Source: Nitrospira sp. (GTDB taxonomy: Bacteria > Nitrospirota > Nitrospiria > Nitrospirales > Nitrospiraceae). From it: a stretch of 64,000 nt of DNA. Made by a program: the position numbers and the translations under genes. The number at the start of each line of letters is the position of its first letter. The first letter of the stretch is position 1. Positions 1-64,000 of this stretch are shown in pieces. Under the pieces are notes generated by a model. It was not told where the DNA came from and ran no database searches. It saw only the letters and a list, made by a program, of their open reading frames with translations. The stretch spans positions 2,253,501 to 2,317,500 of the forward strand of contig BQWY01000001.1 in assembly GCA_036984305.1 (NCBI GenBank). Direction: 5' to 3'.

Positions 1-70
1 AATCACTGTTCCAGCCTGGTATCCTCGTGAATTGCCATCCGCCCCCCGGATGCGTTAGGTTTCAGACGCC

Positions 71-1309
71 ATGCCTGCCACGCTGCCCATGATGACCGCG
101 GCGCCCTTGTTCTCGAACAAGGACTACCGCGAGGTCCTGATTCGCGAGATGGATGCCGGGAAAATTCCCCTGAGTCTGGGAAAGGCCTGCCCGGTGAAGT
201 GCGAGTTCTGTTACGAGATCGATCACTCGTATCGGGAAACGCTCGACCCCCCCAAGACTTCGGACGAAGACTGGAAGTTCATTCTCGACTATATCAACAA
301 CAAGCCGACCGACCCGATGCAGTTCTGGTGTCTCGGTGGGAACGAATACATGGAATGGACCGATCTGTTCCTGCACCCCAAGGCCATGGAGTGGGTCGAG
401 GACTTCCTGAAGTACACGGACAAGAACATCTTGTTTTTCACGGTGGGTTACGTCCACGTGCCGAAGATCCACCAACTCGCCGCGCAGTACCCGGGCCGGA
501 TCAATTTCGAACTCTCGGTCATTACGCTGGGCCGCTATCGCCAGCGCCTCATGCCGCACGCGCCGAGCGTGAAGCATCTGTTGAAGGTCTTGGACGGCCC
601 CGCGGTGTCGTCGGCCAATTTCTACTCGTTCGACCGGGACACGATGGCGGACGACGCCAAGATGATTTCGGAGATCAACCAACGGTGCGTCCTCTGGATG
701 GGATGTCTCACGCCGATCAAGGGCATCAAGCCCGATACCGTCGAGATGATGCGGCAGGGACGGCGGAATCTGCCCCACGAAGCACGGCGGATCTACGACA
801 TGGGCCTCTCCAACATGACGACCATCCACACCGAGGCCTACATCACCGCGTTCCTGAATCGACGGCGCATCTTGAACGTCTTCGATTCGCTCGAATTGGA
901 GAAGAGAGATACGGTGGTCGTCGCGGGGTCGGTACACCGGATCCTGACGATGTTCCGGAAAAACCGGGCGCGCTTCTTGTTCGTGCCGAACGCCACGCTC
1001 GGAGGCGACTCGGACTGCACCGTCCTGCTCACCTTCAACGATATCGCGGCGCGCCTCAACGGACAAAAAGTGATTCACGTGCCCAAGTGCATCATGCAAT
1101 CGGGACGAGGCCACGACACCGATATCGCGGGAGTGACGCTCGCTCAATTCACCCAACGAACCGGCGTCACCGTCAAAGTGCTCCACAAGGTGGACACCAC
1201 ATTGGCCAATCGGCAATTGCATCGAAACGGTTTTCTGAAGAGCTACGTCGAGGACTACCTGAACAATTCGCTCGTGCAGTCCTACGAAACCCTGCCGCTC
1301 CCGGCCTAA
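71..1309 (+). CDS. Radical SAM protein of unknown specificity (412 aa)
   Basis: The product carries a radical SAM [4Fe-4S] motif, CPVKCEFCYE, with C40, C44 and C47 in CxxxCxxC spacing, followed by a TIM-barrel-like stretch and a C-terminal part (from about residue 290) that I cannot assign. Radical SAM enzymes cleave S-adenosylmethionine to start radical chemistry; the substrate here is unknown. A second cysteine-rich signature typical of SPASM domains is not seen. The start is uncertain: no strong ribosome binding site precedes this ATG, and a second ATG lies at position 89. It stands alone; the next gene has its own promoter. Family membership is firm, function is open. Confidence 0.85.
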   Translation: MPATLPMMTAAPLFSNKDYREVLIREMDAGKIPLSLGKACPVKCEFCYEIDHSYRETLDPPKTSDEDWKFILDYINNKPTDPMQFWCLGGNEYMEWTDLFLHPKAMEWVEDFLKYTDKNILFFTVGYVHVPKIHQLAAQYPGRINFELSVITLGRYRQRLMPHAPSVKHLLKVLDGPAVSSANFYSFDRDTMADDAKMISEINQRCVLWMGCLTPIKGIKPDTVEMMRQGRRNLPHEARRIYDMGLSNMTTIHTEAYITAFLNRRRILNVFDSLELEKRDTVVVAGSVHRILTMFRKNRARFLFVPNATLGGDSDCTVLLTFNDIAARLNGQKVIHVPKCIMQSGRGHDTDIAGVTLAQFTQRTGVTVKVLHKVDTTLANRQLHRNGFLKSYVEDYLNNSLVQSYETLPLPA

Positions 1310-1353
1310 CGTGTCTGAAACCGTTTCGCGTCGGTTCATTACGTACGCACTCG

Positions 1354-1382
1354 TTGACAAGCGAGGCTCGGCGACCTAGAGT
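1354..1382 (+). promoter_or_regulatory. Sigma-70-type promoter for the PhzF-like gene
   Basis: A perfect -35 TTGACA at 1354-1359, a 17-base spacer and a -10 TAGAGT (4 of 6 consensus) at 1377-1382. Transcription would start near 1389, only about five bases before the ATG at 1394, and no Shine-Dalgarno sequence precedes that ATG, so the message may be leaderless or nearly so. Confidence 0.5.
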
Positions 1383-1393
1383 ACCGTTACCCC

Positions 1394-2326
1394 ATGGCGA
1401 GCGAAGCGCGGACGATTCGCTTCTATCAAGCCGACGTCTTCTCCGATCGGCCCTTCGGCGGCAACCCCGTCGCCGTCATTCCTGACGCGAACGGTCTCGA
1501 CGACCGGAGCATGCAGCGCATCGCACGGGAGATGAACCTGTCGGAAACCGTGTTCGTGTATCCCCCGAGCGATCCCGCCGCCGTCGCCAAACTGCGCATC
1601 TTCACTCCGACTCAGGAAATCCCGTTCGCCGGTCATCCCGTCGTCGGCACGTTCTATATTCTCGCGACCCTGAAACGGTTGCCCCTCAAGGAGCCGCTCA
1701 CACGCGTGCTGCAGGAATGCAATCTCGGACTCTTCCCGGTGGAAATTACCAGCTCGGACGGCGACATCCTGCGCGTCGTCATGTCGCAACCCACACCGCA
1801 ATTTCTGGGCCGCATCGAAGATCTGCGGGACAAATACGACTTGGCTCGAGCGCTGGGCGTCTCGAAGACCGTACTGACCGAAGCCAAGTTTCCAGTGGAA
1901 ATGGTTTCGACCGGATTGCCGGTGCTGATCGTGCCGATTCGCACACTCACGGCCGTGAGGTCCATGACGCCGAACAGTCAGGAGTTGGCGGAGGTGTGCA
2001 ACCGTGTTGGGGTCAATGCGGTGATGGTGTTCACCACGGTCACCGTCGATCCTCGCTCGACCGTCCACACGCGCGTGTTCGCTCCCACCCTCGGTATTCC
2101 GGAAGACCCCGCCACGGGCAGTGCGTCGGGTGCCCTCGGCGCCTATCTCGTACAAAACGGCGTGGTCCAAGTCGGACCCACGACGGAAATCGTGGCCGAA
2201 CAGGGTTACGAAATCGAGCGGCCGTCGAGGATTATCGTTCAGGTGGATTCGGACGATGATATGATTAAAGAGGTGAAGGTCGGAGGCCGTGTGGTGATGG
2301 TCATCGAAGGTACACTTACATTTTGA
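1394..2326 (+). CDS. PhzF family isomerase/epimerase
   Basis: A 310-aa protein typical of the PhzF/diaminopimelate-epimerase fold family. The N-terminal block around FGGNPVAV, the catalytic glutamate E51 in MNLSETVF, and the block PEDPATGSASGALGAYL in the second half are all present. Characterised members isomerise small amino-acid-like substrates (phenazine precursor in PhzF itself); most bacterial members have unknown substrates, and no phenazine genes are nearby, so phenazine synthesis should not be inferred. The start is fixed by homology of the first strand and by the promoter just upstream. The CBS gene follows after 27 bases and may be cotranscribed. Confidence 0.9.
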   Translation: MASEARTIRFYQADVFSDRPFGGNPVAVIPDANGLDDRSMQRIAREMNLSETVFVYPPSDPAAVAKLRIFTPTQEIPFAGHPVVGTFYILATLKRLPLKEPLTRVLQECNLGLFPVEITSSDGDILRVVMSQPTPQFLGRIEDLRDKYDLARALGVSKTVLTEAKFPVEMVSTGLPVLIVPIRTLTAVRSMTPNSQELAEVCNRVGVNAVMVFTTVTVDPRSTVHTRVFAPTLGIPEDPATGSASGALGAYLVQNGVVQVGPTTEIVAEQGYEIERPSRIIVQVDSDDDMIKEVKVGGRVVMVIEGTLTF

Positions 2327-2353
2327 CGTGTGTGCTGGTGAAAGGAGATCGGT

Positions 2354-2752
2354 ATGTCCCTCAGTCGCATCATGCATCGAGAGGTTATCAGTGTCACTCC
2401 CACCACCTCGGTCCGAGCGGTCGCCAAGAAAATGAAGGACGAACGAATCGGCTCGGTGCTGGTCAAAAAGGGAGGGAAATTCGTCGGCATCGTGACGGAT
2501 ACGGACGTGGTCCGCAAGGGGGTGGCGGTCGGAAAGGACCTGACTAAGCTCACCGCCGACAAGATCATGAGCAGTCCCGTCGCCACGATCGAGGACATTC
2601 GGAACGTCCATGATGCTCACGATATGATGGGCGACCTCGGCGTGCGGCATCTCTGCATCACCAAGGCGGGCGAGATCGTCGGAATTATTTCCGTGCGCGA
2701 TCTCTTATTGTATTTTCAGCAGGTGTCGGAACCGAAGATCACACAGGATTAG
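2354..2752 (+). CDS. Two-CBS-domain protein
   Basis: A 132-aa protein made of two CBS domains (roughly residues 8-60 and 70-125), with the family pattern of a V(L)VKKGGKFVGIVTDTD turn followed by a second repeat ending in GIISVRDLL. Free-standing CBS pairs usually bind adenine nucleotides or SAM and act as sensors or regulators; the partner is unknown. A clear ribosome binding site (AAAGGAG) lies before the ATG. It follows the PhzF-like gene by 27 bases. It resembles the CBS protein at 24535-24936 in length and domain layout, which suggests paralogues. A repeat element lies directly after its stop. Confidence 0.9.
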   Translation: MSLSRIMHREVISVTPTTSVRAVAKKMKDERIGSVLVKKGGKFVGIVTDTDVVRKGVAVGKDLTKLTADKIMSSPVATIEDIRNVHDAHDMMGDLGVRHLCITKAGEIVGIISVRDLLLYFQQVSEPKITQD

Positions 2753-2754
2753 TC

Positions 2755-2876
2755 GGATGCTGAAAACGGCCTCCAACTTCGTTCTCGGTCGAACGACTCT
2801 CTTCGACGTACATGGAGCCGGACGCCTCGGTTGCCGTCCTTCCTGCAGCCTTGTTGGAAAACCGTTTTGAGCATCC
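2755..2876. repeat. Inverted-repeat element between convergent genes
   Basis: Left arm GGATGCTGAAAACGG at 2755-2769 and right arm CCGTTTTGAGCATCC at 2862-2876 are complementary at 14 of 15 positions. Complementarity extends inward (CCTCCAAC against GTTGGA) with one small gap, giving arms of about 23 bases around a 75-base centre. The element fills the space between the CBS gene and the oppositely oriented moaB. From memory, similar elements starting with this GGATGCTGAAAA motif are dispersed in Nitrospira genomes. It could also form a bidirectional terminator hairpin. Confidence 0.7.
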
Positions 2877-2906
2877 TCTCAGTCCGGGGCAGGACTCAGG
2901 ACTCTC

Positions 2907-3419
2907 TTACTTCGACAGTTCTTTGACGAGGTGGCCGAGTTCGGGAAGAATGAGTTTTTCCATCGCCAGCCGAACGGCGTTTTCCGAACCGGGGGTGGAA
3001 AACAACACGCGTCCCTTCACGATGCCCGCCGTCGCCCGGCTCATGATCGCGGGTGATCCGATCTCCTGGTAGGTCAGATAGCGGAAGACCTCGCCGAATC
3101 CATCCAGCCGCTTTTCCAGCATGCCGTCGACGGTCTCGAACGTCGAATCCCGACGCGAGATGCCCGTCCCGCCATTGACGATAATGGCCTGGACCGTCTG
3201 GTCGGCGCAGGCCGTCGTGATCGTCTCGCGGATCTGCGACGGCTCGTCCTTTACGATATGGTAGCCTGCCACCTCATGCCCCTTGCTCTTGAGCAAATGC
3301 ATGATGAGCTGCCCGCTCGTGTCGGTCTCCGGCGTCCGCGTGTCGCTGCAGGTCACGACCAGGCACCCGATCCGCTCCGGCGCGTGGTGCTTATGTTGGT
3401 GATGGGTGGGCAGGGACAC
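2907..3419 (-). CDS. moaB: MoaB/Mog-type molybdenum cofactor protein
   Basis: A 170-aa MoaB/MogA-fold protein. The motif NGGTGISRRDSTFETV marks the molybdopterin-binding loop, and TPGSENAVRLAMEKLILPE is the usual C-terminal block. Family members adenylylate molybdopterin or act in molybdenum cofactor assembly. The start is taken as a GTG at 3419, because the open frame upstream runs antisense through the ferredoxin gene and only the sequence after this GTG is MoaB-like. A GGAG lies 12 bases before it. The gene begins 8 bases after the ferredoxin stop, so the two are probably cotranscribed. Confidence 0.9.
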   Translation of the reverse strand: MSLPTHHQHKHHAPERIGCLVVTCSDTRTPETDTSGQLIMHLLKSKGHEVAGYHIVKDEPSQIRETITTACADQTVQAIIVNGGTGISRRDSTFETVDGMLEKRLDGFGEVFRYLTYQEIGSPAIMSRATAGIVKGRVLFSTPGSENAVRLAMEKLILPELGHLVKELSK

Positions 3420-3427
3420 GAGCGCGC

Positions 3428-3754
3428 TCAGCTCCAGACGGCGTCGGGCCGCAGCTTGTCCGGCGGCGTGCCCTTGGCGATGTGCTCGTCGAGGATGGTC
3501 GCGACATCGGCTTCCGTTACTTTCGAGTACCAAGTTCCGGTCGGATAGACGACTACCGTCGGCCCTTGTTCGCAGGGCCCGAGACATCCGGTCCCGGTGA
3601 CAATCACCTCTCCGGGTTGGATCCCACGCTGCATCAAGCCCATGTTGAAGGCCATCAAGAGTTGCGCGGCGCCGGCCGAGCCGCAGGACGGTTTGGGGTG
3701 GCCCGGCGGGCGGGTGTTCGTGCAGACCAGAATATGATATTTCGGCTTTGGCAT
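3428..3754 (-). CDS. Thioredoxin-like [2Fe-2S] ferredoxin
   Basis: A 108-aa protein of the thioredoxin-like [2Fe-2S] ferredoxin family (related to NuoE C-terminal regions and to Shethna-type ferredoxins). Four cysteines at C11, C24, C57 and C61 match the CX(10-13)C ... CLGPC pattern that holds the cluster. It would be a soluble electron carrier. A CAAGGA ribosome binding site sits before the ATG. It is followed at once by moaB and preceded, 119 bases away, by the cyclotransferase-like gene on the same strand. Electron partners cannot be named from the sequence. Confidence 0.9.
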   Translation of the reverse strand: MPKPKYHILVCTNTRPPGHPKPSCGSAGAAQLLMAFNMGLMQRGIQPGEVIVTGTGCLGPCEQGPTVVVYPTGTWYSKVTEADVATILDEHIAKGTPPDKLRPDAVWS

Positions 3755-3873
3755 CGGTTGTCCTTGGTTAGAGATTCATGGCATGAGATTGAAGTTTCGT
3801 CGCGGGTGCGGCCTTCGAAATCTCTGGGCCGCCATCCGCCGCAACGCTTTTCCCGTACGCTGTACCGCACCCA

Positions 3874-4317
3874 TTAGGCTGCGTAGTAGGACTTCCACAG
3901 ATCCAGCTGGTCCTGATCGAACTTCCAGTGCTTGAGTCCTTTTGTCACCCAATCGAGATAGTGCTCCTTCGGCTTGAACTTTCCGATCGGCGGTGCGGCG
4001 TGCGTGGTGACCACCATTTTGTCGCCCTCTTCCGTGATCACCGTGACCTGCACGTGGCGATAGGACCCAGGCGGTACATCGCCTTCGAATTCGTCCATGA
4101 GCTTCAGGTCTTCCTCGGTGATTTCCAACACCATCCCCCACACTTGTTCACCGGGCGAATGGACGACACTCGCGAGGCCGCAGCGCCATTGGGACGACCA
4201 GCGACAAAATTGGATCACATGATCCGGCAGGTACGCCTTGCAGACCGGTTGGTGCTCGGGCGCCCTCCGCTTGAGCTGGGTTGGATTAAGATTGTCCGCG
4301 TAGACAAAGAGTTTCAT
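3874..4317 (-). CDS. Gamma-glutamylcyclotransferase-like protein
   Basis: A 147-aa protein of the gamma-glutamylcyclotransferase / AIG2-like fold. The N-terminal FVYADNLNP corresponds to the family's YGSNLN substrate loop, and DEFEGDVPPGSYRHVQVTV carries the conserved glutamate (E78) that acts as general base in this fold. The loop is degenerate compared with classical GGCTs (A-D in place of G-S), so the substrate may not be a gamma-glutamyl amine. The ATG has an AAGGA ribosome binding site and a good promoter 60-90 bases upstream. The first gene of a leftward group ending in moaB. Confidence 0.8.
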   Translation of the reverse strand: MKLFVYADNLNPTQLKRRAPEHQPVCKAYLPDHVIQFCRWSSQWRCGLASVVHSPGEQVWGMVLEITEEDLKLMDEFEGDVPPGSYRHVQVTVITEEGDKMVVTTHAAPPIGKFKPKEHYLDWVTKGLKHWKFDQDQLDLWKSYYAA

Positions 4318-4376
4318 CGTTGATTCATGTCCTTATCGCAACACATCCATGGTCGGGCCACAACGCAAACCCCAAA

Positions 4377-4406
4377 CTTGTAGCGAGGGGCCGCGCAGCT
4401 TGTCAA
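4377..4406 (-). promoter_or_regulatory. Promoter for the cyclotransferase-like gene
   Basis: Reading leftward: -35 TTGACA at 4406-4401, an 18-base spacer, and -10 TACAAG at 4382-4377. Predicted transcription start is near 4370, leaving a leader of about 53 bases before the ATG at 4317. It diverges from the promoter at 4473-4501. Confidence 0.5.
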
Positions 4407-4472
4407 GTCGGCTTCGTACCCGGCGTCTCTGGCCGCCGGCGTCGGCACGGTCACCGCGCGCATCACGCGCGA

Positions 4473-4501
4473 TTGACTTGCCGGCACGCACCGCCTATGC
4501 T
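4473..4501 (+). promoter_or_regulatory. Promoter for the small membrane protein gene
   Basis: -35 TTGACT at 4473-4478, 17-base spacer, -10 TATGCT at 4496-4501. Predicted start of transcription near 4508, about 33 bases before the chosen ATG at 4541. Confidence 0.5.
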
Positions 4502-4540
4502 GACACTGCCAACCGTGGCGAGGACCGCGATACACACCGC

Positions 4541-5044
4541 ATGACCCATCCGCCCGAGCCTTCTCCTTCGACTGCACAGATTTCCTCACGGCGACCCAAA
4601 CCCACGTGGGCGGCCGTGGTGCATTACGTCACGTTCGCCGTCCTCCTGATAGGCGGCGCATTGTATCTGTGGTTCAGGCCGCCCATGCTCAATCCCGTCA
4701 CCGACCCCGAGGCGGTCAAAGCCCTCGCGCTGGTGCAGACACACCGCGCCAGGCACGCTCCCACCTTGCTGCAAGGTGTAACGGAGATGGTGCGCGTCCG
4801 GACAGAACACGGGAAAAAAGCGCGGCTGGGGGAGTGGGCGGTCGACAAGCAGGCGCCGGGACACTATGTCGTCAAGGTAATCTTGAGAGAGCAGGGGAGT
4901 CGGACCTGGATCGAACGAGAGTATTCGTGGCAGGTGGACATGGCCAAAAGCCGTGTGCACGCGCTCTCGATGCCGGCGATCGACCTCATGCGGGAGGAGG
5001 ACCTGGCACCCATCGACCCCAGCATGCCGATGCCGGTCCGGTGA
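4541..5044 (+). CDS. Single-pass membrane protein, unknown function
   Basis: A 167-aa protein with a short polar N-terminus, one hydrophobic segment at about residues 26-45 (from HYVTF to YLWF), and a soluble C-terminal domain of about 120 residues rich in charged strands. I recognise no family. The start at 4541 is chosen because a good promoter ends at 4501 and the region upstream has no protein-like composition, although an open frame extends to 4349. The likely topology is a cytoplasmic N-terminus with the C-terminal domain outside. Its stop is followed directly by a repeat element and then by the convergent Rieske gene. Confidence 0.65.
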   Translation: MTHPPEPSPSTAQISSRRPKPTWAAVVHYVTFAVLLIGGALYLWFRPPMLNPVTDPEAVKALALVQTHRARHAPTLLQGVTEMVRVRTEHGKKARLGEWAVDKQAPGHYVVKVILREQGSRTWIEREYSWQVDMAKSRVHALSMPAIDLMREEDLAPIDPSMPMPVR

Positions 5045-5056
5045 GGGCCGATCGGC

Positions 5057-5159
5057 ATTCGTCAATCGTCATCGTCGGAAGAACCTGCCACAGGCGACTG
5101 CCTTGGGAAAAGCCTTCCTAGGCCTTTACAACTTACGATTGACGTTTGACGAGTGTCGA
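5057..5159. repeat. Inverted-repeat element, copy A
   Basis: The left arm CGTCAATCGTCATCGTC (5060-5076) and the right arm ACGATTGACGTTTGACGA (5135-5152) are imperfect inverted complements around a 58-base centre that holds a small hairpin (GCCT-TCCT-AGGC). The arms, and about ten bases inside the left arm, align with the element at 6215-6297, so these are two copies of one repeat family. It lies between the convergent ends of the membrane protein gene and the Rieske gene. Confidence 0.65.
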
Positions 5160-5171
5160 GCAGGCGTCGCG

Positions 5172-5501
5172 TCAGAACGCGCGCCGGGTTTCCGGCACAT
5201 CAACCACGATGTGCCCATCCTCGACTTTGACGTCGAAGCAGTCGACACGGATGTCCGGATTCTCCGGGCGCTGGCCGGTTCGAATATTGAAACGCCATCC
5301 GTGCCACGGACAGACGATACAGTCTCCGGACAGCTTACCCTCTCCAAGCGATCCTCCGGCATGGGGGCACACGTCGTCGGTCGCGTAGAGGTGTCCGTCC
5401 ACGTTATAGACTGCAATCCACCCCGCCTCCGTTTCGACCGAACGGCAGGTTCCCGGCTGGAGATCGCTGACGGGTATGAGAGAGATTGATTTGGTCTTCA
5501 T
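5172..5501 (-). CDS. Rieske-type [2Fe-2S] ferredoxin
   Basis: A 109-aa small Rieske protein. The cluster ligands are C45 and H47 in CPHAG and C64 and H67 in CPWHGW, in standard CxH...CxxH spacing. Such proteins are soluble electron carriers, as in dioxygenase ferredoxins or the NirD type; no oxygenase or nitrite reductase gene is adjacent, so the partner is unknown. The start ATG at 5501 gives the usual family length; the frame stays open for 26 more codons upstream without family resemblance. It is monocistronic as far as the sequence shows. Confidence 0.9.
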   Translation of the reverse strand: MKTKSISLIPVSDLQPGTCRSVETEAGWIAVYNVDGHLYATDDVCPHAGGSLGEGKLSGDCIVCPWHGWRFNIRTGQRPENPDIRVDCFDVKVEDGHIVVDVPETRRAF

Positions 5502-5655
5502 CGTCCGTTTACACCGCCGTGCTACACTGAGGGTTGTACCGTCGCACGTGCCCCGTGCCGCCTCGCAAGCCGGCTCCACAGGCTGCTATGCTTGATTTCA
5601 CTAGGGGAGTATGGCATAGACTGTCGGAATTTCGTCACGCCGAGAGGAAATAGGT

Positions 5656-6201
5656 ATGGAGTTGACGCTCTTGCTGAACGCCACCTATGAGCCCCTGCGG
5701 GTGGTGCACTGGCAGAAGGCCATTACGCTTCTCTGGCAGGGTAAAGTCGAAGTCCTGGAATTCTACGATCGGGACGTCCGCGGCATCTCCGTGACCTTTC
5801 GGCTCCCCTCGGTCATGCGGCTCCTCAAACTCGTCAAACTCAAAGACAGCCATCGCGCGGTCAAGTTTTCGAGAATCAACATCTTCACCCGGGACGGGTA
5901 CACCTGTCAGTATTGCGCCCATAAGTTCCGCACCGAAGAGCTCACGTTCGACCACGTCGTCCCCATCGCCAAGGGCGGCAAGAAGACGTGGGAAAACATC
6001 GTCACGGCCTGCTGGCGCTGCAACAATCGAAAGAGCGGGCGGACGCCTGACGAAGCCAACATGAAGCTCATCAAGAAGCCGGTCAAGCCTCGGTGGAGTC
6101 CCGTCGTCACCATCACGATCGGCATTCGCAATGCGCCGGAAAGTTGGCGCGATTACCTCTACTGGAACGTGGCACTGGACGAAGACGCAGCGGAGACCTA
6201 A
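5656..6201 (+). CDS. HNH endonuclease family protein
   Basis: A 181-aa protein of the widespread stand-alone HNH family. Zinc-ribbon cysteine pairs C84/C87 and C119/C122 flank the HNH core: D99-H100 (the catalytic histidine in TFDHVVP), N114 and the CWRCNNRKSG block. An AGGAAATAGGT ribosome binding site precedes the ATG. Members are common single-copy chromosomal genes in many phyla without restriction or intron context; their physiological substrate is not settled. It is transcribed toward the CcmI-like gene, with a repeat element in between. Confidence 0.9.
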   Translation: MELTLLLNATYEPLRVVHWQKAITLLWQGKVEVLEFYDRDVRGISVTFRLPSVMRLLKLVKLKDSHRAVKFSRINIFTRDGYTCQYCAHKFRTEELTFDHVVPIAKGGKKTWENIVTACWRCNNRKSGRTPDEANMKLIKKPVKPRWSPVVTITIGIRNAPESWRDYLYWNVALDEDAAET

Positions 6202-6214
6202 CGTCTCCACAGAT

Positions 6215-6297
6215 ATGCGTCATTCGTCATCCGTCCGGAACACTGCTCACTCCAATTCGTTACTGTTTTCAACGCATGACGGTTGACGAATGACGAT
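6215..6297. repeat. Inverted-repeat element, copy B
   Basis: Left arm CGTCATTCGTCATCCGTC at 6218-6235 and right arm GACGGTTGACGAATGACG at 6278-6295 are inverted complements at 17 of 18 positions, around a 42-base centre. The arms match copy A at 5057-5159. As with copy A, it fills the space between two convergent genes (HNH nuclease and CcmI-like protein), so it may serve as a two-way terminator or be a small non-autonomous mobile repeat. Confidence 0.75.
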
Positions 6298-6306
6298 CAA
6301 CGAGAT

Positions 6307-6756
6307 CTACCTCAGTTGATCCAGTATGATTTCGATTCCTTCTCCACCCACCAGCGTCGGATTCTTCGTAAACACCCCTTCGATGTCACCGGGCTGCGCC
6401 GGTCCCGCCTGGCCATCCTTGTCCAGCCGTGCGGACACATCCACCATTCCTCGCAACTCGGTGCCCTGCTGGATCATGTCGGCGGTCGTAATCTCGAACG
6501 TCACCGGAAAGTAGGGCCGCTCGATTCGCTTGGCCGCCAGCGGACGCCCGGTCCCGCCCGGGCGTTTCAGGATGACATACAACACATCCGTCGCCTGCAC
6601 CCGATCCACCAGATCGGCCGCGATCGTGACGCGGCCCGCCAACCGGCCGGAGGCCACCTGTTCACATCCGTGGGCCAGGCCGAAATAGGCAGCCAGTCCC
6701 GCCAGCAGGATGATCCCGCCCGCCATGCCGAACGTCGTCATATTGGAATTTGCCAT
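6307..6756 (-). CDS. Membrane-anchored CcmI/CcmH C-terminal-type domain protein
   Basis: A 149-aa protein: one hydrophobic segment at about residues 11-29, then a periplasmic domain. The pattern TDVLYVILKRPGGTGRPLA, FPVTFEITTADM, SARLDKDGQAGPAQPGDIEG and a final EIILDQ closely follows the C-terminal domain of the cytochrome c maturation factor CcmI (CcmH in some genomes). That is family recognition by eye. The usual TPR and N-terminal parts of CcmI are missing. The ATG at 6756 is chosen for its AAGGG ribosome binding site and the promoter at 6799-6827. A role in cytochrome c biogenesis is plausible but inferred. Confidence 0.7.
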   Translation of the reverse strand: MANSNMTTFGMAGGIILLAGLAAYFGLAHGCEQVASGRLAGRVTIAADLVDRVQATDVLYVILKRPGGTGRPLAAKRIERPYFPVTFEITTADMIQQGTELRGMVDVSARLDKDGQAGPAQPGDIEGVFTKNPTLVGGEGIEIILDQLR

Positions 6757-6798
6757 TACGTTCCCTTCAATGTTCGCGATCCTCACTGCGCGGGCGGC

Positions 6799-6827
6799 AT
6801 TATACAAGGGCCGCAAAGCCGTGCGAA
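6799..6827 (-). promoter_or_regulatory. Promoter for the CcmI-like gene
   Basis: Reading leftward: -35 TTCGCA at 6827-6822, a 17-base spacer and a perfect -10 TATAAT at 6804-6799. It is back to back with the rightward promoter at 6836-6863; the two -35 elements are only eight bases apart, so one regulator could affect both genes. Confidence 0.6.
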
Positions 6828-6835
6828 AGTCACTT

Positions 6836-6863
6836 TTGTCCTCGTTTCGTCCTGTTGTAAAAT
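6836..6863 (+). promoter_or_regulatory. Promoter for the precorrin-2 dehydrogenase gene
   Basis: -35 TTGTCC at 6836-6841, a 16-base spacer and -10 TAAAAT (5 of 6) at 6858-6863. Predicted start near 6870, with an AGGAGG ribosome binding site at 6879-6884 before the ATG at 6889. Confidence 0.5.
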
Positions 6864-6888
6864 GTGCGTCTTGCGAGAAGGAGGGGTC

Positions 6889-7521
6889 ATGACCGTGAAT
6901 CCAGGATTTCCGATTTCACTCGATGTCAAAGGATGGCCGTGTCTGGTGCTGGGCGGCGATCAGGAAGCCGCCGACAAGGCGCAGCGTTTGCTCGACGCCG
7001 GCGCCAAGGTGTCGGTGATCAATCCCACGCTCAACGATACACTCAAAAAATTGACGGCCAGTGCCAAGGTCATTCACCGTGGACGCATGTTCCGAACGAC
7101 CGATCTTCCGGGCGTCGTCGCGGTGCTGAATTGCATCAAGGACGACACGGCCTTCGCCGAAGGGTTGATGGAGTTGGCCCGCAAAGATCGGTTCCAGCTT
7201 TGGACGGTCGATCAGCCGCAGTACTCGACCTTCTCCATGCCGGCCGTCGTGACCCGTGGATCGCTTCGCATTGCCATCAGTACCGGTGGTGCGTCGCCGG
7301 CGCTCGCGTCCCGTATTCGACAGGACTTGGAAGCCATCTTCGGTCCGGAAGCGGAAGAGTTCATCGCTTGGCTCGCGGAACTCCGTGGCGAAACGAAAGC
7401 AACCGAAGCCGATTTCATCAAGCGGCGTGACATTCTGACGAGCGCGGTCGAGGAGTTCAAGTTGACCGGGCAGGCGAACTACCCCACGACCTGGCTGGAG
7501 CAGCGCAAGGCGGCCGGGTGA
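6889..7521 (+). CDS. Precorrin-2 dehydrogenase / sirohydrochlorin ferrochelatase family (SirC/CysG N-terminal type)
   Basis: A 210-aa protein matching the CysG N-terminal/SirC family: an NAD-binding Rossmann start (CLVLGGDQEAADKA), the segment TVDQPQYSTFSMPAVVTRGSL, and ISTGGASPALASRIRQDLE. These enzymes oxidise precorrin-2 to sirohydrochlorin with NAD, on the way to siroheme or heme d1. It would act after the CobA domain encoded at 22942-24483. The ATG at 6889 follows an AGGAGG site by four bases; the same frame is open back to 6283 but that part runs antisense through the CcmI-like gene and is not coding. Whether it also chelates iron cannot be told. Confidence 0.9.
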   Translation: MTVNPGFPISLDVKGWPCLVLGGDQEAADKAQRLLDAGAKVSVINPTLNDTLKKLTASAKVIHRGRMFRTTDLPGVVAVLNCIKDDTAFAEGLMELARKDRFQLWTVDQPQYSTFSMPAVVTRGSLRIAISTGGASPALASRIRQDLEAIFGPEAEEFIAWLAELRGETKATEADFIKRRDILTSAVEEFKLTGQANYPTTWLEQRKAAG

Positions 7522-7674
7522 GTATTCTCACCTGGAATTGCTGCATCGTTGACCAGCGAAGTCGATGGTCGACCGGATCGATGCCGTGGCGACTCGGAGC
7601 CTGTTCCGTTCATCGCTGATACGCGCGTGCTCCGATAAACCTGTTACGACGTGTACGATACGAAAGGTATTCCG

Positions 7675-7986
7675 ATGATCCTTCTTGAAGTGAGCATGTC
7701 GCCGCTGGGCAAGGGTGAGAGCGTCGGCAAGTACGTCGCACGGTCTCTGGAGATCATCGACAACAGCGGCGTCGAGTATCGCCTGAACCCAATGGGCACC
7801 GTGCTGGAGGGGGAGTGGGAGGACGTGCTACGCGTCGTGAAGCGCTGCTTCGACCGGATGCGGAAGGACTGCAATCGCATATCCTGTTCGATCAAGATCG
7901 ATTATCGGAAAGGCGCGAAGGGCAGGCTGACCGGGAAGGTCACGAGTGTCGAGAAACGCCTTCGGAAGTCCCTCAAGAAATCGTAA
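7675..7986 (+). CDS. MTH1187/YkoF-type thiamine-binding family protein
   Basis: A 103-aa protein of the small MTH1187 (UPF0045) family: MILLEVSMSPLGKGESVGKYVARSL is split here as an N-terminal strand and helix, followed by GVEYRLNPMGTVLEGEW and a helix RVVKRCFDRM. Relatives form tetramers and some bind thiamine-like ligands. The ATG at 7675 is preferred over the GTG at 7651 because it has an AAAGG site eight bases upstream and matches family length. It is convergent with alr, separated by 42 bases with no clear terminator. Confidence 0.8.
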   Translation: MILLEVSMSPLGKGESVGKYVARSLEIIDNSGVEYRLNPMGTVLEGEWEDVLRVVKRCFDRMRKDCNRISCSIKIDYRKGAKGRLTGKVTSVEKRLRKSLKKS

Positions 7987-8028
7987 TCTGTCGCCCGCAT
8001 GATCGACCGATAGACCCAGTGTGCCGTC

Positions 8029-9162
8029 CTAAGGCCGCCCCGTATACGATCGACGCACCCGCGGGCCTATGGTGCACAGCACCTCGTACGAGATGCTGCC
8101 CTGCCATGACGCGACGTCCTGGGCCGTAATCGTCTCCTGCTCCTGCCTGCCGATCAGCACCACCGTGTCGCCGGTTTTGGCGTCCGGAACGTCGGTGACG
8201 TCCACCATGGTCATATCCATGCACACCCGACCGACCACGGGAGCACGACGCCCGTGGACCAAGACCGACCCCTTATTGGACAGCAGGCGATTGTACCCAT
8301 CAGCATATCCCACCGGTAGCACGGCGATCCTGGACGGCCGTGACGCACGGAACGTGCGGCCGTAGCTGACTGTCTGCCCCTGCTGCAGCGGGCGGATCTG
8401 CACGATGTGCGTCGACCACGAAAGTATCGGTTTCAGGGGGGGATCGTCCGTCGTCGATGGGCCTGACCAGTAGCCATACAACCCGATGCCGGGACGTACC
8501 GCATCCAAATGCGAATCGGGATAGCGCAGGATGCCCGCCGTATTGGCCATGTGGGCCAGAGGAACTTCTATTCCGGCGTCTCGCGCGCGATCAATGAGAT
8601 CGCGGAACACGTCGATCTGCTGGCGAGCGAAGGCAGGGTCGACGCTTTCGGCATCCGCGAAGTGGGTCATCAACCCTTCCATGCGAAGCGGCCCCCTGAA
8701 TGCGGCGGACTGCAGTAGCGGCACGACCCGTTCGATCGGAATCCCGAGGCGCCCCATTCCAGTCTCCACCTCGAGGTGAACGGGGCACGGAGCCACGTCG
8801 CGTACACGCTCGCTCAAGGCGAGCAGCATCGCCTCCTCGTAGATGAGCGGCGTCAGACGGTGCTGGAGCAGATCGCCAAGTTCGCGGGGAACGACCGGAC
8901 CCAGCACGACCACTTGTGACAGGATGCCCGCGTCGCGGAGCTGAATGCCTTCGGCTACGGTGGCGACCCCGAGCATGGAACAGCCGAAACGGACCAGTGC
9001 CTCCGCCACTTCGACGGCGCCGTGTCCATAGGCATTGGCCTTGACGATGCCGATGACGGTGCATGACGGGGCCAGCCGTCCGCGCAGCAATGCGAAATTG
9101 TGGGCCAGCGCGCCGAGATCGACAACCGCTTGCGTTGGGGATGCGCTATAGGTTCGCAGCAC
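8029..9162 (-). CDS. alr: Alanine racemase
   Basis: A 377-aa PLP-dependent alanine racemase, making D-alanine for peptidoglycan. The PLP lysine is K41 in VKANAYGHGA, and the second catalytic base is Y267 in SYGRTF. The C-terminal beta domain contains RVCMDMTMVDVTD as expected. The start codon is GTG at 9162. It is the last gene of the leftward block after frr (59-base gap). Length and domain order are normal. Confidence 0.95.
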   Translation of the reverse strand: MLRTYSASPTQAVVDLGALAHNFALLRGRLAPSCTVIGIVKANAYGHGAVEVAEALVRFGCSMLGVATVAEGIQLRDAGILSQVVVLGPVVPRELGDLLQHRLTPLIYEEAMLLALSERVRDVAPCPVHLEVETGMGRLGIPIERVVPLLQSAAFRGPLRMEGLMTHFADAESVDPAFARQQIDVFRDLIDRARDAGIEVPLAHMANTAGILRYPDSHLDAVRPGIGLYGYWSGPSTTDDPPLKPILSWSTHIVQIRPLQQGQTVSYGRTFRASRPSRIAVLPVGYADGYNRLLSNKGSVLVHGRRAPVVGRVCMDMTMVDVTDVPDAKTGDTVVLIGRQEQETITAQDVASWQGSISYEVLCTIGPRVRRSYTGRP

Positions 9163-9221
9163 GAGGGTCGTCTTAACGATCTGTTTGGAACAGTCCGTCC
9201 GAGGAGGGGAATCGAGGAGAT

Positions 9222-9779
9222 TTAGACTTCGAGGATTTCCTCCTCTTTCTTCTTCAACACATGATCGACCTTTTCGATGTATTGGTCAGTCAATTTCTGG
9301 ATTTCCGCTTCCGCACGGCGTAACTCGTCCTCGCTCATTTTGCCGTCCTTTTGCAGTTTCTTCAGCTCCTCGTTGGCTTCGCGCCGCACGCCACGAATAT
9401 GTACCTTGGTTTCCTCGCCGTGCTTGCGGCAGATCTTCGTGAGGTCTTTCCGCCGCTCTTCGGTCAGGGGCGGCAGCGGCACACGGATCATCTTGCCGTC
9501 GTTGGAGGGCGTGATGCCGAGATCGGACGTCGCCAACGCCTTTTCGATCTCCTTGATCAGCTTGGCATCCCAGGGTTGCACGGTCAGGAGGCGCGCCTCC
9601 GGCACCGAAATCGACGCCACCTGCTTGAGCGGGGTCATCGTGCCGTAATAGTCCACGCGGATGTTGTCGAGCAGCGCGACCGAGGCGCGGCCGGTGCGAA
9701 GCCCGCTCAACTCACGCTTCAGATGTTCGAGCGATTTCTCCATACCGTCGGTTGTTTTTTGCTGGACGGGATTGGCCAT
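9222..9779 (-). CDS. frr: Ribosome recycling factor
   Basis: A 185-aa ribosome recycling factor, which splits post-termination ribosomes with EF-G. Family blocks are clear: LRTGRASVALLDNIRVDYYG, TPLKQVASISVPE, LGITPSNDGKMIRVPLPPLTEERRK split over the middle, and the acidic-basic helical C-terminus. The ATG at 9779 begins 20 bases after the pyrH stop. Order rpsB-tsf-pyrH-frr is the usual bacterial arrangement and implies coordinated expression. Confidence 0.97.
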   Translation of the reverse strand: MANPVQQKTTDGMEKSLEHLKRELSGLRTGRASVALLDNIRVDYYGTMTPLKQVASISVPEARLLTVQPWDAKLIKEIEKALATSDLGITPSNDGKMIRVPLPPLTEERRKDLTKICRKHGEETKVHIRGVRREANEELKKLQKDGKMSEDELRRAEAEIQKLTDQYIEKVDHVLKKKEEEILEV

Positions 9780-9799
9780 GATGGGGTCCTCGCGCGCCG

Positions 9800-10525
9800 T
9801 TAGGATTTGCCCGCCGTCACGATCGTGCCGATCGTCTCCCCCTGAAGGATGCGCTTCAAATTTCCGCGCTGCTTCAAGTTGAAGACGATAAGGGGCAGGT
9901 TGTTGTCCATGCACAAGGTGATGGCCGTCGAGTCCATCACCCTCAGCTTTTGATTCAGGATGCTGAGAAACTGCAACTGGTCGTAGCGCTTGGCCTGCGG
10001 GTTCGTCAACGGATCGGCTTCGTAGATGCCGTCCACCTTCGTCCCCTTCATGATGACGTTCGCGCCGATCTCCATGGCGCGCAACGCGGCCGCCGTATCC
10101 GTGGAGAAGTACGGATTACCCGTGCCTCCCGCGAAGATGACGACGCGCTTTTTCTCCAGATGGCGGATTGCCCGTCGCCGAATGTAGCCCTCGGCGAGCT
10201 GCCGCATTTCAATGGCGGTCTGAACACGGGTGACGACTCCGCGCTTTTCGAGCGCGCTCTGCATGGCCAGAGCGTTGAACACGGTGGCCAGCATGCCCAT
10301 GTAGTCCGCCGAGGCCCGCTCCATCCCGCTGGCGCTCGCGGCGATGCCGCGGAAGATGTTTCCCCCTCCGATGACGATGGCGACTTCGACGTCGAGCGCG
10401 ACGACATCGGCGATTTCCCCGGCGAGGCCATCCAGCACCGACGGCTGAATTCCGAACCCCTGATCTCCGGCGAGCATTTCGCCGCTGACTTTGAGCAGAA
10501 TTCGTCGATATTTGGGTGCGGTCAT
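9800..10525 (-). CDS. pyrH: UMP kinase
   Basis: A 241-aa uridylate kinase of the amino-acid-kinase fold, converting UMP to UDP. Recognisable blocks are [11 protein letters not shown] (phosphate loop), [11 protein letters not shown], and [17 protein letters not shown]. It overlaps the end of tsf by four bases (ATGA), which indicates translational coupling, and is followed by frr. Length is typical. Confidence 0.97.
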
Positions 10526-11118
10526 GCCTGGCCGAGTTGGTACCGTGTGAATCGGCGGATGATGAGGTTTTCGCCGATCTTGGCGACCTTCTGTGTCAGC
10601 AAATCCTTCACGGTGGCACTGGGATCTTTGATAAAGGCTTGCTCGAGGAGGCAGGACTCTTGAAAATACTTTTCCAGCTTCCCCTCCACGATCTTCGGCC
10701 AGGCCGCGGGCGGTTTCCCCATTTCCTTGGCCTGCCCCTCGTAGATGGCCCGTTCTTTCGACACCACGTCCTCGGGAACGTCTTCCCGCTTCACGTATGT
10801 CGGGTTTGCCGCAGCAATCTGGAGTGCGACGTCCTTGACGAACGCCTGAAATTCTTCGTTCCGTGCGACGAAGTCGGTCTCGCAGTTCACCTCCACCAGC
10901 ACACCGATGCGGCTGCCCGGGTGAATGTACGAAGAGATGATGCCCTCATTGGCCTCGCGTGACGCGCGTTTTTGCGCTGCGGCCAATCCCTTTTGCCGCA
11001 AGTAGTCAACGGCTTTCTCGATATCGTTGCTGTTTTCTTGCAAGGCCTTCTGGCAATCCAGAATGCCGGCTCCGGTTTTATCACGGAGTTCTTTCACGAG
11101 TGTTGCGGGAGCTGCCAT
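10522..11118 (-). CDS. tsf: Elongation factor Ts
   Basis: A 198-aa EF-Ts, the nucleotide exchange factor for EF-Tu. The N-terminal UBA-like region with [19 protein letters not shown] and the motif [25 protein letters not shown] (given here as its parts [11 protein letters not shown] and [10 protein letters not shown]) are diagnostic. The length is that of the short type with one core domain rather than the roughly 280-aa enteric form. An AAAAAGG site precedes the ATG. It lies 233 bases after rpsB. Confidence 0.96.
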
Positions 11119-11351
11119 GTTGTCGTCACCTTTTTGAGAGATTTCGCACGGAGCGCGCCCTATTCGTCACCGCGCCCACCTAACCGGAGCACTCGCGGCA
11201 TCACGCCGGCACCATTCCGAATGCTGACCGGACGTGCTGCGCGACCTTTGGGGGGTTCCCGTCGTCTCGCCCGTCACGTCCTGCAACGCACAACCCGCGA
11301 CGATTGTTCCTCGCCGGATCGCGCGAAAACACGTTCCGCTCGTACCGTGTC

Positions 11352-12134
11352 TTACCGTGCGGGCACGTTTTCCATCACCATGCCGGACACCGCCGCGCGC
11401 TTCTCTGTCACTGCGGCCTCCGCGGCCTCCGCCTGCTCGCGTTGGGTCCGCAGATGCATCCCCTCGATGCAGGCGTCGGCGATCTGGGTGGTGATCAGTT
11501 TGATCGAACGAATGGCGTCGTCATTGCCGGGAATCGGATACGTGATCTTGTCCGGTTCGCAGTTCGTATCGACGATCGCTACGATAGGAATGCTCAACCG
11601 ATGTGCTTCGAGCACGGCGATATGCTCCACGCGCGTATCGAGCACGAACACGCAGCCGGGGACGGTGCGCATATTCTTGATGCCGGACAAGTACTTTTCG
11701 AGCTTCACCCGGTCCTTGTCCATCTGGTTCAACTCTTTTTTCTTCAACCCCTGGCGAGAGCCACCGTCGGCCAGCGTGGCTTCCATTTTCTTGAGCTTAT
11801 CGAGGCTCTTCTTGATGGTCTGGAAATTCGTCAGCATCCCACCGAGCCAGCGTTGATTGACGAAAAACTGTCCGGCCCGCTTGGCTTCTTCCTCCAAAAC
11901 CTCCGCGGCCTGCCGCTTGGTTCCGACGAATAACACCTGATCGCCCCCGGCAATGGTATCCCGAACGAAGGCATAGGCCTTTTCGAGTCGATCCATCGTC
12001 TGCTGGAGATCGATGATGTAGATGCCGTTACGCTCGCCGAAAATGAATTTCTTCATTTTCGGATTCCACCGGTTGGTTTGGTGCCCGAAATGGACACCCG
12101 CCTCCAACAGGTCCTTGATCTCGATCTCTGCCAT
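11352..12134 (-). CDS. rpsB: 30S ribosomal protein S2
   Basis: A 260-aa ribosomal protein uS2. Key blocks are [19 protein letters not shown], the helical hairpin region, [13 protein letters not shown], and [22 protein letters not shown] split over the C-terminal half. A strong AGGGAGGTGAAGG ribosome binding site precedes the ATG. It heads the tsf-pyrH-frr group and is preceded by a 267-base leader region with several hairpins. Confidence 0.97.
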
Positions 12135-12401
12135 GCCTTCACCTCCCTTCTCGCTTGCAGAGCACCCACCGGAGCGGGTGAGAGGTCTTCAACCCCTTGT
12201 TCCCAAGCGAGCGGCGTTCGGAACGCCGATGTCGATTTTGATAAGAAGCCCGCGGGGTTAGCCCCGGGGGCGTGAGTTGTCAGAACTTCTACCGAGCGTC
12301 AGGCCAGTCGATCCAAGACGATCCGGGGAGAAGCCCGCAAAACCGAAGGAGGCTAACATGGCCGTTCAGTATTTTCAAGCGATTCGGACACCTCTCGCCC
12401 C
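12135..12401 (-). promoter_or_regulatory. rpsB upstream leader with three hairpins
   Basis: This 267-base stretch between argJ and rpsB holds no gene. Three inverted repeats lie close together: CACCC/GGGTG at 12163-12180, CGGCGTT/AACGCCG at 12212-12228 (perfect seven-pair stem, three-base loop), and a ten-pair GC stem with one mismatch at 12248-12271, which is followed leftward by TTCTTAT and may terminate argJ. The others could be a ribosomal-protein autoregulatory leader. A TTGAAA-17-TAGCCT promoter-like pair near the argJ end is weak. Inference only. Confidence 0.35.
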
Positions 12402-13610
12402 TTAGGAACGGTAGCTGGCATTAATACGAACATAGTCATAGCTCAAGTCGGTGGTCCACAGCCGCCCGACGCCGGATCCGATTCCCAAGTCGATGTCAAT
12501 GACGAATTCACGGCGCTTGAACACGGCAGCGATCCGCCGCTCCGTGGCAGCACCCTGCGGCGCTCCACGTCTCACAATCGGCACGCCGCCGATAGCAAGG
12601 CCGATTCGTTCCGCCTTCACCGGCACACCTGCGCGCCCGATCGCCGCCATGATCCTCCCCCAGTTGGCATCTTCTCCAAATAGGGCCGTCTTGACGAGAC
12701 AGGAGGTGCCGACCGTATTCGCCACTTGTTTCGCATGCCGATCGTTTCTGGCCCCCCTAACTCGAATCTCTACAAATTTCGTGAGCCCTTCGCCATCACG
12801 TCCCACCTGTAGCGCCAGGGCTTCGCAGGCTTCCGACAGGAGTCGCTCGAACGCCCGATATGCCTTCGTGTGTGCCAAGAGCGGACGATTCCCCGCCACA
12901 CCGTTCGCCAGGCACAGCACCGTGTCGTTGGTACTCGTGTCTCCATCGACGGAAATACAGTTGAAGGTCTGATCGACCGCGGCGGAGAGCGCCCGTTGCA
13001 GCAGCGGCCGCGACACGAACGCGTCGGTGGTCAGATAGGCCAGCATGGTGGCCATGTTCGGATGGATCATGCCCGAACCCTTGGCCATCCCGCCAATGGT
13101 AATGGACGCCCCATTGATGCGTTGCGTGAGCGCGACTTCCTTGGCTCGTGTATCGGTGGTCATAATGGCGCGTGCCGCCTCATGCGCCCCTCCACGCCGC
13201 ACTCGTTTGAGAAGAGCAGGGAAGGCGTCCACGATCTTGCCGATGGGCAACGGGGCCCCAATGACCCCGGTGGACCCGATGTACACCTGATGCGCGGGAA
13301 CCCGGAATGCCTCGACGCCGAGCCGAACCATCGTCAGAGCCGCGTCCATTCCCGCCCGTCCGGTGCAAACGTTGGCGCACCCGCTGTTCACCACAAGGAC
13401 TCGTCCGACGCCGCGCTTCAGGTGCAATCGGTCGACGGTCACCGGAGCGGCCACGACCTGATTGGTCGTAAAAACCCCCGCGATGGGCCCAGGGCGGTCC
13501 GACACGACCAGAGCGAGATCCAAGAGATCGGGGCTTTTCTTGATCCCGCAGTGCACTCCCGCGGCTGCAAACCCCTGCGGCGCAGTGATGCCGCCTCGGA
13601 TGCGTGTCAT
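12402..13610 (-). CDS. argJ: Bifunctional ornithine acetyltransferase / N-acetylglutamate synthase
   Basis: A 402-aa ArgJ, which recycles the acetyl group from N-acetylornithine to glutamate in arginine synthesis. The autoproteolysis and nucleophile site is T188 in the block KGSGMIHPNMATML. The oxyanion threonines in STGVIG are present, and the C-terminus ends as usual in DLSYDYVRINASYRS. It starts 40 bases after argC. Whether it is mono- or bifunctional cannot be decided by eye. Confidence 0.95.
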   Translation of the reverse strand: MTRIRGGITAPQGFAAAGVHCGIKKSPDLLDLALVVSDRPGPIAGVFTTNQVVAAPVTVDRLHLKRGVGRVLVVNSGCANVCTGRAGMDAALTMVRLGVEAFRVPAHQVYIGSTGVIGAPLPIGKIVDAFPALLKRVRRGGAHEAARAIMTTDTRAKEVALTQRINGASITIGGMAKGSGMIHPNMATMLAYLTTDAFVSRPLLQRALSAAVDQTFNCISVDGDTSTNDTVLCLANGVAGNRPLLAHTKAYRAFERLLSEACEALALQVGRDGEGLTKFVEIRVRGARNDRHAKQVANTVGTSCLVKTALFGEDANWGRIMAAIGRAGVPVKAERIGLAIGGVPIVRRGAPQGAATERRIAAVFKRREFVIDIDLGIGSGVGRLWTTDLSYDYVRINASYRS

Positions 13611-13650
13611 CGTGTCGTCCTCGAATGGCTGGTCGGTCGGAGCACACCGA

Positions 13651-14733
13651 TCAAGGGAACACGCCAGGCGCGCGGAGCCCTGTCTCTTCCGGAATGTCGA
13701 GCATGAGGTTCAGCGCCTGGAGCGCTTGCCCGGCGGCGCCTTTGACCAGATTGTCCAAGGCTGCAACCGTGATGACCCATCCCGTTCGGCGGTCGAGATG
13801 GACCGACAGGTCGCAGTAATTCGACCCGCGCACGTGACCTGGATTGGCCGGCCGGTCTCCCGACTGAACGCGTACGAACGGCTCATGTTTGTAAAACGCA
13901 GCGTACAGTTCGCGGAGCGAGCGGACGTCCGTTCCCGTCTTCAATTTGGCGTACGCGGTGCTGAGAATGCCTCGGTTCATGGGGACGAGGTGCGGCGTAA
14001 ACGACACGGCCATACGAGATGACGGAGAGGCATCCGTGTGCCGGCTCGCCACCAGGGTCAGTTCCTGTTCGATTTCCGGGATGTGCCGATGCGTGCCGAT
14101 CTTATACGGTTCGAGTGATTCGTGCGCTTCGGGAAAATGATACGGCAACGCCGGGCTCCGTCCCGCGCCCGACACTCCGGACTTGGCGTCGATGACCAGC
14201 GTCGACGGATCGATCACTCCCTCGGCACACAACGGAGCCAGTTGCAGAATCGCCGCGGTCGGGTAACACCCCGGCGACGCGACGAGCCGAGCTTGCTTGA
14301 TCGCCTCGCGATGCAATTCCGGTAGCCCGTAGACAGCCTGCTTCAGCAAATCGGGATAGGGGTGCGTCGCCTCATACCAGGTAGGGTAGGCCCCGGCATC
14401 ACGCAATCGATAATCCGCGCTGAGATCGACGACGTGCTTGCCTGCCTTGAGACAGACCGATACGGCCTCGAACGACTTGGTATGCGGCAGAGCCAACAGC
14501 ACCGCGTCAGCACGCTCGGCCAACGTCTCCGGCGCCAGGGCCTCGAACGATTGATCCACGACGTGGGACAAATGCGGAAACACGGAGGCAACGGAGGCCC
14601 CGGCTGACTTTTCCGAGGTCACGGCGGCAAGCGTCAGATGCGGATGAGCCGCAACGAGCCGAAGCAGCTCTCCCCCGGCGTACCCGCTGGCACCCGCGAC
14701 CGCGACACGAAGCTTGGATGTCGGCGCACTCAC
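13651..14733 (-). CDS. argC: N-acetyl-gamma-glutamyl-phosphate reductase
   Basis: A 360-aa ArgC, which reduces N-acetylglutamyl phosphate with NADPH. The Rossmann glycine loop is VAGASGYAGGELLRL near residue 12, and the catalytic cysteine is C156 in SPGCYPTA. The C-terminal VDNLVKGAAGQALQ-type block is present (as LDNLVKGAAGQALQALNLML). It lies between rpsI and argJ in the leftward block, so arginine genes are embedded among ribosomal protein genes. Confidence 0.96.
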   Translation of the reverse strand: MSAPTSKLRVAVAGASGYAGGELLRLVAAHPHLTLAAVTSEKSAGASVASVFPHLSHVVDQSFEALAPETLAERADAVLLALPHTKSFEAVSVCLKAGKHVVDLSADYRLRDAGAYPTWYEATHPYPDLLKQAVYGLPELHREAIKQARLVASPGCYPTAAILQLAPLCAEGVIDPSTLVIDAKSGVSGAGRSPALPYHFPEAHESLEPYKIGTHRHIPEIEQELTLVASRHTDASPSSRMAVSFTPHLVPMNRGILSTAYAKLKTGTDVRSLRELYAAFYKHEPFVRVQSGDRPANPGHVRGSNYCDLSVHLDRRTGWVITVAALDNLVKGAAGQALQALNLMLDIPEETGLRAPGVFP

Positions 14734-14840
14734 GATGACGGACGCTCCTTTCGCCTCGACGACAGGCCACCTCGCGTAGATACAAGAAAGGGAAGGCCGT
14801 CCGGACCTTCCCTTTCCCTCGCTCCCATGTGTTTCGTCAA

Positions 14841-15230
14841 TTACCGCTTGGAGTACTGGAAGCGCCGACGGGCTCCCTTCTGGCCATATTTCTTGCGTTC
14901 CTTCACGCGGGAATCGCGCGTCAGGAACCCATTCTTCTTAATCGACTCGCGCAGCCCGGAGTTCAGGAGGACCAGCGCTTTCGAAATCCCATGGCGCAAC
15001 GCGCCCGCCTGCCCGGCATGACCGCCCCCCGCGACCGTGGCGGTGACGGAAAATTTTCCGTCCGTCCCGCTCACATCGAACGGCATCTGCACCAGATTGC
15101 GCAGGGCAGGGCGCCCGAAATACTGTGCCAGCGGCCGCTCGTTGACCGTGATGTCGCCGTTACCGGCCGTGAGCCATACGCGGGCGACTGCAGATTTCCG
15201 TTTCCCCGTTGCGTATTGAACTGCTGCCAT
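14841..15230 (-). CDS. rpsI: 30S ribosomal protein S9
   Basis: A 129-aa ribosomal protein uS9. The N-terminal [15 protein letters not shown], the middle [19 protein letters not shown], and the basic C-terminus ending in RRRFQYSKR are diagnostic; the C-terminal tail reaches the P-site tRNA. It follows rplM by 57 bases, the standard pair. Confidence 0.97.
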
Positions 15231-15287
15231 TCCCGAATCTCCTCTTCTTCTTATCGGATGTTGGACGTGCCCATTCCAGTGGACCTG

Positions 15288-15719
15288 CTATAGCGCCAAG
15301 GCTTCCGGCCGCTGCGCGACATGGGGGTGAGTTGCCCCCGCATACACACGAAGCTTCTTCGCGAGCTTTTTGCCCAGCGGCGTCTTGGGCAACATGCCTT
15401 GAATGGCGGTCGTGAGCAACTTCGTCGGGTCCTTGGCGAACACCTCTTCCGCCGTCGCCGATTTGAAGCCCCCCGGATACCCGGAGTGTGAACGATAGTG
15501 CTTGTCGCGCCACTTATGGCCGGTCAGCTTGATCTTGTCCGCATTGATGATCACCACGTGATCGCCCATGTCCACGTTCGGCGTGAACGTCGGGCGATGC
15601 TTCCCCCGCAAATGAAGCGCCACGCGCGCCGCCAACCGGCCGAGCGTCTTGCCGTCCGCATCGACCAGGTACCATTTTTCTTGCACTTCCAACGGTTTTT
15701 GCAAATACGTACGCGTCAT
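15288..15719 (-). CDS. rplM: 50S ribosomal protein L13
   Basis: A 143-aa ribosomal protein uL13. Blocks [38 protein letters not shown] (first and second thirds) and [18 protein letters not shown] are typical. It is followed by rpsI and preceded, at 31 bases, by two bifunctional-nuclease-type genes that probably share its promoter at 16747-16776. Confidence 0.97.
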
Positions 15720-15750
15720 ACTGTCCTCATCCGCCTCCCTGCTTCTCCCG

Positions 15751-16224
15751 TTACACTTCCTGCGTATCGGTCTTCTTCTGAATCAGTTTTTCCAGCCACA
15801 CGTCCGTGTTCGCACCGCCGCGACGCGTCAACACATCCTGCGTCACGTAGATCGGGCACTGCACCCTCAACGCCAACGCGATGGCATCACTCGGTCGCGC
15901 ATCGAGCGTCCGCTCGACACCCTTCGACGACAAGTGCACCACGGCAAAGTAGGTGGTGTTCTTGACGTCCGTAATCACGACCCGGGACACCTGGATACCC
16001 AAGTGAGTGGCGACGCTGCGAATGAGGTCGTGCGTCATCGGGCGGGGCGTGACGATCCCTTCCTGAGCCAGGCGAATAGCATTGCCCTCGGCCAAGCCGA
16101 CCCAGATCGGCAACACATCCGCGCGTTGTTCGTCCCGCAACACGACGATCTGCGTGTCCGTATTATCGTCACGCACGACCCCGTGCACCTTGAGTTCGAT
16201 CAGTTCCTGCGTTCCTGACGACAT
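15751..16224 (-). CDS. Bifunctional nuclease (DUF151) family protein, copy 2
   Basis: A 157-aa protein with the BFN/DUF151 domain across almost its whole length: [25 protein letters not shown] and [13 protein letters not shown] are the family blocks. Plant and bacterial members have been reported with DNase and RNase activity, but function in most bacteria is unproven. It lacks the C-terminal UVR extension seen in some relatives. It starts 10 bases after its paralogue at 16235-16690 and precedes rplM. Confidence 0.88.
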
Positions 16225-16234
16225 AATGCGCGCC

Positions 16235-16690
16235 TCAAGAGTCCAGCTTGCCGAAATCTTCAGGTTTCAAGTTTTCCAACCACTGCTCGAGATCCTCGTT
16301 GGTCTGCTTCTTCAGCACGGCTTCCTGGGCAAAGATCGGAGCTTCGGCCCGCAAGGCGATCGCGATGGCGTCGCTCGGACGAGAATCGATGGAAAATTCG
16401 GAGTCCTGGTACAAGAGGTGTACCTTGGCATAATAGGTATTTTCGGCTAGATCGGTAATCACCACGCTGATCACCTTGGCCTCGTACAAATCCAGCATGG
16501 TCTTCAGCATGTCGTGTGTCATGGGCCGTGGTGCGCTCACCTCTTCGAGAGATAGGCTGATGGCGCTCGCCTCGGACTTGCCAACCCAAATCGGCAGTAC
16601 CTCCGACTGGTCTTCGCCACGGAGAATCACGATGTAGGCGTTGTTGTAGGGGTCGAACATCAACCCCCGCACTTTCATTTGCGTAATCAC
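16235..16690 (-). CDS. Bifunctional nuclease (DUF151) family protein, copy 1
   Basis: A 151-aa BFN/DUF151 protein, paralogous to the next gene: it shares LPIWVGKSEASAISL, PRPMTHDML and DSRPSDAIAIALRAEAPIFAQ. It is the first gene after the promoter at 16747-16776 and heads the run BFN-BFN-rplM-rpsI. Two adjacent copies with different N-termini suggest that they form a heteromer or divide roles; this is inference. The ATG has no strong ribosome binding site. Confidence 0.88.
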   Translation of the reverse strand: MITQMKVRGLMFDPYNNAYIVILRGEDQSEVLPIWVGKSEASAISLSLEEVSAPRPMTHDMLKTMLDLYEAKVISVVITDLAENTYYAKVHLLYQDSEFSIDSRPSDAIAIALRAEAPIFAQEAVLKKQTNEDLEQWLENLKPEDFGKLDS

Positions 16691-16746
16691 GGGACGATGC
16701 GGGCTCCAAGCATTGGAATTGCGTCAATCCGGAGTAGAAGCGCTGA

Positions 16747-16776
16747 AGAATATCAAACACTTCCGCAGAATGTCAA
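16747..16776 (-). promoter_or_regulatory. Promoter for the BFN-BFN-rplM-rpsI operon
   Basis: Reading leftward: perfect -35 TTGACA at 16776-16771, 18-base spacer, -10 TATTCT at 16752-16747. Predicted start near 16740, with a 50-base leader to the ATG at 16690. Confidence 0.55.
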
Positions 16777-16849
16777 TGAACGGACTCTACCTTAGAACCG
16801 AATTGCGCGCGGATTGGGGTGGAGGACGGTAACGATGACGCCTCAACGG

Positions 16850-17128
16850 TTAGCTTTGAGGTTTATAGTTTTGCGCCAGCAGACCGGTATCCGCCGCTTC
16901 TCCCAGCTTGAGAAAAGCCTTCATGTGCTTCTTGATCGTCTCTCGACCGGTCTCGTCGCCGAGGTTGATGTGATATTCATTGATCACCATCACGCGCATC
17001 CCCTCCCATTTTTTCCAGCAGGGCAGGCACACCTTGGATTTCACCTCGGCTTCAAGGCGTCCAAGGTAGATCGGATCGGAAATCGCCTCGCCGGTCTGTC
17101 CGCACGTGACACATTGCACCTCTGCCAT
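16850..17128 (-). CDS. YggX-like small protein with two CxxC pairs
   Basis: A 92-aa protein. The segment MVINEYHINLGDETGRETIKKHM resembles the helical part of the iron-trafficking protein YggX (MLINE...LN block), but the N-terminus carries two cysteine pairs, C6/C9 and C34/C37, that would bind zinc, iron or a cluster. The ATG at 17128 is chosen because a GGAGG lies five bases upstream; a GTG at 17140 is also in frame. A TACAAT -10-like site lies at 17232-17227. It is transcribed ahead of the BFN operon, but that operon has its own promoter. The relationship to YggX is by eye and needs a profile search. Confidence 0.65.
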   Translation of the reverse strand: MAEVQCVTCGQTGEAISDPIYLGRLEAEVKSKVCLPCWKKWEGMRVMVINEYHINLGDETGRETIKKHMKAFLKLGEAADTGLLAQNYKPQS

Positions 17129-17351
17129 GAGTCCCTCCACGAGGTTGAGATATTGAGGCCGCTCGCCCCGCGCGCGGCTTGAGCTTGAATTAGACAGGTG
17201 AAGAACTAACCGCCCTACGCCTGTTCATTGTAGCACCACCGAATTCGCGAAGGGAAGCCGCTTTCATGCCATGCTAAGTTGACGGCTTGGCAAAATTTCT
17301 GTTACTTATCGCGCCTCTCACCACGCAGTATTGGACGTGGCTTCAGTCTGT

Positions 17352-17438
17352 GCCCGGATGGCGGAACTGGCAGACGCGCCGGACTCAAAATCCGGTTCTC
17401 GCAAGAGAGTGGGAGTTCGGCCCTCCCTCCGGGCACCA
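17352..17438 (+). tRNA. tRNA-Leu (anticodon CAA)
   Basis: An 87-base tRNA. The acceptor stem pairs GCCCGGA (17352-17358) with TCCGGGC (17428-17434), discriminator A, and CCA encoded at 17436-17438. The anticodon stem CCGGA/TCCGG holds the loop CTCAAAA with anticodon CAA, reading UUG. A long variable arm (CTCGCAAGAGAG) is typical of leucine tRNAs, and the T arm is GGGAG-TTCGGCC-CTCCC. It stands alone. Confidence 0.95.
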
Positions 17439-17741
17439 CGTTGAGGCGGTGGGGACGGATCCATCTTGATTTCACCTCGGCTTCTGGACGCCCAACTAGC
17501 TACAGAGACGCGGTATCGAAACTGGCACGAGGCGATCGCAACCACAGACCGGCCTTCATGCTCCGCCATGGTACGTTAGACCCAGACACCCTGGACCAGA
17601 TGCCACTTGACATACTGATCATAATTTCCTATAGTGCCGCCGTTTCTAGATGAATTCATGAACACGGACTCATCGTCACTTTCAGTCTTCTTGTGTGTAC
17701 TATTTACTCTCACATCCTACCTATCCATAAGGAGGCAGCAC
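17439..17741 (+). other. Intergenic region after tRNA-Leu
   Basis: About 300 bases without a convincing gene. The last third holds the promoter at 17607-17635 and a roughly 100-base leader for the secreted protein gene. A perfect ten-base palindrome, ATGAATTCAT, lies at 17650-17659, just after the predicted transcription start, and could be an operator; this is inference. Nothing recognisable is seen between 17439 and 17606. Confidence 0.5.
17607..17635 (+). promoter_or_regulatory. Near-consensus promoter for the secreted protein gene
   Basis: Perfect -35 TTGACA at 17607-17612, 17-base spacer, -10 TATAGT (5 of 6) at 17630-17635. This is the best sigma-70 match in the window. The predicted start is near 17642, giving a leader of about 100 bases before the ATG at 17742. 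Confidence 0.75.
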
Positions 17742-18512
17742 ATGCGTAATGTGGTGGCACTGGGAGCTGCAATTATTCTCGTGGGCTCCGTCGGTATCGC
17801 AGGGGCACAAGAGCGCCTTCCCCAGAATCAATCAGGTCTCGGCGTCGGAACGGGGGTAGGCGATGTCTCAGGATCGTCCAGCCGCGGCAACACGTTTGAC
17901 CGGGCGGCCTTCTTGGAGCGGTTGTCACAACCCGAAACGATTTACGGCCGGGTGCTCGCCATCGATGTCCCGGGGGGCAAGCTCCACCTCGAAGGGGGCG
18001 GCAGTTCGCACGATGAAGGGAGAGCCGGGTCTGGTGCAATGAACTACAGGACCGTCTACTTCGACGCCAACTCGAACATGGAGCAACTCAGGACCCTTCA
18101 AGCCGGTGATGACCTCAGCCTTCAGGTCGTGGAAGAGACCTCGGCCCAACAGCCGTTTGGTACCGGGAAGAAGTTGGTTCGTGAAATCTGGGTCGTCCGC
18201 GAGAACGAGAAGCTGGCAGGTTTCGGAGGACTCGGTCAGCGTCCGGACCCATCCACGGAGCGCGGTATCGTCACGAACAGCGGTGGTGTAACCGGCGCGC
18301 CGGTTGGTGCCGTGCTTCCAGGTGAGATCCATGAAGGCGCCATTCAGACCTCCGTCGGTGAATTCACCGGGCAAGCGCCTTGCTGGAACTGCGAACCTCA
18401 ACCAGGTTGGGGTTACAACACCGTGACCCCGGAAGAGAAGAAGGCTAATAAATCCGACTATGGAACCGACGTTGCGAAGCCGAACTTGATGAAGGGTTAT
18501 TCAGGCAAGTAA
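17742..18512 (+). CDS. Secreted protein of unknown function (256 aa)
   Basis: The product begins with a signal peptide (MRNVVALGAAIILVGSV..., likely cut after AGA at about residue 22), so it is exported. The mature part is glycine-rich, with a beta-type domain around residues 65-160 (ETIYGRVLAIDVPGGKL, then DDLSLQVVEE) and a C-terminal tail with a CWNC pair near residue 214 followed by many charged residues. I recognise no family. A strong AGGAGG site sits before the ATG. With its own near-consensus promoter and an intrinsic terminator, it is probably a highly expressed single-gene unit. Confidence 0.8.
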   Translation: MRNVVALGAAIILVGSVGIAGAQERLPQNQSGLGVGTGVGDVSGSSSRGNTFDRAAFLERLSQPETIYGRVLAIDVPGGKLHLEGGGSSHDEGRAGSGAMNYRTVYFDANSNMEQLRTLQAGDDLSLQVVEETSAQQPFGTGKKLVREIWVVRENEKLAGFGGLGQRPDPSTERGIVTNSGGVTGAPVGAVLPGEIHEGAIQTSVGEFTGQAPCWNCEPQPGWGYNTVTPEEKKANKSDYGTDVAKPNLMKGYSGK

Positions 18513-18534
18513 GACGCACGAACAAGCGGTCGTG

Positions 18535-18571
18535 AAAAGGGCAGCCCCTCAAGGCTGCCCTTTTTATTTTT
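18535..18571 (+). terminator. Intrinsic terminator
   Basis: A perfect 12-pair stem, AAAAGGGCAGCC (18535-18546) with GGCTGCCCTTTT (18553-18564), a six-base loop and a T-rich tail to 18571. It ends the secreted protein transcript. Confidence 0.92.
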
Positions 18572-18615
18572 CTGAACTGTGATCAGCCGCGTGGCGGATG
18601 CTAAGATAACGTTTA

Positions 18616-18882
18616 ATGCTGCCCGAACCCGAACCACCTGCCGATGTGCCTGTGACCGAGCTCGATCTACGAGGGGTGATCTGTCCCTATAACTTCGTGA
18701 AGACCAAGCTCAAGCTCGAGACCATGAGCGGAGGGGAGGTCTTAAGCGTCTTGCTGGATGAAGGCGACCCTATCAGGAACGTGCCCCAAAGCGTGCAAAA
18801 CGAGGGGCACACCGTACTCAGACAGGAACGTCTCGACCAGGTCTACCGTGTCTTGATTCGGCGGCGCGACGACGCGTTCTGA
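18616..18882 (+). CDS. TusA/SirA-like sulfur carrier protein
   Basis: An 88-aa protein of the TusA family. The signature LDLRGVICPYNFVKTKLKLE carries the Cys-Pro pair (C23-P24) that accepts a persulfide in TusA. Members shuttle sulfur for tRNA thiolation, molybdenum cofactor or dissimilatory sulfur metabolism; no clue to the target is adjacent. The Shine-Dalgarno is poor. Its last 40 bases overlap the 3' end of the RsmI-like gene on the other strand. Confidence 0.88.
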   Translation: MLPEPEPPADVPVTELDLRGVICPYNFVKTKLKLETMSGGEVLSVLLDEGDPIRNVPQSVQNEGHTVLRQERLDQVYRVLIRRRDDAF

Positions 18883-19652
18883 GTCACCGCTGCGCGGGTT
18901 TGCCCCCTCCCTCGCTTCGGCGCCGGCCCCTGAACCACCAACGTGATTTTTTCGGGAAGGCCCCGCAGCGAAGACTTCGCCAGCGCCGCAGCCAGGCTCG
19001 TTCGTTCCAGACGCTCCCCTGGCCCGGTGAGCTGCCTGGCAATCATCACGGGGCGATTTCCGAGTGTTGCCTGTAACGACCGAAGCGTGACCGCCAGGGC
19101 GCGTCGATCAGTCAACACCACGAGGGTGCAGTCGAACATCGCGACGTTGCTCAACCAGGCTGCTCGGGCACTTCGGCCGCGAGGCAAACATCCTGCAAAA
19201 ACAAAGCGGTCCCCATCCAGACCCGATACCGATAGCGCGGCAGTGACGGCAGAGGGACCTGGAATCGGAATGACGGGGAGCCCAGCCTTGAGGACCGCGT
19301 GGACGAGGAACGTTCCGGTGTCATACACCCCGGGAGTACCGGTATCCGACATCAGTGCGACAGCCCACCCGGCATGGAGGTGATCCAGCAGCACCGCCGT
19401 CTTCTGGTCGCGATTCCCCCAGTGATAGGAGGTGACGTCCGCGGTGATCCGATGGTAGGCCAGTAGCGCCTGCGTCGCCTGCGGATCCTTCGACGCGATG
19501 ACGTTGACCCGACGCAGTGTGCGCCGAGCGCGAATCGTCAAATCGTCCGGGTGACCAATCGGTGCGCCCACGACGTATAACCTTCCCACTGACGACCCCT
19601 TGTTCACTCTGCCGATCACGTGAGCAAGACTCCGGTTAGACGAACCCGTCAA
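18843..19652 (-). CDS. Divergent RsmI-like tetrapyrrole-methylase-fold protein
   Basis: A protein of up to 269 aa that aligns over about 240 residues with the 16S rRNA 2'-O-methyltransferase RsmI: GRLYVVGAPIGHPDDLTIRA, ALMSDTGTPGVYDTG, IPIPGPSAVTAALSVSGL. However, the RsmI EDTR motif reads KDPQ, the DPG of the SAM loop reads DTG, and the C-terminal domain of RsmI is missing and replaced by a basic tail. It may be a paralogue with a different substrate. The start is uncertain: the codon at 19652 is TTG, with GTG codons inside. It ends inside the tusA-like gene. Confidence 0.75.
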   Translation of the reverse strand: MTGSSNRSLAHVIGRVNKGSSVGRLYVVGAPIGHPDDLTIRARRTLRRVNVIASKDPQATQALLAYHRITADVTSYHWGNRDQKTAVLLDHLHAGWAVALMSDTGTPGVYDTGTFLVHAVLKAGLPVIPIPGPSAVTAALSVSGLDGDRFVFAGCLPRGRSARAAWLSNVAMFDCTLVVLTDRRALAVTLRSLQATLGNRPVMIARQLTGPGERLERTSLAAALAKSSLRGLPEKITLVVQGPAPKRGRGQTRAAVTQNASSRRRIKTR

Positions 19653-19686
19653 TGCATGGGAGGCGATACGGACGAACGGGCGTTTC

Positions 19687-19716
19687 TTGACGGGAGTTTT
19701 TGAACATCGCTATAAT
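19687..19716 (+). promoter_or_regulatory. Promoter for the ccsA-hem operon
   Basis: -35 TTGACG at 19687-19692 (5 of 6), 18-base spacer, perfect -10 TATAAT at 19711-19716. Predicted start near 19723, 49 bases before the ATG of the cytochrome assembly gene, which has an AAGGAG site. Confidence 0.7.
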
Positions 19717-19771
19717 TTTCTGTTTACAGTGCAGCACCATTTCTCCTCTTTCCCCAAGGAGTTAGCGGTCC

Positions 19772-20575
19772 ATGCCGGTGCCGATCTTCATGGTCACGAT
19801 CGTGCTCTACTTTCTCGCCACCGTCTCCTTCCTGGTGTATTTGCTCCGGCGGTCTGAAGCCCTCTCCAAGATATCCCTCGGCTTGACTGCAGGCGGTTTT
19901 GTCACCCATACCGTCGCTCTGGTCCTCCGAATGCTCTCGGTGGGCGAGGTTCCTCTTTCCAGCGTCCATGAAGCCCTTTCATTCCTGTCCTGGATGCTTG
20001 TTCTGGTATTCCTGGCGGTCGAGTTCCGGCATCGGATCCATGTCCTGGGATCGTTCATCGTACCGCTGGCCCTCATCTCATTGGTATCTGCGGCCGCGCT
20101 TCCGGAACGCGTTCCGACGCTGGGACCGGCTCTCAAGACGGTGTGGGTACACGTCGGGCTCAGCATGCTCGGCACGGTCGGCTTTGCCGTCGCATTCGTG
20201 GCAGGGTTGATGTACCTGATTCAGGACGGACTCCTCAAGTCCAAGCGCTTCAATGTCCTGTACGCCAAGTTGCCGCCGCTCGATTTTCTGGACAACCTGA
20301 ATCAACGTTCGATCATTACCGGATTTCCGTTGCTGACGTTGGGAATTATCACCGGGGCGCTCTCGGCGGAATTCGCGAGGGGGTCGTACCTGAGCTGGAA
20401 TCCCGAGCAGACGTGGGCGCTCGTGACCTGGGTGTTCTATTTCGTGGTGTTGATGGGGCGTCTGACTGTGGGGTGGCGCGCGAAGCGCGCGGCTTACTTG
20501 ACCATCATCGGCTTTGCCGTGGTCATTCTGACGTTGATCGGCGTCGTGCTCAAAAACCAGGGACCGGTGTCCTGA
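19772..20575 (+). CDS. CcsA/HemX-type cytochrome c assembly membrane protein
   Basis: A 267-aa protein with about eight hydrophobic segments, of the CcsA/CcmC/HemX family. The tryptophan-rich heme-handling motif is present as WNPEQTWALVTW near residue 210, with histidines in the preceding segments (for example in SSVHEALSF and VWVHVGLSMLG). Such proteins handle heme at the outer membrane face for cytochrome c maturation, or stabilise HemA as HemX. It is directly upstream of hemA, one base apart, which fits the HemX or heme-supply link. The exact role is not decided. Confidence 0.85.
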   Translation: MPVPIFMVTIVLYFLATVSFLVYLLRRSEALSKISLGLTAGGFVTHTVALVLRMLSVGEVPLSSVHEALSFLSWMLVLVFLAVEFRHRIHVLGSFIVPLALISLVSAAALPERVPTLGPALKTVWVHVGLSMLGTVGFAVAFVAGLMYLIQDGLLKSKRFNVLYAKLPPLDFLDNLNQRSIITGFPLLTLGIITGALSAEFARGSYLSWNPEQTWALVTWVFYFVVLMGRLTVGWRAKRAAYLTIIGFAVVILTLIGVVLKNQGPVS

Positions 20576-20576
20576 G

Positions 20577-22001
20577 ATGCATATCATCCTGATCGGACTC
20601 AGTCACAAAACGGCTCCCGTGGAGGTCCGCGAGCGGTTGGCGGTACCCGAGAGTCGGCTCGGCGAGGCACTCGCCCGCCTCTGCGCCTACGACGGCATTA
20701 AGGAGGGCCTGTTGCTCTCGACGTGCAATCGCGTCGAAGTGTATGCCGTCGTCGACAGCGTCGAATCCGGCTTCAACAGCGTACAAGAATTCCTCGCGGA
20801 CACCCATATGTCCCTCTCCAGCGAGCAACTCACTCCTCATTTGTACTGGCACACCGACGAGCGCGCCATCGTGCACATGTTCCGCGTTGCCGCCAGTCTG
20901 GATTCGATGATCGTCGGCGAGTCTCAAATCTTGGGCCAGATGAAGGATGCCTTCGAGGTGGCGCTCTCCCACAAGGCCACCGGAATGATCTTGAACAAGG
21001 TCATTAAGAAAGCCATCTCCGTGGCCAAGCGGGTGCGGACTGAGACCAGGATTGCCGAAACGGCCGTGTCGGTCAGCTACGCCGCGGTGGAACTTGCGAA
21101 GAAGATCTTCTCCAATCTGGGAGACCAACGCGTGCTCTTGGTCGGGGCGGGGGAAATGGCCAAGCTGGCGGCGCGACACTTCATCGCCCAGGGCGTCCGG
21201 CACATCCGCGTGACGACGCGGAATCCTCAAAATGCGGTGGAACTGGCCAAACGCTTCGACGGCATTGCCGTCCCGTTCGAACAGTATCATGCGGAAATGG
21301 CTGACGCGGATATTATTCTCTGTTCGACCGGTGCGTCGTCCTATCTCATCACCGCGGAACACGTCCAGCGGGCCGTGCGCCTCCGCCAAAACCGACCGAT
21401 CTTCTTGATCGACATTTCCGTCCCGCGCAATATCGATCCCGCCGCACGCGACGTCGACAATGCCTTCCTATTCGATATCGACGATCTGAAACAGCGGGTG
21501 GAACAGAACCGAGAGGAGCGGCTTCGTGAGGCCGACAAGGCCGAACGTCTGGTCGTCAACGAGGTCGAGGTCATCGAGCAGTGGATGAAGTCACTCGAAG
21601 TGACCCCGACGATCGTGGCCCTGCGGAATCGTGCCGAGACCGTTAAGAAACTGGAACTGGAGCGCATTCAATCCCGCCTCAGCGGGTTAGCCCCGCAGGA
21701 TCGGGCCATGGTCGAGTCTCTGGCCAATGCCATTGCCAATAAGCTGGTCCACGGCGCCATGGTGACGCTCAAAACGGAAGCCACGTCGTCCTCGGGCAGC
21801 CTGTTCGTGGAGGCCGCCAGGCGATTTTTCGGTTTGGAGTCGACGTCTACTTCGGCAGAGGCCCGCCCCGATGGGAACGCAGATGCAGCCACGTGCGTCC
21901 CCGAGGAGGATGTGGCTCCGGAAGAGGCGCCACCGGCCCCCACGCCGCTTCCCGCTGACCAACCGGCCGCCAGATGGCCGCGCCGGGAGCCCCGCGCGTG
22001 A
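20577..22001 (+). CDS. hemA: Glutamyl-tRNA reductase
   Basis: A 474-aa HemA, the first committed step of the C5 tetrapyrrole pathway (glutamyl-tRNA to glutamate semialdehyde, using NADPH). The catalytic cysteine is C50 in LLLSTCNRVEVYA; GESQILGQMKDAFE and the Rossmann loop VLLVGAGEMAKLAARHF follow. The C-terminal dimerisation helix is followed by a long acidic, proline-rich tail (about residues 425-474) that is not part of the core family. No hemL lies nearby in this window. It starts one base after the cytochrome assembly gene. Confidence 0.97.
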   Translation: MHIILIGLSHKTAPVEVRERLAVPESRLGEALARLCAYDGIKEGLLLSTCNRVEVYAVVDSVESGFNSVQEFLADTHMSLSSEQLTPHLYWHTDERAIVHMFRVAASLDSMIVGESQILGQMKDAFEVALSHKATGMILNKVIKKAISVAKRVRTETRIAETAVSVSYAAVELAKKIFSNLGDQRVLLVGAGEMAKLAARHFIAQGVRHIRVTTRNPQNAVELAKRFDGIAVPFEQYHAEMADADIILCSTGASSYLITAEHVQRAVRLRQNRPIFLIDISVPRNIDPAARDVDNAFLFDIDDLKQRVEQNREERLREADKAERLVVNEVEVIEQWMKSLEVTPTIVALRNRAETVKKLELERIQSRLSGLAPQDRAMVESLANAIANKLVHGAMVTLKTEATSSSGSLFVEAARRFFGLESTSTSAEARPDGNADAATCVPEEDVAPEEAPPAPTPLPADQPAARWPRREPRA

Positions 22002-22942
22002 GCGACGACCGTCCGCCAACCACATTGGTCCTCGGAACGCGCGGGAGCACATTGGCGCTGCACCAAAGCCGGTGGTTCGCCGACCAAGTGATGCAGGCAT
22101 GGCCCGAGGTCACCGTGACTCTGAAAGAAATCAAAACGTCCGGCGACAAGATTCTCGACGTTCCCCTGGCCAAGATCGGCGGAAAAGGCTTGTTCGTGAA
22201 AGAAATTGAGGAAGCCCTGCTGGCCCGCGAAATCGATTTTGCCGTCCACAGCATGAAGGACGTGCCGACGGAGCTGCCCGACGGCTTGGCGATCACGTGC
22301 ATTCCACGAAGGGAAGACCCTCGCGACGCGTTAATCGCGCGCAACGCGACCGTCTTTGCCAATTTGCCGCGCGGAGCACGCATCGGCACCAGCAGCCTGC
22401 GACGGCAAGCTCAATTGCTCCAGCATCGACCCGATCTGCGCATCGAGATGCTGCGCGGGAATTTGGATACGCGATTGCGCAAGCTCCGAGAAGGACAGTA
22501 CGACGCCATCGTATTGGCCGCCGCCGGACTGCGCCGACTCGGGTGGGACGACCAGATTACCGAATACCTTTCGGTCGATCTCAGTGTACCGGCTATCGGC
22601 CAAGGCGCCTTGGGGATCGAGTCTCGGCGCAACGACGATACGGTCTGCGACATTCTCGCCAAGCTTGAACATCCATCTACGCGCATCGCCGTCACCGCCG
22701 AGCGTGCGCTGCTACACCGGCTGGAAGGCGGCTGTCAGGTCCCGATCGCCGCCCACGCCACGCTTACCGGGCATGAGGTTCGCCTGCAAGGCCTGATAGC
22801 AAGCGTGGACGGAAAACAGATCGTGCACGGCGAAAATCAGGGCCCACTCGAAGAGGCGGCGCGAATCGGGACGGATCTTGGCACGAACTTGTTGGAGCGC
22901 GGGGGTCGTGACATTCTGAGTGCCATCTACGGACGGATCTGA
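21998..22942 (+). CDS. hemC: Porphobilinogen deaminase (hydroxymethylbilane synthase)
   Basis: A 314-aa HemC that links four porphobilinogens into hydroxymethylbilane. Blocks LGTRGSTLALHQ, FVKEIEEALL, AVHSMKDVPTELPDGL and the dipyrromethane-cofactor cysteine in LEGGCQVPIA (about residue 246) are present. The start is taken as the GTG at 21998, which overlaps the hemA stop by four bases (GTGA) and has a GGGAG six bases upstream; an ATG at 21974 is also in frame but has no such site. The stop overlaps the next start (TGATG). Confidence 0.95.
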   Translation: MSDDRPPTTLVLGTRGSTLALHQSRWFADQVMQAWPEVTVTLKEIKTSGDKILDVPLAKIGGKGLFVKEIEEALLAREIDFAVHSMKDVPTELPDGLAITCIPRREDPRDALIARNATVFANLPRGARIGTSSLRRQAQLLQHRPDLRIEMLRGNLDTRLRKLREGQYDAIVLAAAGLRRLGWDDQITEYLSVDLSVPAIGQGALGIESRRNDDTVCDILAKLEHPSTRIAVTAERALLHRLEGGCQVPIAAHATLTGHEVRLQGLIASVDGKQIVHGENQGPLEEAARIGTDLGTNLLERGGRDILSAIYGRI

Positions 22943-24483
22943 TGGAGGCCGACAGCTCGCGCGGAAAAGTCTATCTTGTTGGCGCCGGCCCCGGAGACCC
23001 CGGGCTGCTCACCCTCAAGGGCAAGGCCTGCCTCGCCCGCGCCGACGTCGTGCTGTACGATTATCTGGCCAATCCAACGCTGTTGCATTATGCTCCCGAC
23101 CGTGCCGAACGCATCTACGTCGGAAGACGGGGACGTGGCGCCTATTTGGATCAGTCGAAAATCAACCACTTGATCATCGGGAAGGCCCGGGAAGGACACA
23201 CAGTCGTGCGGCTCAAAGGCGGCGATCCGTTCGTGTTCGGTCGCGGCGGCGAAGAAGCGGAAGCGATCGCCGCCGCCGGGATCCCGTTCGAAATCGTCCC
23301 GGGCGTGACCGCGGCAACCGCCGTGCCAGCCTATGCCGGCATTCCTGTCACACATCGGACACTGGCCTCCACCGTCGCGTTCGTGACGGGGCACGAAGAT
23401 CCGACGAAAGAGGCGGAGGCCCTGGAATGGTCGCGCTTGGCGACGGCGCATGGGACGCTCGTGTTCCTGATGGGTATGAAAAACCTCCCGATGATCGTCG
23501 CCAGGCTGTTGAAGGATGGGACCCCAAGCGACACGCCCGTCGCCTTGGTCCAATGGGGAACCTGGGGGAGGCAACGCACGGTGGTCGGGACGTTGCACGA
23601 GATTGCGGCGCAGGCCGAAGCGGCACAATTTGAGCCCCCCACCCTGATTGTGGTAGGGGAAGTCGTGCATCTGCGCGAACGGCTCAATTGGTTTGAGACG
23701 AAGCCCCTCTTCGGGAAGCGCATCCTCGTCACGCGAGCGCGCGGACAGGCGGCGGAATTTTCTCGCCTTCTTGAGGAATCCGGCGCCGAACCGGTCGAAT
23801 GCCCGACGATAGAAACGGTCGCTCCACCGACCTGGGAGGCCCTCGATGCGGCGATCGGGGACTTGCCTCGGTTCCACTGGCTGATTTTTACCAGCGTCAA
23901 TGGGATCGGGCCGTTTATGGACCGATTGCGCACGGCCGGCCTGGACACGCGTGCACTGGCGCATCTGCGCATCTGTTGCATCGGGCCGCGCACGGCTGAG
24001 GAATTGGGACGGCACGGACTGCGCGCCGACTTGATCCCCACCACCTATCAAGCGGAAGGGCTTCTCGAGGCGTTCGCGAGGGAGCGTGTCACAGGAACCC
24101 GCGTCCTGATTCCGCGGGCAGAAGTGGCACGAGAAGTTCTTCCCGAGCAATTGCGCGCGATGGGGGCTGACGTGCGCGTCGTGCCCGTCTATCGGACCAT
24201 CAGACCGGAACGTTCTGTGTCGGAATTGAAAGAGGTCTTGGCCGCCCGTGCGATCGACATGATGACGTTTACCAGTTCGTCGACTGTGCGCAATTTTATC
24301 GACCTCTTCGCCGACCGCGGCGATCTCGTGCGCGCCACCGCCAACGTTCCCGTCGCCTGCATCGGGCCGATTACGGCCGAGACCGCGCGGGAACTCGGCC
24401 TGCACGTCAGCGTACAGGCGCGCGCGAATACCATCCCGGCCCTGGCGGAGGCCATTGTGGACTATTATCAACGAGTGCCTTGA
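22942..24483 (+). CDS. cobA-hemD: Fused uroporphyrinogen-III C-methyltransferase and uroporphyrinogen-III synthase
   Basis: A 513-aa two-domain protein. Residues about 8-250 are SUMT/CobA: VGAGPGDPGLLTLKGK, RLKGGDPFVFGRGGEEAEA and GMKNLPMIVARLLKDG. Residues about 255-510 are HemD, beginning near GKRILVTRARGQAAEFSRLL and containing the FTSVNGI and TFTSSSTVRNF blocks. One enzyme therefore closes the uroporphyrinogen-III ring and can divert it to precorrin-2. The dehydrogenase at 6889-7521 would take the next step. Fusions of this kind are known in several phyla. It starts inside the hemC stop codon. Confidence 0.95.
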   Translation: MEADSSRGKVYLVGAGPGDPGLLTLKGKACLARADVVLYDYLANPTLLHYAPDRAERIYVGRRGRGAYLDQSKINHLIIGKAREGHTVVRLKGGDPFVFGRGGEEAEAIAAAGIPFEIVPGVTAATAVPAYAGIPVTHRTLASTVAFVTGHEDPTKEAEALEWSRLATAHGTLVFLMGMKNLPMIVARLLKDGTPSDTPVALVQWGTWGRQRTVVGTLHEIAAQAEAAQFEPPTLIVVGEVVHLRERLNWFETKPLFGKRILVTRARGQAAEFSRLLEESGAEPVECPTIETVAPPTWEALDAAIGDLPRFHWLIFTSVNGIGPFMDRLRTAGLDTRALAHLRICCIGPRTAEELGRHGLRADLIPTTYQAEGLLEAFARERVTGTRVLIPRAEVAREVLPEQLRAMGADVRVVPVYRTIRPERSVSELKEVLAARAIDMMTFTSSSTVRNFIDLFADRGDLVRATANVPVACIGPITAETARELGLHVSVQARANTIPALAEAIVDYYQRVP

Positions 24484-24534
24484 TGACCGACGACCCGCGC
24501 GTGGGCCGTCCGTGCGAGAGGAGGATCTGATCCC

Positions 24535-24936
24535 ATGGTTCCAGTGAAATCGTTCATGATTCCGGCGGAAAAGTTCATTACGGTTGGGCGCGACACCGAC
24601 GTCAAAACTGCGGGCGTCATTATGCGTGACCGCAATGTCGGCAGTCTCATGGTGACACGCGGGCAGGACTCCAAGGACGTCATCGGCATCATCACGGACA
24701 CCGACATGGTCCGGCGCGTGATCGCCTCCGGCGCCGACACCGGGAAGACCACCGTGGAAATGATCATGTCCGCTCCCATTTTGATGATCGACGAGAACAA
24801 GACCCTCCTCGACGCCAACGATCTGATGGCCCAGTCCCATACACGCCATTTGGGCGTGTCACGGAACGGGAAATTGGTCGGTATGATCTCGGTCCGCGAC
24901 CTGGTCGTCTTTCTCACCAATCTTCCGAGAAAGTAG
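24535..24936 (+). CDS. Two-CBS-domain protein inside the heme operon
   Basis: A 133-aa protein with two CBS domains (about residues 8-65 and 75-130): GIITDTDMVRRVIASG and VGMISVRDLVVFL are the paired repeat ends. It lies between cobA-hemD and hemB, with short gaps (51 and 7 bases), so it is almost surely cotranscribed with them. Known CBS pairs sense adenine nucleotides or SAM; the neighbouring SUMT uses SAM, so a regulatory link is possible but unproven. It has a GAGAGGAGG-type ribosome binding site and resembles the protein at 2354-2752. Confidence 0.92.
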   Translation: MVPVKSFMIPAEKFITVGRDTDVKTAGVIMRDRNVGSLMVTRGQDSKDVIGIITDTDMVRRVIASGADTGKTTVEMIMSAPILMIDENKTLLDANDLMAQSHTRHLGVSRNGKLVGMISVRDLVVFLTNLPRK

Positions 24937-24943
24937 TCGTCCA

Positions 24944-25927
24944 ATGCCGTTCCCACACGACCGATTACGCCGTCTGCGCGAAACCGAACCGCTTCGGCGG
25001 TTGGTACGGGAAACCGCGCTGTCACCCGACCATTTCGTCTACCCGCTGTTTGTGCGCAGCGGGCAGGGGGAACGGGACGAGATCGCGTCCATGCCCGGCC
25101 AGTATCGATGGTCGATCGACCTGCTCGTGAAGGAGGTGGCGGAGGCGTATGCGCTCGGCATCCCCGCGGTCATCCTGTTCGGCATTCCCGACGCTAAGGA
25201 CGAGCGAGGGAGCGCTGCGATCGATCCTGACGGTATCGTTCCCCAGGCCATCCGAGCCGTGAAGGATCAGGTCCCCGGAGTGGTGGTCATCACCGACGTG
25301 TGCATTGACGAATACACATCGCACGGCCACTGTGGGTTGGTCAGGGAAGGCCGCATCCTCAACGATGAGACGCTCGAGTGTCTGCGTGCCATGGCTCGAG
25401 TCCATGCCCAAGCCGGTGCCGATGTCATTGCGCCGTCGGATATGATGGATGGGCGCGTCGCGGCCATCCGTAAGGAACTGGACCTTGCGGGCTTCCCTCA
25501 GGTACCGATCATGGCCTACTCGGCTAAATTCGCCTCCTGCTTCTACGCGCCGTTCCGCGATGCAGCGCAATCAAGCCCCCAGTTCGGCGACCGAAAGACC
25601 TATCAGATGGACCCTGCCAACCGGCGCGAAGCCGGCCGAGAAATCGAGAGCGATCTTGCGGAAGGCGCGGACATTATCATGGTGAAGCCGGCGCTTCCTT
25701 TCCTCGATATCATCGCGGACGCGCGTCGATCCGTGCGCCACCCCATTGCGGCCTATCAGGTGAGCGGAGAGTACAGCATGATCAAGGCCGCGGCGAGGGC
25801 AGGCTGGCTCGACGAAACGGCCGCCATGATGGAATCGCTGACGAGCATTCGTCGAGCCGGTGCCGACATCATCTTGACGTACTTCGCGAAAGATGCCGCC
25901 CGTCGGCTGATCGCCGGTCTTCGATGA
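24944..25927 (+). CDS. hemB: Delta-aminolevulinic acid dehydratase (porphobilinogen synthase)
   Basis: A 327-aa HemB that condenses two aminolevulinates to porphobilinogen. The two Schiff-base lysines are K195 (SAKFASCFYGPF-type block, here ending YAPF) and K248 (MVKPALPFLDI). The metal site reads DVCIDEYTSHGHCG: C120 and C130 match the zinc type but the middle cysteine is replaced by D122. Its stop overlaps the ribF start by four bases (ATGA). Confidence 0.96.
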   Translation: MPFPHDRLRRLRETEPLRRLVRETALSPDHFVYPLFVRSGQGERDEIASMPGQYRWSIDLLVKEVAEAYALGIPAVILFGIPDAKDERGSAAIDPDGIVPQAIRAVKDQVPGVVVITDVCIDEYTSHGHCGLVREGRILNDETLECLRAMARVHAQAGADVIAPSDMMDGRVAAIRKELDLAGFPQVPIMAYSAKFASCFYAPFRDAAQSSPQFGDRKTYQMDPANRREAGREIESDLAEGADIIMVKPALPFLDIIADARRSVRHPIAAYQVSGEYSMIKAAARAGWLDETAAMMESLTSIRRAGADIILTYFAKDAARRLIAGLR

Positions 25928-26871
25928 AAGTCGTTCGCAGTTTGTCGGGGTACGTCGCTCCAATCGCTCCCGTTGCGACCATTGGAAACTTCGACGGGCA
26001 GCATCGCGGGCACCAGGCCTTGCTGCGGACCGTGGTCGAAACGGCCGAGCGGCTTGGGGGCACGCCCGTGGTGATTACCTTCGACCCCCATCCGATTCGG
26101 ATTCTGGCCCCCCACGTCGAGCTCAAGTTTTTGACCAGCCCGGAGGACAAGCTGGCCACATTCGAGTCTGCCGGCATTCGCGAGGTCGTCTTTCTGCCTT
26201 TCACATCGTCCTTTGCGGCCCTGTCACCCGAATCCTTTGTCACGGAGACACTGGCCGGCACGCTGGGACTACGCGAAATTTTCGTGGGGGAACACTTTGC
26301 CTTTGGGAAAGGCCGAGTCGGTCGATTCGAAGACCTCCGTCGACTCGGCGACGCGAGCGGCGTCGGCGTGCATGCGATCACACCGGTCTGCGTCGACGGC
26401 GCGATCGTGAGCTCGACCCGGATCCGCCGTCTGCTGCAGAATGGCAGCCTCGAAGAGGCCACCCGGTGCCTCGGTCGCCGCTACGCCTGGACGGGGAAGG
26501 TGGTCGAGGGCGAGGGACGAGGGCGCGACCTCGGGTGGCCGACCGCAAATCTTCCGCTTCCTTTGGAGCGGGTCGTCCCAAAGGATGGCGTCTACGCCGC
26601 ATCGACGATCTGGAAACACAGGACCTTCGATTCGATTGCCTATCTGGGTACGCGCCCGACTTTCGAGGTCGACGGGAAACGATTCCTCGAAGTTCACTTG
26701 CTCGACGAGCGGCAGACGTTGTACGGTGAGACCATTACCGTGGAATTCGTTGCGCACCTCCGTGAGGATCGGACCTTCCCGTCTGCCGAAGCGCTCGCCG
26801 CTCAGATCGAGACAGACGTCGCCGCCGCGCGCGCACGACTGTCCGCACTGGGACACCCATCGAAAGCCTGA
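25924..26871 (+). CDS. ribF: Bifunctional riboflavin kinase / FAD synthetase
   Basis: A 315-aa RibF. The N-terminal adenylyltransferase domain has GNFDGQHRGHQALL and TFDPHP; the C-terminal riboflavin kinase domain has GRGRDLGWPTANL and FEVDGKRFLEVHLLD. It makes FMN and FAD. It overlaps hemB upstream (ATGA) and tilS downstream (TGATG), so the heme operon runs on into these housekeeping genes. Confidence 0.96.
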   Translation: MKVVRSLSGYVAPIAPVATIGNFDGQHRGHQALLRTVVETAERLGGTPVVITFDPHPIRILAPHVELKFLTSPEDKLATFESAGIREVVFLPFTSSFAALSPESFVTETLAGTLGLREIFVGEHFAFGKGRVGRFEDLRRLGDASGVGVHAITPVCVDGAIVSSTRIRRLLQNGSLEEATRCLGRRYAWTGKVVEGEGRGRDLGWPTANLPLPLERVVPKDGVYAASTIWKHRTFDSIAYLGTRPTFEVDGKRFLEVHLLDERQTLYGETITVEFVAHLREDRTFPSAEALAAQIETDVAAARARLSALGHPSKA

Positions 26872-28370
26872 TGCCGTCGCGGAATCCTTCAGTTAGTCGC
26901 CGGAGAGCTCCCGTTCCTGTCGCTCTGCCGTCGCGAGTCGACGCAACCCTGCGCCGGCATTCGCTCTGTGAACCTGGCATGTCGATGTTGATCGCCGTGT
27001 CCGGAGGCCCGGATTCGGTGGCGCTGCTTCATACACTTCATCACCTGGCGCCGGCGTGGCGACTCTCGCTCGCCGTCGTCCATTGCAACTATGGTCTCCG
27101 AGGGCGGGCATCCCTCGCGGATGAGGCCTTTGTGCGAGACGTATGCCGGCGGCTGGACGTTCCGTGTCATGGTCGACGCATCGTCTTGGGTTCCCAGCGG
27201 TCACACGGGAGCGGGCAGTCTGTTCAAGCACGCGCGAGGACCGCACGGTATCGCCTTTTTGACGAACTGGCCGACCGGCATGGGTTCGATCGCGTCGCCC
27301 TCGGCCACACGGCCGACGATCAAGCGGAAACCATCCTCCAGTGGATGGTGAGAGGCGCGGGCACGACCGGACTGTCCGGGATGCCGATCATGCGAAACGA
27401 TCGATTTATTCGCCCGCTGCTCACGGTCACGAAGGCAGAGGTACTCTCCTTCCTGCACGCTCACCGACTCCCGTTCCGTACGGACCGGTCCAACGACCGC
27501 CCCCTCTATCGACGTAACCGTATTCGGTTGGAAGTCCTGCCCGTTCTCCGGAAGCTCAACCCGTCCATCGTCAAAACCTTGGCACGACAGGCCGATTTGA
27601 TTCGAGCCGATGAGAACTATTTGACGACGCAATCGAAGGCACTCAGACAGAGCCTCGTCAGATACGGAGAGACGGGGGAGGCCATCGTGGACCGGACGGG
27701 CTTGCTGTGCCAATCGTTGGCGCTACAGCGCCGGATCGTGCGAGATCTCGTGATGGAATTTCAGGGAAGCGGTCAGCCGCCGTCCTCGTCGACCGTGACA
27801 AGCTTGCTCGATAGGATGACGCGGAGCGAGGCGGGAACCACGTTTGAGCGATGCGGTCTTGCAGTCACACGGGAGTATGACCGAATTGTATTCATTCGCA
27901 CCGCATCAGCGGCGCCGCGGCTGCGATCGCCGGCTCATCCATCCATCGGTCGTGAAACGGCAGGCACGAAGCCCGTGCACGTCTCGGCATCCCATCCGTC
28001 CCGCGTGCTCTGGCCTCTTTCGGAACTGACGGTGCAACTTCGCATCCAATCGGCTGCGAAGGAACCGTCGTCTTCCACGGCGCCGCACCTTGACCGGGTC
28101 CTTTTCGATGCCGACCGCATCACGCCAACATTGCGGCTGCGTGCCTGGGAACCGGGCGATTGGTTTTGTCCCGCCGGCATGGGCGGTCACCGCAAGAAAC
28201 TCCAGGATTTTTGGACCGATGCGAAGGTGCCCCGCAGGGCCCGTTCGACGACCCCTCTCCTCGTCGCCCCAGAAGGGATCCTCTGGATCGTGGGCCTGCG
28301 CGCAGACGAACGGTTCCGGGCCAATGAACGGACCCGTCGCATCCTCATCGCAGAAGTGACCCGCACCTGA
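26871..28370 (+). CDS. tilS: tRNA(Ile)-lysidine synthase
   Basis: A 499-aa TilS, which modifies C34 of the CAU-anticodon isoleucine tRNA to lysidine. The PP-loop SGGPDSVALLH is at about residues 44-54; HCNYGLRG, GHTADDQAETILQWMVRGAG and RPLL follow. The C-terminal substrate-binding domain ends in FWTDAKVPRRAR and WIVGLRADERF. The ATG sits in the ribF stop. The first 30 or so residues are a basic extension, so a later start is possible. Confidence 0.94.
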   Translation: MPSRNPSVSRRRAPVPVALPSRVDATLRRHSLCEPGMSMLIAVSGGPDSVALLHTLHHLAPAWRLSLAVVHCNYGLRGRASLADEAFVRDVCRRLDVPCHGRRIVLGSQRSHGSGQSVQARARTARYRLFDELADRHGFDRVALGHTADDQAETILQWMVRGAGTTGLSGMPIMRNDRFIRPLLTVTKAEVLSFLHAHRLPFRTDRSNDRPLYRRNRIRLEVLPVLRKLNPSIVKTLARQADLIRADENYLTTQSKALRQSLVRYGETGEAIVDRTGLLCQSLALQRRIVRDLVMEFQGSGQPPSSSTVTSLLDRMTRSEAGTTFERCGLAVTREYDRIVFIRTASAAPRLRSPAHPSIGRETAGTKPVHVSASHPSRVLWPLSELTVQLRIQSAAKEPSSSTAPHLDRVLFDADRITPTLRLRAWEPGDWFCPAGMGGHRKKLQDFWTDAKVPRRARSTTPLLVAPEGILWIVGLRADERFRANERTRRILIAEVTRT

Positions 28371-28395
28371 ACGTCGATAGATGGAAGGAGCGATA

Positions 28396-28944
28396 ATGCA
28401 GGGAATTTTCGGCCGTCCGATCGTCACCCAAGAGCAGATGCGCCTGCGAATCAAGGAACTCGGCAAACAGATTACCGAAGACTATGCCGGTAAAGATCTG
28501 GTCCTGATCGGAGTCCTGAAGGGGGCGTATGCCTTCTACGCGGATCTGGCTCGGGCGATCCGGATTCCCATGCGCGTCGACTTCATCGTCGTGCGCAGTT
28601 ACAGTGGGCGTATCAGAAGTTCGGGGAAGGTCAAGCTCGTGAGCGATCTGACCGAAGACATCAGAGGTCGCGACGTGCTGCTTGTCGAAGACATCGTCGA
28701 CTCCGGGCTGACCGCCGAATATCTGTTGAAAAAGTTGTCGGCGCGGAAACCTCGCTCGTTGAAGATCTGCGCCCTCTTGAGCAAGCCGGACCGGCGGCTC
28801 GTCGATCCGCCGGTCGAATACGTCGGCTTCAAAATACCCAACCGATACGTCGTGGGTTATGGATTGGACTACGAACAAAAATATCGCAACCTGCCGTATT
28901 TGGTCGCGCTCGATCAGGTCAAAATCGAGGATCTCGAGGAATAG
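28396..28944 (+). CDS. hpt: Hypoxanthine phosphoribosyltransferase
   Basis: A 182-aa purine salvage enzyme that makes IMP or GMP from the base and PRPP. The PRPP-binding motif is LLVEDIVDSGLTAEYL; an N-terminal VLIGVLKGAYAFYADL and C-terminal PNRYVVGYGLDYEQKYRNLPY are typical. The ATG at 28396 is chosen because a GGAAGGAG lies just upstream; the ATG at 28381 has none. The tilS-hpt-ftsH order is common in bacteria. Confidence 0.95.
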   Translation: MQGIFGRPIVTQEQMRLRIKELGKQITEDYAGKDLVLIGVLKGAYAFYADLARAIRIPMRVDFIVVRSYSGRIRSSGKVKLVSDLTEDIRGRDVLLVEDIVDSGLTAEYLLKKLSARKPRSLKICALLSKPDRRLVDPPVEYVGFKIPNRYVVGYGLDYEQKYRNLPYLVALDQVKIEDLEE

Positions 28945-29020
28945 CGGAACCGCTGCGGTCCCCGGCCGACGCCACATCCGCGCCTCGACCGTGCCCGGAT
29001 TGTTCGCTCGGATGATCTCC

Positions 29021-29050
29021 TTGTCTGATGGAAGACCTCTGTGTTAGAGT
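29021..29050 (+). promoter_or_regulatory. Possible ftsH promoter
   Basis: -35 TTGTCT at 29021-29026, 18-base spacer, -10 TAGAGT at 29045-29050. Predicted start near 29057, 46 bases before ftsH. A moderate match only; read-through from hpt is also possible. Confidence 0.4.
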
Positions 29051-29102
29051 GCGTTGATACCTTTGGACTTTTTCCCCTCGTGACCGGTCCAGGAGGGACT
29101 GA

Positions 29103-30914
29103 ATGAATTCTCGCGTGAAGAACTTGCTGTTTTGGGTCGTGGTGGGTCTCTTCATGATCCTCCTTTTCAATTTGTTCAGCGTCCCGACCCACGCCCCTGA
29201 AGACGAAGTGATCTTCAGCGAATTCATGGCGCAGTTGGAAAAGGGCGAGATCACCAAGGTCATCATCAAGGGGAATCACGTCAGTGCGATCCTGAAAGAC
29301 GGCTCCCGAATCAAAACGTTCACCGCCGATTACCCGGAGTTCGTCAAGGTCCTCCGGGATCGAAACGTTCAGATCGAAGCCAAGCCGCCGGACGACAGTC
29401 CTTGGTACATCACGTTTCTCGTGACATGGGGCCCTTTCATTCTGTTCCTCGGCCTCTGGTTCTTTCTTATGCGTCAGATGCAAATCGGCGGCAATAAAGC
29501 GTTGTCCTTCGGCAAGAGTCGCGCGCGGATGCTGACGGAAGAGCGAAAGAAGGTCACCTTTTCTGACGTGGCCGGTATCGACGAAGCCAAGGAAGAAGTC
29601 GTTGAGATCATCGATTTCCTCAAGGATCCGCGCAAATTTCAAAAATTGGGCGGACGCATTCCCAAAGGCGTGCTCATCGTAGGCCCTCCGGGTACCGGTA
29701 AAACCCTCCTGGCCAAAGCCATTGCCGGGGAGGCGGGCGTCCCGTTCTTCAGCATCAGCGGATCGGACTTTGTCGAAATGTTCGTCGGGGTGGGCGCCTC
29801 CCGGGTGCGGGATCTCTTCGAACAAGGCAAAAAGCATGCGCCCTGCATCATTTTTATCGATGAGATCGATGCCGTCGGCCGCCTGCGCGGCGCCGGTTTG
29901 GGCGGTGGGCACGACGAACGTGAACAAACGCTCAATCAATTGCTGGTCGAGATGGACGGATTCGATACGACCGAAGGCGTCATTCTGATCGCCGCCACCA
30001 ATCGGCCCGACGTGCTCGATCCCGCGCTGCTGCGTCCAGGCCGTTTTGATCGTCAAATCGTCGTCAATCGACCGGATGTTCGCGGGAGATCCGAAATTCT
30101 CAAGGTCCATACGAAAAAAGTCCCCATCGGAGGCGACGTGGAGCTGGAGAAGATCGCCCGCGGGACCCCAGGATTTTCGGGCGCAGATCTCGAGAATCTC
30201 GTCAACGAAGCCGCGTTGTGGGCCGCCCGCCAGAACAAGAAGGAGGTCGAGTACGCCGACTTCGAAATGGCCAAGGACAAGGTCCTGATGGGCGCAGAAC
30301 GAAAGAGCATGATTCTGAGCGACGAAGAGAAGCGCATCACGGCGTACCACGAGGCGGGACACGCGCTGATGGCGAAGCTGTTGCCGGGCACCGATCCAGT
30401 GCACAAAGTCACGATCATTCCCCGCGGCCGTGCGCTCGGCGTCACCATGCAGCTTCCGACCGACGACCGACACAACTATTCCAAGGAGTTTTTGTATAAC
30501 ACCTTGGCCATCCTCCTCGGAGGACGCGTCGCTGAAGAATTGGTCCTCAAGAACATCACGACCGGCGCCGGTAACGACCTCGAACGCGCCACCGATCTGG
30601 CGCGCAAGATGGTCTGTGAATGGGGGATGTCCGAAAAGCTCGGGCCGTTGACGTTCGGCAAGAAGGAAGAAGAGATATTCCTGGGTCGCGAGATGACGAC
30701 CCGTCGCGATTTCAGCGAGCAAGTCGCGTTGGAAATCGATCATGAAATTCGCCGACTGGTCAACGAAAACTACGAGCGTACCAAGAGCCTGCTGACGGAG
30801 CACATGAGCTCGCTCCGAGCCTTGGCGGAAGCCCTGCTGGAAAAGGAAGTGCTGGAAGGGGCGGACATCGACGACATCATTCAGTCCAATTCGGCCCAAC
30901 CGGTCCCCGCCTAA
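29103..30914 (+). CDS. ftsH: ATP-dependent zinc metalloprotease FtsH
   Basis: A 603-aa membrane protease of the AAA family that degrades misfolded and regulatory proteins. Two membrane segments lie at about residues 7-26 and 103-122 with a short periplasmic domain between. Walker A is GPPGTGKT (194-201), Walker B IIFIDEID (249-256), the arginine finger region RPGRFDR follows, and the zinc site is HEAGH (416-420) with a later aspartate in the [10 protein letters not shown] block. A GGAGG site precedes the ATG. Confidence 0.97.
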
Positions 30915-30923
30915 CTCCAGGAT

Positions 30924-30967
30924 CGAGGTCGATTCGGGTTCACCACGACCGAACTTCACCGACCTCG
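30924..30967. repeat. Nested hairpin after ftsH
   Basis: Perfect arms CGAGGTCG (30924-30931) and CGACCTCG (30960-30967) enclose a second stem TTCGG/CCGAA (30933-30953). It starts ten bases after the ftsH stop. No T-tract follows, so it is not a classical intrinsic terminator; it could protect the 3' end of the message. Confidence 0.4.
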
Positions 30968-31049
30968 GCTGTCTGGGTCGGCCTTGTCTCGATTTTTCAA
31001 AGTCATGCCGGCACATTTTCTCCTCTCGCTTGCGTAAGGATGGCCTGAC

Positions 31050-31916
31050 GTGACGGGATTTTCCATCCACGCATGCGGATCGCTCTTGGCCTTCGACCGA
31101 CCTCAACTCGTCGGTATCCTCAACGTCACCCCTGACTCGTTTTCGGACGGCGGCCGCTTCACCGAGATGGACCGCGCGGTCGCGCACGCCGCCAGCTTGA
31201 TCGAGCAGGGCGCGGGCATCCTCGACATCGGCGCCGAATCCACCCGTCCGGGCTCGCGCCCCATTGGCGAACAAGAAGAAACGCGTCGGCTCCTTCCGGT
31301 TCTGGAAAGACTCGGAAAGTTTGTTCACATCCCGATCTCGGTCGACACGACGAAGGCCATAGTGGCACGGCGGGCGCTCGACGCGGGAGCCGTCATCGTC
31401 AACGACGTGAGTGCCCTACGGTTCGATCCGGCCATGGGGCCGCTCATCGCGGAACGGGGCGCCGGCGTCATCCTAATGCACATGCAGGGGGTCCCCACGA
31501 CGATGCAGGAGGCACCTTCGTACGCGGACGTCGTGCGCGAGGTGCACGCATTCCTTGCGGAGCGCCTCTCTTTCGCCGAGCGCAATGGCATCCAGCGCGA
31601 GCAAATCGTTCTTGACCCTGGTTTCGGTTTTGGTAAGCTTGAGGGGCATAACGTCGAATTACTGAGAGACTTTGCGCAGTTCACCTCACTGGGACGTCCG
31701 CTGATGGCTGGCGTGTCACGAAAAAGTTTCCTCGGCAGGTTAAGTGGTCGGCCCGTGCAGGACCGAGTGTGGGCCACGGCTGCGGCGGTCGCGATGGCGA
31801 TTGAACGCGGCGCCTCACTTGTACGAGTGCACGACGTCGCTGCCATGCGAGATGTCGTGTCTGTGGCCTCCATCGTGAGCGCATCGCAACACGAGATCTC
31901 CCAACACACCCTCTAA
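31050..31916 (+). CDS. folP: Dihydropteroate synthase
   Basis: A 288-aa FolP, joining para-aminobenzoate to the pterin pyrophosphate in folate synthesis. Blocks GILNVTPDSFSDGGRF, DIGAESTRPGS, VNDVSAL, DPGFGFGK and GVSRKSFLG are all present. The start is a GTG at 31050 with an AAGGA upstream. It is followed after three bases by glmM, a frequent pair. Confidence 0.96.
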   Translation: MTGFSIHACGSLLAFDRPQLVGILNVTPDSFSDGGRFTEMDRAVAHAASLIEQGAGILDIGAESTRPGSRPIGEQEETRRLLPVLERLGKFVHIPISVDTTKAIVARRALDAGAVIVNDVSALRFDPAMGPLIAERGAGVILMHMQGVPTTMQEAPSYADVVREVHAFLAERLSFAERNGIQREQIVLDPGFGFGKLEGHNVELLRDFAQFTSLGRPLMAGVSRKSFLGRLSGRPVQDRVWATAAAVAMAIERGASLVRVHDVAAMRDVVSVASIVSASQHEISQHTL

Positions 31917-31919
31917 TCC

Positions 31920-33269
31920 ATGCGAAAACTCTTTGGAACAGACGGGGTTCGGGGTGTCGCGAACCTCGAACCGATGACCAGTGAAATCGCCATGCAGCTC
32001 GGGCGTGCAGCGGCCTATATTTTTCAACGACGGGCCGGTCGCCATCAGATCGTGATCGGAAAAGATACCAGGCTGTCCGGCTACATGCTCGAATCCGCAT
32101 TGACCTCCGGAATTTGCTCGATGGGGGTCGACGTCTTGCTTGTCGGTCCGATGCCGACGCCGGCGATTGCCTTTCTCACCCGCAGTCTTCGTGCGGATGC
32201 CGGGGTGGTCATCTCGGCCTCGCACAATCCTTACCAAGACAACGGCATCAAATTCTTCTCGAGCGACGGCATGAAGCTGCCCGATGAATTGGAGGCGCGT
32301 ATCGAGTCGCTCATCGTGTCCGACGAAATTAAGCATTTGCGCCCGACCGCCGATGCCATCGGCAAGGCATTTCGAATCGACGATGCCGACGGACGTTACA
32401 TCGAGTTCGTCAAGCGAGCGGTTCCCAAGGACATCGACTTTCAGGGCCTCAAAGTCGTCGTGGATTGCGCGCACGGGGCGGCCTACAAGGTCGCTCCGTC
32501 GATCCTGCACGAATTAGGCGCTGTGGTGGAAACGATCGGATGCAAACCCGATGGGACCAACATCAACGCCGGATGCGGCGCCGTGCATCCTGAGCACCTG
32601 CAGGAGGAAGTCCGACGCCATCACGCCGACATCGGGATCGCGTTGGACGGCGACGCCGACCGGGCCATTTTCGTCTGTGAGCAGGGGACGGTCGTCGACG
32701 GCGACCGGATCATGGCAGCCCTTGCCCTCGATCTTCACGCCAAGGGACAGTTGGCGAAGAACACCGTCGTCGGCACCGTGATGAGTAATTTCGGACTCGA
32801 GCTGGCACTGGGGAAAGCTGGAGTCCAGCTCATCCGTACGCCGGTCGGCGATCGATACATTCTCGAGCGCATGCTGGCGGATGGATACAACCTGGGCGGC
32901 GAGCAATCGGGACACCTCATCTTCCTGGATCACAATACGACCGGTGACGGGGTGATCGCGGCGCTACAAGTCCTGACCTTGATGAAGCGCACGCGAAGAC
33001 CTCTTTCCGAATTAGTCAACGTCATGACCAAAACGCCGCAAATCCTCTTGAACGTCAAAGTGCGTCATAAGCCGGATCTCTCGACCATTCCGGGTATCCA
33101 CCACGCCATCGAGTCTTCCGAAGCCAAGCTTAACGGCCAGGGCCGCGTTCTGGTCCGGTACTCAGGAACGGAAACGCTCCTCCGGATCATGGTGGAAGGC
33201 CCTCAGGACGAGCTCATCCGTACAGTCGCCGACGATCTGGCCACCGTGGTACGTAGTCACCTGGCTTGA
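31920..33269 (+). CDS. glmM: Phosphoglucosamine mutase
   Basis: A 449-aa GlmM that converts glucosamine-6-phosphate to glucosamine-1-phosphate for UDP-GlcNAc. The active phosphoserine is S101 in [17 protein letters not shown]; the metal loop is DGDADR, and the sugar loop GGEQSGHLI. The phosphate-binding [15 protein letters not shown] closes the fourth domain. Its product feeds both peptidoglycan and the polysaccharide locus downstream. Confidence 0.97.
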
Positions 33270-33300
33270 CCCCGTCATCCACCCATCCCTATAACCCGGG

Positions 33301-35874
33301 ATGCTTCCACGCCTGACTGCCTGGTTTATCATCGGATTGGTGGCCGGCTCCTTCGTTCAACACGCACCCGTCCTGATCCTGGCCGTGCTCACCTTCACAG
33401 CGGCAGGGTTCGCGCTCCGTGAACGCGCCGAGGGCTTGCCGCGGGGCTCGTCCACCGCCGCCTACGGCGCGCTCTTGGTCGGTACCCTCTACTGGTCTCT
33501 CTTCACGGTGATTCTATCCCCCGCACCGCCCGTCGTTCCTGACTCCGAGGACAGCATCTCGATACGCGGCCGGATCGTCGCGCCTGTCAGCACCACACCC
33601 GATCGGATCATCGCGATTGTTGCGCCGTTGGATTCCCCGGAGCGACCGCACGTGCGCAAACTCCGTCTCACGTGGCGAATGCCCGATGCAGGCCTGGTGC
33701 AGGGAGATGTTGTTGTCGCCTTCACTTCGCGCGTCTCTGCTCCGCACGGCACACACAATCCAGGCGCCTTCGATTACGAGTCTCATCTTCGCCGGCGTGA
33801 CATAGACGCTCTCGCGTCAGTCTCCGGCGCGGGCGCAGTCCAGGTCATCGAGGCAGGATCGTCCTCCTGGCGATGGGCGCCGTGGTCCGGAATCGACCGG
33901 TGGCGACAGCAGATATACGCGGCCGCCGTCGAATCACTGAGCCCATCGACACAAGGCCTTTTCTTGGGCTTGGTCATCGGAGAACAAGGACTGATCGAGA
34001 CCCAGCGGCGGGAGGATTTCATTGCCACCGGCACCGTTCATATCCTCTCGATCTCGGGCTCCCATCTCGGGTTGATCTCCGTCGTCGCGTTCCTTTTTGT
34101 CCGATGGTCCTGCCGATGGCTCCCGACCACTGCAATTCTGACACTGAATCGACATCGTTTGAGTTCCAGCCGGATTGCCGCGTGCCTGACCGTTCCATTG
34201 ACCGGCACGTACGCGTTGTTAGCCGGCGGGGAGATCGCCACCTTGCGCGCCTTATTCATGATTCTGCTCCTCCTCCTCGCTCTGTGGCTCGGGCGCGAGA
34301 AGCGATTGCTCCCGGTCCTTTCTGCCGCCGCCCTGGTCACATTGATTGAGGACCCCCGAGTCCTCTACGACGTGTCATTTCAACTATCCTACGTCGCAGT
34401 CCTTGGGTTGGCATTGATGGCAGACCGACGAAGGGCGCGCTCGGACGAGGGCTTGCCTCCTGAGGAGGAGATGGACCGGACGACCATCCGGCAACGAGCA
34501 TGGAGGTGGGGAGTCGACACACTCAAGCTTTCGCTGGTCGTGACAGTCGTTACCTTCCCTTTGGTGGCGTGGCACTTCCATCAGTTTCCCTGGATCGGAC
34601 CTGTGGCGAATCTCGTGCTGTTGCCGATGACGGCACTGTTGATACCCCTCTGCCTGGGGTCTGCTGTCGTACTCATTCTGGGTGGGCCCGCCGAAGCATT
34701 ACCCCTCGCGTGGATCGTGGATCCGGCACTCCGCCTCATGGAACAGAGCCTCACGCTGCTTGCCATGCTTCCGGCCGTGAATTGGCACGTTGCGGCGCCT
34801 TCGCTGCTGACATTGCTGGTTTATTTCGGACTCCTGGCACTCCTGGCACATCCCGCCGTCATGCCTATCAGACGAGTCGCCGCAACCAGCTGTCTCGTGT
34901 TGCTCATCCTGTGGTGGCTCACACCGCATCGAACGCTGCCAGATGATGCCGTGCGGGTGACCATGATCGATGTCGGACAAGGCGATGCCACGCTCATTGA
35001 GATGCCGAACGGTGAAACGGTCTTGATCGACGCGGGAACCAGCCATGAACGCTTTGATGTCGGTGCTCGAATTGTGGCGCCTCTGTTGTGGGATCGCGGG
35101 ATTACGCATTTGGATCACGCCATCGGTACTCATCCGCAGCTGGATCATATTGGAGGGTTCCCGTGGCTGCTCAGACATTTCGAGGTACGACATTACTGGA
35201 GCACCCCGATGACGCGACAGGAACCATTCTTTGTCCGTCTCCAGGAAGCGTTGCGGGAACGTGGGTTGTCGCCCCTGATCCCCGAGAACGAAAGCATCCT
35301 GGCCTCCGGGGGTCCTTGCCGACTGGTGGCATTGAATCGCTCGAATTCGCACTCCTCCGTCGTACACACGGTGCGGTCTTCGCGGAATGGGACCGATCTG
35401 AACAATGCCTCACTCGTCACCAGGCTCGATTGCACCGGCTACACCATGCTGTTTCCAGCCGACATGGAAACAGCGGGATTGACACAGATGATGACGACGG
35501 GAAGTGTCGGGGCGGCCACCGTCATCAAAGTCCCGCATCACGGCGCTCGAAGTTCCCTGAATGAGCTTTGGCTTCATACCGTGCGGCCCCAAGTGGCGGT
35601 GCTATCGGCCGGTGCACACAATCCCTATCGGCATCCGGCCCAGGAGGTGCTAGCCGCCTATCGCCGGGCGAACGTGCCCCTCTTTCGGACCGACCGCGAC
35701 GGTGCCGTGACCCTCACTGGTTCCCTCATCGCTCCGACGATCTCCTTGACGACCACTCGACAAGGGGTGTTCGAAGCAGTCCCACTGACGCACGAATTGT
35801 GGTCGGCTGAACGACGCAACTATCGGCGTCTGTGCCAGCGCTACTTCGAGTCCTCTTGTCCGCTCCTCGGCTGA
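33301..35874 (+). CDS. comEC: ComEC/Rec2-type DNA uptake channel protein
   Basis: An 857-aa membrane protein with three regions: an N-terminal DUF4131-type part with an OB-like segment (to about 200), a multi-pass competence domain (about 215-540, with GLVIGEQGLI and SISGSHLGLI), and a C-terminal metallo-beta-lactamase-type domain (VTMIDVGQGDATLIEMPNGE, then HPQLDHIGGF near residue 610 and KVPHHGARSS). ComEC carries single-stranded DNA across the inner membrane. The MBL motif has Q where the family often has H or D. Other competence genes are not in this window. Confidence 0.92.
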   Translation: MLPRLTAWFIIGLVAGSFVQHAPVLILAVLTFTAAGFALRERAEGLPRGSSTAAYGALLVGTLYWSLFTVILSPAPPVVPDSEDSISIRGRIVAPVSTTPDRIIAIVAPLDSPERPHVRKLRLTWRMPDAGLVQGDVVVAFTSRVSAPHGTHNPGAFDYESHLRRRDIDALASVSGAGAVQVIEAGSSSWRWAPWSGIDRWRQQIYAAAVESLSPSTQGLFLGLVIGEQGLIETQRREDFIATGTVHILSISGSHLGLISVVAFLFVRWSCRWLPTTAILTLNRHRLSSSRIAACLTVPLTGTYALLAGGEIATLRALFMILLLLLALWLGREKRLLPVLSAAALVTLIEDPRVLYDVSFQLSYVAVLGLALMADRRRARSDEGLPPEEEMDRTTIRQRAWRWGVDTLKLSLVVTVVTFPLVAWHFHQFPWIGPVANLVLLPMTALLIPLCLGSAVVLILGGPAEALPLAWIVDPALRLMEQSLTLLAMLPAVNWHVAAPSLLTLLVYFGLLALLAHPAVMPIRRVAATSCLVLLILWWLTPHRTLPDDAVRVTMIDVGQGDATLIEMPNGETVLIDAGTSHERFDVGARIVAPLLWDRGITHLDHAIGTHPQLDHIGGFPWLLRHFEVRHYWSTPMTRQEPFFVRLQEALRERGLSPLIPENESILASGGPCRLVALNRSNSHSSVVHTVRSSRNGTDLNNASLVTRLDCTGYTMLFPADMETAGLTQMMTTGSVGAATVIKVPHHGARSSLNELWLHTVRPQVAVLSAGAHNPYRHPAQEVLAAYRRANVPLFRTDRDGAVTLTGSLIAPTISLTTTRQGVFEAVPLTHELWSAERRNYRRLCQRYFESSCPLLG

Positions 35875-36125
35875 GCTGACCCCCTGTACCTCTGCCAAAG
35901 CCCACCCGGCGCGGATTTGAGCCTGGTATCTTCCCGGTGACCCTGTGCCGTCTAGCCAAAAATGTAACCATCTTGGCAATTAACGACCCCCTCTGATGCG
36001 GTCGGACACAAATGTTCCAGTAAGCCGTTGAAACTCGGCAATATGTGCCGGTTGCGACCCTGGCACACCATGTGCTTTCACCTGCAAGCAGTTTGAGGGC
36101 TTTGTGACAGGAGGAAGCCGTTTCC
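35875..36125 (+). other. Regulatory region of the polysaccharide operon
   Basis: This 251-base gap between comEC and the RHH-like gene holds the sigma-54 promoter candidate at 36061-36076. Upstream are possible activator sites: GCCAA/TTGGC arms around 13 bases at about 35955-35977, and an AAATGT-CC motif occurring twice (in aaaaatgtaacc and acaaatgttcc). These are visual patterns only. Confidence 0.4.
36061..36076 (+). promoter_or_regulatory. Sigma-54 (RpoN) promoter of the polysaccharide operon
   Basis: TGGCACACCATGTGCT matches the -24/-12 consensus TGGCAC-N5-TTGCW at every fixed position but one (G for the first T of TTGC), with the right GG-GC spacing. The expected start is near 36087, about 39 bases before the ATG at 36126, which has a strong AGGAGG site. 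Sigma-54 control would require an activator ATPase, which is not encoded in this window. Confidence 0.65.
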
Positions 36126-36323
36126 ATGGGAAAGCACGTACGGGTGGTCATTCAGTTGCCAATGGAATTGAAGGAGCAACTCGACCGCCTGAAACAGAAG
36201 GGATACACCGCCAGTGGCTTCATTCGAGCCATGTTGGAGCGGGAGTTTGCCAGAGAGACACAATCAGAGACGAGCGAGGGGGCGGGAACTCCGGCCAAAG
36301 GCAGCAAGGCCATGGGTATGTAG
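36126..36323 (+). CDS. Small ribbon-helix-helix-like protein
   Basis: A 65-aa protein whose first 42 residues (HVRVVIQLPMELKEQLDRLK and a second helix GYTASGFIRAMLEREF) look like a ribbon-helix-helix DNA-binding fold: a beta strand with alternating residues followed by two helices. The tail is polar, Gly/Ser/Lys-rich and probably disordered. It has an excellent AGGAGG site and is the first gene after the sigma-54 promoter. It may autoregulate the operon; it could also be an antitoxin-like remnant, though no toxin gene is adjacent. Confidence 0.7.
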   Translation: MGKHVRVVIQLPMELKEQLDRLKQKGYTASGFIRAMLEREFARETQSETSEGAGTPAKGSKAMGM

Positions 36324-36360
36324 TCATACTTGGACTTCAACGCACCCGAGAGAGCCAGCG

Positions 36361-36519
36361 ATGAATCGAGCGCAACGTCCGAACCCCGTCACGGATGCCG
36401 GCGAGCATGGACATGCGGAGAGTCCATTACGGACGGATTATGCAGACCACCCGACGATGGCCGTAGGGCGGAGCAGGCGCTTACACGGTGCGACCGATAC
36501 CAAGGAAGGTCACGTATGA
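36361..36519 (+). CDS. Candidate 52-aa small protein coupled to wza
   Basis: An ATG at 36361 opens a 52-codon frame (MNRAQRPNPVTDAGEHGHAE at its start) whose stop TGA overlaps the ATG of the Wza-type gene as ATGA, the same four-base overlap used by many gene pairs in this locus. A weak GAGAG lies upstream. The peptide is hydrophilic, rich in His, Arg and Asp, with no known family. It may be a leader peptide that couples translation, or a chance frame. Confidence 0.35.
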   Translation: MNRAQRPNPVTDAGEHGHAESPLRTDYADHPTMAVGRSRRLHGATDTKEGHV

Positions 36520-37319
36520 TCAGGATGCCGCACACCAGTCTGACACGAGCCGCCATCCTCCTCGCGCTCGGAGTCAGCATACTGGCCTATCCAGGCTGCC
36601 GCAATCCCGCGCAATCTACCCTCCCGCCGTCGGCCATGGCCCCGCCCGGGACGCCGATGCCGCCACTGCCCAAAGGTGACGTCTACGCTGACGAAACAGC
36701 CGTCGCCTCCGACGCCCTCATCGAACCGGGGGATACGCTCGACGTGACCGTTCATCGTGGAGCCGGTGAAGAAAAGTTCTCGGCTACAGTTCGTGATACA
36801 GGGCGCATCACGTTCAACTTTGTCGATGTCTTCGTGCAGGGCTCAACCGTCGCGCAGGCCGAACAACGGATCGAGGAGGCGCTCACACCATACATGCGGA
36901 GTCCGAAGGCGTTAGTGGCGCTCAAGAAGCGAGGCGTCAAGGTGAAGCGGGTCTTCGTTTTCGGCGAAGTGAAAAAGCCGGGGGTCTATCCGATGGCCCG
37001 CAATATGACCGTCCTGCAGGCGCTGGCGGTCGCCGAGAACTACACGGAAACGGCACTGCTGGAAGAAATTCGAGTCGTACGCGGCGATCTCAATCAACCG
37101 AACATTTACACTGCCGATGTCGCCCGGATCATGACCTACGGGGATTGGACCCGGAATCTGACCTTGCAGGAGAACGATATCGTCTTCGTGCCACGCGAGC
37201 ACCTCGGTGATGCCTCCGAGGCGGCTAAGAAGCTGCAGCCGGTCATCCAGGCGATCGTCACGCCGCTGTATCCGACGTTCGCAATACCGTTGTTCTTCCC
37301 TGCAGCCCAGCTGCGTTGA
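36516..37319 (+). CDS. Wza-type polysaccharide export lipoprotein
   Basis: A 267-aa outer-membrane polysaccharide export protein. A signal sequence ends in a lipobox-like YPGC (C28). The Poly_export domain starts at ALIEPGDTLDVTVHRG and contains GRITFNFVDVFVQGSTVAQAEQRIEEAL in parts; a SLBB-type domain follows (VFVFGEVKKPGVYPM, MTVLQALAVAENY, ENDIVFVPR). It would form the outer-membrane channel with the Wzc-type protein next door. The ATG at 36516 has an AAGGAAGG site. Confidence 0.9.
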   Translation: MIRMPHTSLTRAAILLALGVSILAYPGCRNPAQSTLPPSAMAPPGTPMPPLPKGDVYADETAVASDALIEPGDTLDVTVHRGAGEEKFSATVRDTGRITFNFVDVFVQGSTVAQAEQRIEEALTPYMRSPKALVALKKRGVKVKRVFVFGEVKKPGVYPMARNMTVLQALAVAENYTETALLEEIRVVRGDLNQPNIYTADVARIMTYGDWTRNLTLQENDIVFVPREHLGDASEAAKKLQPVIQAIVTPLYPTFAIPLFFPAAQLR

Positions 37320-37347
37320 CGTTTCAACACGGATGTTGAAACGCGTT
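37320..37347 (+). terminator. Hairpin between wza and wzc (possible attenuator)
   Basis: A perfect nine-pair stem, CGTTTCAAC (37320-37328) with GTTGAAACG (37335-37343), and a six-base loop. It begins one base after the wza stop and is followed by CGTTTTC. The short T run makes it a weak terminator or a processing site; it would lower expression of wzc and later genes relative to wza. The wzc ribosome binding site lies just downstream. Confidence 0.45.
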
Positions 37348-37364
37348 TTCGAGGAGCAGAGGAC

Positions 37365-39503
37365 ATGGCCCAATACGAACTTGACGTCCTGGATTATTGG
37401 CTGATCCTGAAGAAGCGCAGGTCCATGATCGTCTTTTCGGCGGGACTCGTCCTCGCCTTTACGTTCCTCTTCACGCAACTGATGACTCCCGAGCCCATGT
37501 TCGAAGCGGCCGCGCGCGTCAAGTACGAGCGTACCAACGCCATGGCGCAGCAATTCGTGGAAGGCGCCAATTTCGCCAATCCGGCCGAACTGAGCACCCA
37601 AACGGAAGTGATCAAGGGCTTTCAAGTCATGGAGCGGGTCGCACAGGATCTCGGCATCGTCGATGCCACCCCGACACCGGACGTGCGTGGCTCGGCCGAA
37701 TATCTCAATACCATCTACAATCTTGGGCAAAGTATCCAGACCACGCGAGAGCCCGAAACCAATATCATCCGCATTACCGCCCAGTCGGACAATCCCCTCC
37801 GAGCCCAGCGAATGGCCAACAGTGTCGCCACGGCGTACCGCGTCGAAAATATCGCCGCACGCAACCGGATCGTGACGGAATCCCGCCGGTTCGTCGAGGC
37901 TCAGCTGGCTGGGCTTGAAGCGAATCTCGAAGAAGCCGAGCATCGCCTGCGCGAATTCAAGGAGCGCGAAGGCCAGGTTTTCCTGGACGAGGAGGCGAAA
38001 ACCGCCTTGTCGATGTTTTCTCAACTGGAAGGGGAGTTGAACTCAGTGACTCGGCAGAAAGAAGACGCCTCGCGCCAAATCGACGCCGTGAGAAAGAAAG
38101 CGTCGACCCCGGCAGACGTCACAGGGCGCATCTTCACCGAGGACCATCAGGCCTTGCTGGCCAAGCTGAACGCACGCTTGATCGAACTGAAGCAGGAGTG
38201 GTCGACGCTCCTGCTCAACTACACGCCGAATCACCCGAAAGTGAAGGAGCTCGTCCGGAAGATCGACAACGTCAAGGGGGAGATGATCCAGGAACTCAAT
38301 TCCAAGGTGAAAACCCTCGAGGGGCGAGAGGCGGATCTGACGGTGCAGATCGATCGGTATCGCGCGCGATATTTGGCGTTTCCCAAAGCCGCCATCGAGC
38401 TGACCCGCCTCGAACGTGACGTGAAGATGAATGCCGATCTCTACTCCAGCCTGAAGATCAAGCATCAGGAATTGCTGATCAAGAGCGCGGAACAGATTGA
38501 AGAGGTGACCATCATCGCACCGGCCGTCAAACCGGACGCACCGACCAACACCCCGAACACTCCGATCAACCTCGCCGTGGGGTCGATTATGGGCGTGTTT
38601 CTCGGGATCGTCATGGCGTTCGCGCGCGAGTCGTTCGACACGTCCATCGGGACGATCGAAGGCGTCGAGGAATTTCTCAAGGCTCCGGTCTTGGGCGTGA
38701 TCCCGAAGTTCGACGACGACGAGCTTCAAGAGGCGGCGCGTACGGCGCTTCCGATGCTATCCGACAAGGACATGACGGACAGCGTTTCCAAATTGGTCAC
38801 GCTGTTGCAACCCAAGTCGCTCATTTCGGAGAGCTTTCGATCGCTCCGAACGAACCTTCAATTCGCCAGTATCGATCGGCGGGTCAAATCTCTCTTGTTT
38901 ACCAGCGCAGGCTTGGGCGAGGGCAAGAGCACGACGGTCATCAACCTCGCGATTACCCTGGCCCAAGAAGGTCAGCGTGTGCTCCTCGTGGACGCCGACT
39001 TGCGTCGACCGGTTATTCACCGGCGGCTCGGACTTCCATTGGGACCCGGCTTGCAGGATGCACTGCAGGGTTCCCGCACGTGGCAGGAGTTGATCCATCC
39101 CGCATCTCACTTTCTGAAGGGGAAGATCGGACACAATTCTCCCCTCGGTAGCCCGGGACTGGAAAACCTTCACGTCCTGACCAGCGGCGCCACCACGCAA
39201 CAAGCCGGGGAGTCGATGAGCCTGGCAAAGATGCGGCCTTTGATGAATGAAATGCAGTCGGCTTACGACATCGTCCTCTACGATACCCCCCCCATCTTGC
39301 CGGTGACGGACGCCGTGGCCATGAGTTCTCGGGTGGACGGAACGATCATCGTGTACCAGGTTGGGCGCATCGGCCGGAACGCGTTGAAACGGGCGAAATT
39401 CTTGCTGGCTCACGCTCAAGCCAATATCATGGGAGTGGTGCTCACGAACGTGAAGGCCGAGATTGCCCCCGAAGCGAGCTTCTATCGCTACGAGTATCGG
39501 TAA
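37365..39503 (+). CDS. Wzc/GumC-type polysaccharide copolymerase with tyrosine autokinase domain
   Basis: A 712-aa inner-membrane protein that controls chain length and export. An N-terminal Wzz domain with a membrane segment (about 25-42), a long periplasmic coiled-coil region (about 180-390), a GNVR-like stretch and a second membrane segment (about 405-425) precede a cytoplasmic BY-kinase domain: Walker A GLGEGKSTT (near 515), Walker A' LLVDADLRRP (near 540), Walker B LYDTPPI (near 635). The C-terminus has only three tyrosines (Y707, Y709, Y711) in a short cluster. A strong GGAG-rich site precedes the ATG. Confidence 0.93.
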   Translation: MAQYELDVLDYWLILKKRRSMIVFSAGLVLAFTFLFTQLMTPEPMFEAAARVKYERTNAMAQQFVEGANFANPAELSTQTEVIKGFQVMERVAQDLGIVDATPTPDVRGSAEYLNTIYNLGQSIQTTREPETNIIRITAQSDNPLRAQRMANSVATAYRVENIAARNRIVTESRRFVEAQLAGLEANLEEAEHRLREFKEREGQVFLDEEAKTALSMFSQLEGELNSVTRQKEDASRQIDAVRKKASTPADVTGRIFTEDHQALLAKLNARLIELKQEWSTLLLNYTPNHPKVKELVRKIDNVKGEMIQELNSKVKTLEGREADLTVQIDRYRARYLAFPKAAIELTRLERDVKMNADLYSSLKIKHQELLIKSAEQIEEVTIIAPAVKPDAPTNTPNTPINLAVGSIMGVFLGIVMAFARESFDTSIGTIEGVEEFLKAPVLGVIPKFDDDELQEAARTALPMLSDKDMTDSVSKLVTLLQPKSLISESFRSLRTNLQFASIDRRVKSLLFTSAGLGEGKSTTVINLAITLAQEGQRVLLVDADLRRPVIHRRLGLPLGPGLQDALQGSRTWQELIHPASHFLKGKIGHNSPLGSPGLENLHVLTSGATTQQAGESMSLAKMRPLMNEMQSAYDIVLYDTPPILPVTDAVAMSSRVDGTIIVYQVGRIGRNALKRAKFLLAHAQANIMGVVLTNVKAEIAPEASFYRYEYR

Positions 39504-39560
39504 TCCGCGACCACCCCCGTTTCGAAGTCAAGGCGCGGAGCGCATGATCCGCAGAGACGT

Positions 39561-41012
39561 ATGGTTACCCTCGAAGACAGTGCTCCACGCGCTCATCTCC
39601 TGCTGCCCCTGGCATTAACGGTCCCCGTCGCCGCCCTCGCCGCGCTGGCTCCGCCGACCATTGCTCTTGGGGCTTTGCTTGTCGTCATGCCGCTCTTGAT
39701 TTCGTTCTTGGCACCTACCGCAGGCCTGTATCTGTTGGTCTTCTCCATGCTGTTGGGCCCGGAATTCGTCGTAGGACATTTGGGCACGGACGTCACACGG
39801 AGCCGCGGCTTGACCCTTCGGCTTGACGACGTGTTGTTGGTCCTGGTTGGACTGGGCTGGCTCGGCCGGCTCGCGACCTCACGCCGCGCCCGAACCTTGG
39901 TGCGGACGCCGCTGAATCGGCCGATCATGTGGTATGTGACCGGATGCGTCCTCGCAACATTGCTCGGGGTCGCCGCCGGTCGCGTTCGTCCGACGACGGG
40001 ATTTTTCTTCCTGCTCAAGTACTACGAGTACTTTTTCATTTTCTTCATGACCGTGAACATCGTGACTCACGAAAAAGACATCCGCCATCTCGTCACGGCT
40101 TGTTTCGTGACGTGCGCGGTGGTCTCACTGTATGCCATTGCACAGATCCCCTCCGGCATGCGGGTATCCGCCCCGTTCGAAGGACATGAAGGGGAGCCGA
40201 ACACGTTGGGCGGGTACCTCGTGTTTCTGAGCGCGCTCGCGGCTGGTTTTCTGCTGACGCCCGGCGCCGCACCGCGGAAATGGCCCCTGTTGGCTCTCCT
40301 CGCGATCATTGGCGTCGCCCTTCAAGCCACGCTGTCGCGCGCATCGTTCCTCGCAGCCGCCGTCGTCCTGATCGGGATCTTGGTCGTCGTGCGTCGCCGC
40401 AATCCGGTGCTGGTGGTCGTGATTCTCCTCGGCATGATGGCCATCCCGCTGACGGCACCGCAGGCGGTCATGGATCGCGTGCTGTACACCTTCATGCAGC
40501 CGAAAGAGGACGGGCAAATCCAGGTTGGACACGTCCGAATCGACACGTCGACCTCCGAGCGATTTCGATCCTGGCAACAGTCGGTCGAGGTCTGGAAGAA
40601 ATCCCCGCTCTGGGGGCATGGGGTGACCGGTGGACCCTTCATGGATGCCATGTATCCGCGAGTCTTGACCGAGGCGGGTCTCATCGGCTTGAGCACGTTC
40701 GGATTGTTGATGATCGGCATTTGGAAAGTCGGGTATCGAGCCAGAGAGTCGCTGAGCCATCCCTACGGACGCGGTCTGGCATTGGGTTTCCTCCTCGGAT
40801 TTGTCGGCCTCCTTGTGCATGCCATCGGCTCGAACACGTTCATCATCGTACGGATCATGGAACCCTTCTGGCTCGTGACGGGCTTAATGGTCAGAAGCCT
40901 CATCCTGGAGGAGTCCCGACGCGCCACTCCGCCCGCCAGCACCGACGAGCCGCAGCAGTTCATGTCCTTTCACGAGATGCCTGGAGCGACGTTCGGGTAT
41001 CGCTCCCGATAG
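39561..41012 (+). CDS. Wzy-like O-antigen polymerase/ligase family membrane protein
   Basis: A 483-aa protein with about eleven hydrophobic segments and one large periplasmic loop (about residues 310-375, containing SERFRSWQQSVEVWKKSPLWGHGVTGG), the layout and motif of the O-antigen ligase/polymerase (Wzy_C) family. In a Wzx/Wzy locus its likely job is polymerising lipid-linked repeat units at the periplasmic face. Ligase activity cannot be excluded. It follows wzc by 57 bases. Confidence 0.85.
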   Translation: MVTLEDSAPRAHLLLPLALTVPVAALAALAPPTIALGALLVVMPLLISFLAPTAGLYLLVFSMLLGPEFVVGHLGTDVTRSRGLTLRLDDVLLVLVGLGWLGRLATSRRARTLVRTPLNRPIMWYVTGCVLATLLGVAAGRVRPTTGFFFLLKYYEYFFIFFMTVNIVTHEKDIRHLVTACFVTCAVVSLYAIAQIPSGMRVSAPFEGHEGEPNTLGGYLVFLSALAAGFLLTPGAAPRKWPLLALLAIIGVALQATLSRASFLAAAVVLIGILVVVRRRNPVLVVVILLGMMAIPLTAPQAVMDRVLYTFMQPKEDGQIQVGHVRIDTSTSERFRSWQQSVEVWKKSPLWGHGVTGGPFMDAMYPRVLTEAGLIGLSTFGLLMIGIWKVGYRARESLSHPYGRGLALGFLLGFVGLLVHAIGSNTFIIVRIMEPFWLVTGLMVRSLILEESRRATPPASTDEPQQFMSFHEMPGATFGYRSR

Positions 41013-41017
41013 GGCTC

Positions 41018-42544
41018 ATGGCTATTGCACCAATTCCACGCCTCACCGCGCGGCAAGGTCACGATCCTCGTAAAAGCGACCTCAGCCCTCCCCCGAACCT
41101 TCCCACACACGTGGTTCAAGGCGGAGTCCTGCTGGGGGGCCAGCGCCTCGTTGGACTGACCGTGTCCGGATTGGGCAGCATTTTTCTCGCCCGCTGGTTG
41201 ACGCCGGAGATTTTTGGAACGTACGCGATCCTCTGGTTCTGTATTGCGCTCGCGATCAACGTCTCGGAGATGGGCCTCACGGCCGCCTTGTTATTGCAGC
41301 CCGAAAGCCGCCTTCGCAAGGAATTACCGTCGGTCGCCACGGCTCAACTTCTTGTCATGGTGGCCCTGGCGGCTGCGATGGCCGCGACCACGCCTGTCCT
41401 CATCGACTGGTTAGGACTTGGACCGGAAGCCGCCTGGCCGTTGCGTGCGATGGCCGTGCTGCTCCCACTCTCCGCGTTGCGGTTGGTGCCGGCAGTGAAA
41501 CTCGAGCGCCGGCTCTATTACATGCCGCTTACCATCGCAGACACCATCGACACCATCGTGTTCTATAGTGTTGCGGTTGCAGCGGCCTATGCTGGAGCCG
41601 GACTCTGGAGTTTCGTCATCGGCATTCTGGTCGGGCGGGTGACGAGCATTACCAGCCTCTGGGTGCGTGAACCCTGGTGGCCGATTCTGCCTATTCCGTG
41701 GGGCGAGTGGCGATGCACGATCCGCCGAGGTTGGGCCTTTCAATCCACCGCCATGCTGGTACAAGCCCGAGAGGCCGTGGCCCCGATCCTCGTCCGTCAC
41801 CTCGCCGGGGTCCCTGCCGTCGGCCTGCTCAATCTCGCCTCAGCCCTTGCGCTTCAAACCGTACAAATGACGAATGTCGCTACTCGAGTCCTGTTTCCCA
41901 CCTTCGTACGCCTGCGAGAGGATGACGCGGCCTTTGGAGCAGCCTGCGAGCGCGCCCTGAATCGCGTCGCGGTCATCATCGTCCCGGCGACCGCGTTCCT
42001 CTGTGCGACAGCCGACCCGTTTGTTCGTCTCGTCTACGGTACAGGTTGGACCGCGGCGATTCCATCGGTTCGACTCTTTTGCCTGTCTGCCTTGGCAGGT
42101 GGTCTCACCATGGTGGCCATCCATGCCTTGAATGCTCTTGGGCATGCGTCCGTCGTCTTCCGCCTCAATCTGTGGTGGACGATCCAACTCTGGGTGCTCA
42201 CGCTGATTCTGGTCGTCCCGTTGGGATATGTCGGCTTTGCCGTTGCCCATGTGATTCAAGGGTTGGCCAGCACGCTGGCTTTTCATCATCTTCGGCGACT
42301 GCGACCCGTTCGTGTGCTCGCGCAGCTGCAAGCCCCCTGTACAGCCGCAGCGCTCGTCGCGGCCGTGTTGTATGTTCTGACGCCCTGGCTGAGGAATCTG
42401 GTCTTGTTGGCCGGAGCCGTATCCGTCGCCGTCGCCGTCTACCTCTGCCTGCTCACACTGTTGAGCGGCTCCACGTGGCGCGCCGAAATCTGGCGCGAAT
42501 GGAGGCACGTCGTGGACGCTCGTTGGAGCCATGGCCTGTCATGA
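41018..42544 (+). CDS. Wzx-type oligosaccharide flippase
   Basis: A 508-aa membrane protein with 12-14 hydrophobic segments of the polysaccharide-transport MOP superfamily. The start region VVQGGVLLGGQRLVGLTVSGLGSIFLARWLTPEIFG (given in parts) is the typical first helix pair, and RVLFPTFVRLREDDAAF and FPLYGTGWT-like GTGWTAAIPSVRLFCLSAL segments recur in this family. It would move the lipid-linked unit across the membrane. The ATG at 41018 is six bases after the polymerase stop; its stop overlaps the next start (ATGA). Confidence 0.87.
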   Translation: MAIAPIPRLTARQGHDPRKSDLSPPPNLPTHVVQGGVLLGGQRLVGLTVSGLGSIFLARWLTPEIFGTYAILWFCIALAINVSEMGLTAALLLQPESRLRKELPSVATAQLLVMVALAAAMAATTPVLIDWLGLGPEAAWPLRAMAVLLPLSALRLVPAVKLERRLYYMPLTIADTIDTIVFYSVAVAAAYAGAGLWSFVIGILVGRVTSITSLWVREPWWPILPIPWGEWRCTIRRGWAFQSTAMLVQAREAVAPILVRHLAGVPAVGLLNLASALALQTVQMTNVATRVLFPTFVRLREDDAAFGAACERALNRVAVIIVPATAFLCATADPFVRLVYGTGWTAAIPSVRLFCLSALAGGLTMVAIHALNALGHASVVFRLNLWWTIQLWVLTLILVVPLGYVGFAVAHVIQGLASTLAFHHLRRLRPVRVLAQLQAPCTAAALVAAVLYVLTPWLRNLVLLAGAVSVAVAVYLCLLTLLSGSTWRAEIWREWRHVVDARWSHGLS

Positions 42545-43584
42545 GTCACCCCGATCCTTCTGCGTCGGTGATCGTCCCCGTATTGAACGCATCCAGGACT
42601 TTGCCGGCCTGTCTGGAGGCACTGAGCCGCCTCCGTCCTCGACCATTCGAAGTCCTGCTCATCGATAACGGCTCAACGGACGGCAGTCGAGACATCCTAC
42701 AGGCATTCGTACAGCGGCATCCCAGTTGGGTACGACTACTCGAGGAGGGCCGTCGCGGCGCCTCCGCGTCCCGCAATGCGGGAGCATGGCGCGCACATGG
42801 GGATATTCTGGTCTTCACGGATGCGGACTGCGCTCCGCGCACGGATTGGCTGGAGCAACTCCTCCCTCCGTTTTGTGATCCTTCGGTCGGGGCGGTGGCG
42901 GGCCGGATCGAGGCGACTTCGTCGGGCTCGACGCTCCAACTCTTCAGCGCGCTGTACACGCTGCAATCATCGCCGGAGCCATCCAGACATACTCAGTGGA
43001 CGCCCACCTCCGGCGGCTTCCCGACGGCAAATCTCGCAGTGCGGCGGCCGGTCATGGAGCGCCTGCGCGGATTCGACGAATCGATCGTGATTTACGGCGA
43101 GGACTACGATCTTTGTGCCCGCATTTATCACGAGGGGTACTCCATCGCGTACCGGCCCGGCGCCGTGGTGGTACACGACCACCGGACCAGCGTGTGCGCC
43201 GTCGTGCGCCAAGCCTTCGGATTCGGCCGGAGTCATGCCTACCTGCTTCGCAGACATACCCGCGCACGACTGTGGCTGGAGTGGCCCCAGCGAGCCATCG
43301 CATCCGTGCCGAGCCCTTTGCGTGGATGGGTCAATCCCGTCTCGGCGGACAAGAAATTGCTCTGCTTTCTTCTGGCCGGATTCCTTTGGAGACCCCTCTG
43401 GATATTCCTGCCGCTGTACGCCGTCTGGCTGGGTTGGGATGCCCGCCGCCGGGCCGTGTGCCACGGCAGGGCGGTATCCCTCGTGACGATCATCCAACTG
43501 GCGGGACTCCATCTCATCAAGGCGTCTGCCATGACGGCGGGACGCTGGATGGGTTCCCTTCGATACGGGGTCATGTGTTTGTAG
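42541..43584 (+). CDS. Family 2 glycosyltransferase
   Basis: A 347-aa GT-A glycosyltransferase. The N-terminal VIVPVLNASRTLPACLEAL and IDNGSTDGS, the metal-binding D94-A-D96 in VFTDADCAP, and the acceptor-base block GEDYDLCAR (E187, D188) are clear. The last 80 residues contain two hydrophobic segments, so it is probably membrane-attached. It overlaps the flippase gene by four bases. Donor and acceptor sugars cannot be predicted. Confidence 0.9.
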   Translation: MSHPDPSASVIVPVLNASRTLPACLEALSRLRPRPFEVLLIDNGSTDGSRDILQAFVQRHPSWVRLLEEGRRGASASRNAGAWRAHGDILVFTDADCAPRTDWLEQLLPPFCDPSVGAVAGRIEATSSGSTLQLFSALYTLQSSPEPSRHTQWTPTSGGFPTANLAVRRPVMERLRGFDESIVIYGEDYDLCARIYHEGYSIAYRPGAVVVHDHRTSVCAVVRQAFGFGRSHAYLLRRHTRARLWLEWPQRAIASVPSPLRGWVNPVSADKKLLCFLLAGFLWRPLWIFLPLYAVWLGWDARRRAVCHGRAVSLVTIIQLAGLHLIKASAMTAGRWMGSLRYGVMCL

Positions 43585-43622
43585 CAGCCTGACGGCTGCG
43601 CCCACGATACAACAGGGACTCT

Positions 43623-44675
43623 ATGCATCAGACTCTTCCTCAGGCCGCACCCCCCGCCGCAACGGTGCCCTTGGTTTCGATCGTCATCTGCACCAAAGAT
43701 CGACCGCGTGAACTGGTGCGGGCGATCGAATCGGTGCGGGCATGCGGAGCGATGGGACGGACCGCAGAGATTATCGTCGTGGAGGAGTCCGACCTCCCCA
43801 CGGCCGTCACGGGAGTTCGTCACGTTTCGCACCGCCGGCAGGGCGGGGGATTCGGGCAGACGCGGAACGCCGGCGTACGTTTCGCTCACGCCCCGTACAT
43901 CGTATTTTTCGACGACGATTGCGAGGCCGAAGCCGGATGGCTCGAACGTCTCTTGGCACCGCTCGAACAGGACGCGACCATCCTCGGCGTGGCCGGTTCC
44001 GTCCTGGTTCACAATTGCGGAACAATCGGCTACGCGGAAAATATTTTGGGCTTTCCCGGGGGCGGTCTCCGCTACGTGCACGAGGCCCGCGGCCGAACGG
44101 TACCCACTCAGGTACTCTCTACGTGCAATTGCGCCTATCGACGAGAGGCCTACCTGCAAGCCGGTGGGTGTCCGGAAGATCCTCTCTATCGAACTCCTGG
44201 GGGAGAGGACTTCGTCCTGGCCGAACGCATCCGTCGCCTGGGCCGATGTGTCTATGTGCCGGATGCCGCCGTCTATCATCGCCCGCGTGGAAGTCTGAGG
44301 TCGATCGCGCGATGGTTTGCGGGGCGCGGGCGGAATGAGATACTCGCCCTGCTCTCGACACCGGATCCCAAGTCATTCGGAGCGTTCCTCTTGCGTAGCT
44401 CGTGGACGGTACGATTCGTCGCGCTTGTCGGGGTCGTGTTCTGGCAGCCGTCCCTGATCCGGTGGCTTCCTGTATGTCTGGTCGTCTATTTTGCCGCCAT
44501 GCTGTGGCGATACCGATTCGCCCGCGCCTATGCCTCGCACCGTCGCGCGTGGTGGGTCGTTCCTCTCGTAAAACTCACGATGGATCTCGGGACGGAAGTC
44601 GGGCGATGGCAAGGGCTGACCGGACTCCTTCGCTCGACCATTCTCCCCACTCCCGCAGGATCCCCGCGTATATGA
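43623..44675 (+). CDS. Family 2 glycosyltransferase
   Basis: A 350-aa GT-A enzyme, related to the preceding one: VSIVICTKDRPRELVRAIESV, FFDDDCEAE (D97-D99) and GGEDFVLAERIRRLG. Two hydrophobic segments near residues 260-305 suggest membrane association. Thirty-eight bases separate it from the previous gene, including a short GCAGCC/GGCTGC hairpin. Its stop overlaps the methyltransferase start (ATGA). Confidence 0.9.
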   Translation: MHQTLPQAAPPAATVPLVSIVICTKDRPRELVRAIESVRACGAMGRTAEIIVVEESDLPTAVTGVRHVSHRRQGGGFGQTRNAGVRFAHAPYIVFFDDDCEAEAGWLERLLAPLEQDATILGVAGSVLVHNCGTIGYAENILGFPGGGLRYVHEARGRTVPTQVLSTCNCAYRREAYLQAGGCPEDPLYRTPGGEDFVLAERIRRLGRCVYVPDAAVYHRPRGSLRSIARWFAGRGRNEILALLSTPDPKSFGAFLLRSSWTVRFVALVGVVFWQPSLIRWLPVCLVVYFAAMLWRYRFARAYASHRRAWWVVPLVKLTMDLGTEVGRWQGLTGLLRSTILPTPAGSPRI

Positions 44676-45709
44676 CCACGGCACTTGCACCGCTGCAGCG
44701 CGATGTCGCACCTCTCCTCGACGGTGACGTCGGAATCCATTGTCCCCTCTGCGCAGGCGGGGTCGGCATGCCCCTGCTGTGGGGCCGCGACATGATGTAC
44801 GATCGGCTGGATCGCTTCGCTGTGGTGGCATGCCGATCCTGCGGTTTTCTCCAAAGCTGGCCGTATCTTTCTCCGGAAGCGCTCGGCCGATACTACCCCG
44901 AGTCCTATTTCGCTCCTGTGCGCAGGACGGAGCGTCCTCATGAAGCCGACTGCCTGCTGGCACTCGGCCGTCGGCTGTACGCCCGGCTGCAGCGTGGCGA
45001 CTCGTGCTCACGGTTGGCCTGCCGCGTACCTCCCAAATGGATCGATCTAGCCCTTCCATCCCATGCCGAGCCAGGTCTGCCGGCGGGGCGGTTGCTCGAT
45101 GTCGGATCGGGCAGTGGACGATTCCTCGCAGGCGCGCTGAGCCTCGGGTGGCACGTCGAAGCGCTGGATGCCGGTGCAAAGGTCGATGAGGTAGGACAGG
45201 TCCTCGGTATCCCGGCGCATCAAGGAACTCTTGACCGGATCGTTGGGCGGCTCAGGCCGGGTTTCGACCTGGTCAGCTTCAATCACGTGTTGGAACACGT
45301 GGCGACACCGCTCGAGACGTTGAAAGCCGCTCGGCGTCTGCTGTCACCGGGGGGTGTCGTTCGGGTTCAAGTGCCGCTCTGGCGTCCCTGGTGCGCCAGA
45401 CTGTTCGGCATCTACTGGTCGTCGTTGGACCTGCCGCGGCATCGGTGGCATTTCAGGGTGGAGGACATTGCCTGTCTGTCGAGGCTGGCGGGATTTGGCC
45501 GCCTCCTGTTCCTCCCCGAGACCGGTACGCACATTCTCACCAGCAGCGTCCGCCTCTGGCTACGCCACCACCCGGCCTGGCGACGATGGGAATCGTGGGC
45601 GTCGGTCGACAACCGCGCATTGCGACGGGCCACGTATCCGCTGGGGTTGGCTGCCGCACTGCTGCGCCGCCCGTTCGAAGGGACGTTTTACCTGATGGAC
45701 GGCCCATGA
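44672..45709 (+). CDS. SAM-dependent methyltransferase with zinc-ribbon-like N-terminus
   Basis: A 345-aa class I methyltransferase. The SAM-binding motif is RLLDVGSGSGRFLAG (about 141-154), and SFNHVLEHVATPLETLKAARRLL (in two parts) is the later Methyltransf_11-type block. The N-terminus has paired cysteines C24/C27 and C54/C57, like a small zinc ribbon. It probably methylates a sugar or lipid-linked glycan in this pathway. It overlaps both neighbours by four bases. Confidence 0.85.
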   Translation: MTTALAPLQRDVAPLLDGDVGIHCPLCAGGVGMPLLWGRDMMYDRLDRFAVVACRSCGFLQSWPYLSPEALGRYYPESYFAPVRRTERPHEADCLLALGRRLYARLQRGDSCSRLACRVPPKWIDLALPSHAEPGLPAGRLLDVGSGSGRFLAGALSLGWHVEALDAGAKVDEVGQVLGIPAHQGTLDRIVGRLRPGFDLVSFNHVLEHVATPLETLKAARRLLSPGGVVRVQVPLWRPWCARLFGIYWSSLDLPRHRWHFRVEDIACLSRLAGFGRLLFLPETGTHILTSSVRLWLRHHPAWRRWESWASVDNRALRRATYPLGLAAALLRRPFEGTFYLMDGP

Positions 45710-46611
45710 CCGAATGCCCCACGATCAGTGCGATTGTCCTCATTCGAAACCATGCACCGCATATCCGGCCTTGCCTGGCCACACTTGCGTGGGTCGACGA
45801 GATTGTGGTGGTGAGTGACGGGAGCGAAGACGGGAGCGTCGCAATCGCGCGGGAATTTTCCAATGCCCGCGTCGTGCACCGCGCACTGGGGGAGGACTGG
45901 TCGGCCCAGATGAATTTCGGCCTGGACCAGGCAACCAGCGCATGGCTGTTCCAGATCGACGTCGACGAGCGCGTACCGAGCCCACTGGCCGCAGAGCTGC
46001 AACGGCTTATTCATCGGACGGATATTAACGGGATCAATCTACGCATCCTTGGCGATGTCTTCGGACATCTCCAGGGCCACCGTTCCGACAGTGGACGCGC
46101 CGTGCGGCTCGTTCGGCGTGGACGGGGTCGATTCGAAGCCAAACGCGTCCACGCGCGGCTTCAGGTGAACGGACGGGTCGCCGCCGCCCAGGAAGTCCTG
46201 GTGCATCTGGGACCATTTCCGACCGTGGAAAGCTATTGGACGAAGAACGCGTTCTACGCCCGGCTCGAAGCGGCCACCAACCTCGAACGAATGGAGCGAT
46301 CGCCCAGGAATTCGTGCGGGACCGCGATGATCGAGGCGTTGCTAAAACCCATGATGGTCTTTCTCAAGAAATATGTCTTCGAGGGCGGCTGGCGCGAGGG
46401 CCTGTTCGGCCTGCACTATTCGATCATGCGCGCCATCGGCTATTACATGGTGGCGGTGGCTTCGTGGGAACGTCGACAGCAGAGACGCAGTGCCCTGCGA
46501 GCCTATTGCCTGGCAGAGAACATTCCGTATTTGGACCCGACTCCCGTTCCATCACTCCCTCGAGCCGATTCCGTCCCCTCAAAACCAGCCCGGATGGCTT
46601 CCAATCGGTAA
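45706..46611 (+). CDS. Family 2 glycosyltransferase, WaaE/KdtX-like
   Basis: A 301-aa GT2 protein of the lipopolysaccharide-core beta-glucosyltransferase type: ISAIVLIRNHAPHIRPCL, VSDGSEDGS, and D85-V-D87 in QIDVDERVPSPLAAEL. The C-terminal part (KPMMVFLKKYVFEGGWREGLFGLHY in pieces) is the conserved tail of this group. It overlaps the methyltransferase by four bases. Confidence 0.88.
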   Translation: MTECPTISAIVLIRNHAPHIRPCLATLAWVDEIVVVSDGSEDGSVAIAREFSNARVVHRALGEDWSAQMNFGLDQATSAWLFQIDVDERVPSPLAAELQRLIHRTDINGINLRILGDVFGHLQGHRSDSGRAVRLVRRGRGRFEAKRVHARLQVNGRVAAAQEVLVHLGPFPTVESYWTKNAFYARLEAATNLERMERSPRNSCGTAMIEALLKPMMVFLKKYVFEGGWREGLFGLHYSIMRAIGYYMVAVASWERRQQRRSALRAYCLAENIPYLDPTPVPSLPRADSVPSKPARMASNR

Positions 46612-46748
46612 TCGATGGCCAGGCCGTATATGGCTGCAAATCGGTTTTTGGTTCGAGTCCGCCCCATCATCCGGTACCATGAGTCCTGATCCGACCGGAT
46701 CGGAGCCATGCTCGTGTTCTTCGCAAAGTCAAGGTGTTAGCAGCTCGC

Positions 46749-47858
46749 ATGTCGATTTCCGTCACGCCGGTGCTCTACGTATCTCATCATGCCGACATTG
46801 TCGGTGGTGGGGAAATCAGCCTGCTCCATCTGGCCGAGCGTCTGGACCGCACGCGCTGGTGCCCTCTGATGGTGCTGCCTGGGCAAGGGGCAATGGCGGC
46901 CGAGTGTCGGCGTCGCGACATCGCGACGTTCATCCTGCCCATGCCGACCTGCCGGCGGTTCGGTAAGGACATGCGCGCCAGTGTGACGCGACTACGGGAG
47001 ATCATCCGTGTGACGGATGCCTCCGTGCTCCATGCCAACGGCTCCCGGGCCATGATGTATGCGGGAATCGCCGGCCGCCTGGAAGGACGCCGCGTGGTGT
47101 GGCACGTGCGCGTGGCGCAGCCGGATGGATTCATCGATCGAGTGCTGGCCCGACTGGCGCATCGCATCGTCGTGAATTCGCAGGCCGTGGCGGCGCGCTT
47201 CGGCTTCGTTTCTCCCAATCGACTTCTGTGCATTTATAACGGAATCGATCTCGATGCCTATGCTCCGGCCGTACCCCATTCCGCCGACGCCGTGCGCCGC
47301 CAACTCGGGGTGCCCCTGAACGTGCCGATGGCCATGAGTATCGGACGGATGACTTCGGAGAAAGGTCAGGGCTACCTGCTCGAGGTGGCACAGCGTTTGG
47401 CCGCGGCGATGCCTGATTTGTATTGGGTGTTGGTGGGCGATGGCAAGGAACGGGCGGTGCTCGAAACGCGCTGCAAAGAAATGGGGCTCGACGATCGAGT
47501 CCGATTTCCAGGTTGGCTCACCGACATCCCCGCCGCACTCGCCGCGTGCGATCTCTTCGTTCTCCCGTCGGTCAGCGAAGGATTTGGTCGGGTGCTCGTC
47601 GAAGCCATGGCCATGCGGAAAGCCGTCGTCGCCAGCCGAACCGGTGGAGTTCCGGAAGTCGTCGTGCCGGGCGAGACAGGCATTCTCGTCCCGCCCGCCA
47701 ACCCCGACGCGTTGGCCCGAGCCGTTGGCGCGTTGATCGCCAATCCACAGTTGGCCGAATATTTCGGACAGAACGGCCGCCTGCGGGTGGAAGACCGTTT
47801 CACCCTCTCCCACCACGTACAGGCGGTGAGCGGGGTCTACGACGCCTTGGTGGCCTGA
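46749..47858 (+). CDS. Family 4 glycosyltransferase
   Basis: A 369-aa GT-B enzyme. The N-terminal VGGGEISLLHLAERL glycine-rich loop, the nucleotide-sugar region SIGRMTSEKGQGYLLEVAQRL and the EX7E motif PSVSEGFGRVLVEAMAMRKAVVASRTGGVPE (cited as its SEGFGRVLVEAM core) define a retaining GT4. The ATG at 46749 is preferred; an in-frame GTG lies at 46734. A 137-base gap precedes it, without a clear promoter. Confidence 0.9.
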   Translation: MSISVTPVLYVSHHADIVGGGEISLLHLAERLDRTRWCPLMVLPGQGAMAAECRRRDIATFILPMPTCRRFGKDMRASVTRLREIIRVTDASVLHANGSRAMMYAGIAGRLEGRRVVWHVRVAQPDGFIDRVLARLAHRIVVNSQAVAARFGFVSPNRLLCIYNGIDLDAYAPAVPHSADAVRRQLGVPLNVPMAMSIGRMTSEKGQGYLLEVAQRLAAAMPDLYWVLVGDGKERAVLETRCKEMGLDDRVRFPGWLTDIPAALAACDLFVLPSVSEGFGRVLVEAMAMRKAVVASRTGGVPEVVVPGETGILVPPANPDALARAVGALIANPQLAEYFGQNGRLRVEDRFTLSHHVQAVSGVYDALVA

Positions 47859-47902
47859 TCACACTGCTGCCGGTCCTCGTCATGCACAGGGGCTGAAGGG
47901 AG

Positions 47903-49015
47903 ATGAACACCATCCGAGTCGGATTCGACGGTCGTGAGTTGCAGCCCGGCGTCCGTACGGGGATCGGACGGTACCTCCGCGAAGTGTTGCGAGCGGGCGA
48001 GCGGGCTGGCTGGGACTGCATCGTGTACGGCGATCGCTCCACGGCTCTCCCAGCCGACATCGCCGCGCTGCCCTTGAAACGATTGAGGCCGCGCCTAAGC
48101 CAGTGGTGGGATCAGATCAGCCTGCCGCGCTCGCTGGCTCGCGACCGGGTTTCAGTTTTTCTCTCGCCGTATTATAAGGGTCCGATACGGGCCGCCTGCC
48201 CAACCGTCATTACGATTCACGATCTGTTGTTCATCGAATACCCCGGGCGGCGGCGCCCCGTGTACGACTGGGTCATGACCCGCTTGGCTTGTCTGTATGC
48301 CGACACCGCTCATGCCATCATCGCCGATTCGGAATACTCCAAACGTGCCATCGTCACACGGCTCGGGATGGCCGCCGACAAAATCACGGTGATTCCCGTG
48401 GCGCTCGGATCCGAGTTTCGGCCAATGACTCCTTCCGATACCGTGTCCGCCACATATGAATTGCGTGCTCCCTACATCTTGACCGTCGGGAATTTTCTTC
48501 CGCACAAGAACATGCCGCGTCTGGTGGAAGCGTACTCCCGCCTGCCGGCGACGTTGCGCGGCCGCTACCGTCTCGTCCTGGCGGGCCGTCCAAACGACCA
48601 TGCGTCGGCGCTGGCCCGCACGATCGAGACGCTCGGTCTGTCCAATCGCGTGTCGTTCCCCGGCCCTATTGCAGACGAGGACTTGCCGGCCCTGTATGCA
48701 GGCGCCTCGCTGTTCGTCTTTCCGTCGCTGGAGGAGGGCTTCGGCTTACCCGCACTTGAAGCGCTCGCCTGCGGAACGCCCGTAGCCGCCTCGAATCGCG
48801 CGTCCATTCCGGAGGTTGTCGATACCGCAGCGATGCTGTTCGATCCCGAAGACGTGGGCGCAATGACGGTGGCCATGGAACAGATTTTGACCGACCACGA
48901 CCTTCGCGAACGTCTCCGCCGCGACGGTCTCGCGCAGGCTCAACGATTCACTGCGGAACGTACGACGGGGCAGGTGATCCGCCTCATCGAGCGCGTTGCG
49001 GCCGAGGCGGCCTGA
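47903..49015 (+). CDS. Family 4 glycosyltransferase
   Basis: A 370-aa GT4 of the mannosyltransferase-like group: FDGRELQPGVRTGIGRYLRE at the N-terminus, DLLFIEYPGRR, TVGNFLPHKNMPRLVEAY and the EX7E core SLEEGFGLPALEALACGTP. A GAAGGGAG site precedes the ATG. It lies between two other modification and transfer genes of the locus. Confidence 0.9.
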   Translation: MNTIRVGFDGRELQPGVRTGIGRYLREVLRAGERAGWDCIVYGDRSTALPADIAALPLKRLRPRLSQWWDQISLPRSLARDRVSVFLSPYYKGPIRAACPTVITIHDLLFIEYPGRRRPVYDWVMTRLACLYADTAHAIIADSEYSKRAIVTRLGMAADKITVIPVALGSEFRPMTPSDTVSATYELRAPYILTVGNFLPHKNMPRLVEAYSRLPATLRGRYRLVLAGRPNDHASALARTIETLGLSNRVSFPGPIADEDLPALYAGASLFVFPSLEEGFGLPALEALACGTPVAASNRASIPEVVDTAAMLFDPEDVGAMTVAMEQILTDHDLRERLRRDGLAQAQRFTAERTTGQVIRLIERVAAEAA

Positions 49016-49048
49016 GATGACTGGGGCCTCGACGAATCGGATATCGCA

Positions 49049-49909
49049 ATGACGGAAGCCGTGGCCTGTGCATGCCATCACCATCTGGCATATGCCAGAC
49101 GACTCGAGTCCGGGCTGGAGTTGCTGGAATGTCAAGGATGCGGACTGTACGCGCGGCGTGATCTTCCCGCAGCGGATCGGCTCGCGGCTCATTACCGTAC
49201 AGAGTATTGGGTCCGGTATGCAACTGAGCAGACGACAGATGCGCGGGCCAACGTGTTTCGTCACGTGATGAAGCGTGTACGCGAACACCACCCCCGCGAG
49301 GGATCTCTTTTGGACGTCGGGTGCGGTCCGGGTCTCTTGCTCGATCACGCCGGGGCAACCGGATGGTCGGGCGTTGGGATCGAGCCCTCCATGGAGGCCG
49401 CCAGAATCGGACAACAGGCCGGACGCCACATCATCGTCGGGGAGTGGCCGGAGATCGAGTGGCCGGATCAATCGACAGACGCCGTCGTATTCCTCAACGT
49501 CCTGGATCACCTGCGCCATCCCGTCGCCGCCATGCAGGCTGCCTGGAGAGTCCTGCGTCCGGACGGCGTCGTGTACCTGCGCGTGCCGAACGGTCCGTTT
49601 CACGTACGACTGCTGGCGCATCGATGGCCGACGGCGGTCTCGCGGCTGTCGGTCTTCCATCTTTATGGGTTCGGTGCCAAAGCCCTACGGACACTCTTGA
49701 ACGGTGTGGGATTCGTCGACGTTGCCGTCCGCACGGCCCCGCTCAGTCAGCAGGATGCGTATGTCGCCGAGGCCTGCCGCAGCGATTGGAGCCGCCGGAT
49801 CACCAAAGCCGGGCTGGCCGCCGGCTACCGCGTCGCGTCCGCAGTCGGACTGGATCGGTATCCATGGGGCCCTTCGCTCGAAGCGATCGCCGTCAAGCGG
49901 GGAGGGTAA
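49049..49909 (+). CDS. SAM-dependent methyltransferase with cysteine-rich N-terminus
   Basis: A 286-aa class I methyltransferase. The SAM loop is SLLDVGCGPGLLLD (about 86-99) and VVFLNVLDHLRHPVAAM the later motif. Cysteines C7, C9, C28 and C31 near the N-terminus resemble the zinc-binding leader of C-methyltransferase-like proteins, as in the other methyltransferase of this locus. Likely target: a sugar or glycan of the pathway. Confidence 0.85.
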   Translation: MTEAVACACHHHLAYARRLESGLELLECQGCGLYARRDLPAADRLAAHYRTEYWVRYATEQTTDARANVFRHVMKRVREHHPREGSLLDVGCGPGLLLDHAGATGWSGVGIEPSMEAARIGQQAGRHIIVGEWPEIEWPDQSTDAVVFLNVLDHLRHPVAAMQAAWRVLRPDGVVYLRVPNGPFHVRLLAHRWPTAVSRLSVFHLYGFGAKALRTLLNGVGFVDVAVRTAPLSQQDAYVAEACRSDWSRRITKAGLAAGYRVASAVGLDRYPWGPSLEAIAVKRGG

Positions 49910-49913
49910 ATCG

Positions 49914-50111
49914 ATGAGGTGGTTGTCGGCCGGATGGCGCCGGCGGCTGAAATGGAGCGAACTGATCGTCGTGCTCGCCCTGCTGACCGCGTGCCTGGCC
50001 ATGGGAGTGAGCTATTTCCTGCGAACCTACTACGGACACAACGCGAACGGGTACGAGCCCTTCGATACGCAGCGTGAACAACAGATGCAGAAATCTTCCA
50101 CAGGGCATTAG
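49914..50111 (+). CDS. 65-aa single-pass membrane protein
   Basis: A small protein with a basic N-terminus (RWLSAGWRRRLKW), one hydrophobic segment at about 17-36 and a polar tail. It starts four bases after the methyltransferase stop, with a GGGAGGGTAAATCG site, and ends 14 bases before asnB. The tight spacing and good ribosome binding site make it likely real. No family is recognised; it could be a small subunit or an anchor for a pathway complex. Confidence 0.6.
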   Translation: MRWLSAGWRRRLKWSELIVVLALLTACLAMGVSYFLRTYYGHNANGYEPFDTQREQQMQKSSTGH

Positions 50112-50125
50112 GGACCTGAGACACG

Positions 50126-52027
50126 ATGTGCGGCATCGCGGGCATACTGGGACCGTCTACACCCGACATGATGGGGCGAATGCTCAATGCCCTCGTGCAC
50201 CGAGGACCGGACGACCACGGCCACTTTAGGGCACCGGGCGTCGCCATCGGCGCACGACGGCTCAAGGTCATTGACCCCGGCGGCGGGCATCAACCCCTCT
50301 CGAACGAAAACGGCACGGTCTGGGTGGCGCTCAACGGGGAAATCTACAATTACCGATCTCTACGGGAAGACCTGATTCACAAAGGGCACCGCTTTAGAAC
50401 CGAATGCGACACCGAGGTTCTGGCGCATCTCTACGAAGAAGAGGGTCCCGACGGAATCACCCGTCTGCGCGGGATGTTCGCCTACATGCTGTGGGACCAA
50501 CGCGCTCAACGCCTCGTGGTCGCCCGAGATCGTCTCGGCATCAAACCGCTCTATTATGCGGTCCACCACCAGACTGAAGCCGGCAAAGCGGACCTCATCG
50601 CGGCATCGGAACTGCCGGCGCTCGTCACCGCTTTGCGAGAGCCACGGTTGCGACGCGATGCGCTCGTCGATTACCTCACATGGCTCTACGTGCCGGCACC
50701 GGATACCATCTACGAGGGCGTGCACCAACTCTTGCCGGGACATCAACTCATCTGTGACCAGGGCGCCGTCCAAGTCCGGCGGTACGCCTCCATCGAACCG
50801 GCCTATCCTGGGTTTTCATGGTCGTCCATCGAAGAAGCGGCCGAACACTTCTACGGATTGTTTCGGGATGCCGTCCGGGCACATCTCGCCAGCGACGTCC
50901 CGCTGGGGCTCTTTCTCTCCGGGGGACTTGACTCGAGCGCCATCCTCGCGATGATGCGCGAAGCAACGCCGGGGCCGATCAAGACCTTCTCCGTCGGATA
51001 CGGACACGAAGCGGACCGCTCGTATAACGAACTAGCGGTCGCGCACGACGTCGCCCGCCGTTTTGAGACGGACCATACGGAAGCAGTGCTTCGACCGGAC
51101 ATCACCGCGCTCTTACCCAAGGTCGTACGCGCGATGGGCGAGCCCTTCGCCGATTCCTCGTCGATTCCAACGTATCTGGTCTCCGAGATGGCCAGGCGAC
51201 GGGTCACCGTCGCCCTGTCGGGAGTCGGCGGCGACGAATTGTTCGGAGGGTACCCTCGCCATCTGGGTATGCGCCTGGCCGCGCGGTATCAATGGCTGCC
51301 GATCGCCGTCCGTGGGGCCTTCTCCTCCCTGGGCTCTGCGATGTTGCCGGAAGGCGTCGACGGCCGTGACAATCTAGGCCGGCTGAAGCGCTTCCTACGC
51401 TGGGGCACCGAGCCGCTGGCGGATCAGTACGGTGCCTGGACCACGCATCTTCCCCAAGAGTGGGGATGGCGGGCGCTTCATGACGATCTCGCCCTTAGCT
51501 CCGAGACCCAGGCTGTGGCTCGCGCCCGACACTATTTCGAGGCCTGGCATTCCCCCGATCCGGCGGATCGAGCCATGGGCGTCGACCTCCAGACGTACCT
51601 TCCCGACGACCTCCTGCGGCTTGGCGACCGTATGAGCATGGCGCATTCGCTCGAACTGCGGGTGCCGTTTTGCGACCATCACCTTCTGGCCTTCGCCTTG
51701 AGTCTGCCGGCATCACTTCGATTCCGCGGCTCACGGTTGAAGGGTTTCCTTCGCCATGCGTTTCGACACACGCTCCCACCTTCGGTCGTGGATGGCCCAA
51801 AGCTCGGATTCCGCGTACCCCTTGCACGCTGGTTCAAAGAGGATCTGGCCGGTATGGTCGGAGACCTGCTCGGAGAGCAGGCCGTGCGCCAGCGCGGTAT
51901 CCTCCGTCCCGCCTATGTACGATGGCTGGTCGAGGAGCACCGTTCGGGGCGGCGGAACCTGACGGACCAGCTGTATGCCGCGCTCGTGCTGGAGCTGTGG
52001 ATGCGCCAACAGGCAGGAACCATATGA
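50126..52027 (+). CDS. AsnB-type glutamine amidotransferase (asparagine synthase family)
   Basis: A 633-aa protein with an N-terminal glutaminase domain (nucleophile C2 in MCGIAGILG, then HRGPDDHG and LNGEIYNY) and a C-terminal synthetase domain with the ATP loop LSGGLDSSAIL (about 263-273) and VALSGVGGDELFGGYPRH. In polysaccharide loci such enzymes often amidate uronic acids rather than make asparagine; that is inference here. Its stop overlaps the next glycosyltransferase (ATGA). Confidence 0.92.
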   Translation: MCGIAGILGPSTPDMMGRMLNALVHRGPDDHGHFRAPGVAIGARRLKVIDPGGGHQPLSNENGTVWVALNGEIYNYRSLREDLIHKGHRFRTECDTEVLAHLYEEEGPDGITRLRGMFAYMLWDQRAQRLVVARDRLGIKPLYYAVHHQTEAGKADLIAASELPALVTALREPRLRRDALVDYLTWLYVPAPDTIYEGVHQLLPGHQLICDQGAVQVRRYASIEPAYPGFSWSSIEEAAEHFYGLFRDAVRAHLASDVPLGLFLSGGLDSSAILAMMREATPGPIKTFSVGYGHEADRSYNELAVAHDVARRFETDHTEAVLRPDITALLPKVVRAMGEPFADSSSIPTYLVSEMARRRVTVALSGVGGDELFGGYPRHLGMRLAARYQWLPIAVRGAFSSLGSAMLPEGVDGRDNLGRLKRFLRWGTEPLADQYGAWTTHLPQEWGWRALHDDLALSSETQAVARARHYFEAWHSPDPADRAMGVDLQTYLPDDLLRLGDRMSMAHSLELRVPFCDHHLLAFALSLPASLRFRGSRLKGFLRHAFRHTLPPSVVDGPKLGFRVPLARWFKEDLAGMVGDLLGEQAVRQRGILRPAYVRWLVEEHRSGRRNLTDQLYAALVLELWMRQQAGTI

Positions 52028-53253
52028 ATCTCGTTTTTTTAGCGGATGTTTCCGCCGCGCACGTCATCGGTGGTGCCGAACGGATGCTGAGGGAACAGGC
52101 CCTTGGGTTGTCACGATTGGGACACCGCGTTCAATTGGTCACCCGGGCCCCCATCTCGGACTCGCGCCCGCACGTCCGCATCGATGGCGTCGATGAGTGG
52201 CGCTTCCTTGTGGAGCGCGACCATGAAGTATCCTTTCTCCTGTCGACGATCCAGCGCTCCACCGAAATCTTCGATCGTATAACCGCACGTCGCCGTCCTG
52301 ATGTCGTCCTGATCCACCAGGCCACGGCCGGGATCGGCCCCATGCTCATGCGGCGAAACGTACCGCGGTCCTGGATGTACATGTGTCATTCCTTGGCGCA
52401 TGAGGAGTATGCGACCCGCTCCAACGAGGTCGTCTCCGGGGTCGATATCCTTCGGCGCTCCGCAAACACGCAAGGGCGATATTGGACCGAGCACTACGTC
52501 ATCTCGCGGTGTTCCCGGGTCATCGTGCTGAGCGAATTCATGCGCGACCGCGTGTTGCGCTTCCATCGTATTCCCAATCGACGCGTGTGGCAGATTCCCG
52601 GGGCAGCCGACCCGGAACGTTTCCAACCGGCTGCGGACAGGCCGCGCGTGCGCCGGGAGCTGGGACTTCCGCAGGACCGCACGATACTCTTCACCGTCCG
52701 GAATCTCGTGCCCAGGATGGGATTGGATCTCTTGATTGAAGCAATGGTACGGCTCGGCGAGGATGGACACGACGTCATGCTGGTGATCGGCGGGGAAGGA
52801 CCGATGCGATCGGCACTGGCGGAGCAGATTCACCGACACGGACTGACGGGGCGGGTGCACTTGACCGGTTTCGTTCCCGAAGAGCAGCTGAGCCGCTATT
52901 ACCAGGCGGCCGATCTCGTCGTGGTTCCGACTGCGCAGTTGGAGGGATTTGGGCTGGTCACCGTGGAAGCCCTCGCGTGCGGCACACCCGTGCTCGGCAC
53001 ACCGATCGGCGCACTGCCCGAAATACTCCGTCGTATCGATCCCGCCCTCGTAACCGACAGCGCTGACACCGAGTCGTTGGCCGACGGCATTCGGCGGCTG
53101 CTCCGCCGCTGTGCCGAGCAACCGGGCGAGCAGGAACGGCTTGCGCGCAAGGGGCGCCAGTTGATCGAACGTGAGCTGAACTGGTCGCAACACATCGTCA
53201 ACCTTGAAAGCGTACTGATGGGCGACCAACGTCAACAACGGCGAGCGGCGTGA
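52024..53253 (+). CDS. Family 4 glycosyltransferase
   Basis: A 409-aa GT4: FLADVSAAHVIGGAERMLRE at the N-terminus, a donor-binding region starting LFTVRNLVPRMGLDLLIEAM, and the EX7E core LEGFGLVTVEALACGTPVLG. The ATG at 52024 overlaps the asnB stop by four bases; the longer open frame upstream lies antisense-like within asnB and is not used. Confidence 0.9.
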   Translation: MNLVFLADVSAAHVIGGAERMLREQALGLSRLGHRVQLVTRAPISDSRPHVRIDGVDEWRFLVERDHEVSFLLSTIQRSTEIFDRITARRRPDVVLIHQATAGIGPMLMRRNVPRSWMYMCHSLAHEEYATRSNEVVSGVDILRRSANTQGRYWTEHYVISRCSRVIVLSEFMRDRVLRFHRIPNRRVWQIPGAADPERFQPAADRPRVRRELGLPQDRTILFTVRNLVPRMGLDLLIEAMVRLGEDGHDVMLVIGGEGPMRSALAEQIHRHGLTGRVHLTGFVPEEQLSRYYQAADLVVVPTAQLEGFGLVTVEALACGTPVLGTPIGALPEILRRIDPALVTDSADTESLADGIRRLLRRCAEQPGEQERLARKGRQLIERELNWSQHIVNLESVLMGDQRQQRRAA

Positions 53254-53419
53254 GGAGCAGGGTGAGATGAGAGACATGCCACGTGCCTGGTGCTGCCTAC
53301 AGGACCTTCCACGCGTAAGACCTCGTTCAGTCCTTCTGGACACGCGATGGGGGCTCACCCTTCAGCACTCAAAGTCCCGCATTCAGCATTCCGGACGTGC
53401 ACGCCACTGCGGGTCATGA
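53254..53419 (+). other. Intergenic gap inside the polysaccharide locus
   Basis: A 166-base gap in an otherwise tightly packed operon. It holds two near-identical ten-mers, TTCAGCACTC (53361-53370) and TTCAGCATTC (53382-53391). No promoter or gene is recognised. Confidence 0.4.
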
Positions 53420-54646
53420 ATGAAAGCCGATAGCACGATGTCGCCGATCAAAGTCATCCACGTCATCACCAGACTCGACCAGGGCGGATCGGCGCGCAAC
53501 ACAATGCTGACCGTGTTAGGACACGATCGCGCGCACTACACCCCCATCGTCATCGCTGGAAAGCCAGGTCGATGGACGGCCCAAGGCGGAGAGGAAGCCA
53601 CTCATCACAACGCACACCGTCTGCTATCGGCCGGAGTCCGCTGTCTGCTCTTGGACACCTTGGTTCGTCACGTCAGTCCACTGGATGACCTTCGTGCACT
53701 ATGGAGAATCTGGAACGTGTTCTTGGAGGAACGGCCTGCCGTCGTTCATACGCACACGTCCAAAGCCGGCGCCATCGGACGCGTGGCGGCGTGGTTGGCC
53801 GGGGTCCCGACGATCATCCACACGCCGCACGGTCACGTGTTTTACGGTCATTTCGGCCGTGGGCTATCCTGGGTCTTTTTGCAATTGGAGCGGCTGCTGG
53901 CGTTGATTACGACTCATGCCATTGCCTTGACCGACGCCGAACGCCGCGACTACCTTGATCGGAACGTCGGTACTCCCTCTCTCTGGAGCGTCATCCCGAG
54001 CGGCATCGACCGAGAACCCTTCCAAGCAACCGCTACGACTCCCAAGCGGCGCCCCGTCTTTTTTGGATGTCCGGAGGATGCCGTGGTCGTCGGATCCGTC
54101 GGATGGCTGACCGAGATTAAGGGACATCGCACCCTCATCGAAGCCATCGCCGAAGTCGCCCCGGCCCATCCGCGCGTGCATCTCGTACTGGTCGGCACCG
54201 GTCACCTCCACGACGACTATGTGCAATTGGCGGACTGGTTGGGCATTCGTGATCGCGTGCACCTGATCGGACATCAAGAGGACGTGCCGGCCTGTCTCGC
54301 CGGCATGGACATTTTTGTGCTGCCGTCGCTCAACGAAGGAATGGGGCGGGCGCTGGTGGAAGCCATGGCCGCGTGCTTGCCGGTCATCGCAACGAGAGTC
54401 GGCGGCGTTCCCGGTGTGCTGGAGGATCGGCGAACCGGCTTGCTCGTGCCTCCTGCCGATTCCGGCGCCTTGGCCCGCGCCCTCGTGACACACTTGCAGA
54501 ACCCCGCGCGCGCTCGGGACATGGGGCTGGCTGCCGGTCTCAGTATCGGCACGCACTACGACGTCGCCTGGATGGTGCCGGCCATCGAATCGATCTACGA
54601 GGCTGTCCGGCCCCGGCCGGACATACGAAAGGCACCGGCGTGGTAA
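53420..54646 (+). CDS. Family 4 glycosyltransferase
   Basis: A 408-aa GT4: IKVIHVITRLDQGGSARNTM, then VHTHTSKAGAIGRVAAWLAG and HTPHGHVFYGHFG, which are typical of the WbpH/PelF-like GT4 group, and the EX7E core SLNEGMGRALVEAMAACLP. Two ATGs (53420, 53438) are possible starts. The stop overlaps the start of the next gene. Confidence 0.9.
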   Translation: MKADSTMSPIKVIHVITRLDQGGSARNTMLTVLGHDRAHYTPIVIAGKPGRWTAQGGEEATHHNAHRLLSAGVRCLLLDTLVRHVSPLDDLRALWRIWNVFLEERPAVVHTHTSKAGAIGRVAAWLAGVPTIIHTPHGHVFYGHFGRGLSWVFLQLERLLALITTHAIALTDAERRDYLDRNVGTPSLWSVIPSGIDREPFQATATTPKRRPVFFGCPEDAVVVGSVGWLTEIKGHRTLIEAIAEVAPAHPRVHLVLVGTGHLHDDYVQLADWLGIRDRVHLIGHQEDVPACLAGMDIFVLPSLNEGMGRALVEAMAACLPVIATRVGGVPGVLEDRRTGLLVPPADSGALARALVTHLQNPARARDMGLAAGLSIGTHYDVAWMVPAIESIYEAVRPRPDIRKAPAW

Positions 54647-56157
54647 GAGCACGACGCACGACTACGATCCTACACGGCGTCATTGCCTTGCTCCTGCTCG
54701 GCGCAGAGGCCCGCGCCAGCCAGCACGAACCGCTCCATCCGCTTCGGGTCGCCGTCCACGTGCACAGTCTGGCCAGCACCGGATCCATGTCCGTCGAGGA
54801 CCTCGCCCATCGGGCCGAGCAGTTGGGCCTGGACGCGATCTTGCTGAGCGAGAACTTCACGCTCCGGTATGAGTACGGATTGCCGCCGCTACGACAGTTG
54901 CTGCGCGTCGCGGTGTCCTATCCGTCGCTGCTGGACTACGGTATCGAGCGCTATTTGCGCGAGGTACGCGACACCCAAGCGCGGCATCCCAATCTGCTTT
55001 TGATTCCCGGGATCGAAGCCGCTCCGTTTTCTTACTGGACCGGGTCGCTCCTCACGGGGGATCTCACTCTGCACGACACGCAAAAAAACCTTTTGGTCTT
55101 CGGCCTGTCGGAACCCGCGCAATACCGCGGGCTGCCGGCGCAGGGTAATCCTTGGTCCTACCAGCTCGATGGAGTGAGTCTCGTGTCCGTCACGGTTCCC
55201 GTGCTGTGCCTCCTCGGAGGCATCGGGGTCGTTCTACGTCGGCGTCGGGCCATCCGGGACGGCCACTCGCTGACGGTCGGGCCCGGCTGGGTCGCCCTCG
55301 CAACCGCCCTCTTTCTCTTTGGGCTAAGCGGGGCCTGGGCCGCCTGGCCGCCTGGCCACACCGCCTTTTCCGCCTACGACGGCCAGGAGGGGTATGCCCC
55401 CTATCAGCATTTTATCGATCAGGCACGGAAGTCGGGCGGTCTCACCTTCTGGTCCATGACCGAGGCACGCGACTTCACCACACGGGACTTCGGCCCGCTC
55501 GGAACCGTCACGGTCCGGACCGACCCGCACCCCGAGGCGCTCATCCTGACGAAGAATCTTTCTGGGTTCGGCGGTCTCTATCAGGAAGCGCATCACGTCG
55601 TGGACCCTGGCGGGTTGTGGGATCAACTGATCGAGCAGTATGCTCGAGGGCACCGACCCGACCCACCCGTGATGTTGGGAGAAATCGCCTTTCACAGTCT
55701 CGCTCAAGCGAAGAAGGACCTCGATCAGGTGCTGACGGTGGTCTCAGTCGAGCGCCGGTCCGTCCCGTCGCTGATGGAATCCATCAGGACCGGCCGGCTC
55801 TATGCCGTGGAGCGGCAAAAGCCTGGCTATTCGTTGCGTCTCGATACGTTTGCCCTGCAATGCGCGTCGGTCGGCTCGGTCGCGATGATGGGTGACGTGG
55901 TCGACCCCGCGCAGTGTGCACAGGCGACCGTTCGGATTCGTGTCTCCGCGACAGACGGCGGGGAGCATCCCATCACGGTCAGGGTGGTACGAGCCAGCCA
56001 GGTGGTGTCGACGACGGCAGGACACACTCCATTAACCGCGGACGTCGTCGACACCGTACGACCCGATGAGCCCACGGCCTATCGAGTGCTTGTCACGGGA
56101 AGCGGGGAGCTGCTGAGTAATCCCATATACCTGCGGCCGACGGAGACTCGCCCATGA
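54640..56157 (+). CDS. Membrane protein with degenerate PHP-like domain
   Basis: About 505 aa from a GTG at 54640, overlapping the preceding gene. A signal sequence (LHGVIALLLLGAEARAS) leads into a PHP-like region: VHVHSLASTGSMSVEDLAHRAEQLGLDAI in pieces, with H40 and H42, but the usual TDH is S70-E71-N72. NLLLIPGIEA corresponds to the PHP PGxE block. Two membrane segments (about 181-199 and 218-235) interrupt it; the expected late histidine region reads SGGLTFWSMTEARDF. A beta-rich C-terminal domain follows. So this is probably an exported, membrane-anchored PHP homologue that has lost some metal ligands. Function unknown. The start codon is uncertain. Confidence 0.7.
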   Translation: MVRARRTTTILHGVIALLLLGAEARASQHEPLHPLRVAVHVHSLASTGSMSVEDLAHRAEQLGLDAILLSENFTLRYEYGLPPLRQLLRVAVSYPSLLDYGIERYLREVRDTQARHPNLLLIPGIEAAPFSYWTGSLLTGDLTLHDTQKNLLVFGLSEPAQYRGLPAQGNPWSYQLDGVSLVSVTVPVLCLLGGIGVVLRRRRAIRDGHSLTVGPGWVALATALFLFGLSGAWAAWPPGHTAFSAYDGQEGYAPYQHFIDQARKSGGLTFWSMTEARDFTTRDFGPLGTVTVRTDPHPEALILTKNLSGFGGLYQEAHHVVDPGGLWDQLIEQYARGHRPDPPVMLGEIAFHSLAQAKKDLDQVLTVVSVERRSVPSLMESIRTGRLYAVERQKPGYSLRLDTFALQCASVGSVAMMGDVVDPAQCAQATVRIRVSATDGGEHPITVRVVRASQVVSTTAGHTPLTADVVDTVRPDEPTAYRVLVTGSGELLSNPIYLRPTETRP

Positions 56158-56867
56158 AAGCGACCATCCATCAACCGCAGTTCCTTCCTTGGCTCGGCTA
56201 TCTCGACAAAATCGCCCAGTCGGATCTCTTCGTCGTGCTGGATAACGTGCAGTTCAAAAAGAACGAATGGCAAAACCGCAACCGCATTCGGACGGCTGAA
56301 CGCTGGCAATGGATCACCGTACCGGTCTTACACGATTTCGGACAATCGATAGGGGACGTCCGTATCAACAACGACGTGCACTGGCGGCAACAACACCTGC
56401 GTGCCATTGAGATTCACTATGCACGGGCTCCCTTCCGGCAGATCGGTCTCGACGCCCTCACGAGTGTGTACGCTCAGCCGTGGGCACGATTGGCAGACCT
56501 CAATCTCGCGGTCCTCCGGTGGCTCCTGTCTGTGTTCGGCATCGAGACTCCGATCCGTCTGGCTTCGGAGATGGTGTTGCGCACTCAACCGACCGATCGC
56601 TTGATCGATATCTGCAGGCTCCTGCACGCCGACACCTATCTGGCCGGGGCCGGTGCCGACGCGTATATGGACCGTCCGCGCTTCGAAGCCTCGGGGATCC
56701 GATTGGAGACGCAGATGTTTCATCATCCGGTCTATCGTCAATGCTACGACCCGTTTCTGCCCGGTATGTCGGCCATCGATCTGATGATGACCGAAGGCCC
56801 GGACGCATTTCATCGGCTACGCGCACAGTCCGCCGAGACCGGGCTCCTGGAAGGGAGGTCGGCATGA
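56154..56867 (+). CDS. WbqC family protein
   Basis: A 237-aa protein whose start, MKATIHQPQFLPWLGYLDKI, followed by VLDNVQFKKNEWQNRNRIRT, is diagnostic of the WbqC family found in O-antigen and related sugar loci. The catalytic role of the family is not established to my knowledge. It overlaps both neighbours by four bases (ATGA), which places it in a tight cassette with the PIG-L and DegT genes and suggests a joint role in making or modifying an amino sugar. Confidence 0.9.
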   Translation: MKATIHQPQFLPWLGYLDKIAQSDLFVVLDNVQFKKNEWQNRNRIRTAERWQWITVPVLHDFGQSIGDVRINNDVHWRQQHLRAIEIHYARAPFRQIGLDALTSVYAQPWARLADLNLAVLRWLLSVFGIETPIRLASEMVLRTQPTDRLIDICRLLHADTYLAGAGADAYMDRPRFEASGIRLETQMFHHPVYRQCYDPFLPGMSAIDLMMTEGPDAFHRLRAQSAETGLLEGRSA

Positions 56868-57508
56868 AGGACGCGAAGGCTCAGGCCATGCGCCTGCTGG
56901 CCATTGGGGCTCACCCGGACGACATCGAAGCCGGGTGCGGAGGCACCCTGATCAAGTACGCGCAGGACGGTCATCGGATCTTTTTGATGGTCATGACGGA
57001 GGGCGAGCGGGGAGCCACCCGACACACCAGGCATCGAGAGCAGTTGCGGGCTGCGAGGACACTCCTCGCCGAGCGGATCTTCTGGGGAGGATATCCCGAC
57101 ACCCAGGTACCGTCCAACCCCGGGTTGATCAAACGGATCGAGTCGGTCGTGCGCGAGGTACAGCCGGATTTCATCTTCGTCCACTACCATGACGACACCC
57201 ACCAGGATCATCGCCATATCGCCACCTGTACCATCACCGCGACACGCTATACCAAGAACGTCCTGTTCTACGAAGGTCCGACCACGCAAAACTTCTCCCC
57301 GACGGTCTTTGTCGACATCGACGAGGTGCTGGAGGACAAGATCGCTTCGCTCCGTGCGCATGCCTCGCAGGTCGCCAAAACCCACATCGAAGGACTGTCG
57401 ATCGTGGACATCATTCGTTCGGCCGCACACTTTCGGGGAATTCAGGGACGAGTCCGCAACGCGGAGGGATTTCTTCCCCTGCGCTTGTTTATCAACGTGT
57501 CACGATGA
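56864..57508 (+). CDS. PIG-L/LmbE family N-acetyl deacetylase
   Basis: A 214-aa zinc-dependent deacetylase-like protein. The metal motif is AIGAHPDDIEAGCGG (H17, D19-D20), with the third ligand region HYHDDTHQDHRHI. Relatives remove acetyl groups from N-acetylated sugars. The start ATG at 56864 has an AAGGGAGG site and overlaps the wbqC-like stop. Its stop overlaps the DegT gene. Confidence 0.9.
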   Translation: MKDAKAQAMRLLAIGAHPDDIEAGCGGTLIKYAQDGHRIFLMVMTEGERGATRHTRHREQLRAARTLLAERIFWGGYPDTQVPSNPGLIKRIESVVREVQPDFIFVHYHDDTHQDHRHIATCTITATRYTKNVLFYEGPTTQNFSPTVFVDIDEVLEDKIASLRAHASQVAKTHIEGLSIVDIIRSAAHFRGIQGRVRNAEGFLPLRLFINVSR

Positions 57509-58596
57509 CCGCAGAACCTCTGATACCCCACTCGCGACCGTCGCTCGGCCAGGCCGAAGAGGATGCCGTTGTGTCCGTGGTCCGTGCCGGGCGACTCGTG
57601 CAGGGGCAGGTCGTGGCGCAGTTCGAGCGGGCGGTTGCCGACTGGTTCGGGCGAAGGGCCGGCGTCGCCGTCAGCTCAGGCACCGTTGCGCTTGAACTTG
57701 CCATGCGCGCAATGGACATCCGTCCCGGAGACGAGGTCATCATGCCGAGCTACGTATGCGCGGCGCCCTGGCAAGCCTGTACTCGTGTCGGCGCCACTCC
57801 GGTCATCGCGGACATCGATCGAACCACCTATAACCTGGATCCTGAGTCCGCGCGTCGCCTACAAACGACTCGAACCAAAGCGATCGTCGTGCCTCATCTC
57901 TTCGGCCTCTCAGCCGAGACGACCCAACTCGCGCAACTCGGCATCCCGTTGATCGAGGACTGCGCTCAAACATTGGACGCGGAAGCAGGAGGGCGAAAGG
58001 TCGGCACCACCGGACTGGTCACGATCTGTTCATTTTATGCCACCAAACCCTTATGTGCAGGGGAAGGTGGCATGGTCCTCTCCGACGACGTCCTGCTTCT
58101 GGAGCGCGTTCGACGCCTACGCGAATACGACGAGGCTTTGGATCTGACCGCCGGAGCCACGAACGCGAAAATGACCGAGCTTCATGCTGCGATCGGCTTG
58201 GCGCAGCTCTCGAAACTGCCGGCGTTCATGAGCAGACGACGGGCGATTGCGGCACGGTACCGTAAGGCCTGGGCATCGCTCCCCTTGACCCTGCCAGCAT
58301 CACCGCCGGAGCGAACACACGATTACTTTCGCTTCGTCGTGGAGGCACAGGCGGACAGGTCCGGCCCCGATGCCGGAACCGCGTGGCTTGAGACCTGCAC
58401 CCAGCTGGGGCTCCACTGCCGCCGGCCGATTTTTCAACCGTTGCATCGCTACCTCGGCGACGCCGAGTGCCCGCACAGCGAAGCAGCGGCACGAGCGGCG
58501 ATCTCGATACCCCTCTATCCGGCCTTGACCGACAAGGAGGTCTCACGCGTGATTCAACTGGTGCAGGAGACGTGTCATGAAGTCGCTCAGTTCTGA
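57505..58596 (+). CDS. DegT/DnrJ/EryC1 family PLP aminotransferase
   Basis: A 363-aa sugar aminotransferase. The PLP lysine is K181 in SFYATKPLCAGEGGMV; AVSSGTVALELAMRA, PSYVCAAPWQACTRVGATPV and EDCAQTLDAEAG are typical blocks. It would aminate a keto-sugar nucleotide for the polysaccharide, or, given the PIG-L neighbour, act in an amino-sugar branch. It overlaps the WecA-type gene by 20 bases. Confidence 0.92.
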   Translation: MTAEPLIPHSRPSLGQAEEDAVVSVVRAGRLVQGQVVAQFERAVADWFGRRAGVAVSSGTVALELAMRAMDIRPGDEVIMPSYVCAAPWQACTRVGATPVIADIDRTTYNLDPESARRLQTTRTKAIVVPHLFGLSAETTQLAQLGIPLIEDCAQTLDAEAGGRKVGTTGLVTICSFYATKPLCAGEGGMVLSDDVLLLERVRRLREYDEALDLTAGATNAKMTELHAAIGLAQLSKLPAFMSRRRAIAARYRKAWASLPLTLPASPPERTHDYFRFVVEAQADRSGPDAGTAWLETCTQLGLHCRRPIFQPLHRYLGDAECPHSEAAARAAISIPLYPALTDKEVSRVIQLVQETCHEVAQF

Positions 58597-59851
58597 TCCG
58601 GCCCCGATAGAGGGGTACCTGGAAGCCGGTGCGGCTCCGCTGAAACGACTGGCGTGGACGAGCGCGCTCGGCACCCTGCTCTTGACCGGTTTGCTGATTC
58701 CGCACGTGCGGGACGTGTTCGTGGCAGGCGGACAGCGCTGGGCCTATATTCTCGCGATTGCGTGCGTCTCCAGTTGGACGCTCACGCCATGGGTCAGCGA
58801 ACTTGGACATCGATGGGGACTCGTCGACGTTCCGAACGCGCGCAAGATCCACCAGACGGTAACGCCTCGGGTCGGAGGACTCGCCATCTATCCGGCCTTC
58901 GTCCTCGCCATTCTCATGAACTCGATCGTCACGGGATGGATGGTCGCCATGATGGTTGCCGCAACGGCCCTCTTCGCCATCGGAGTGATGGACGATGCCC
59001 GGGAAGTCTCGGCGACGACCAAGTTGGTGGTTCACATCGCCGCTGCATCTCTAGTCATCGCATCCGGCAAGGTGCTGACGTTGTTCCCGGATACCCCACT
59101 TGGAGAAACACTCAACGTATTGCTGACGCTGACGTGGATCGTCGGCATCACCAGCGCGTTTAATTTCTTCGATGGAATGGACGGGCTGGCGACAGGCCTC
59201 GCGATCCTCATTGCGGGGTTCATGGGCATCGTCGCGTTCGACATGGATCAAGCGGGTTTGGGGTGGGTGACGGTGGCGTTGATCGGCGCCTGCCTCGGCT
59301 TTCTTCCGTACAACCTTCGTTTCACCAAACCGGCACGGGTGTTTCTTGGCGACAGCGGATCGACGTTTCTTGGCTTCACCCTTGCCTGTCTCGCGGTGAA
59401 GGGGAATTGGGCTGACCAGAATCCGATCGTGTCGTTCAGCAACCCGCTCCTCATTTTCGGCGTGTTGATCTACGACATGATCCACATCACGATCGCCCGA
59501 GTCGCCACTGGAAAAGTGACGTCGATTCACACCTGGCTCGAGTATTGCGGCAAAGATCATCTCCATCATCGGCTCGAGAACGCGCTTGGCAGTCGGGTTG
59601 CCAGCGTGTTCATGATATTCGGATTGACGACCTGCCTTGGTCTTGCGGCCATCGTGCTGAGAAAAGCCGGCACCGTCGAAGCGCTGCTCCTGCTCGCCCA
59701 AGCCGCCATCATGGTGGCGATCCTCACCGTGCTCGAACAACGGGGACGAAGCAGGAAGGAACGAGAACACGTAGCCAATTTCCTTCCGGATCGACCGGCG
59801 CGTCACCCCAGCCGCCGTCGTGGCGCCAGCGTCGGTCCCTGGCGGCGGTAG
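58577..59851 (+). CDS. WecA/TagO-type undecaprenyl-phosphate sugar-1-phosphate transferase
   Basis: A 424-aa membrane protein of the MraY/WecA family with about ten to eleven membrane segments. Motifs: [35 protein letters not shown] (aspartate pair), [12 protein letters not shown] and [12 protein letters not shown], plus a C-terminal DHLHHRLE histidine motif. It would attach GlcNAc- or similar sugar-1-phosphate to undecaprenyl phosphate as the first step of the repeat unit. It ends the polysaccharide locus. Confidence 0.92.
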
Positions 59852-59874
59852 TCCGCATCTGTTACTATCTTCCC

Positions 59875-60906
59875 ATGGTACCCACGGTCGAATGGAGAGA
59901 CGGGGTCGTCCGCATCTTGGACCAAAGCCGCTTGCCCGAGCACGTCGAGTTTCTCGAATGCAGGGACTACCGGGCCGTGGCCGACGCGATCCGAGAGCTC
60001 AAGGTCCGTGGCGCGCCCGCCATCGGTATCACCGCCGCTATGGGGCTCGCGCTGGGCGCTCAATCCGTTCGGGCGAAGGACTACCCGACGTTCAGCAAAG
60101 CCGTCCTGGCCATGTCCGACCATCTGGCGGCCACGCGGCCAACTGCCGTCAATCTGTTCTGGGCCCTGGCCAGAATGAAGACAAAACTCGAAGCGCGTCA
60201 CTCCCTTCCCATCGCAGACATTCAGCATGGTTTGATTACTGAATCTCAAGCGATACTCGAGGAAGATGTGGCAATGAACCGGGCGCTGGGAGCCCATGGC
60301 GCGGCCCTTCTCAAAGACGGGCAAACCATCCTGACCCACTGCAACGCCGGCGCCCTGGCGACTGGTGGCTACGGGACCGCGCTCGGCGTGATTCGCGCCG
60401 CGTCGGAGCAGGGGAAAAAACTCCGGGTCATCGCCGATGAAACACGTCCGGTGCTCCAAGGAGCCCGGCTGACCGCCTGGGAACTGATCCAAGATCGAAT
60501 TCCAGTGACGCTCATTACCGACAACATGGCCGGAAGCCTGATGTGTCAGGGCATGATCGACAGCTGCATCGTGGGCGCCGATCGGATCGCCGCCAACGGC
60601 GACGTGGCGAACAAGATCGGCACCTATTCGGTCGCCGTCCTCGCCAAAGCGCACGGCATTCCGTTTTATGTAGCCGCGCCCTCTTCGACGATCGACCTTG
60701 GTACCCCTTCGGGCCGCGAGATCCCGATCGAACAGCGAAACCCGGAAGAAGTGCGGACGACGTTGGGAGGAACTCGGACTGCTCCGGCAGACGTGGACGT
60801 GCTCAATCCCGCATTCGACGTGACCCCTGCTGGGCTCATTACAGCCATCATCACGGAGCGGGGTGTACTGCACCCGGCCGAGATTTTCGAGCGCCATCGG
60901 GCGTGA
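59875..60906 (+). CDS. mtnA: S-methyl-5-thioribose-1-phosphate isomerase
   Basis: A 343-aa MtnA of the methionine salvage pathway. Blocks [16 protein letters not shown], the catalytic cysteine in [18 protein letters not shown], the aspartate in [19 protein letters not shown], and the C-terminal [18 protein letters not shown]. The ATG at 59875 is chosen because the earlier frame overlaps the end of the WecA-type gene out of phase and shows no family match. Confidence 0.95.
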
Positions 60907-60964
60907 AGTGGTTGCACTTCCTTTCGATCCAGACGCCACCGCTCGCTCATCGTCCAATCTGCCT

Positions 60965-60993
60965 TGAAGGCCGGAAAGCGCTTCTCTATAATG
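60965..60993 (+). promoter_or_regulatory. ndk promoter
   Basis: -35 TTGAAG at 60965-60970, 17-base spacer, perfect -10 TATAAT at 60988-60993. Predicted start near 61000; a GAAGGAG site lies before the ndk ATG at 61045. Confidence 0.65.
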
Positions 60994-61044
60994 CGCTCAC
61001 GTCTACGATTTCTTTCGACCACCTCTTGAAGGAGTTGCGCGCGA

Positions 61045-61467
61045 ATGGTTGAGCGGACCTTGGCGATTATCAAACCGGATGCCGTGAAAAAACATGTGAT
61101 CGGGGAGATCATCGCCCGATATGAAAAGGCCGGCCTGCAACCGGTCGCGATCAAGATGATGCAGTTGTCGAAATCGGTCGCGCAGGGCTTCTATGCCGTA
61201 CATGCAGCGAGGCCGTTCTTCGATAGCCTCTGTACCTTCATGTCTTCAGGTCCGTGCGTAGTTCTGGTTCTGTCTGGAGACGATGCGATCAAGAGGCACC
61301 GCGATCTCATGGGGGCTACCGATCCGGCAAAGGCCGAGGCCAATACGCTTCGCAAACTCTTTGGTACGAACATCGAGTTCAATGCCACGCACGGCTCAGA
61401 CGGACCGGACACGGCGCGCTTCGAAATCGGGTACTTCTTTCCAGAAATGGACATGGTCGCACGATAA
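61045..61467 (+). CDS. ndk: Nucleoside diphosphate kinase
   Basis: A 140-aa NDK that balances nucleoside triphosphates. TLAIIKPDAVKK at the N-terminus and the catalytic histidine H116 in NATHGSDG are clear, with GPVVVL-type middle block (here GPCVVLVLSG). Length is standard. Confidence 0.97.
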   Translation: MVERTLAIIKPDAVKKHVIGEIIARYEKAGLQPVAIKMMQLSKSVAQGFYAVHAARPFFDSLCTFMSSGPCVVLVLSGDDAIKRHRDLMGATDPAKAEANTLRKLFGTNIEFNATHGSDGPDTARFEIGYFFPEMDMVAR

Positions 61468-61690
61468 TCACCGCTCAACTCTCACGTGACATGTTGGCGC
61501 TGTGTCCGCATTTGCCGCTCCACCGGCACAACGGCCGAGGTTGGACTGGGTCGGTGCCCAAACGGACGGAGTTGAACCATCAGGGCTCCCCATCCCAAAT
61601 GGGGGCTTACGGGGTCGTCTCGAGCCGTCATGAATCATGTGAGCGAGTGGCACATTGCTCACCGTGGCCGTCGCTGACTCGTCTGCAGTG

Positions 61691-63193
61691 ATGCCGGCAC
61701 GTCGGCCATCTTCCTCCTTGCCGCCTCTCACGGCCTGCTTGGCTCCCCCTCTTCTGCTGGTGCTGGCGCTGATCATGGCGGGATGCCCACGCTCGAGCCC
61801 CCCGATCACCCCATCGGTGACTCCACCGTCGCGGACTGCCACCGTCGAAGCGGAGTTACGGGCCCTTGCCGAAGCGCGCGCGCATTTCGAGGCCGGCCGT
61901 TTTCAAACGGCTTCCCGGCTGCTGCGTCATTTCCTCGAATTACATGCCCATACAGCCAACGCGGTAGAGGCACGCTGGATCCTGGGGCGATCGTACGAGG
62001 AGTTGGGGGAATGGCATGCCGCACTCGCGCAATACCGCATCATTGTCGCCGCCGCGGCGCATCCGCCCGGCCTTCCGCCCGCGCTCAACACGCAGGTGCG
62101 GGACCGAATTTCCGTGCTCACCCGCGTGCTGGGGCGCGCCACGTCGGCCACATCCGGATTCGTGGCGATTGCACTGGACCCCGCCCACCTGCCGGATCCC
62201 GCCCGTTGGGAAGAATGGTTGACACCCTTGCTGGCTGAGGGCATTACCACCCTGGTCCTCGATGTGGCACCGGTTAGCCGACAGACCGCGTCCGGCGTGT
62301 ATTTCCGCACCACCTGGGCACGCCTGGACCGCGATCTCTTTACCGAACTCATCCCGTTGGCGCACGACTTGGGCCTGACGGTCTTTGCCTCCCTCGACTT
62401 GACGCAAATGCCCTGGCTCGATCCGACCTTGGGTTGGACCACCTACGTCTTGGACGAGCGCACGCGCCAACTCACGCCGACGCGTTCGTTCGACGTGCTC
62501 CATCCCGCCGTGCAGGAATATCTGACCGGCTTTCTCTCCGACCTGGCTCGGACGCAAGTGGACGGTTTGATCGCACTCTTCGGGAGCCGCAACGGGCCAC
62601 GCTACCATATCAGTGGTAAGGGGCTGGCGCAGTTCGCGCAAAGTGTCGGTGCCGACCTCGATCCCGTACAGGTCTTGAGTTATGCCCACACCATACCGGT
62701 ACACGGCCACAGCATCACGCCCACCGCACCATCGTCGGATCCAATAGCAGGGTACTTCTGGCGATGGGCCGGTTGGCAAGCTCGTGAGCAGTTGAACGTG
62801 CTCGACCGCTTTCGGGCGGCGATGCGCCGCCAGCACACCGGTTTGCACGTGGCCATCGCGTTTCACGACGTGTCGCTGACCAACAGCCCCATCGGTCTTC
62901 TCGAACATGGGGAAGATCTTCTCGAAGCCGCCAGTCGAGGGTTCGGGGTGGCACTCCCTCTCGCCGCTCTGTCCCCACAAGCAACCACCGGACCCGGTTC
63001 GCCGTCAGGCTCGGCCTTCGCCGATCAGGTCACGCGCACGTTGGACTACGTCGGATCGGCGGAACGGCTCTGGCTTCTGGAACCGGTTTCGCATCTCGAT
63101 CGTGCCTCGCTGTCGCGCCTGTTGAATGCTCCCCAAGTGCAAATCCTCAGATCGCGCGGCATCAACCTTGTGATCACGGCACCCACGCCGTAG
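61691..63193 (+). CDS. Lipoprotein with tetratricopeptide-like and PgaB-like domains
   Basis: About 500 aa from the ATG at 61691 (a TTG at 61655 is also in frame). A lipobox (ALIMAGC, C32) indicates a lipoprotein. Residues about 60-125 form a TPR-like helical region (ARAHFEAGRFQTASRLLRHF, ILGRSYEELGEWHAALAQYR). From about 145 on, the sequence resembles the C-terminal glycosidase-like domain of PgaB: GVYFRTTWARLDRDLFTELIP, DVLHPAVQEYLTGFLSDLAR and QVDGLIALF. It may hydrolyse or bind a glycan, perhaps the product of the nearby locus; this is inference. Confidence 0.72.
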   Translation: MPARRPSSSLPPLTACLAPPLLLVLALIMAGCPRSSPPITPSVTPPSRTATVEAELRALAEARAHFEAGRFQTASRLLRHFLELHAHTANAVEARWILGRSYEELGEWHAALAQYRIIVAAAAHPPGLPPALNTQVRDRISVLTRVLGRATSATSGFVAIALDPAHLPDPARWEEWLTPLLAEGITTLVLDVAPVSRQTASGVYFRTTWARLDRDLFTELIPLAHDLGLTVFASLDLTQMPWLDPTLGWTTYVLDERTRQLTPTRSFDVLHPAVQEYLTGFLSDLARTQVDGLIALFGSRNGPRYHISGKGLAQFAQSVGADLDPVQVLSYAHTIPVHGHSITPTAPSSDPIAGYFWRWAGWQAREQLNVLDRFRAAMRRQHTGLHVAIAFHDVSLTNSPIGLLEHGEDLLEAASRGFGVALPLAALSPQATTGPGSPSGSAFADQVTRTLDYVGSAERLWLLEPVSHLDRASLSRLLNAPQVQILRSRGINLVITAPTP

Positions 63194-63322
63194 CCCTCCT
63201 GGTCTACGATGGCTTCTCCTGCGAGCACCCCGATACGCCGCGTCCATCGCGGCATGAGAAAAAAGATGACAGGCTCCCGCGGGGTTGTCGCAAGCCCTCG
63301 TGAGAATGTGGGCTGACCAGCC

Positions 63323-63351
63323 TTGACACATGCGGAGTGGTGCACTACGAT
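63323..63351 (+). promoter_or_regulatory. gcvH promoter
   Basis: Perfect -35 TTGACA at 63323-63328, 17-base spacer, -10 TACGAT (4 of 6) at 63346-63351. Predicted start near 63358, with a 46-base leader to the ATG at 63404. Confidence 0.55.
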
Positions 63352-63403
63352 CCGTCGACCCGTTTACGTTCGCTATCCATTCAATAGGGAGACTGCCACC
63401 ATC

Positions 63404-64000
<597 letters not shown>

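Follow-up and report, generated by a model that had tools for sequence, protein, structure and literature searches.

Nitrifiers of the Nitrospira type live in flocs and biofilms, but the accessible parts of the open-access literature yielded no description of how the genes for their matrix are turned on. The window, i.e. the whole 64-kb stretch of Nitrospira sp. DNA analysed here, raises this question at a defined place, an intergenic region of about 251-252 nt between a comEC-like gene and a 65-aa gene (rhh), which stands at the head of a polysaccharide locus (Table 1). A first-pass annotation had proposed that a sigma-54 (RpoN) promoter in this region commands the entire locus. We asked whether the proposed site is a genuine promoter, and how far downstream its control would extend.

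Consensus match at the head of the polysaccharide locus

The -24/-12 match, announced with correct spacing and one mismatch, was borne out: TGGCACACCATGTGCT (36061-36076, plus strand) has the GG-N10-GC spacing and departs from TGGCACNNNNNTTGCW only by a G for T in TTGC. About 33 nt separate the end of the -12 box from the ribosome-binding site, and 49 nt separate it from the ATG at 36126; the predicted transcription start, at about 36087, lies 39 nt 5' of this ATG. A sigma-70 type promoter had been named as evidence that would speak against the proposal, and no sigma-70-like match was found at 35700-36700. The search for known RNA elements returned one sub-threshold match, located outside this region.

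By itself, the consensus match is weak evidence, and matches of this kind are not enriched in the genome over the control. Allowing up to two mismatches, the window contained 26 matches versus 23.9 expected, and allowing up to one mismatch the genome contained 149, fewer than the 192 obtained with the reversed pattern, a result that favors an intergenic sequence resembling the consensus by chance. The chance of a match within the intergenic region and on the right strand was 0.0034. Exact matches were found at eight positions in the genome, five of them outside ORFs of at least 150 aa. Two exact sites are only 4 kb apart and outside long ORFs (L028 and L029; G000:C1:568919 and 572752), one of them 215 nt before a response-regulator-like ORF, and a near-consensus site (L037; G000:C1:63923) was detected 20 nt before an ORF that appears to resemble lpxC.

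The genome carries one copy of rpoN, the absence of which had likewise been listed as an argument against the promoter, and about 23 strong sigma-54 AAA+ activator domains, most of them with GAFTGA-type motifs. The first-pass annotation had seen no activator gene in the window, and indeed no AAA+ activator gene was found in its 64 kb. In relatives, 20 stretches of some 20 kb each, 3' of the element, likewise contained none near the locus, and neither did 35 named contigs. Nitrogen and surface contact had been put forward as possible signals, and the results spoke neither for nor against them.

Table 1. Features of the polysaccharide locus and of its upstream region (positions in the window).
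Feature	Position	Strand	Basis
comEC-like competence gene, upstream border of locus	33301..35874	+	Pfam Competence PF03772
Candidate activator (enhancer) site TTGGCAATTAACGACCCC; family consensus approximately tGgCnaAatTtnGcCa	35973..35990	.	palindrome model
Second palindrome-like candidate GGACACAAATGTTCCA	36004..36019	.	8.8 bits with the same matrix; weak
Conserved box AAGCCGTTGAA; family form approximately AAGTCNTCAATWTT	36022..36032	.	fixed register in 36 divergent representatives
Candidate -24/-12 (sigma-54 type) promoter TGGCACACCATGTGCT	36061..36076	+	consensus match and family comparison
Ribosome-binding site AGGAGGAAG	36109..36117	+	sequence
rhh, 65 aa, ribbon-helix-helix-like, first gene after promoter	36126..36323	+	sub-threshold RHH_5/RHH_1
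Wza-like polysaccharide export protein	36516..37319	+	PF02563 Poly_export, SLBB
Wzc-like chain-length determinant / tyrosine autokinase	37365..39503	+	PF13807, PF02706, TIGR01007
Remaining polysaccharide locus	39561..59851	+	Pfam; synteny partial in relatives
mtnA-like gene, downstream border of locus	59878..60906	+	PF01008; synteny

Conservation of the element and of an upstream palindrome

Weak as the consensus match is alone, the family comparison decides for a real promoter. The upstream regions of 76 orthologous rhh loci from the family Nitrospiraceae, the window counted, were compared; named genomes of Nitrospira, including N. moscoviensis, belong to this family. The pattern GGCAY-N6-TGCW was present in 75/76 regions, 34-65 nt 5' of the rhh start codon, with a shuffled rate of 0.2% (0.002); this is an unselected count, yet the GGCAY/TGCW pattern was learned from the same data, and only GG-N10-GC, found with fixed spacing in 75 loci, had been set beforehand. 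Spacers other than 6 gave 0-2 matches in the same regions, and no match to the pattern was observed at -400 to -150 of the rhh start in the 76 orthologous regions. In a set of 36 divergent representatives, sharing less than 75% likeness, the average for the element was 1.6 bits per column versus 0.07-0.11 in the flanks. GGCA and TGC were invariant even in the most diverged representatives, including the window, an invariance that is partly by construction, as GG/GC picked the sites and GGCAY was favored.

Most relatives have an extended form of the element, TGCTAGCAAGGCAYAGCATGTGCA. The extended pattern RGGCAYAGCNYRTGCA gave 90 matches in 89 of the 175 family genomes, about one per genome, versus about 12 for the reversed control. 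All the matches whose surroundings were read were located at the comEC locus, except L208, which has another context; in a further exception, L140, the element is 119 nt from the assigned start. The spacer AGC and the upstream GCTAGCA are conserved in most relatives far beyond what sigma-54 needs. Both are absent from the window; in the window and in G131, its nearest relative, only the -24/-12 bases are kept, and the sequence reads TGGCACA, nearer to the textbook consensus. In view of the 75/76 loci with fixed spacing and position, and of the further blocks conserved in register, a chance resemblance is extremely improbable.

An activator-like palindrome accompanies the element. The palindrome model, trained on 40 upstream regions, reached log-likelihoods of 104-135 versus 19-40 for shuffles, and the palindrome mostly starts about 88 bp before the -24 GG (about 80 bp in one group). 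The window copy, TGGCAATTAACGACCC, is in register at -88 (p = 0.0042). Palindromes had been proposed 85-120 bases upstream; these correspond in part to the conserved palindrome, which was found at 71-88 bases 5' of the promoter site. The window has a second, weaker candidate, located 30 bp 3' of the first and nearer the promoter, and a conserved box (approximately AAGTCNTCAAT) lies between palindrome and promoter, some 40 bp 5' of the -24 GG. In genus g13, the local form of the palindrome was present at this promoter in all the genomes checked (n = 15/15) and was rare elsewhere in them, with few scattered matches at two mismatches only. Activator sites are usually found 80-150 bp upstream of sigma-54 promoters, according to the accessible text of PMC5552954; the palindrome at about 88 bp fits such a site in place and form, and we regard it as a candidate.

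About 90 genomes of the Nitrospira family have this element and palindrome at the same place in the chromosome, in most cases 5' of the small regulator gene and matrix-polysaccharide genes, with the reservation that these relatives share ancestry and conservation therefore overstates the independent evidence. With the -24/-12 positions kept and the palindrome in register, the sigma-54 reading of the first-pass annotation holds: judged from sequence comparison, the 16 bases very probably form a genuine, lineage-conserved sigma-54 (RpoN) -24/-12 promoter.

Genes behind the probable promoter and possible reach of its control

Matches to rhh were found in 108/175 family genomes. Its best RHH_5 scores were 17-19 bits versus a cut-off of 26 (E 0.001-0.005), and its product may be a DNA-binding regulator. 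About 20 same-strand genes, mostly tightly spaced, follow the promoter in the window. Beyond wza and wzc they include Wzy_C, flippase, glycosyltransferase, methyltransferase, asparagine synthase-like, WbqC, PIG-L, DegT-like and WecA-like genes. Within the locus, the 54652-56157 region encodes a CehA/McbA-like metallohydrolase, scoring below cut-off. The interval between rhh and wza (36324-36515 in the window) is without the HD-GYP-like gene that relatives have there; a 40% homolog is located elsewhere in the genome of the window (G000:C1:2422404). The protein of the relatives (HD_5, E = 5e-24) contains QEHERWDGRGYP and has Met in place of the Lys of HDxGK, and its assignment is putative.

The order comEC - element - rhh - HD-GYP-like gene - wza - wzc - polysaccharide genes was observed in most relatives, and comEC was the upstream border in all the compared lineages. 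The slot from comEC to mtnA-ndk (35875-59877 in the window) is variable, holding a polysaccharide locus of about 20 genes here, two genes in g13 and only rhh in g14. The genus g14 lacks polysaccharide genes and has the order comEC - element - rhh - mtnA - ndk, and g13 has comEC - element - glycosyltransferase-like gene - degT - mtnA - ndk (three stretches checked). Read from its sequence, the g13 gene after the element looks like a glycosyltransferase; a Pfam search with the first 110 residues had no match at 1e-5. A total of 16 g13 loci had the element and no intact rhh, and four of them (L211, L216, L221 and L224) had decayed rhh remnants 3' of an intact element.

This variation bears on whether the element could be an operator, through which the ribbon-helix-helix protein controls its own gene, and not a promoter. 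Ribbon-helix-helix regulators frequently control their own genes, and the element accompanies rhh in most genomes, contains palindrome-like pieces (GCTAGC and GCANNTGC) and has spacer bases conserved past the need of sigma-54. However, the 16 g13 loci carry the element without an intact rhh, and both the window and G131 lack GCTAGC while keeping the -24/-12 bases. The element thus outlives the polysaccharide genes in g14 and rhh in g13, which fits a promoter at a variable site and not an rhh-specific operator. We consider a pure operator improbable, although operator and promoter roles could go together.

Taking the element as a promoter, its control of rhh is likely, and the question is what lies beyond. 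The promoter may serve rhh alone, the polysaccharide genes being expressed mainly from other promoters. The genus g14, which retains element and rhh without any polysaccharide genes, and the 192-nt gap after rhh in the window both speak for this, and internal promoters could be accommodated in the 120-220 nt gaps within the locus. On the other hand, neither a terminator-like site nor a sigma-70-like match was found between rhh and wza, and g13 retained the element 5' of the glycosyltransferase-like gene after the decay of rhh. We regard a promoter restricted to rhh as possible but rather unlikely. Whole-locus control, as originally claimed, was upheld in part: the long row of same-strand genes agrees with it, whereas the nearest target is the small regulator and g14 lacks the polysaccharide genes, so that control of the entire locus is plausible.

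The preferred reading, a sigma-54 promoter that reaches past rhh, would operate as follows. RNA polymerase with RpoN would bind at 36061-36076, and an AAA+ enhancer-binding protein at 35973-35990, some 88 bp 5' of the -24 GG, would open the complex. The resulting transcript, from about 36087, would start with the small ribbon-helix-helix-like regulator, and read-through would carry the polysaccharide export and assembly genes, possibly as one transcript across the whole locus. More tentatively, and with less than even confidence, we suggest that this is a dedicated sigma-54 switch with roughly one target per genome, ancestral to the Nitrospira family, in which one activator, one palindrome and one promoter jointly drive matrix export, the ribbon-helix-helix regulator and the HD-GYP-like protein, and which stays as a regulator unit once the polysaccharide genes are lost. 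A promoter at one chromosomal site in so many genomes, including that of the cultured Nitrospira moscoviensis, offers a defined target for finding the activator, the signal and the RpoN-dependence of the matrix.

Relation to known sigma-54 systems

In PMC1569441, PEP-CTERM genes are preceded by a sigma-54 motif, with an activator motif that ends in TTTACA and is located 32-92 nt before the promoter motif. The PrsK/PrsR/RpoN regulon (PMC1569441; Aquincola, PMC9850573) resembles the present case in combining a -24/-12 element with a conserved upstream activator motif at matrix-related genes, and differs from it in that its targets are PEP-CTERM protein genes and its activator motif, going by the text description, appears to be another one. 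The Nitrospira promoter could belong to this proteobacterial regulon, given the similar logic of a sigma-54 motif and an upstream activator site tied to exopolysaccharide (PMC1569441), and given that the Wza and Wzc proteins resemble those of XrtA systems, below cut-off. Nevertheless, the motif is reported in Proteobacteria only (PMC1569441), its TTTACA-ending activator site is unlike the palindrome found here, as far as its text description sets the two apart, and PrsR was below cut-off both in the genome of the window and in G131, which makes membership very improbable. PrsR was also rejected as the activator at this locus (TIGR02915, 446.8 bits versus a cut-off of 502.6); the sub-cut-off protein has GSFTDA in place of GAFTGA, and PrsR scored above cut-off in 33/175 genomes, neither the genome of the window nor G131 being among them. 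In Aquincola, the exopolysaccharide biosynthesis genes seem not to be regulated by RpoN (PMC9850573).

In Burkholderia cenocepacia, RpoN and BerB drive berA and, through it, the Bep exopolysaccharide (PMC5552954), a case similar to ours in that a sigma-54 promoter serves a regulator gene linked to an exopolysaccharide cluster. BerA, which responds to c-di-GMP, turns on the bep genes, and the gene for BerB lies close to the cluster (PMC5552954), whereas the Nitrospira regulator is ribbon-helix-helix-like and encoded by the gene that opens the row, and the presumed activator is unlinked. AmrZ/AlgZ of Pseudomonas (PMC6478803) likewise connects a ribbon-helix-helix regulator with exopolysaccharide genes, a likeness that we take as resemblance only.

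A survey of sigma-54 and the cell exterior (PMC3162934) associated sigma-54 sites with exopolysaccharide genes in many phyla; it shares with our analysis the comparative evidence and the exopolysaccharide link, is general in scope, and its accessible text gave no statement on this promoter. The accessible part of the N. moscoviensis transcriptome study (PMC6606698) mentions sigma-54 regulators for the nitrite oxidoreductase genes only, and no report of this promoter in Nitrospira was found in the accessible open-access literature. Sigma-54 control of polysaccharide genes is known elsewhere, and what would be new is its probable instance at this Nitrospira locus.

Follow-up and report, generated by a model that had tools for sequence, protein, structure and literature searches.

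The window analysed is a stretch of 64,000 nucleotides from Nitrospira sp., and the genes of interest in it all lie on the forward (+) strand. They encode, in order, an AsnB-like amidotransferase (50126..52027), two GT4 glycosyltransferases (51865..53253, start approximate, and 53420..54646), a split, membrane-anchored PHP-fold protein (54640..56157), a WbqC-family protein (56154..56867), a PIG-L family de-N-acetylase (56864..57508), a DegT/DnrJ/EryC1 sugar aminotransferase (57505..58596) and a WecA/MraY-type polyprenyl-phosphate sugar-phosphate transferase (58577..59851). The initial annotation had placed the PHP gene inside a polysaccharide locus, and this cassette is such a locus. WecA-type and GT4 enzymes build an undecaprenyl-linked saccharide in the cytoplasm; the PIG-L, DegT and AsnB families presumably indicate amino-sugar or amide modification. 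For WbqC, the literature search found no functional study or described activity.

The PHP gene starts with GTG at 54640 and has its stop at 56157 (505 codons counted from the GTG); its first 7 bases are shared with the preceding GT4 gene and its last 4 with wbqC, which follows. Residues are numbered as in P0001, with residue 1 at window position 54643. The order of domains is an N-terminal export signal, the first half of the PHP domain, two hydrophobic helices, the second PHP half and a C-terminal β-sandwich. The export signal proposed earlier is present (54640..54720; model helix 2-21), judging by eye from an N-terminal hydrophobic segment followed by a cleavage-like site, ARA-S; the hydropathy of this region has a median of 2.55 among 121 relatives. 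The hairpin (55171..55344; model helices 177-205 and 215-234) has a positively charged, arginine-rich loop, LRRRRAIRDG. The sandwich (residues 394-501; 55822..56145) is of the CehA/McbA type, as indicated by profile match, model and structural matches.

An AlphaFold2 model, built with 16 family sequences, has a mean pLDDT of 85.6 and a pTM of 0.83. Its best PDB matches in Foldseek are 3e38 (E 3.3e-9) and 2anu. In VIA-align it superimposes on 2anu (TM0559) with Z 19.4 and an rmsd of 2.7 over 213 aligned residues, and on 3e38, a two-domain match, with Z 17.3; all VIA rows shown with Z of 8 or more are PHP-containing structures. Structure prediction was the check originally proposed for the fold, and on this model the protein is a PHP barrel. 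The PHP match covers residues 31-393, and the hairpin (177-234) is therefore an insertion within the domain. The same architecture is found in L178, a homologue with an intact metal site, whose model (pLDDT 87.1) has hairpin helices at 189-209 and 230-246 and matches 2anu with Z 20.4.

Profile matches agree with this assignment at modest scores. PHP (PF02811) is the sole Pfam model matched, with 23.4 bits on residues 38-126, below the curated cut-off of 26.4; it is found in all 16 A1 members at E<=1. A low score is by itself no sign of decay, and the cut-off is a poor test for a split domain, because a homologue with all nine ligands also falls below it at 21.1 bits. The NCBIfam model CehA_McbA (NF038032) scores 48.1 bits (E 1e-12; cut-off 80), with its best stretch in the C-terminal part, where residues 361-497 correspond to profile positions 187-314. 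A PHP domain followed by a CehA/McbA-type C-terminal sandwich is thus seen in the profile match, in the model and in 3e38. The sandwich itself matches many unrelated β-sandwiches with Z 6-7 (Z 8-10 in the intact homologue), and a specific carbohydrate-binding module is not supported for this domain, the matches being spread over many sandwich folds. Those of the intact homologue (Z 8-10) include Wzt, and also SoxYZ and Ig domains.

The metal site of PHP proteins comprises nine positions with the pattern H H D/H H E H C/H D/N H (Table 1 of PMC3666897). Five acidobacterial homologues, L176-L180, carry exactly such a set, HHDHEHHDH, which in the window protein corresponds to H39, H41, T46, N71, E125, N149, M272, A349 and H351. 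Since these five share the hairpin and the neighbouring genes and keep all nine ligands, they confirm the mapping. Four ligands of nine are thus present and five replaced (D>T46, H>N71, H>N149, H>M272, D>A349). Retained are H39-V-H41 at positions 1 and 2 (54757..54765), E125 of the PGIE motif at position 5 (55015..55017) and H351 at position 9; the HxH and PGxE elements among them were read as kept from the outset. T46 stands in place of an Asp at position 3 (54778..54780). At position 4, S69-E70-N71 (54847..54855) takes the place of the TDH found in intact homologues, His becoming Asn, and N149 replaces the His of position 6 (55087..55089). W270-S271-M272 (55450..55458) has M272 where the histidine of the AHP motif is expected, at position 7. 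In A349-F350-H351 (55687..55695) the catalytic Asp of position 8 has become Ala. The SEN and W-S-M substitutions had been recognised correctly, and the description of the metal site as degenerate holds; its extent was understated, the losses at T46, N149 and A349 and the retained H351 having been missed. Nor do the true ligands lie at shifted positions, as the motif blocks of intact and window proteins align without gaps (TDHLL/SENFT, RHLLVLG/KNLLVFG, VWAHPEAR/FWSMTEAR, AELDEH/GEIAFH). E347 was considered as a replacement ligand and rejected, as it is also found in the intact homologues.

The two membrane segments said to split the domain recur in every row examined. At fixed alignment positions, with a 17-residue window and a threshold of 1.0, both hydrophobic segments are found in 124 of 124 rows; this window and threshold were set after the result of a first, stricter scan, which saw at least two segments in 62 of these rows, one in 53 and none in nine. 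Median hydropathies are 1.95 and 2.11 for the two segments, against a median best value of 1.01 for the sequence beyond residue 240. The loop between them reaches a net charge of at least +3 in 102 of the 124 rows. Because of the export signal and the positive-inside loop, both PHP halves are predicted to be periplasmic; on hydropathy, charge and model, they should face the periplasm, with the protein anchored in the inner membrane.

Far from being a lone oddity, as the initial annotation implied, the protein belongs to a family that is fixed in one cassette, with a conserved altered site and surviving intact versions. A search for related loci with the single sequence returned 0 relatives. 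Of 61 related genomes, 20 contain a match. Among 16 full-length proteins (that of the window included), H39, H41, N71, E125, N149, W270, S271, E347 and H351 are invariant. A wider pattern scan gave 70 loci in Nitrospira and its relatives, Rokubacteria/Methylomirabilota, one Latescibacterota and one Acidobacteriaceae record; it required LTxHNxQ[KR]N or WSxxEARD and favours these motifs accordingly, which does not apply to the other genome sets. From it 67 of the 70 loci were extracted, L093, L095 and L097 being left out as partial; the alignments exclude L064 and L075, which have internal stops in the match frame, and the duplicate L057. Strong matches (E below 1e-50, counted by hand) occur in 47 of 395 genomes of the window's phylum (50 at 1e-5), 48 of 95 of the Rokubacteria phylum (64 at 1e-3), 15 of 297 of the Acidobacteriaceae phylum (104 at 1e-3) and 21 of 64 of the Latescibacterota phylum. 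The phyla are named after the titles of the records on which the searches were centred. In the Acidobacteriaceae phylum the weak matches cover short stretches, as is usual for other PHP proteins. L183-L197, also weak matches to such proteins, are not counted as family members.

Of 159 aligned homologues, drawn from overlapping collections and reduced to 135 by collapse at 95% identity, 118 have the pattern HH[TS]NEN[MLFY][AGV]H. In the 104 distinct rows with the altered site, N71 is present in 102, N149 in 103, H41 in 103 and E125 in 102, while W270, S271 and D277 occur in all 104; the rows were chosen by E347, H351 and A/G/V349, and counts of 104/104 at H351 and position 8 follow from this choice. 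In a separately selected set of 126 rows, chosen by N/D149, W270 and S271 (three columns conserved there by construction), position 8 is A, G or V in every row. Whether the substitutions are conserved had been raised as a check, and at positions 4 and 6 they clearly are; position 272 can be any of M, F, L and Y, so only some of the lost positions are fixed. The retained ligands and neighbouring polar residues rank with the best-conserved columns. Decay in a single genome was rejected, as the altered site is conserved over several phyla; judged from these alignments, it is a family trait.

Conservation extends to the gene neighbourhood. The order (AsnB)-GT4-GT4-PHP-WbqC-PIG-L-DegT-WecA is found in nearly all of the 67 loci as far as their contigs reach, and in Nitrospira the cassette is followed by MtnA. 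GT4-PHP-WbqC-PIG-L-DegT-WecA, in most cases accompanied by AsnB and another GT4, occurs in Nitrospirota, Methylomirabilota and Acidobacteriota alike; the five intact homologues have the same six genes, with AsnB further downstream (L198-L202). Counting only rows with enough flank, the PHP gene is directly followed by WbqC in 114 of 119 rows with the altered site and in all 5 intact rows; the figures are 15 of 21 for other rows and 0 of 4 for the C type. GT4 directly precedes the PHP gene in 118 of 122 altered and 5 of 5 intact rows. Two of the five altered rows scored as lacking WbqC, L063 and L140, have a WbqC match close by. Instead of WbqC, the C type adjoins a WecA-like match in four of its five loci examined (L204, L205, L207 and L210; not L206). 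WbqC is present in all 20 PHP-positive genomes and in 2 of 41 PHP-negative ones (G032, G043; Fisher p 3.7e-14, kinship uncorrected). A link to XrtA/PEP-CTERM exosortase systems was rejected: the window contains no exosortase, the genome's only PF09721 match lying outside it at G000:C1:1973154, and over the 61 genomes exosortase shows no association with the PHP gene (5/20 vs 14/41, p 0.56). Some cassette genes resemble XrtA-associated models, at scores below the cut-offs of those models.

The intact site is rare, with all nine ligands in 5 of the 159 rows, the acidobacterial L176-L180. Intermediate and complementary losses are seen in other lineages. Only the ligands of positions 3 and 4 are missing in HHTDEHHDH (8/159 rows; 8/135 distinct rows), and the C type reads HHNSEHYDH (5/159 rows). 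Proteins such as L128 and L129, from other Nitrospirota families that share the cassette, keep TDH, the His of position 6, AHP and the Asp of position 8 but lack the second HxH histidine and the final one. In L239 and L240 nearly all ligands are gone (HSTAERANQ). Homologues of shared architecture span nine, eight, seven, six and four ligands.

Phylogenetic trees were calculated on chosen subsets, outgroups included: 57 rows with ligand columns, 65 without them and 34 for the AU test. The outgroup consists of L131, L133 and some of L183-L197. Without ligand columns, the proteins with a hairpin are united in one clade, apart from canonical PHP proteins that lack it (support 100); within this clade the altered proteins are not a single group, as L076 and the pair L170/L181 are placed close to the intact and C types. 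With ligand columns and fewer rows, the altered proteins are united (support 97), and in the AU test, run on 34 rows with a simpler model, a single altered clade is not rejected (p 0.479). The altered site may thus have had one or several origins. The outgroup proteins read HHDHE-H/Y-HDH; together with the five homologues that keep nine ligands, this suggests an ancestor with an intact nine-ligand site.

The initial annotation offered a glycan-binding pseudoenzyme or a protein with a changed metal site. This pair of options was well chosen, while the glycan-binding part lacks support from the sandwich, which resembles many folds with Z 6-7. We regard it as somewhat more probable than its negation that the cassette's PHP protein, facing the periplasm and anchored in the membrane, probably does without three-metal hydrolysis and holds or guides polysaccharide, its pocket being metal-free or occupied by one metal. 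On this account, the protein would be a member of a CehA/McbA-like PHP branch that became fixed in an exopolysaccharide cassette, and its lineage would have replaced five ligands, including the water-activating Asp of position 8, with Asn fixed at two of these five sites. Hydrolysis of the usual PHP kind is unlikely because position 8 is Ala and positions 3, 4, 6 and 7 are lost, and the standard three-metal reaction on phosphoesters is most likely not run. Water is activated in M. tuberculosis DnaE1 by the Asp of position 8, and the D226N variant has no exonuclease activity although its metals are kept (PMC5636811); G. kaustophilus PolC, with Asn at position 8, is inactive too (PMC3666897). 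The retained H-x-H, Glu and last His would leave room for one metal. As the PHP protein is the member of the eight-gene group that is predicted to be exported, the likely target would be a flipped or growing glycan, and undecaprenyl-linked or nascent polysaccharide might be held or guided at the periplasmic face.

The near-invariance of H39, H41, E125, H351, D277, E347, W270 and S271 is also compatible with an active enzyme of changed chemistry. It is possible, though we consider it unlikely, that H39, H41 and E125 (two His, one carboxylate) together with H351 hold a putative single metal for hydrolysis or group transfer on a glycan or lipid carrier. Besides the high counts for H41 and E125 (H351, at 104/104, was selected on) and the invariant W270, S271 and D277, the persistence of HHTDEHHDH in 8 of 135 distinct rows speaks for this, since partly reduced sites are evidently kept in the family. 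Set against it are the Ala, Gly or Val at position 8 and the absence of new acidic or His residues where ligands were lost; E347, being present in intact homologues, is not compensatory. A fuller version, in which the scaffold of a three-metal hydrolase was rebuilt into a one-metal (His-x-His plus Glu) enzyme or transferase acting on a periplasmic lipid-linked glycan, while sister lineages at the same place in the cassette keep nine ligands or a complementary subset, we hold to be rather doubtful. A purely structural pseudoenzyme, with the fold serving a glycosyltransferase or export complex just as scaffold, appears improbable. It has a precedent in the PHP domain of E. coli Pol III, which resembles the window protein in having five of nine ligands replaced, the fold kept and intact relatives, and which is metal-free and stabilises the enzyme (PMC3666897). 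That domain belongs to a polymerase, however, and has lost another set of positions, which are not fixed; in the polymerases lost positions drift, often to Arg (PMC3919608 and PMC3666897), whereas here two are near-fixed as Asn, and conservation is highest at columns that include the retained ligands and the polar residues near them. Least credible of all, to the point of being hardly worth entertaining, is an ordinary secreted CehA/McbA metallohydrolase with misaligned ligands: although the CehA_McbA model matches the C-terminal part with E 1e-12, its 48.1 bits stay under the cut-off of 80, and the ungapped alignment with nine-ligand homologues puts T, N, N, M and A at ligand positions.

The protein is a periplasmic candidate for a part in the exopolysaccharide of Nitrospira, Rokubacteria and Acidobacteriota, all of them common soil and water bacteria. 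As intact and four-ligand forms share their neighbouring genes, the fate of a PHP domain after dismantling of its metal centre becomes testable. The literature search, which covered neither most subscription journals nor bioRxiv preprints, found no description of such a protein; as far as it reaches, the membrane hairpin, the cassette and the coexistence there of intact and rebuilt forms are new. A PHP domain mentioned in PMC12419801 was set aside, as it lies in another, UbiA-linked neighbourhood and is not the present system.

Several known systems share single features with the window protein. Insertions into PHP domains are not confined to this family, PolC having an exonuclease at such a place, and in DnaE3 the PHP ligand positions show no conservation (both PMC3919608). 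It had been stated that PHP proteins are normally cytoplasmic and that an exported version is unusual; export is indeed predicted here, but secreted PHP proteins are not rare. Sb-PDE of Sphingobium TCM1 is a secreted PHP phosphodiesterase whose signal peptide was verified by N-terminal sequencing, and unlike the window protein it is an active enzyme, with no membrane hairpin mentioned in the available part of PMC5460133. The N-termini of the CehA-like L098-L105 also look export-like by eye. CehA/McbA proteins (NF038032; BVU_3505, 3e38) share the PHP domain followed by a C-terminal β-sandwich, whereas the window protein has a hairpin in its PHP domain, five replaced ligands, a score below cut-off and a polysaccharide cassette. 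TM0559 (2anu), a predicted PHP phosphoesterase and the best structural match, has 224 residues, lacks hairpin and C-terminal domain, and keeps TDH. The PHP tyrosine phosphatases CpsB/CapC/YwqE/Wzb are encoded in Gram-positive capsule loci and are cytoplasmic with an active metal site. They have in common with the window protein a PHP fold encoded in a polysaccharide locus, and differ from it in that the latter is predicted to face the periplasm and has lost ligands.

In two Nitrospirota relatives of the window's hairpin-split PHP-fold protein, both encoded within the same exopolysaccharide cassette (6927-8417 in locus L128 and 5641-7092 in L129), the second His of the HxH motif and the last His are lost; TDH, the position-6 His, AHP and the position-8 Asp are all retained. 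This loss is complementary to the altered pattern of metal ligands, HH[TS]NEN[MLFY][AGV]H, that the window protein displays. Among complete rows, ligand loss is greatest in L239 and L240. These hairpin PHP relatives read HSTAERANQ at the nine canonical positions, i.e. almost no ligands are left, and share their phylum with the relative from L076. The latter (L076/L139) has the altered pattern despite its Latescibacterota record; other relatives fetched from this phylum differ, and a binning error is possible.

In L075 (Nitrospirae RIFCSPLOWO2_02_FULL_62_14), L022, L026 and L027, the PHP gene is seemingly split by frame breaks or stops, with the surrounding cassette retained; this fragmentation may reflect assembly error. 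In a related genome (G032, locus L134), a WbqC-AsnB pair occurs with DegT close by and the PHP gene absent; this is WbqC in another use.

The polysaccharide locus that holds the window's cassette also has a section for export and polymerisation, at 36330-42544 of the window, with genes for Wza-like, Wzc-like kinase and Wzy/O-antigen ligase-like proteins. Several genes in this region resemble models for the XrtA exosortase system, with scores below the cut-off. One or more flippase-like genes were also assigned here by eye. Shortly downstream of the cassette, an exported-looking protein (61655-63193) contains a region that, by eye, resembles PgaB-type glycoside hydrolase-like domains.
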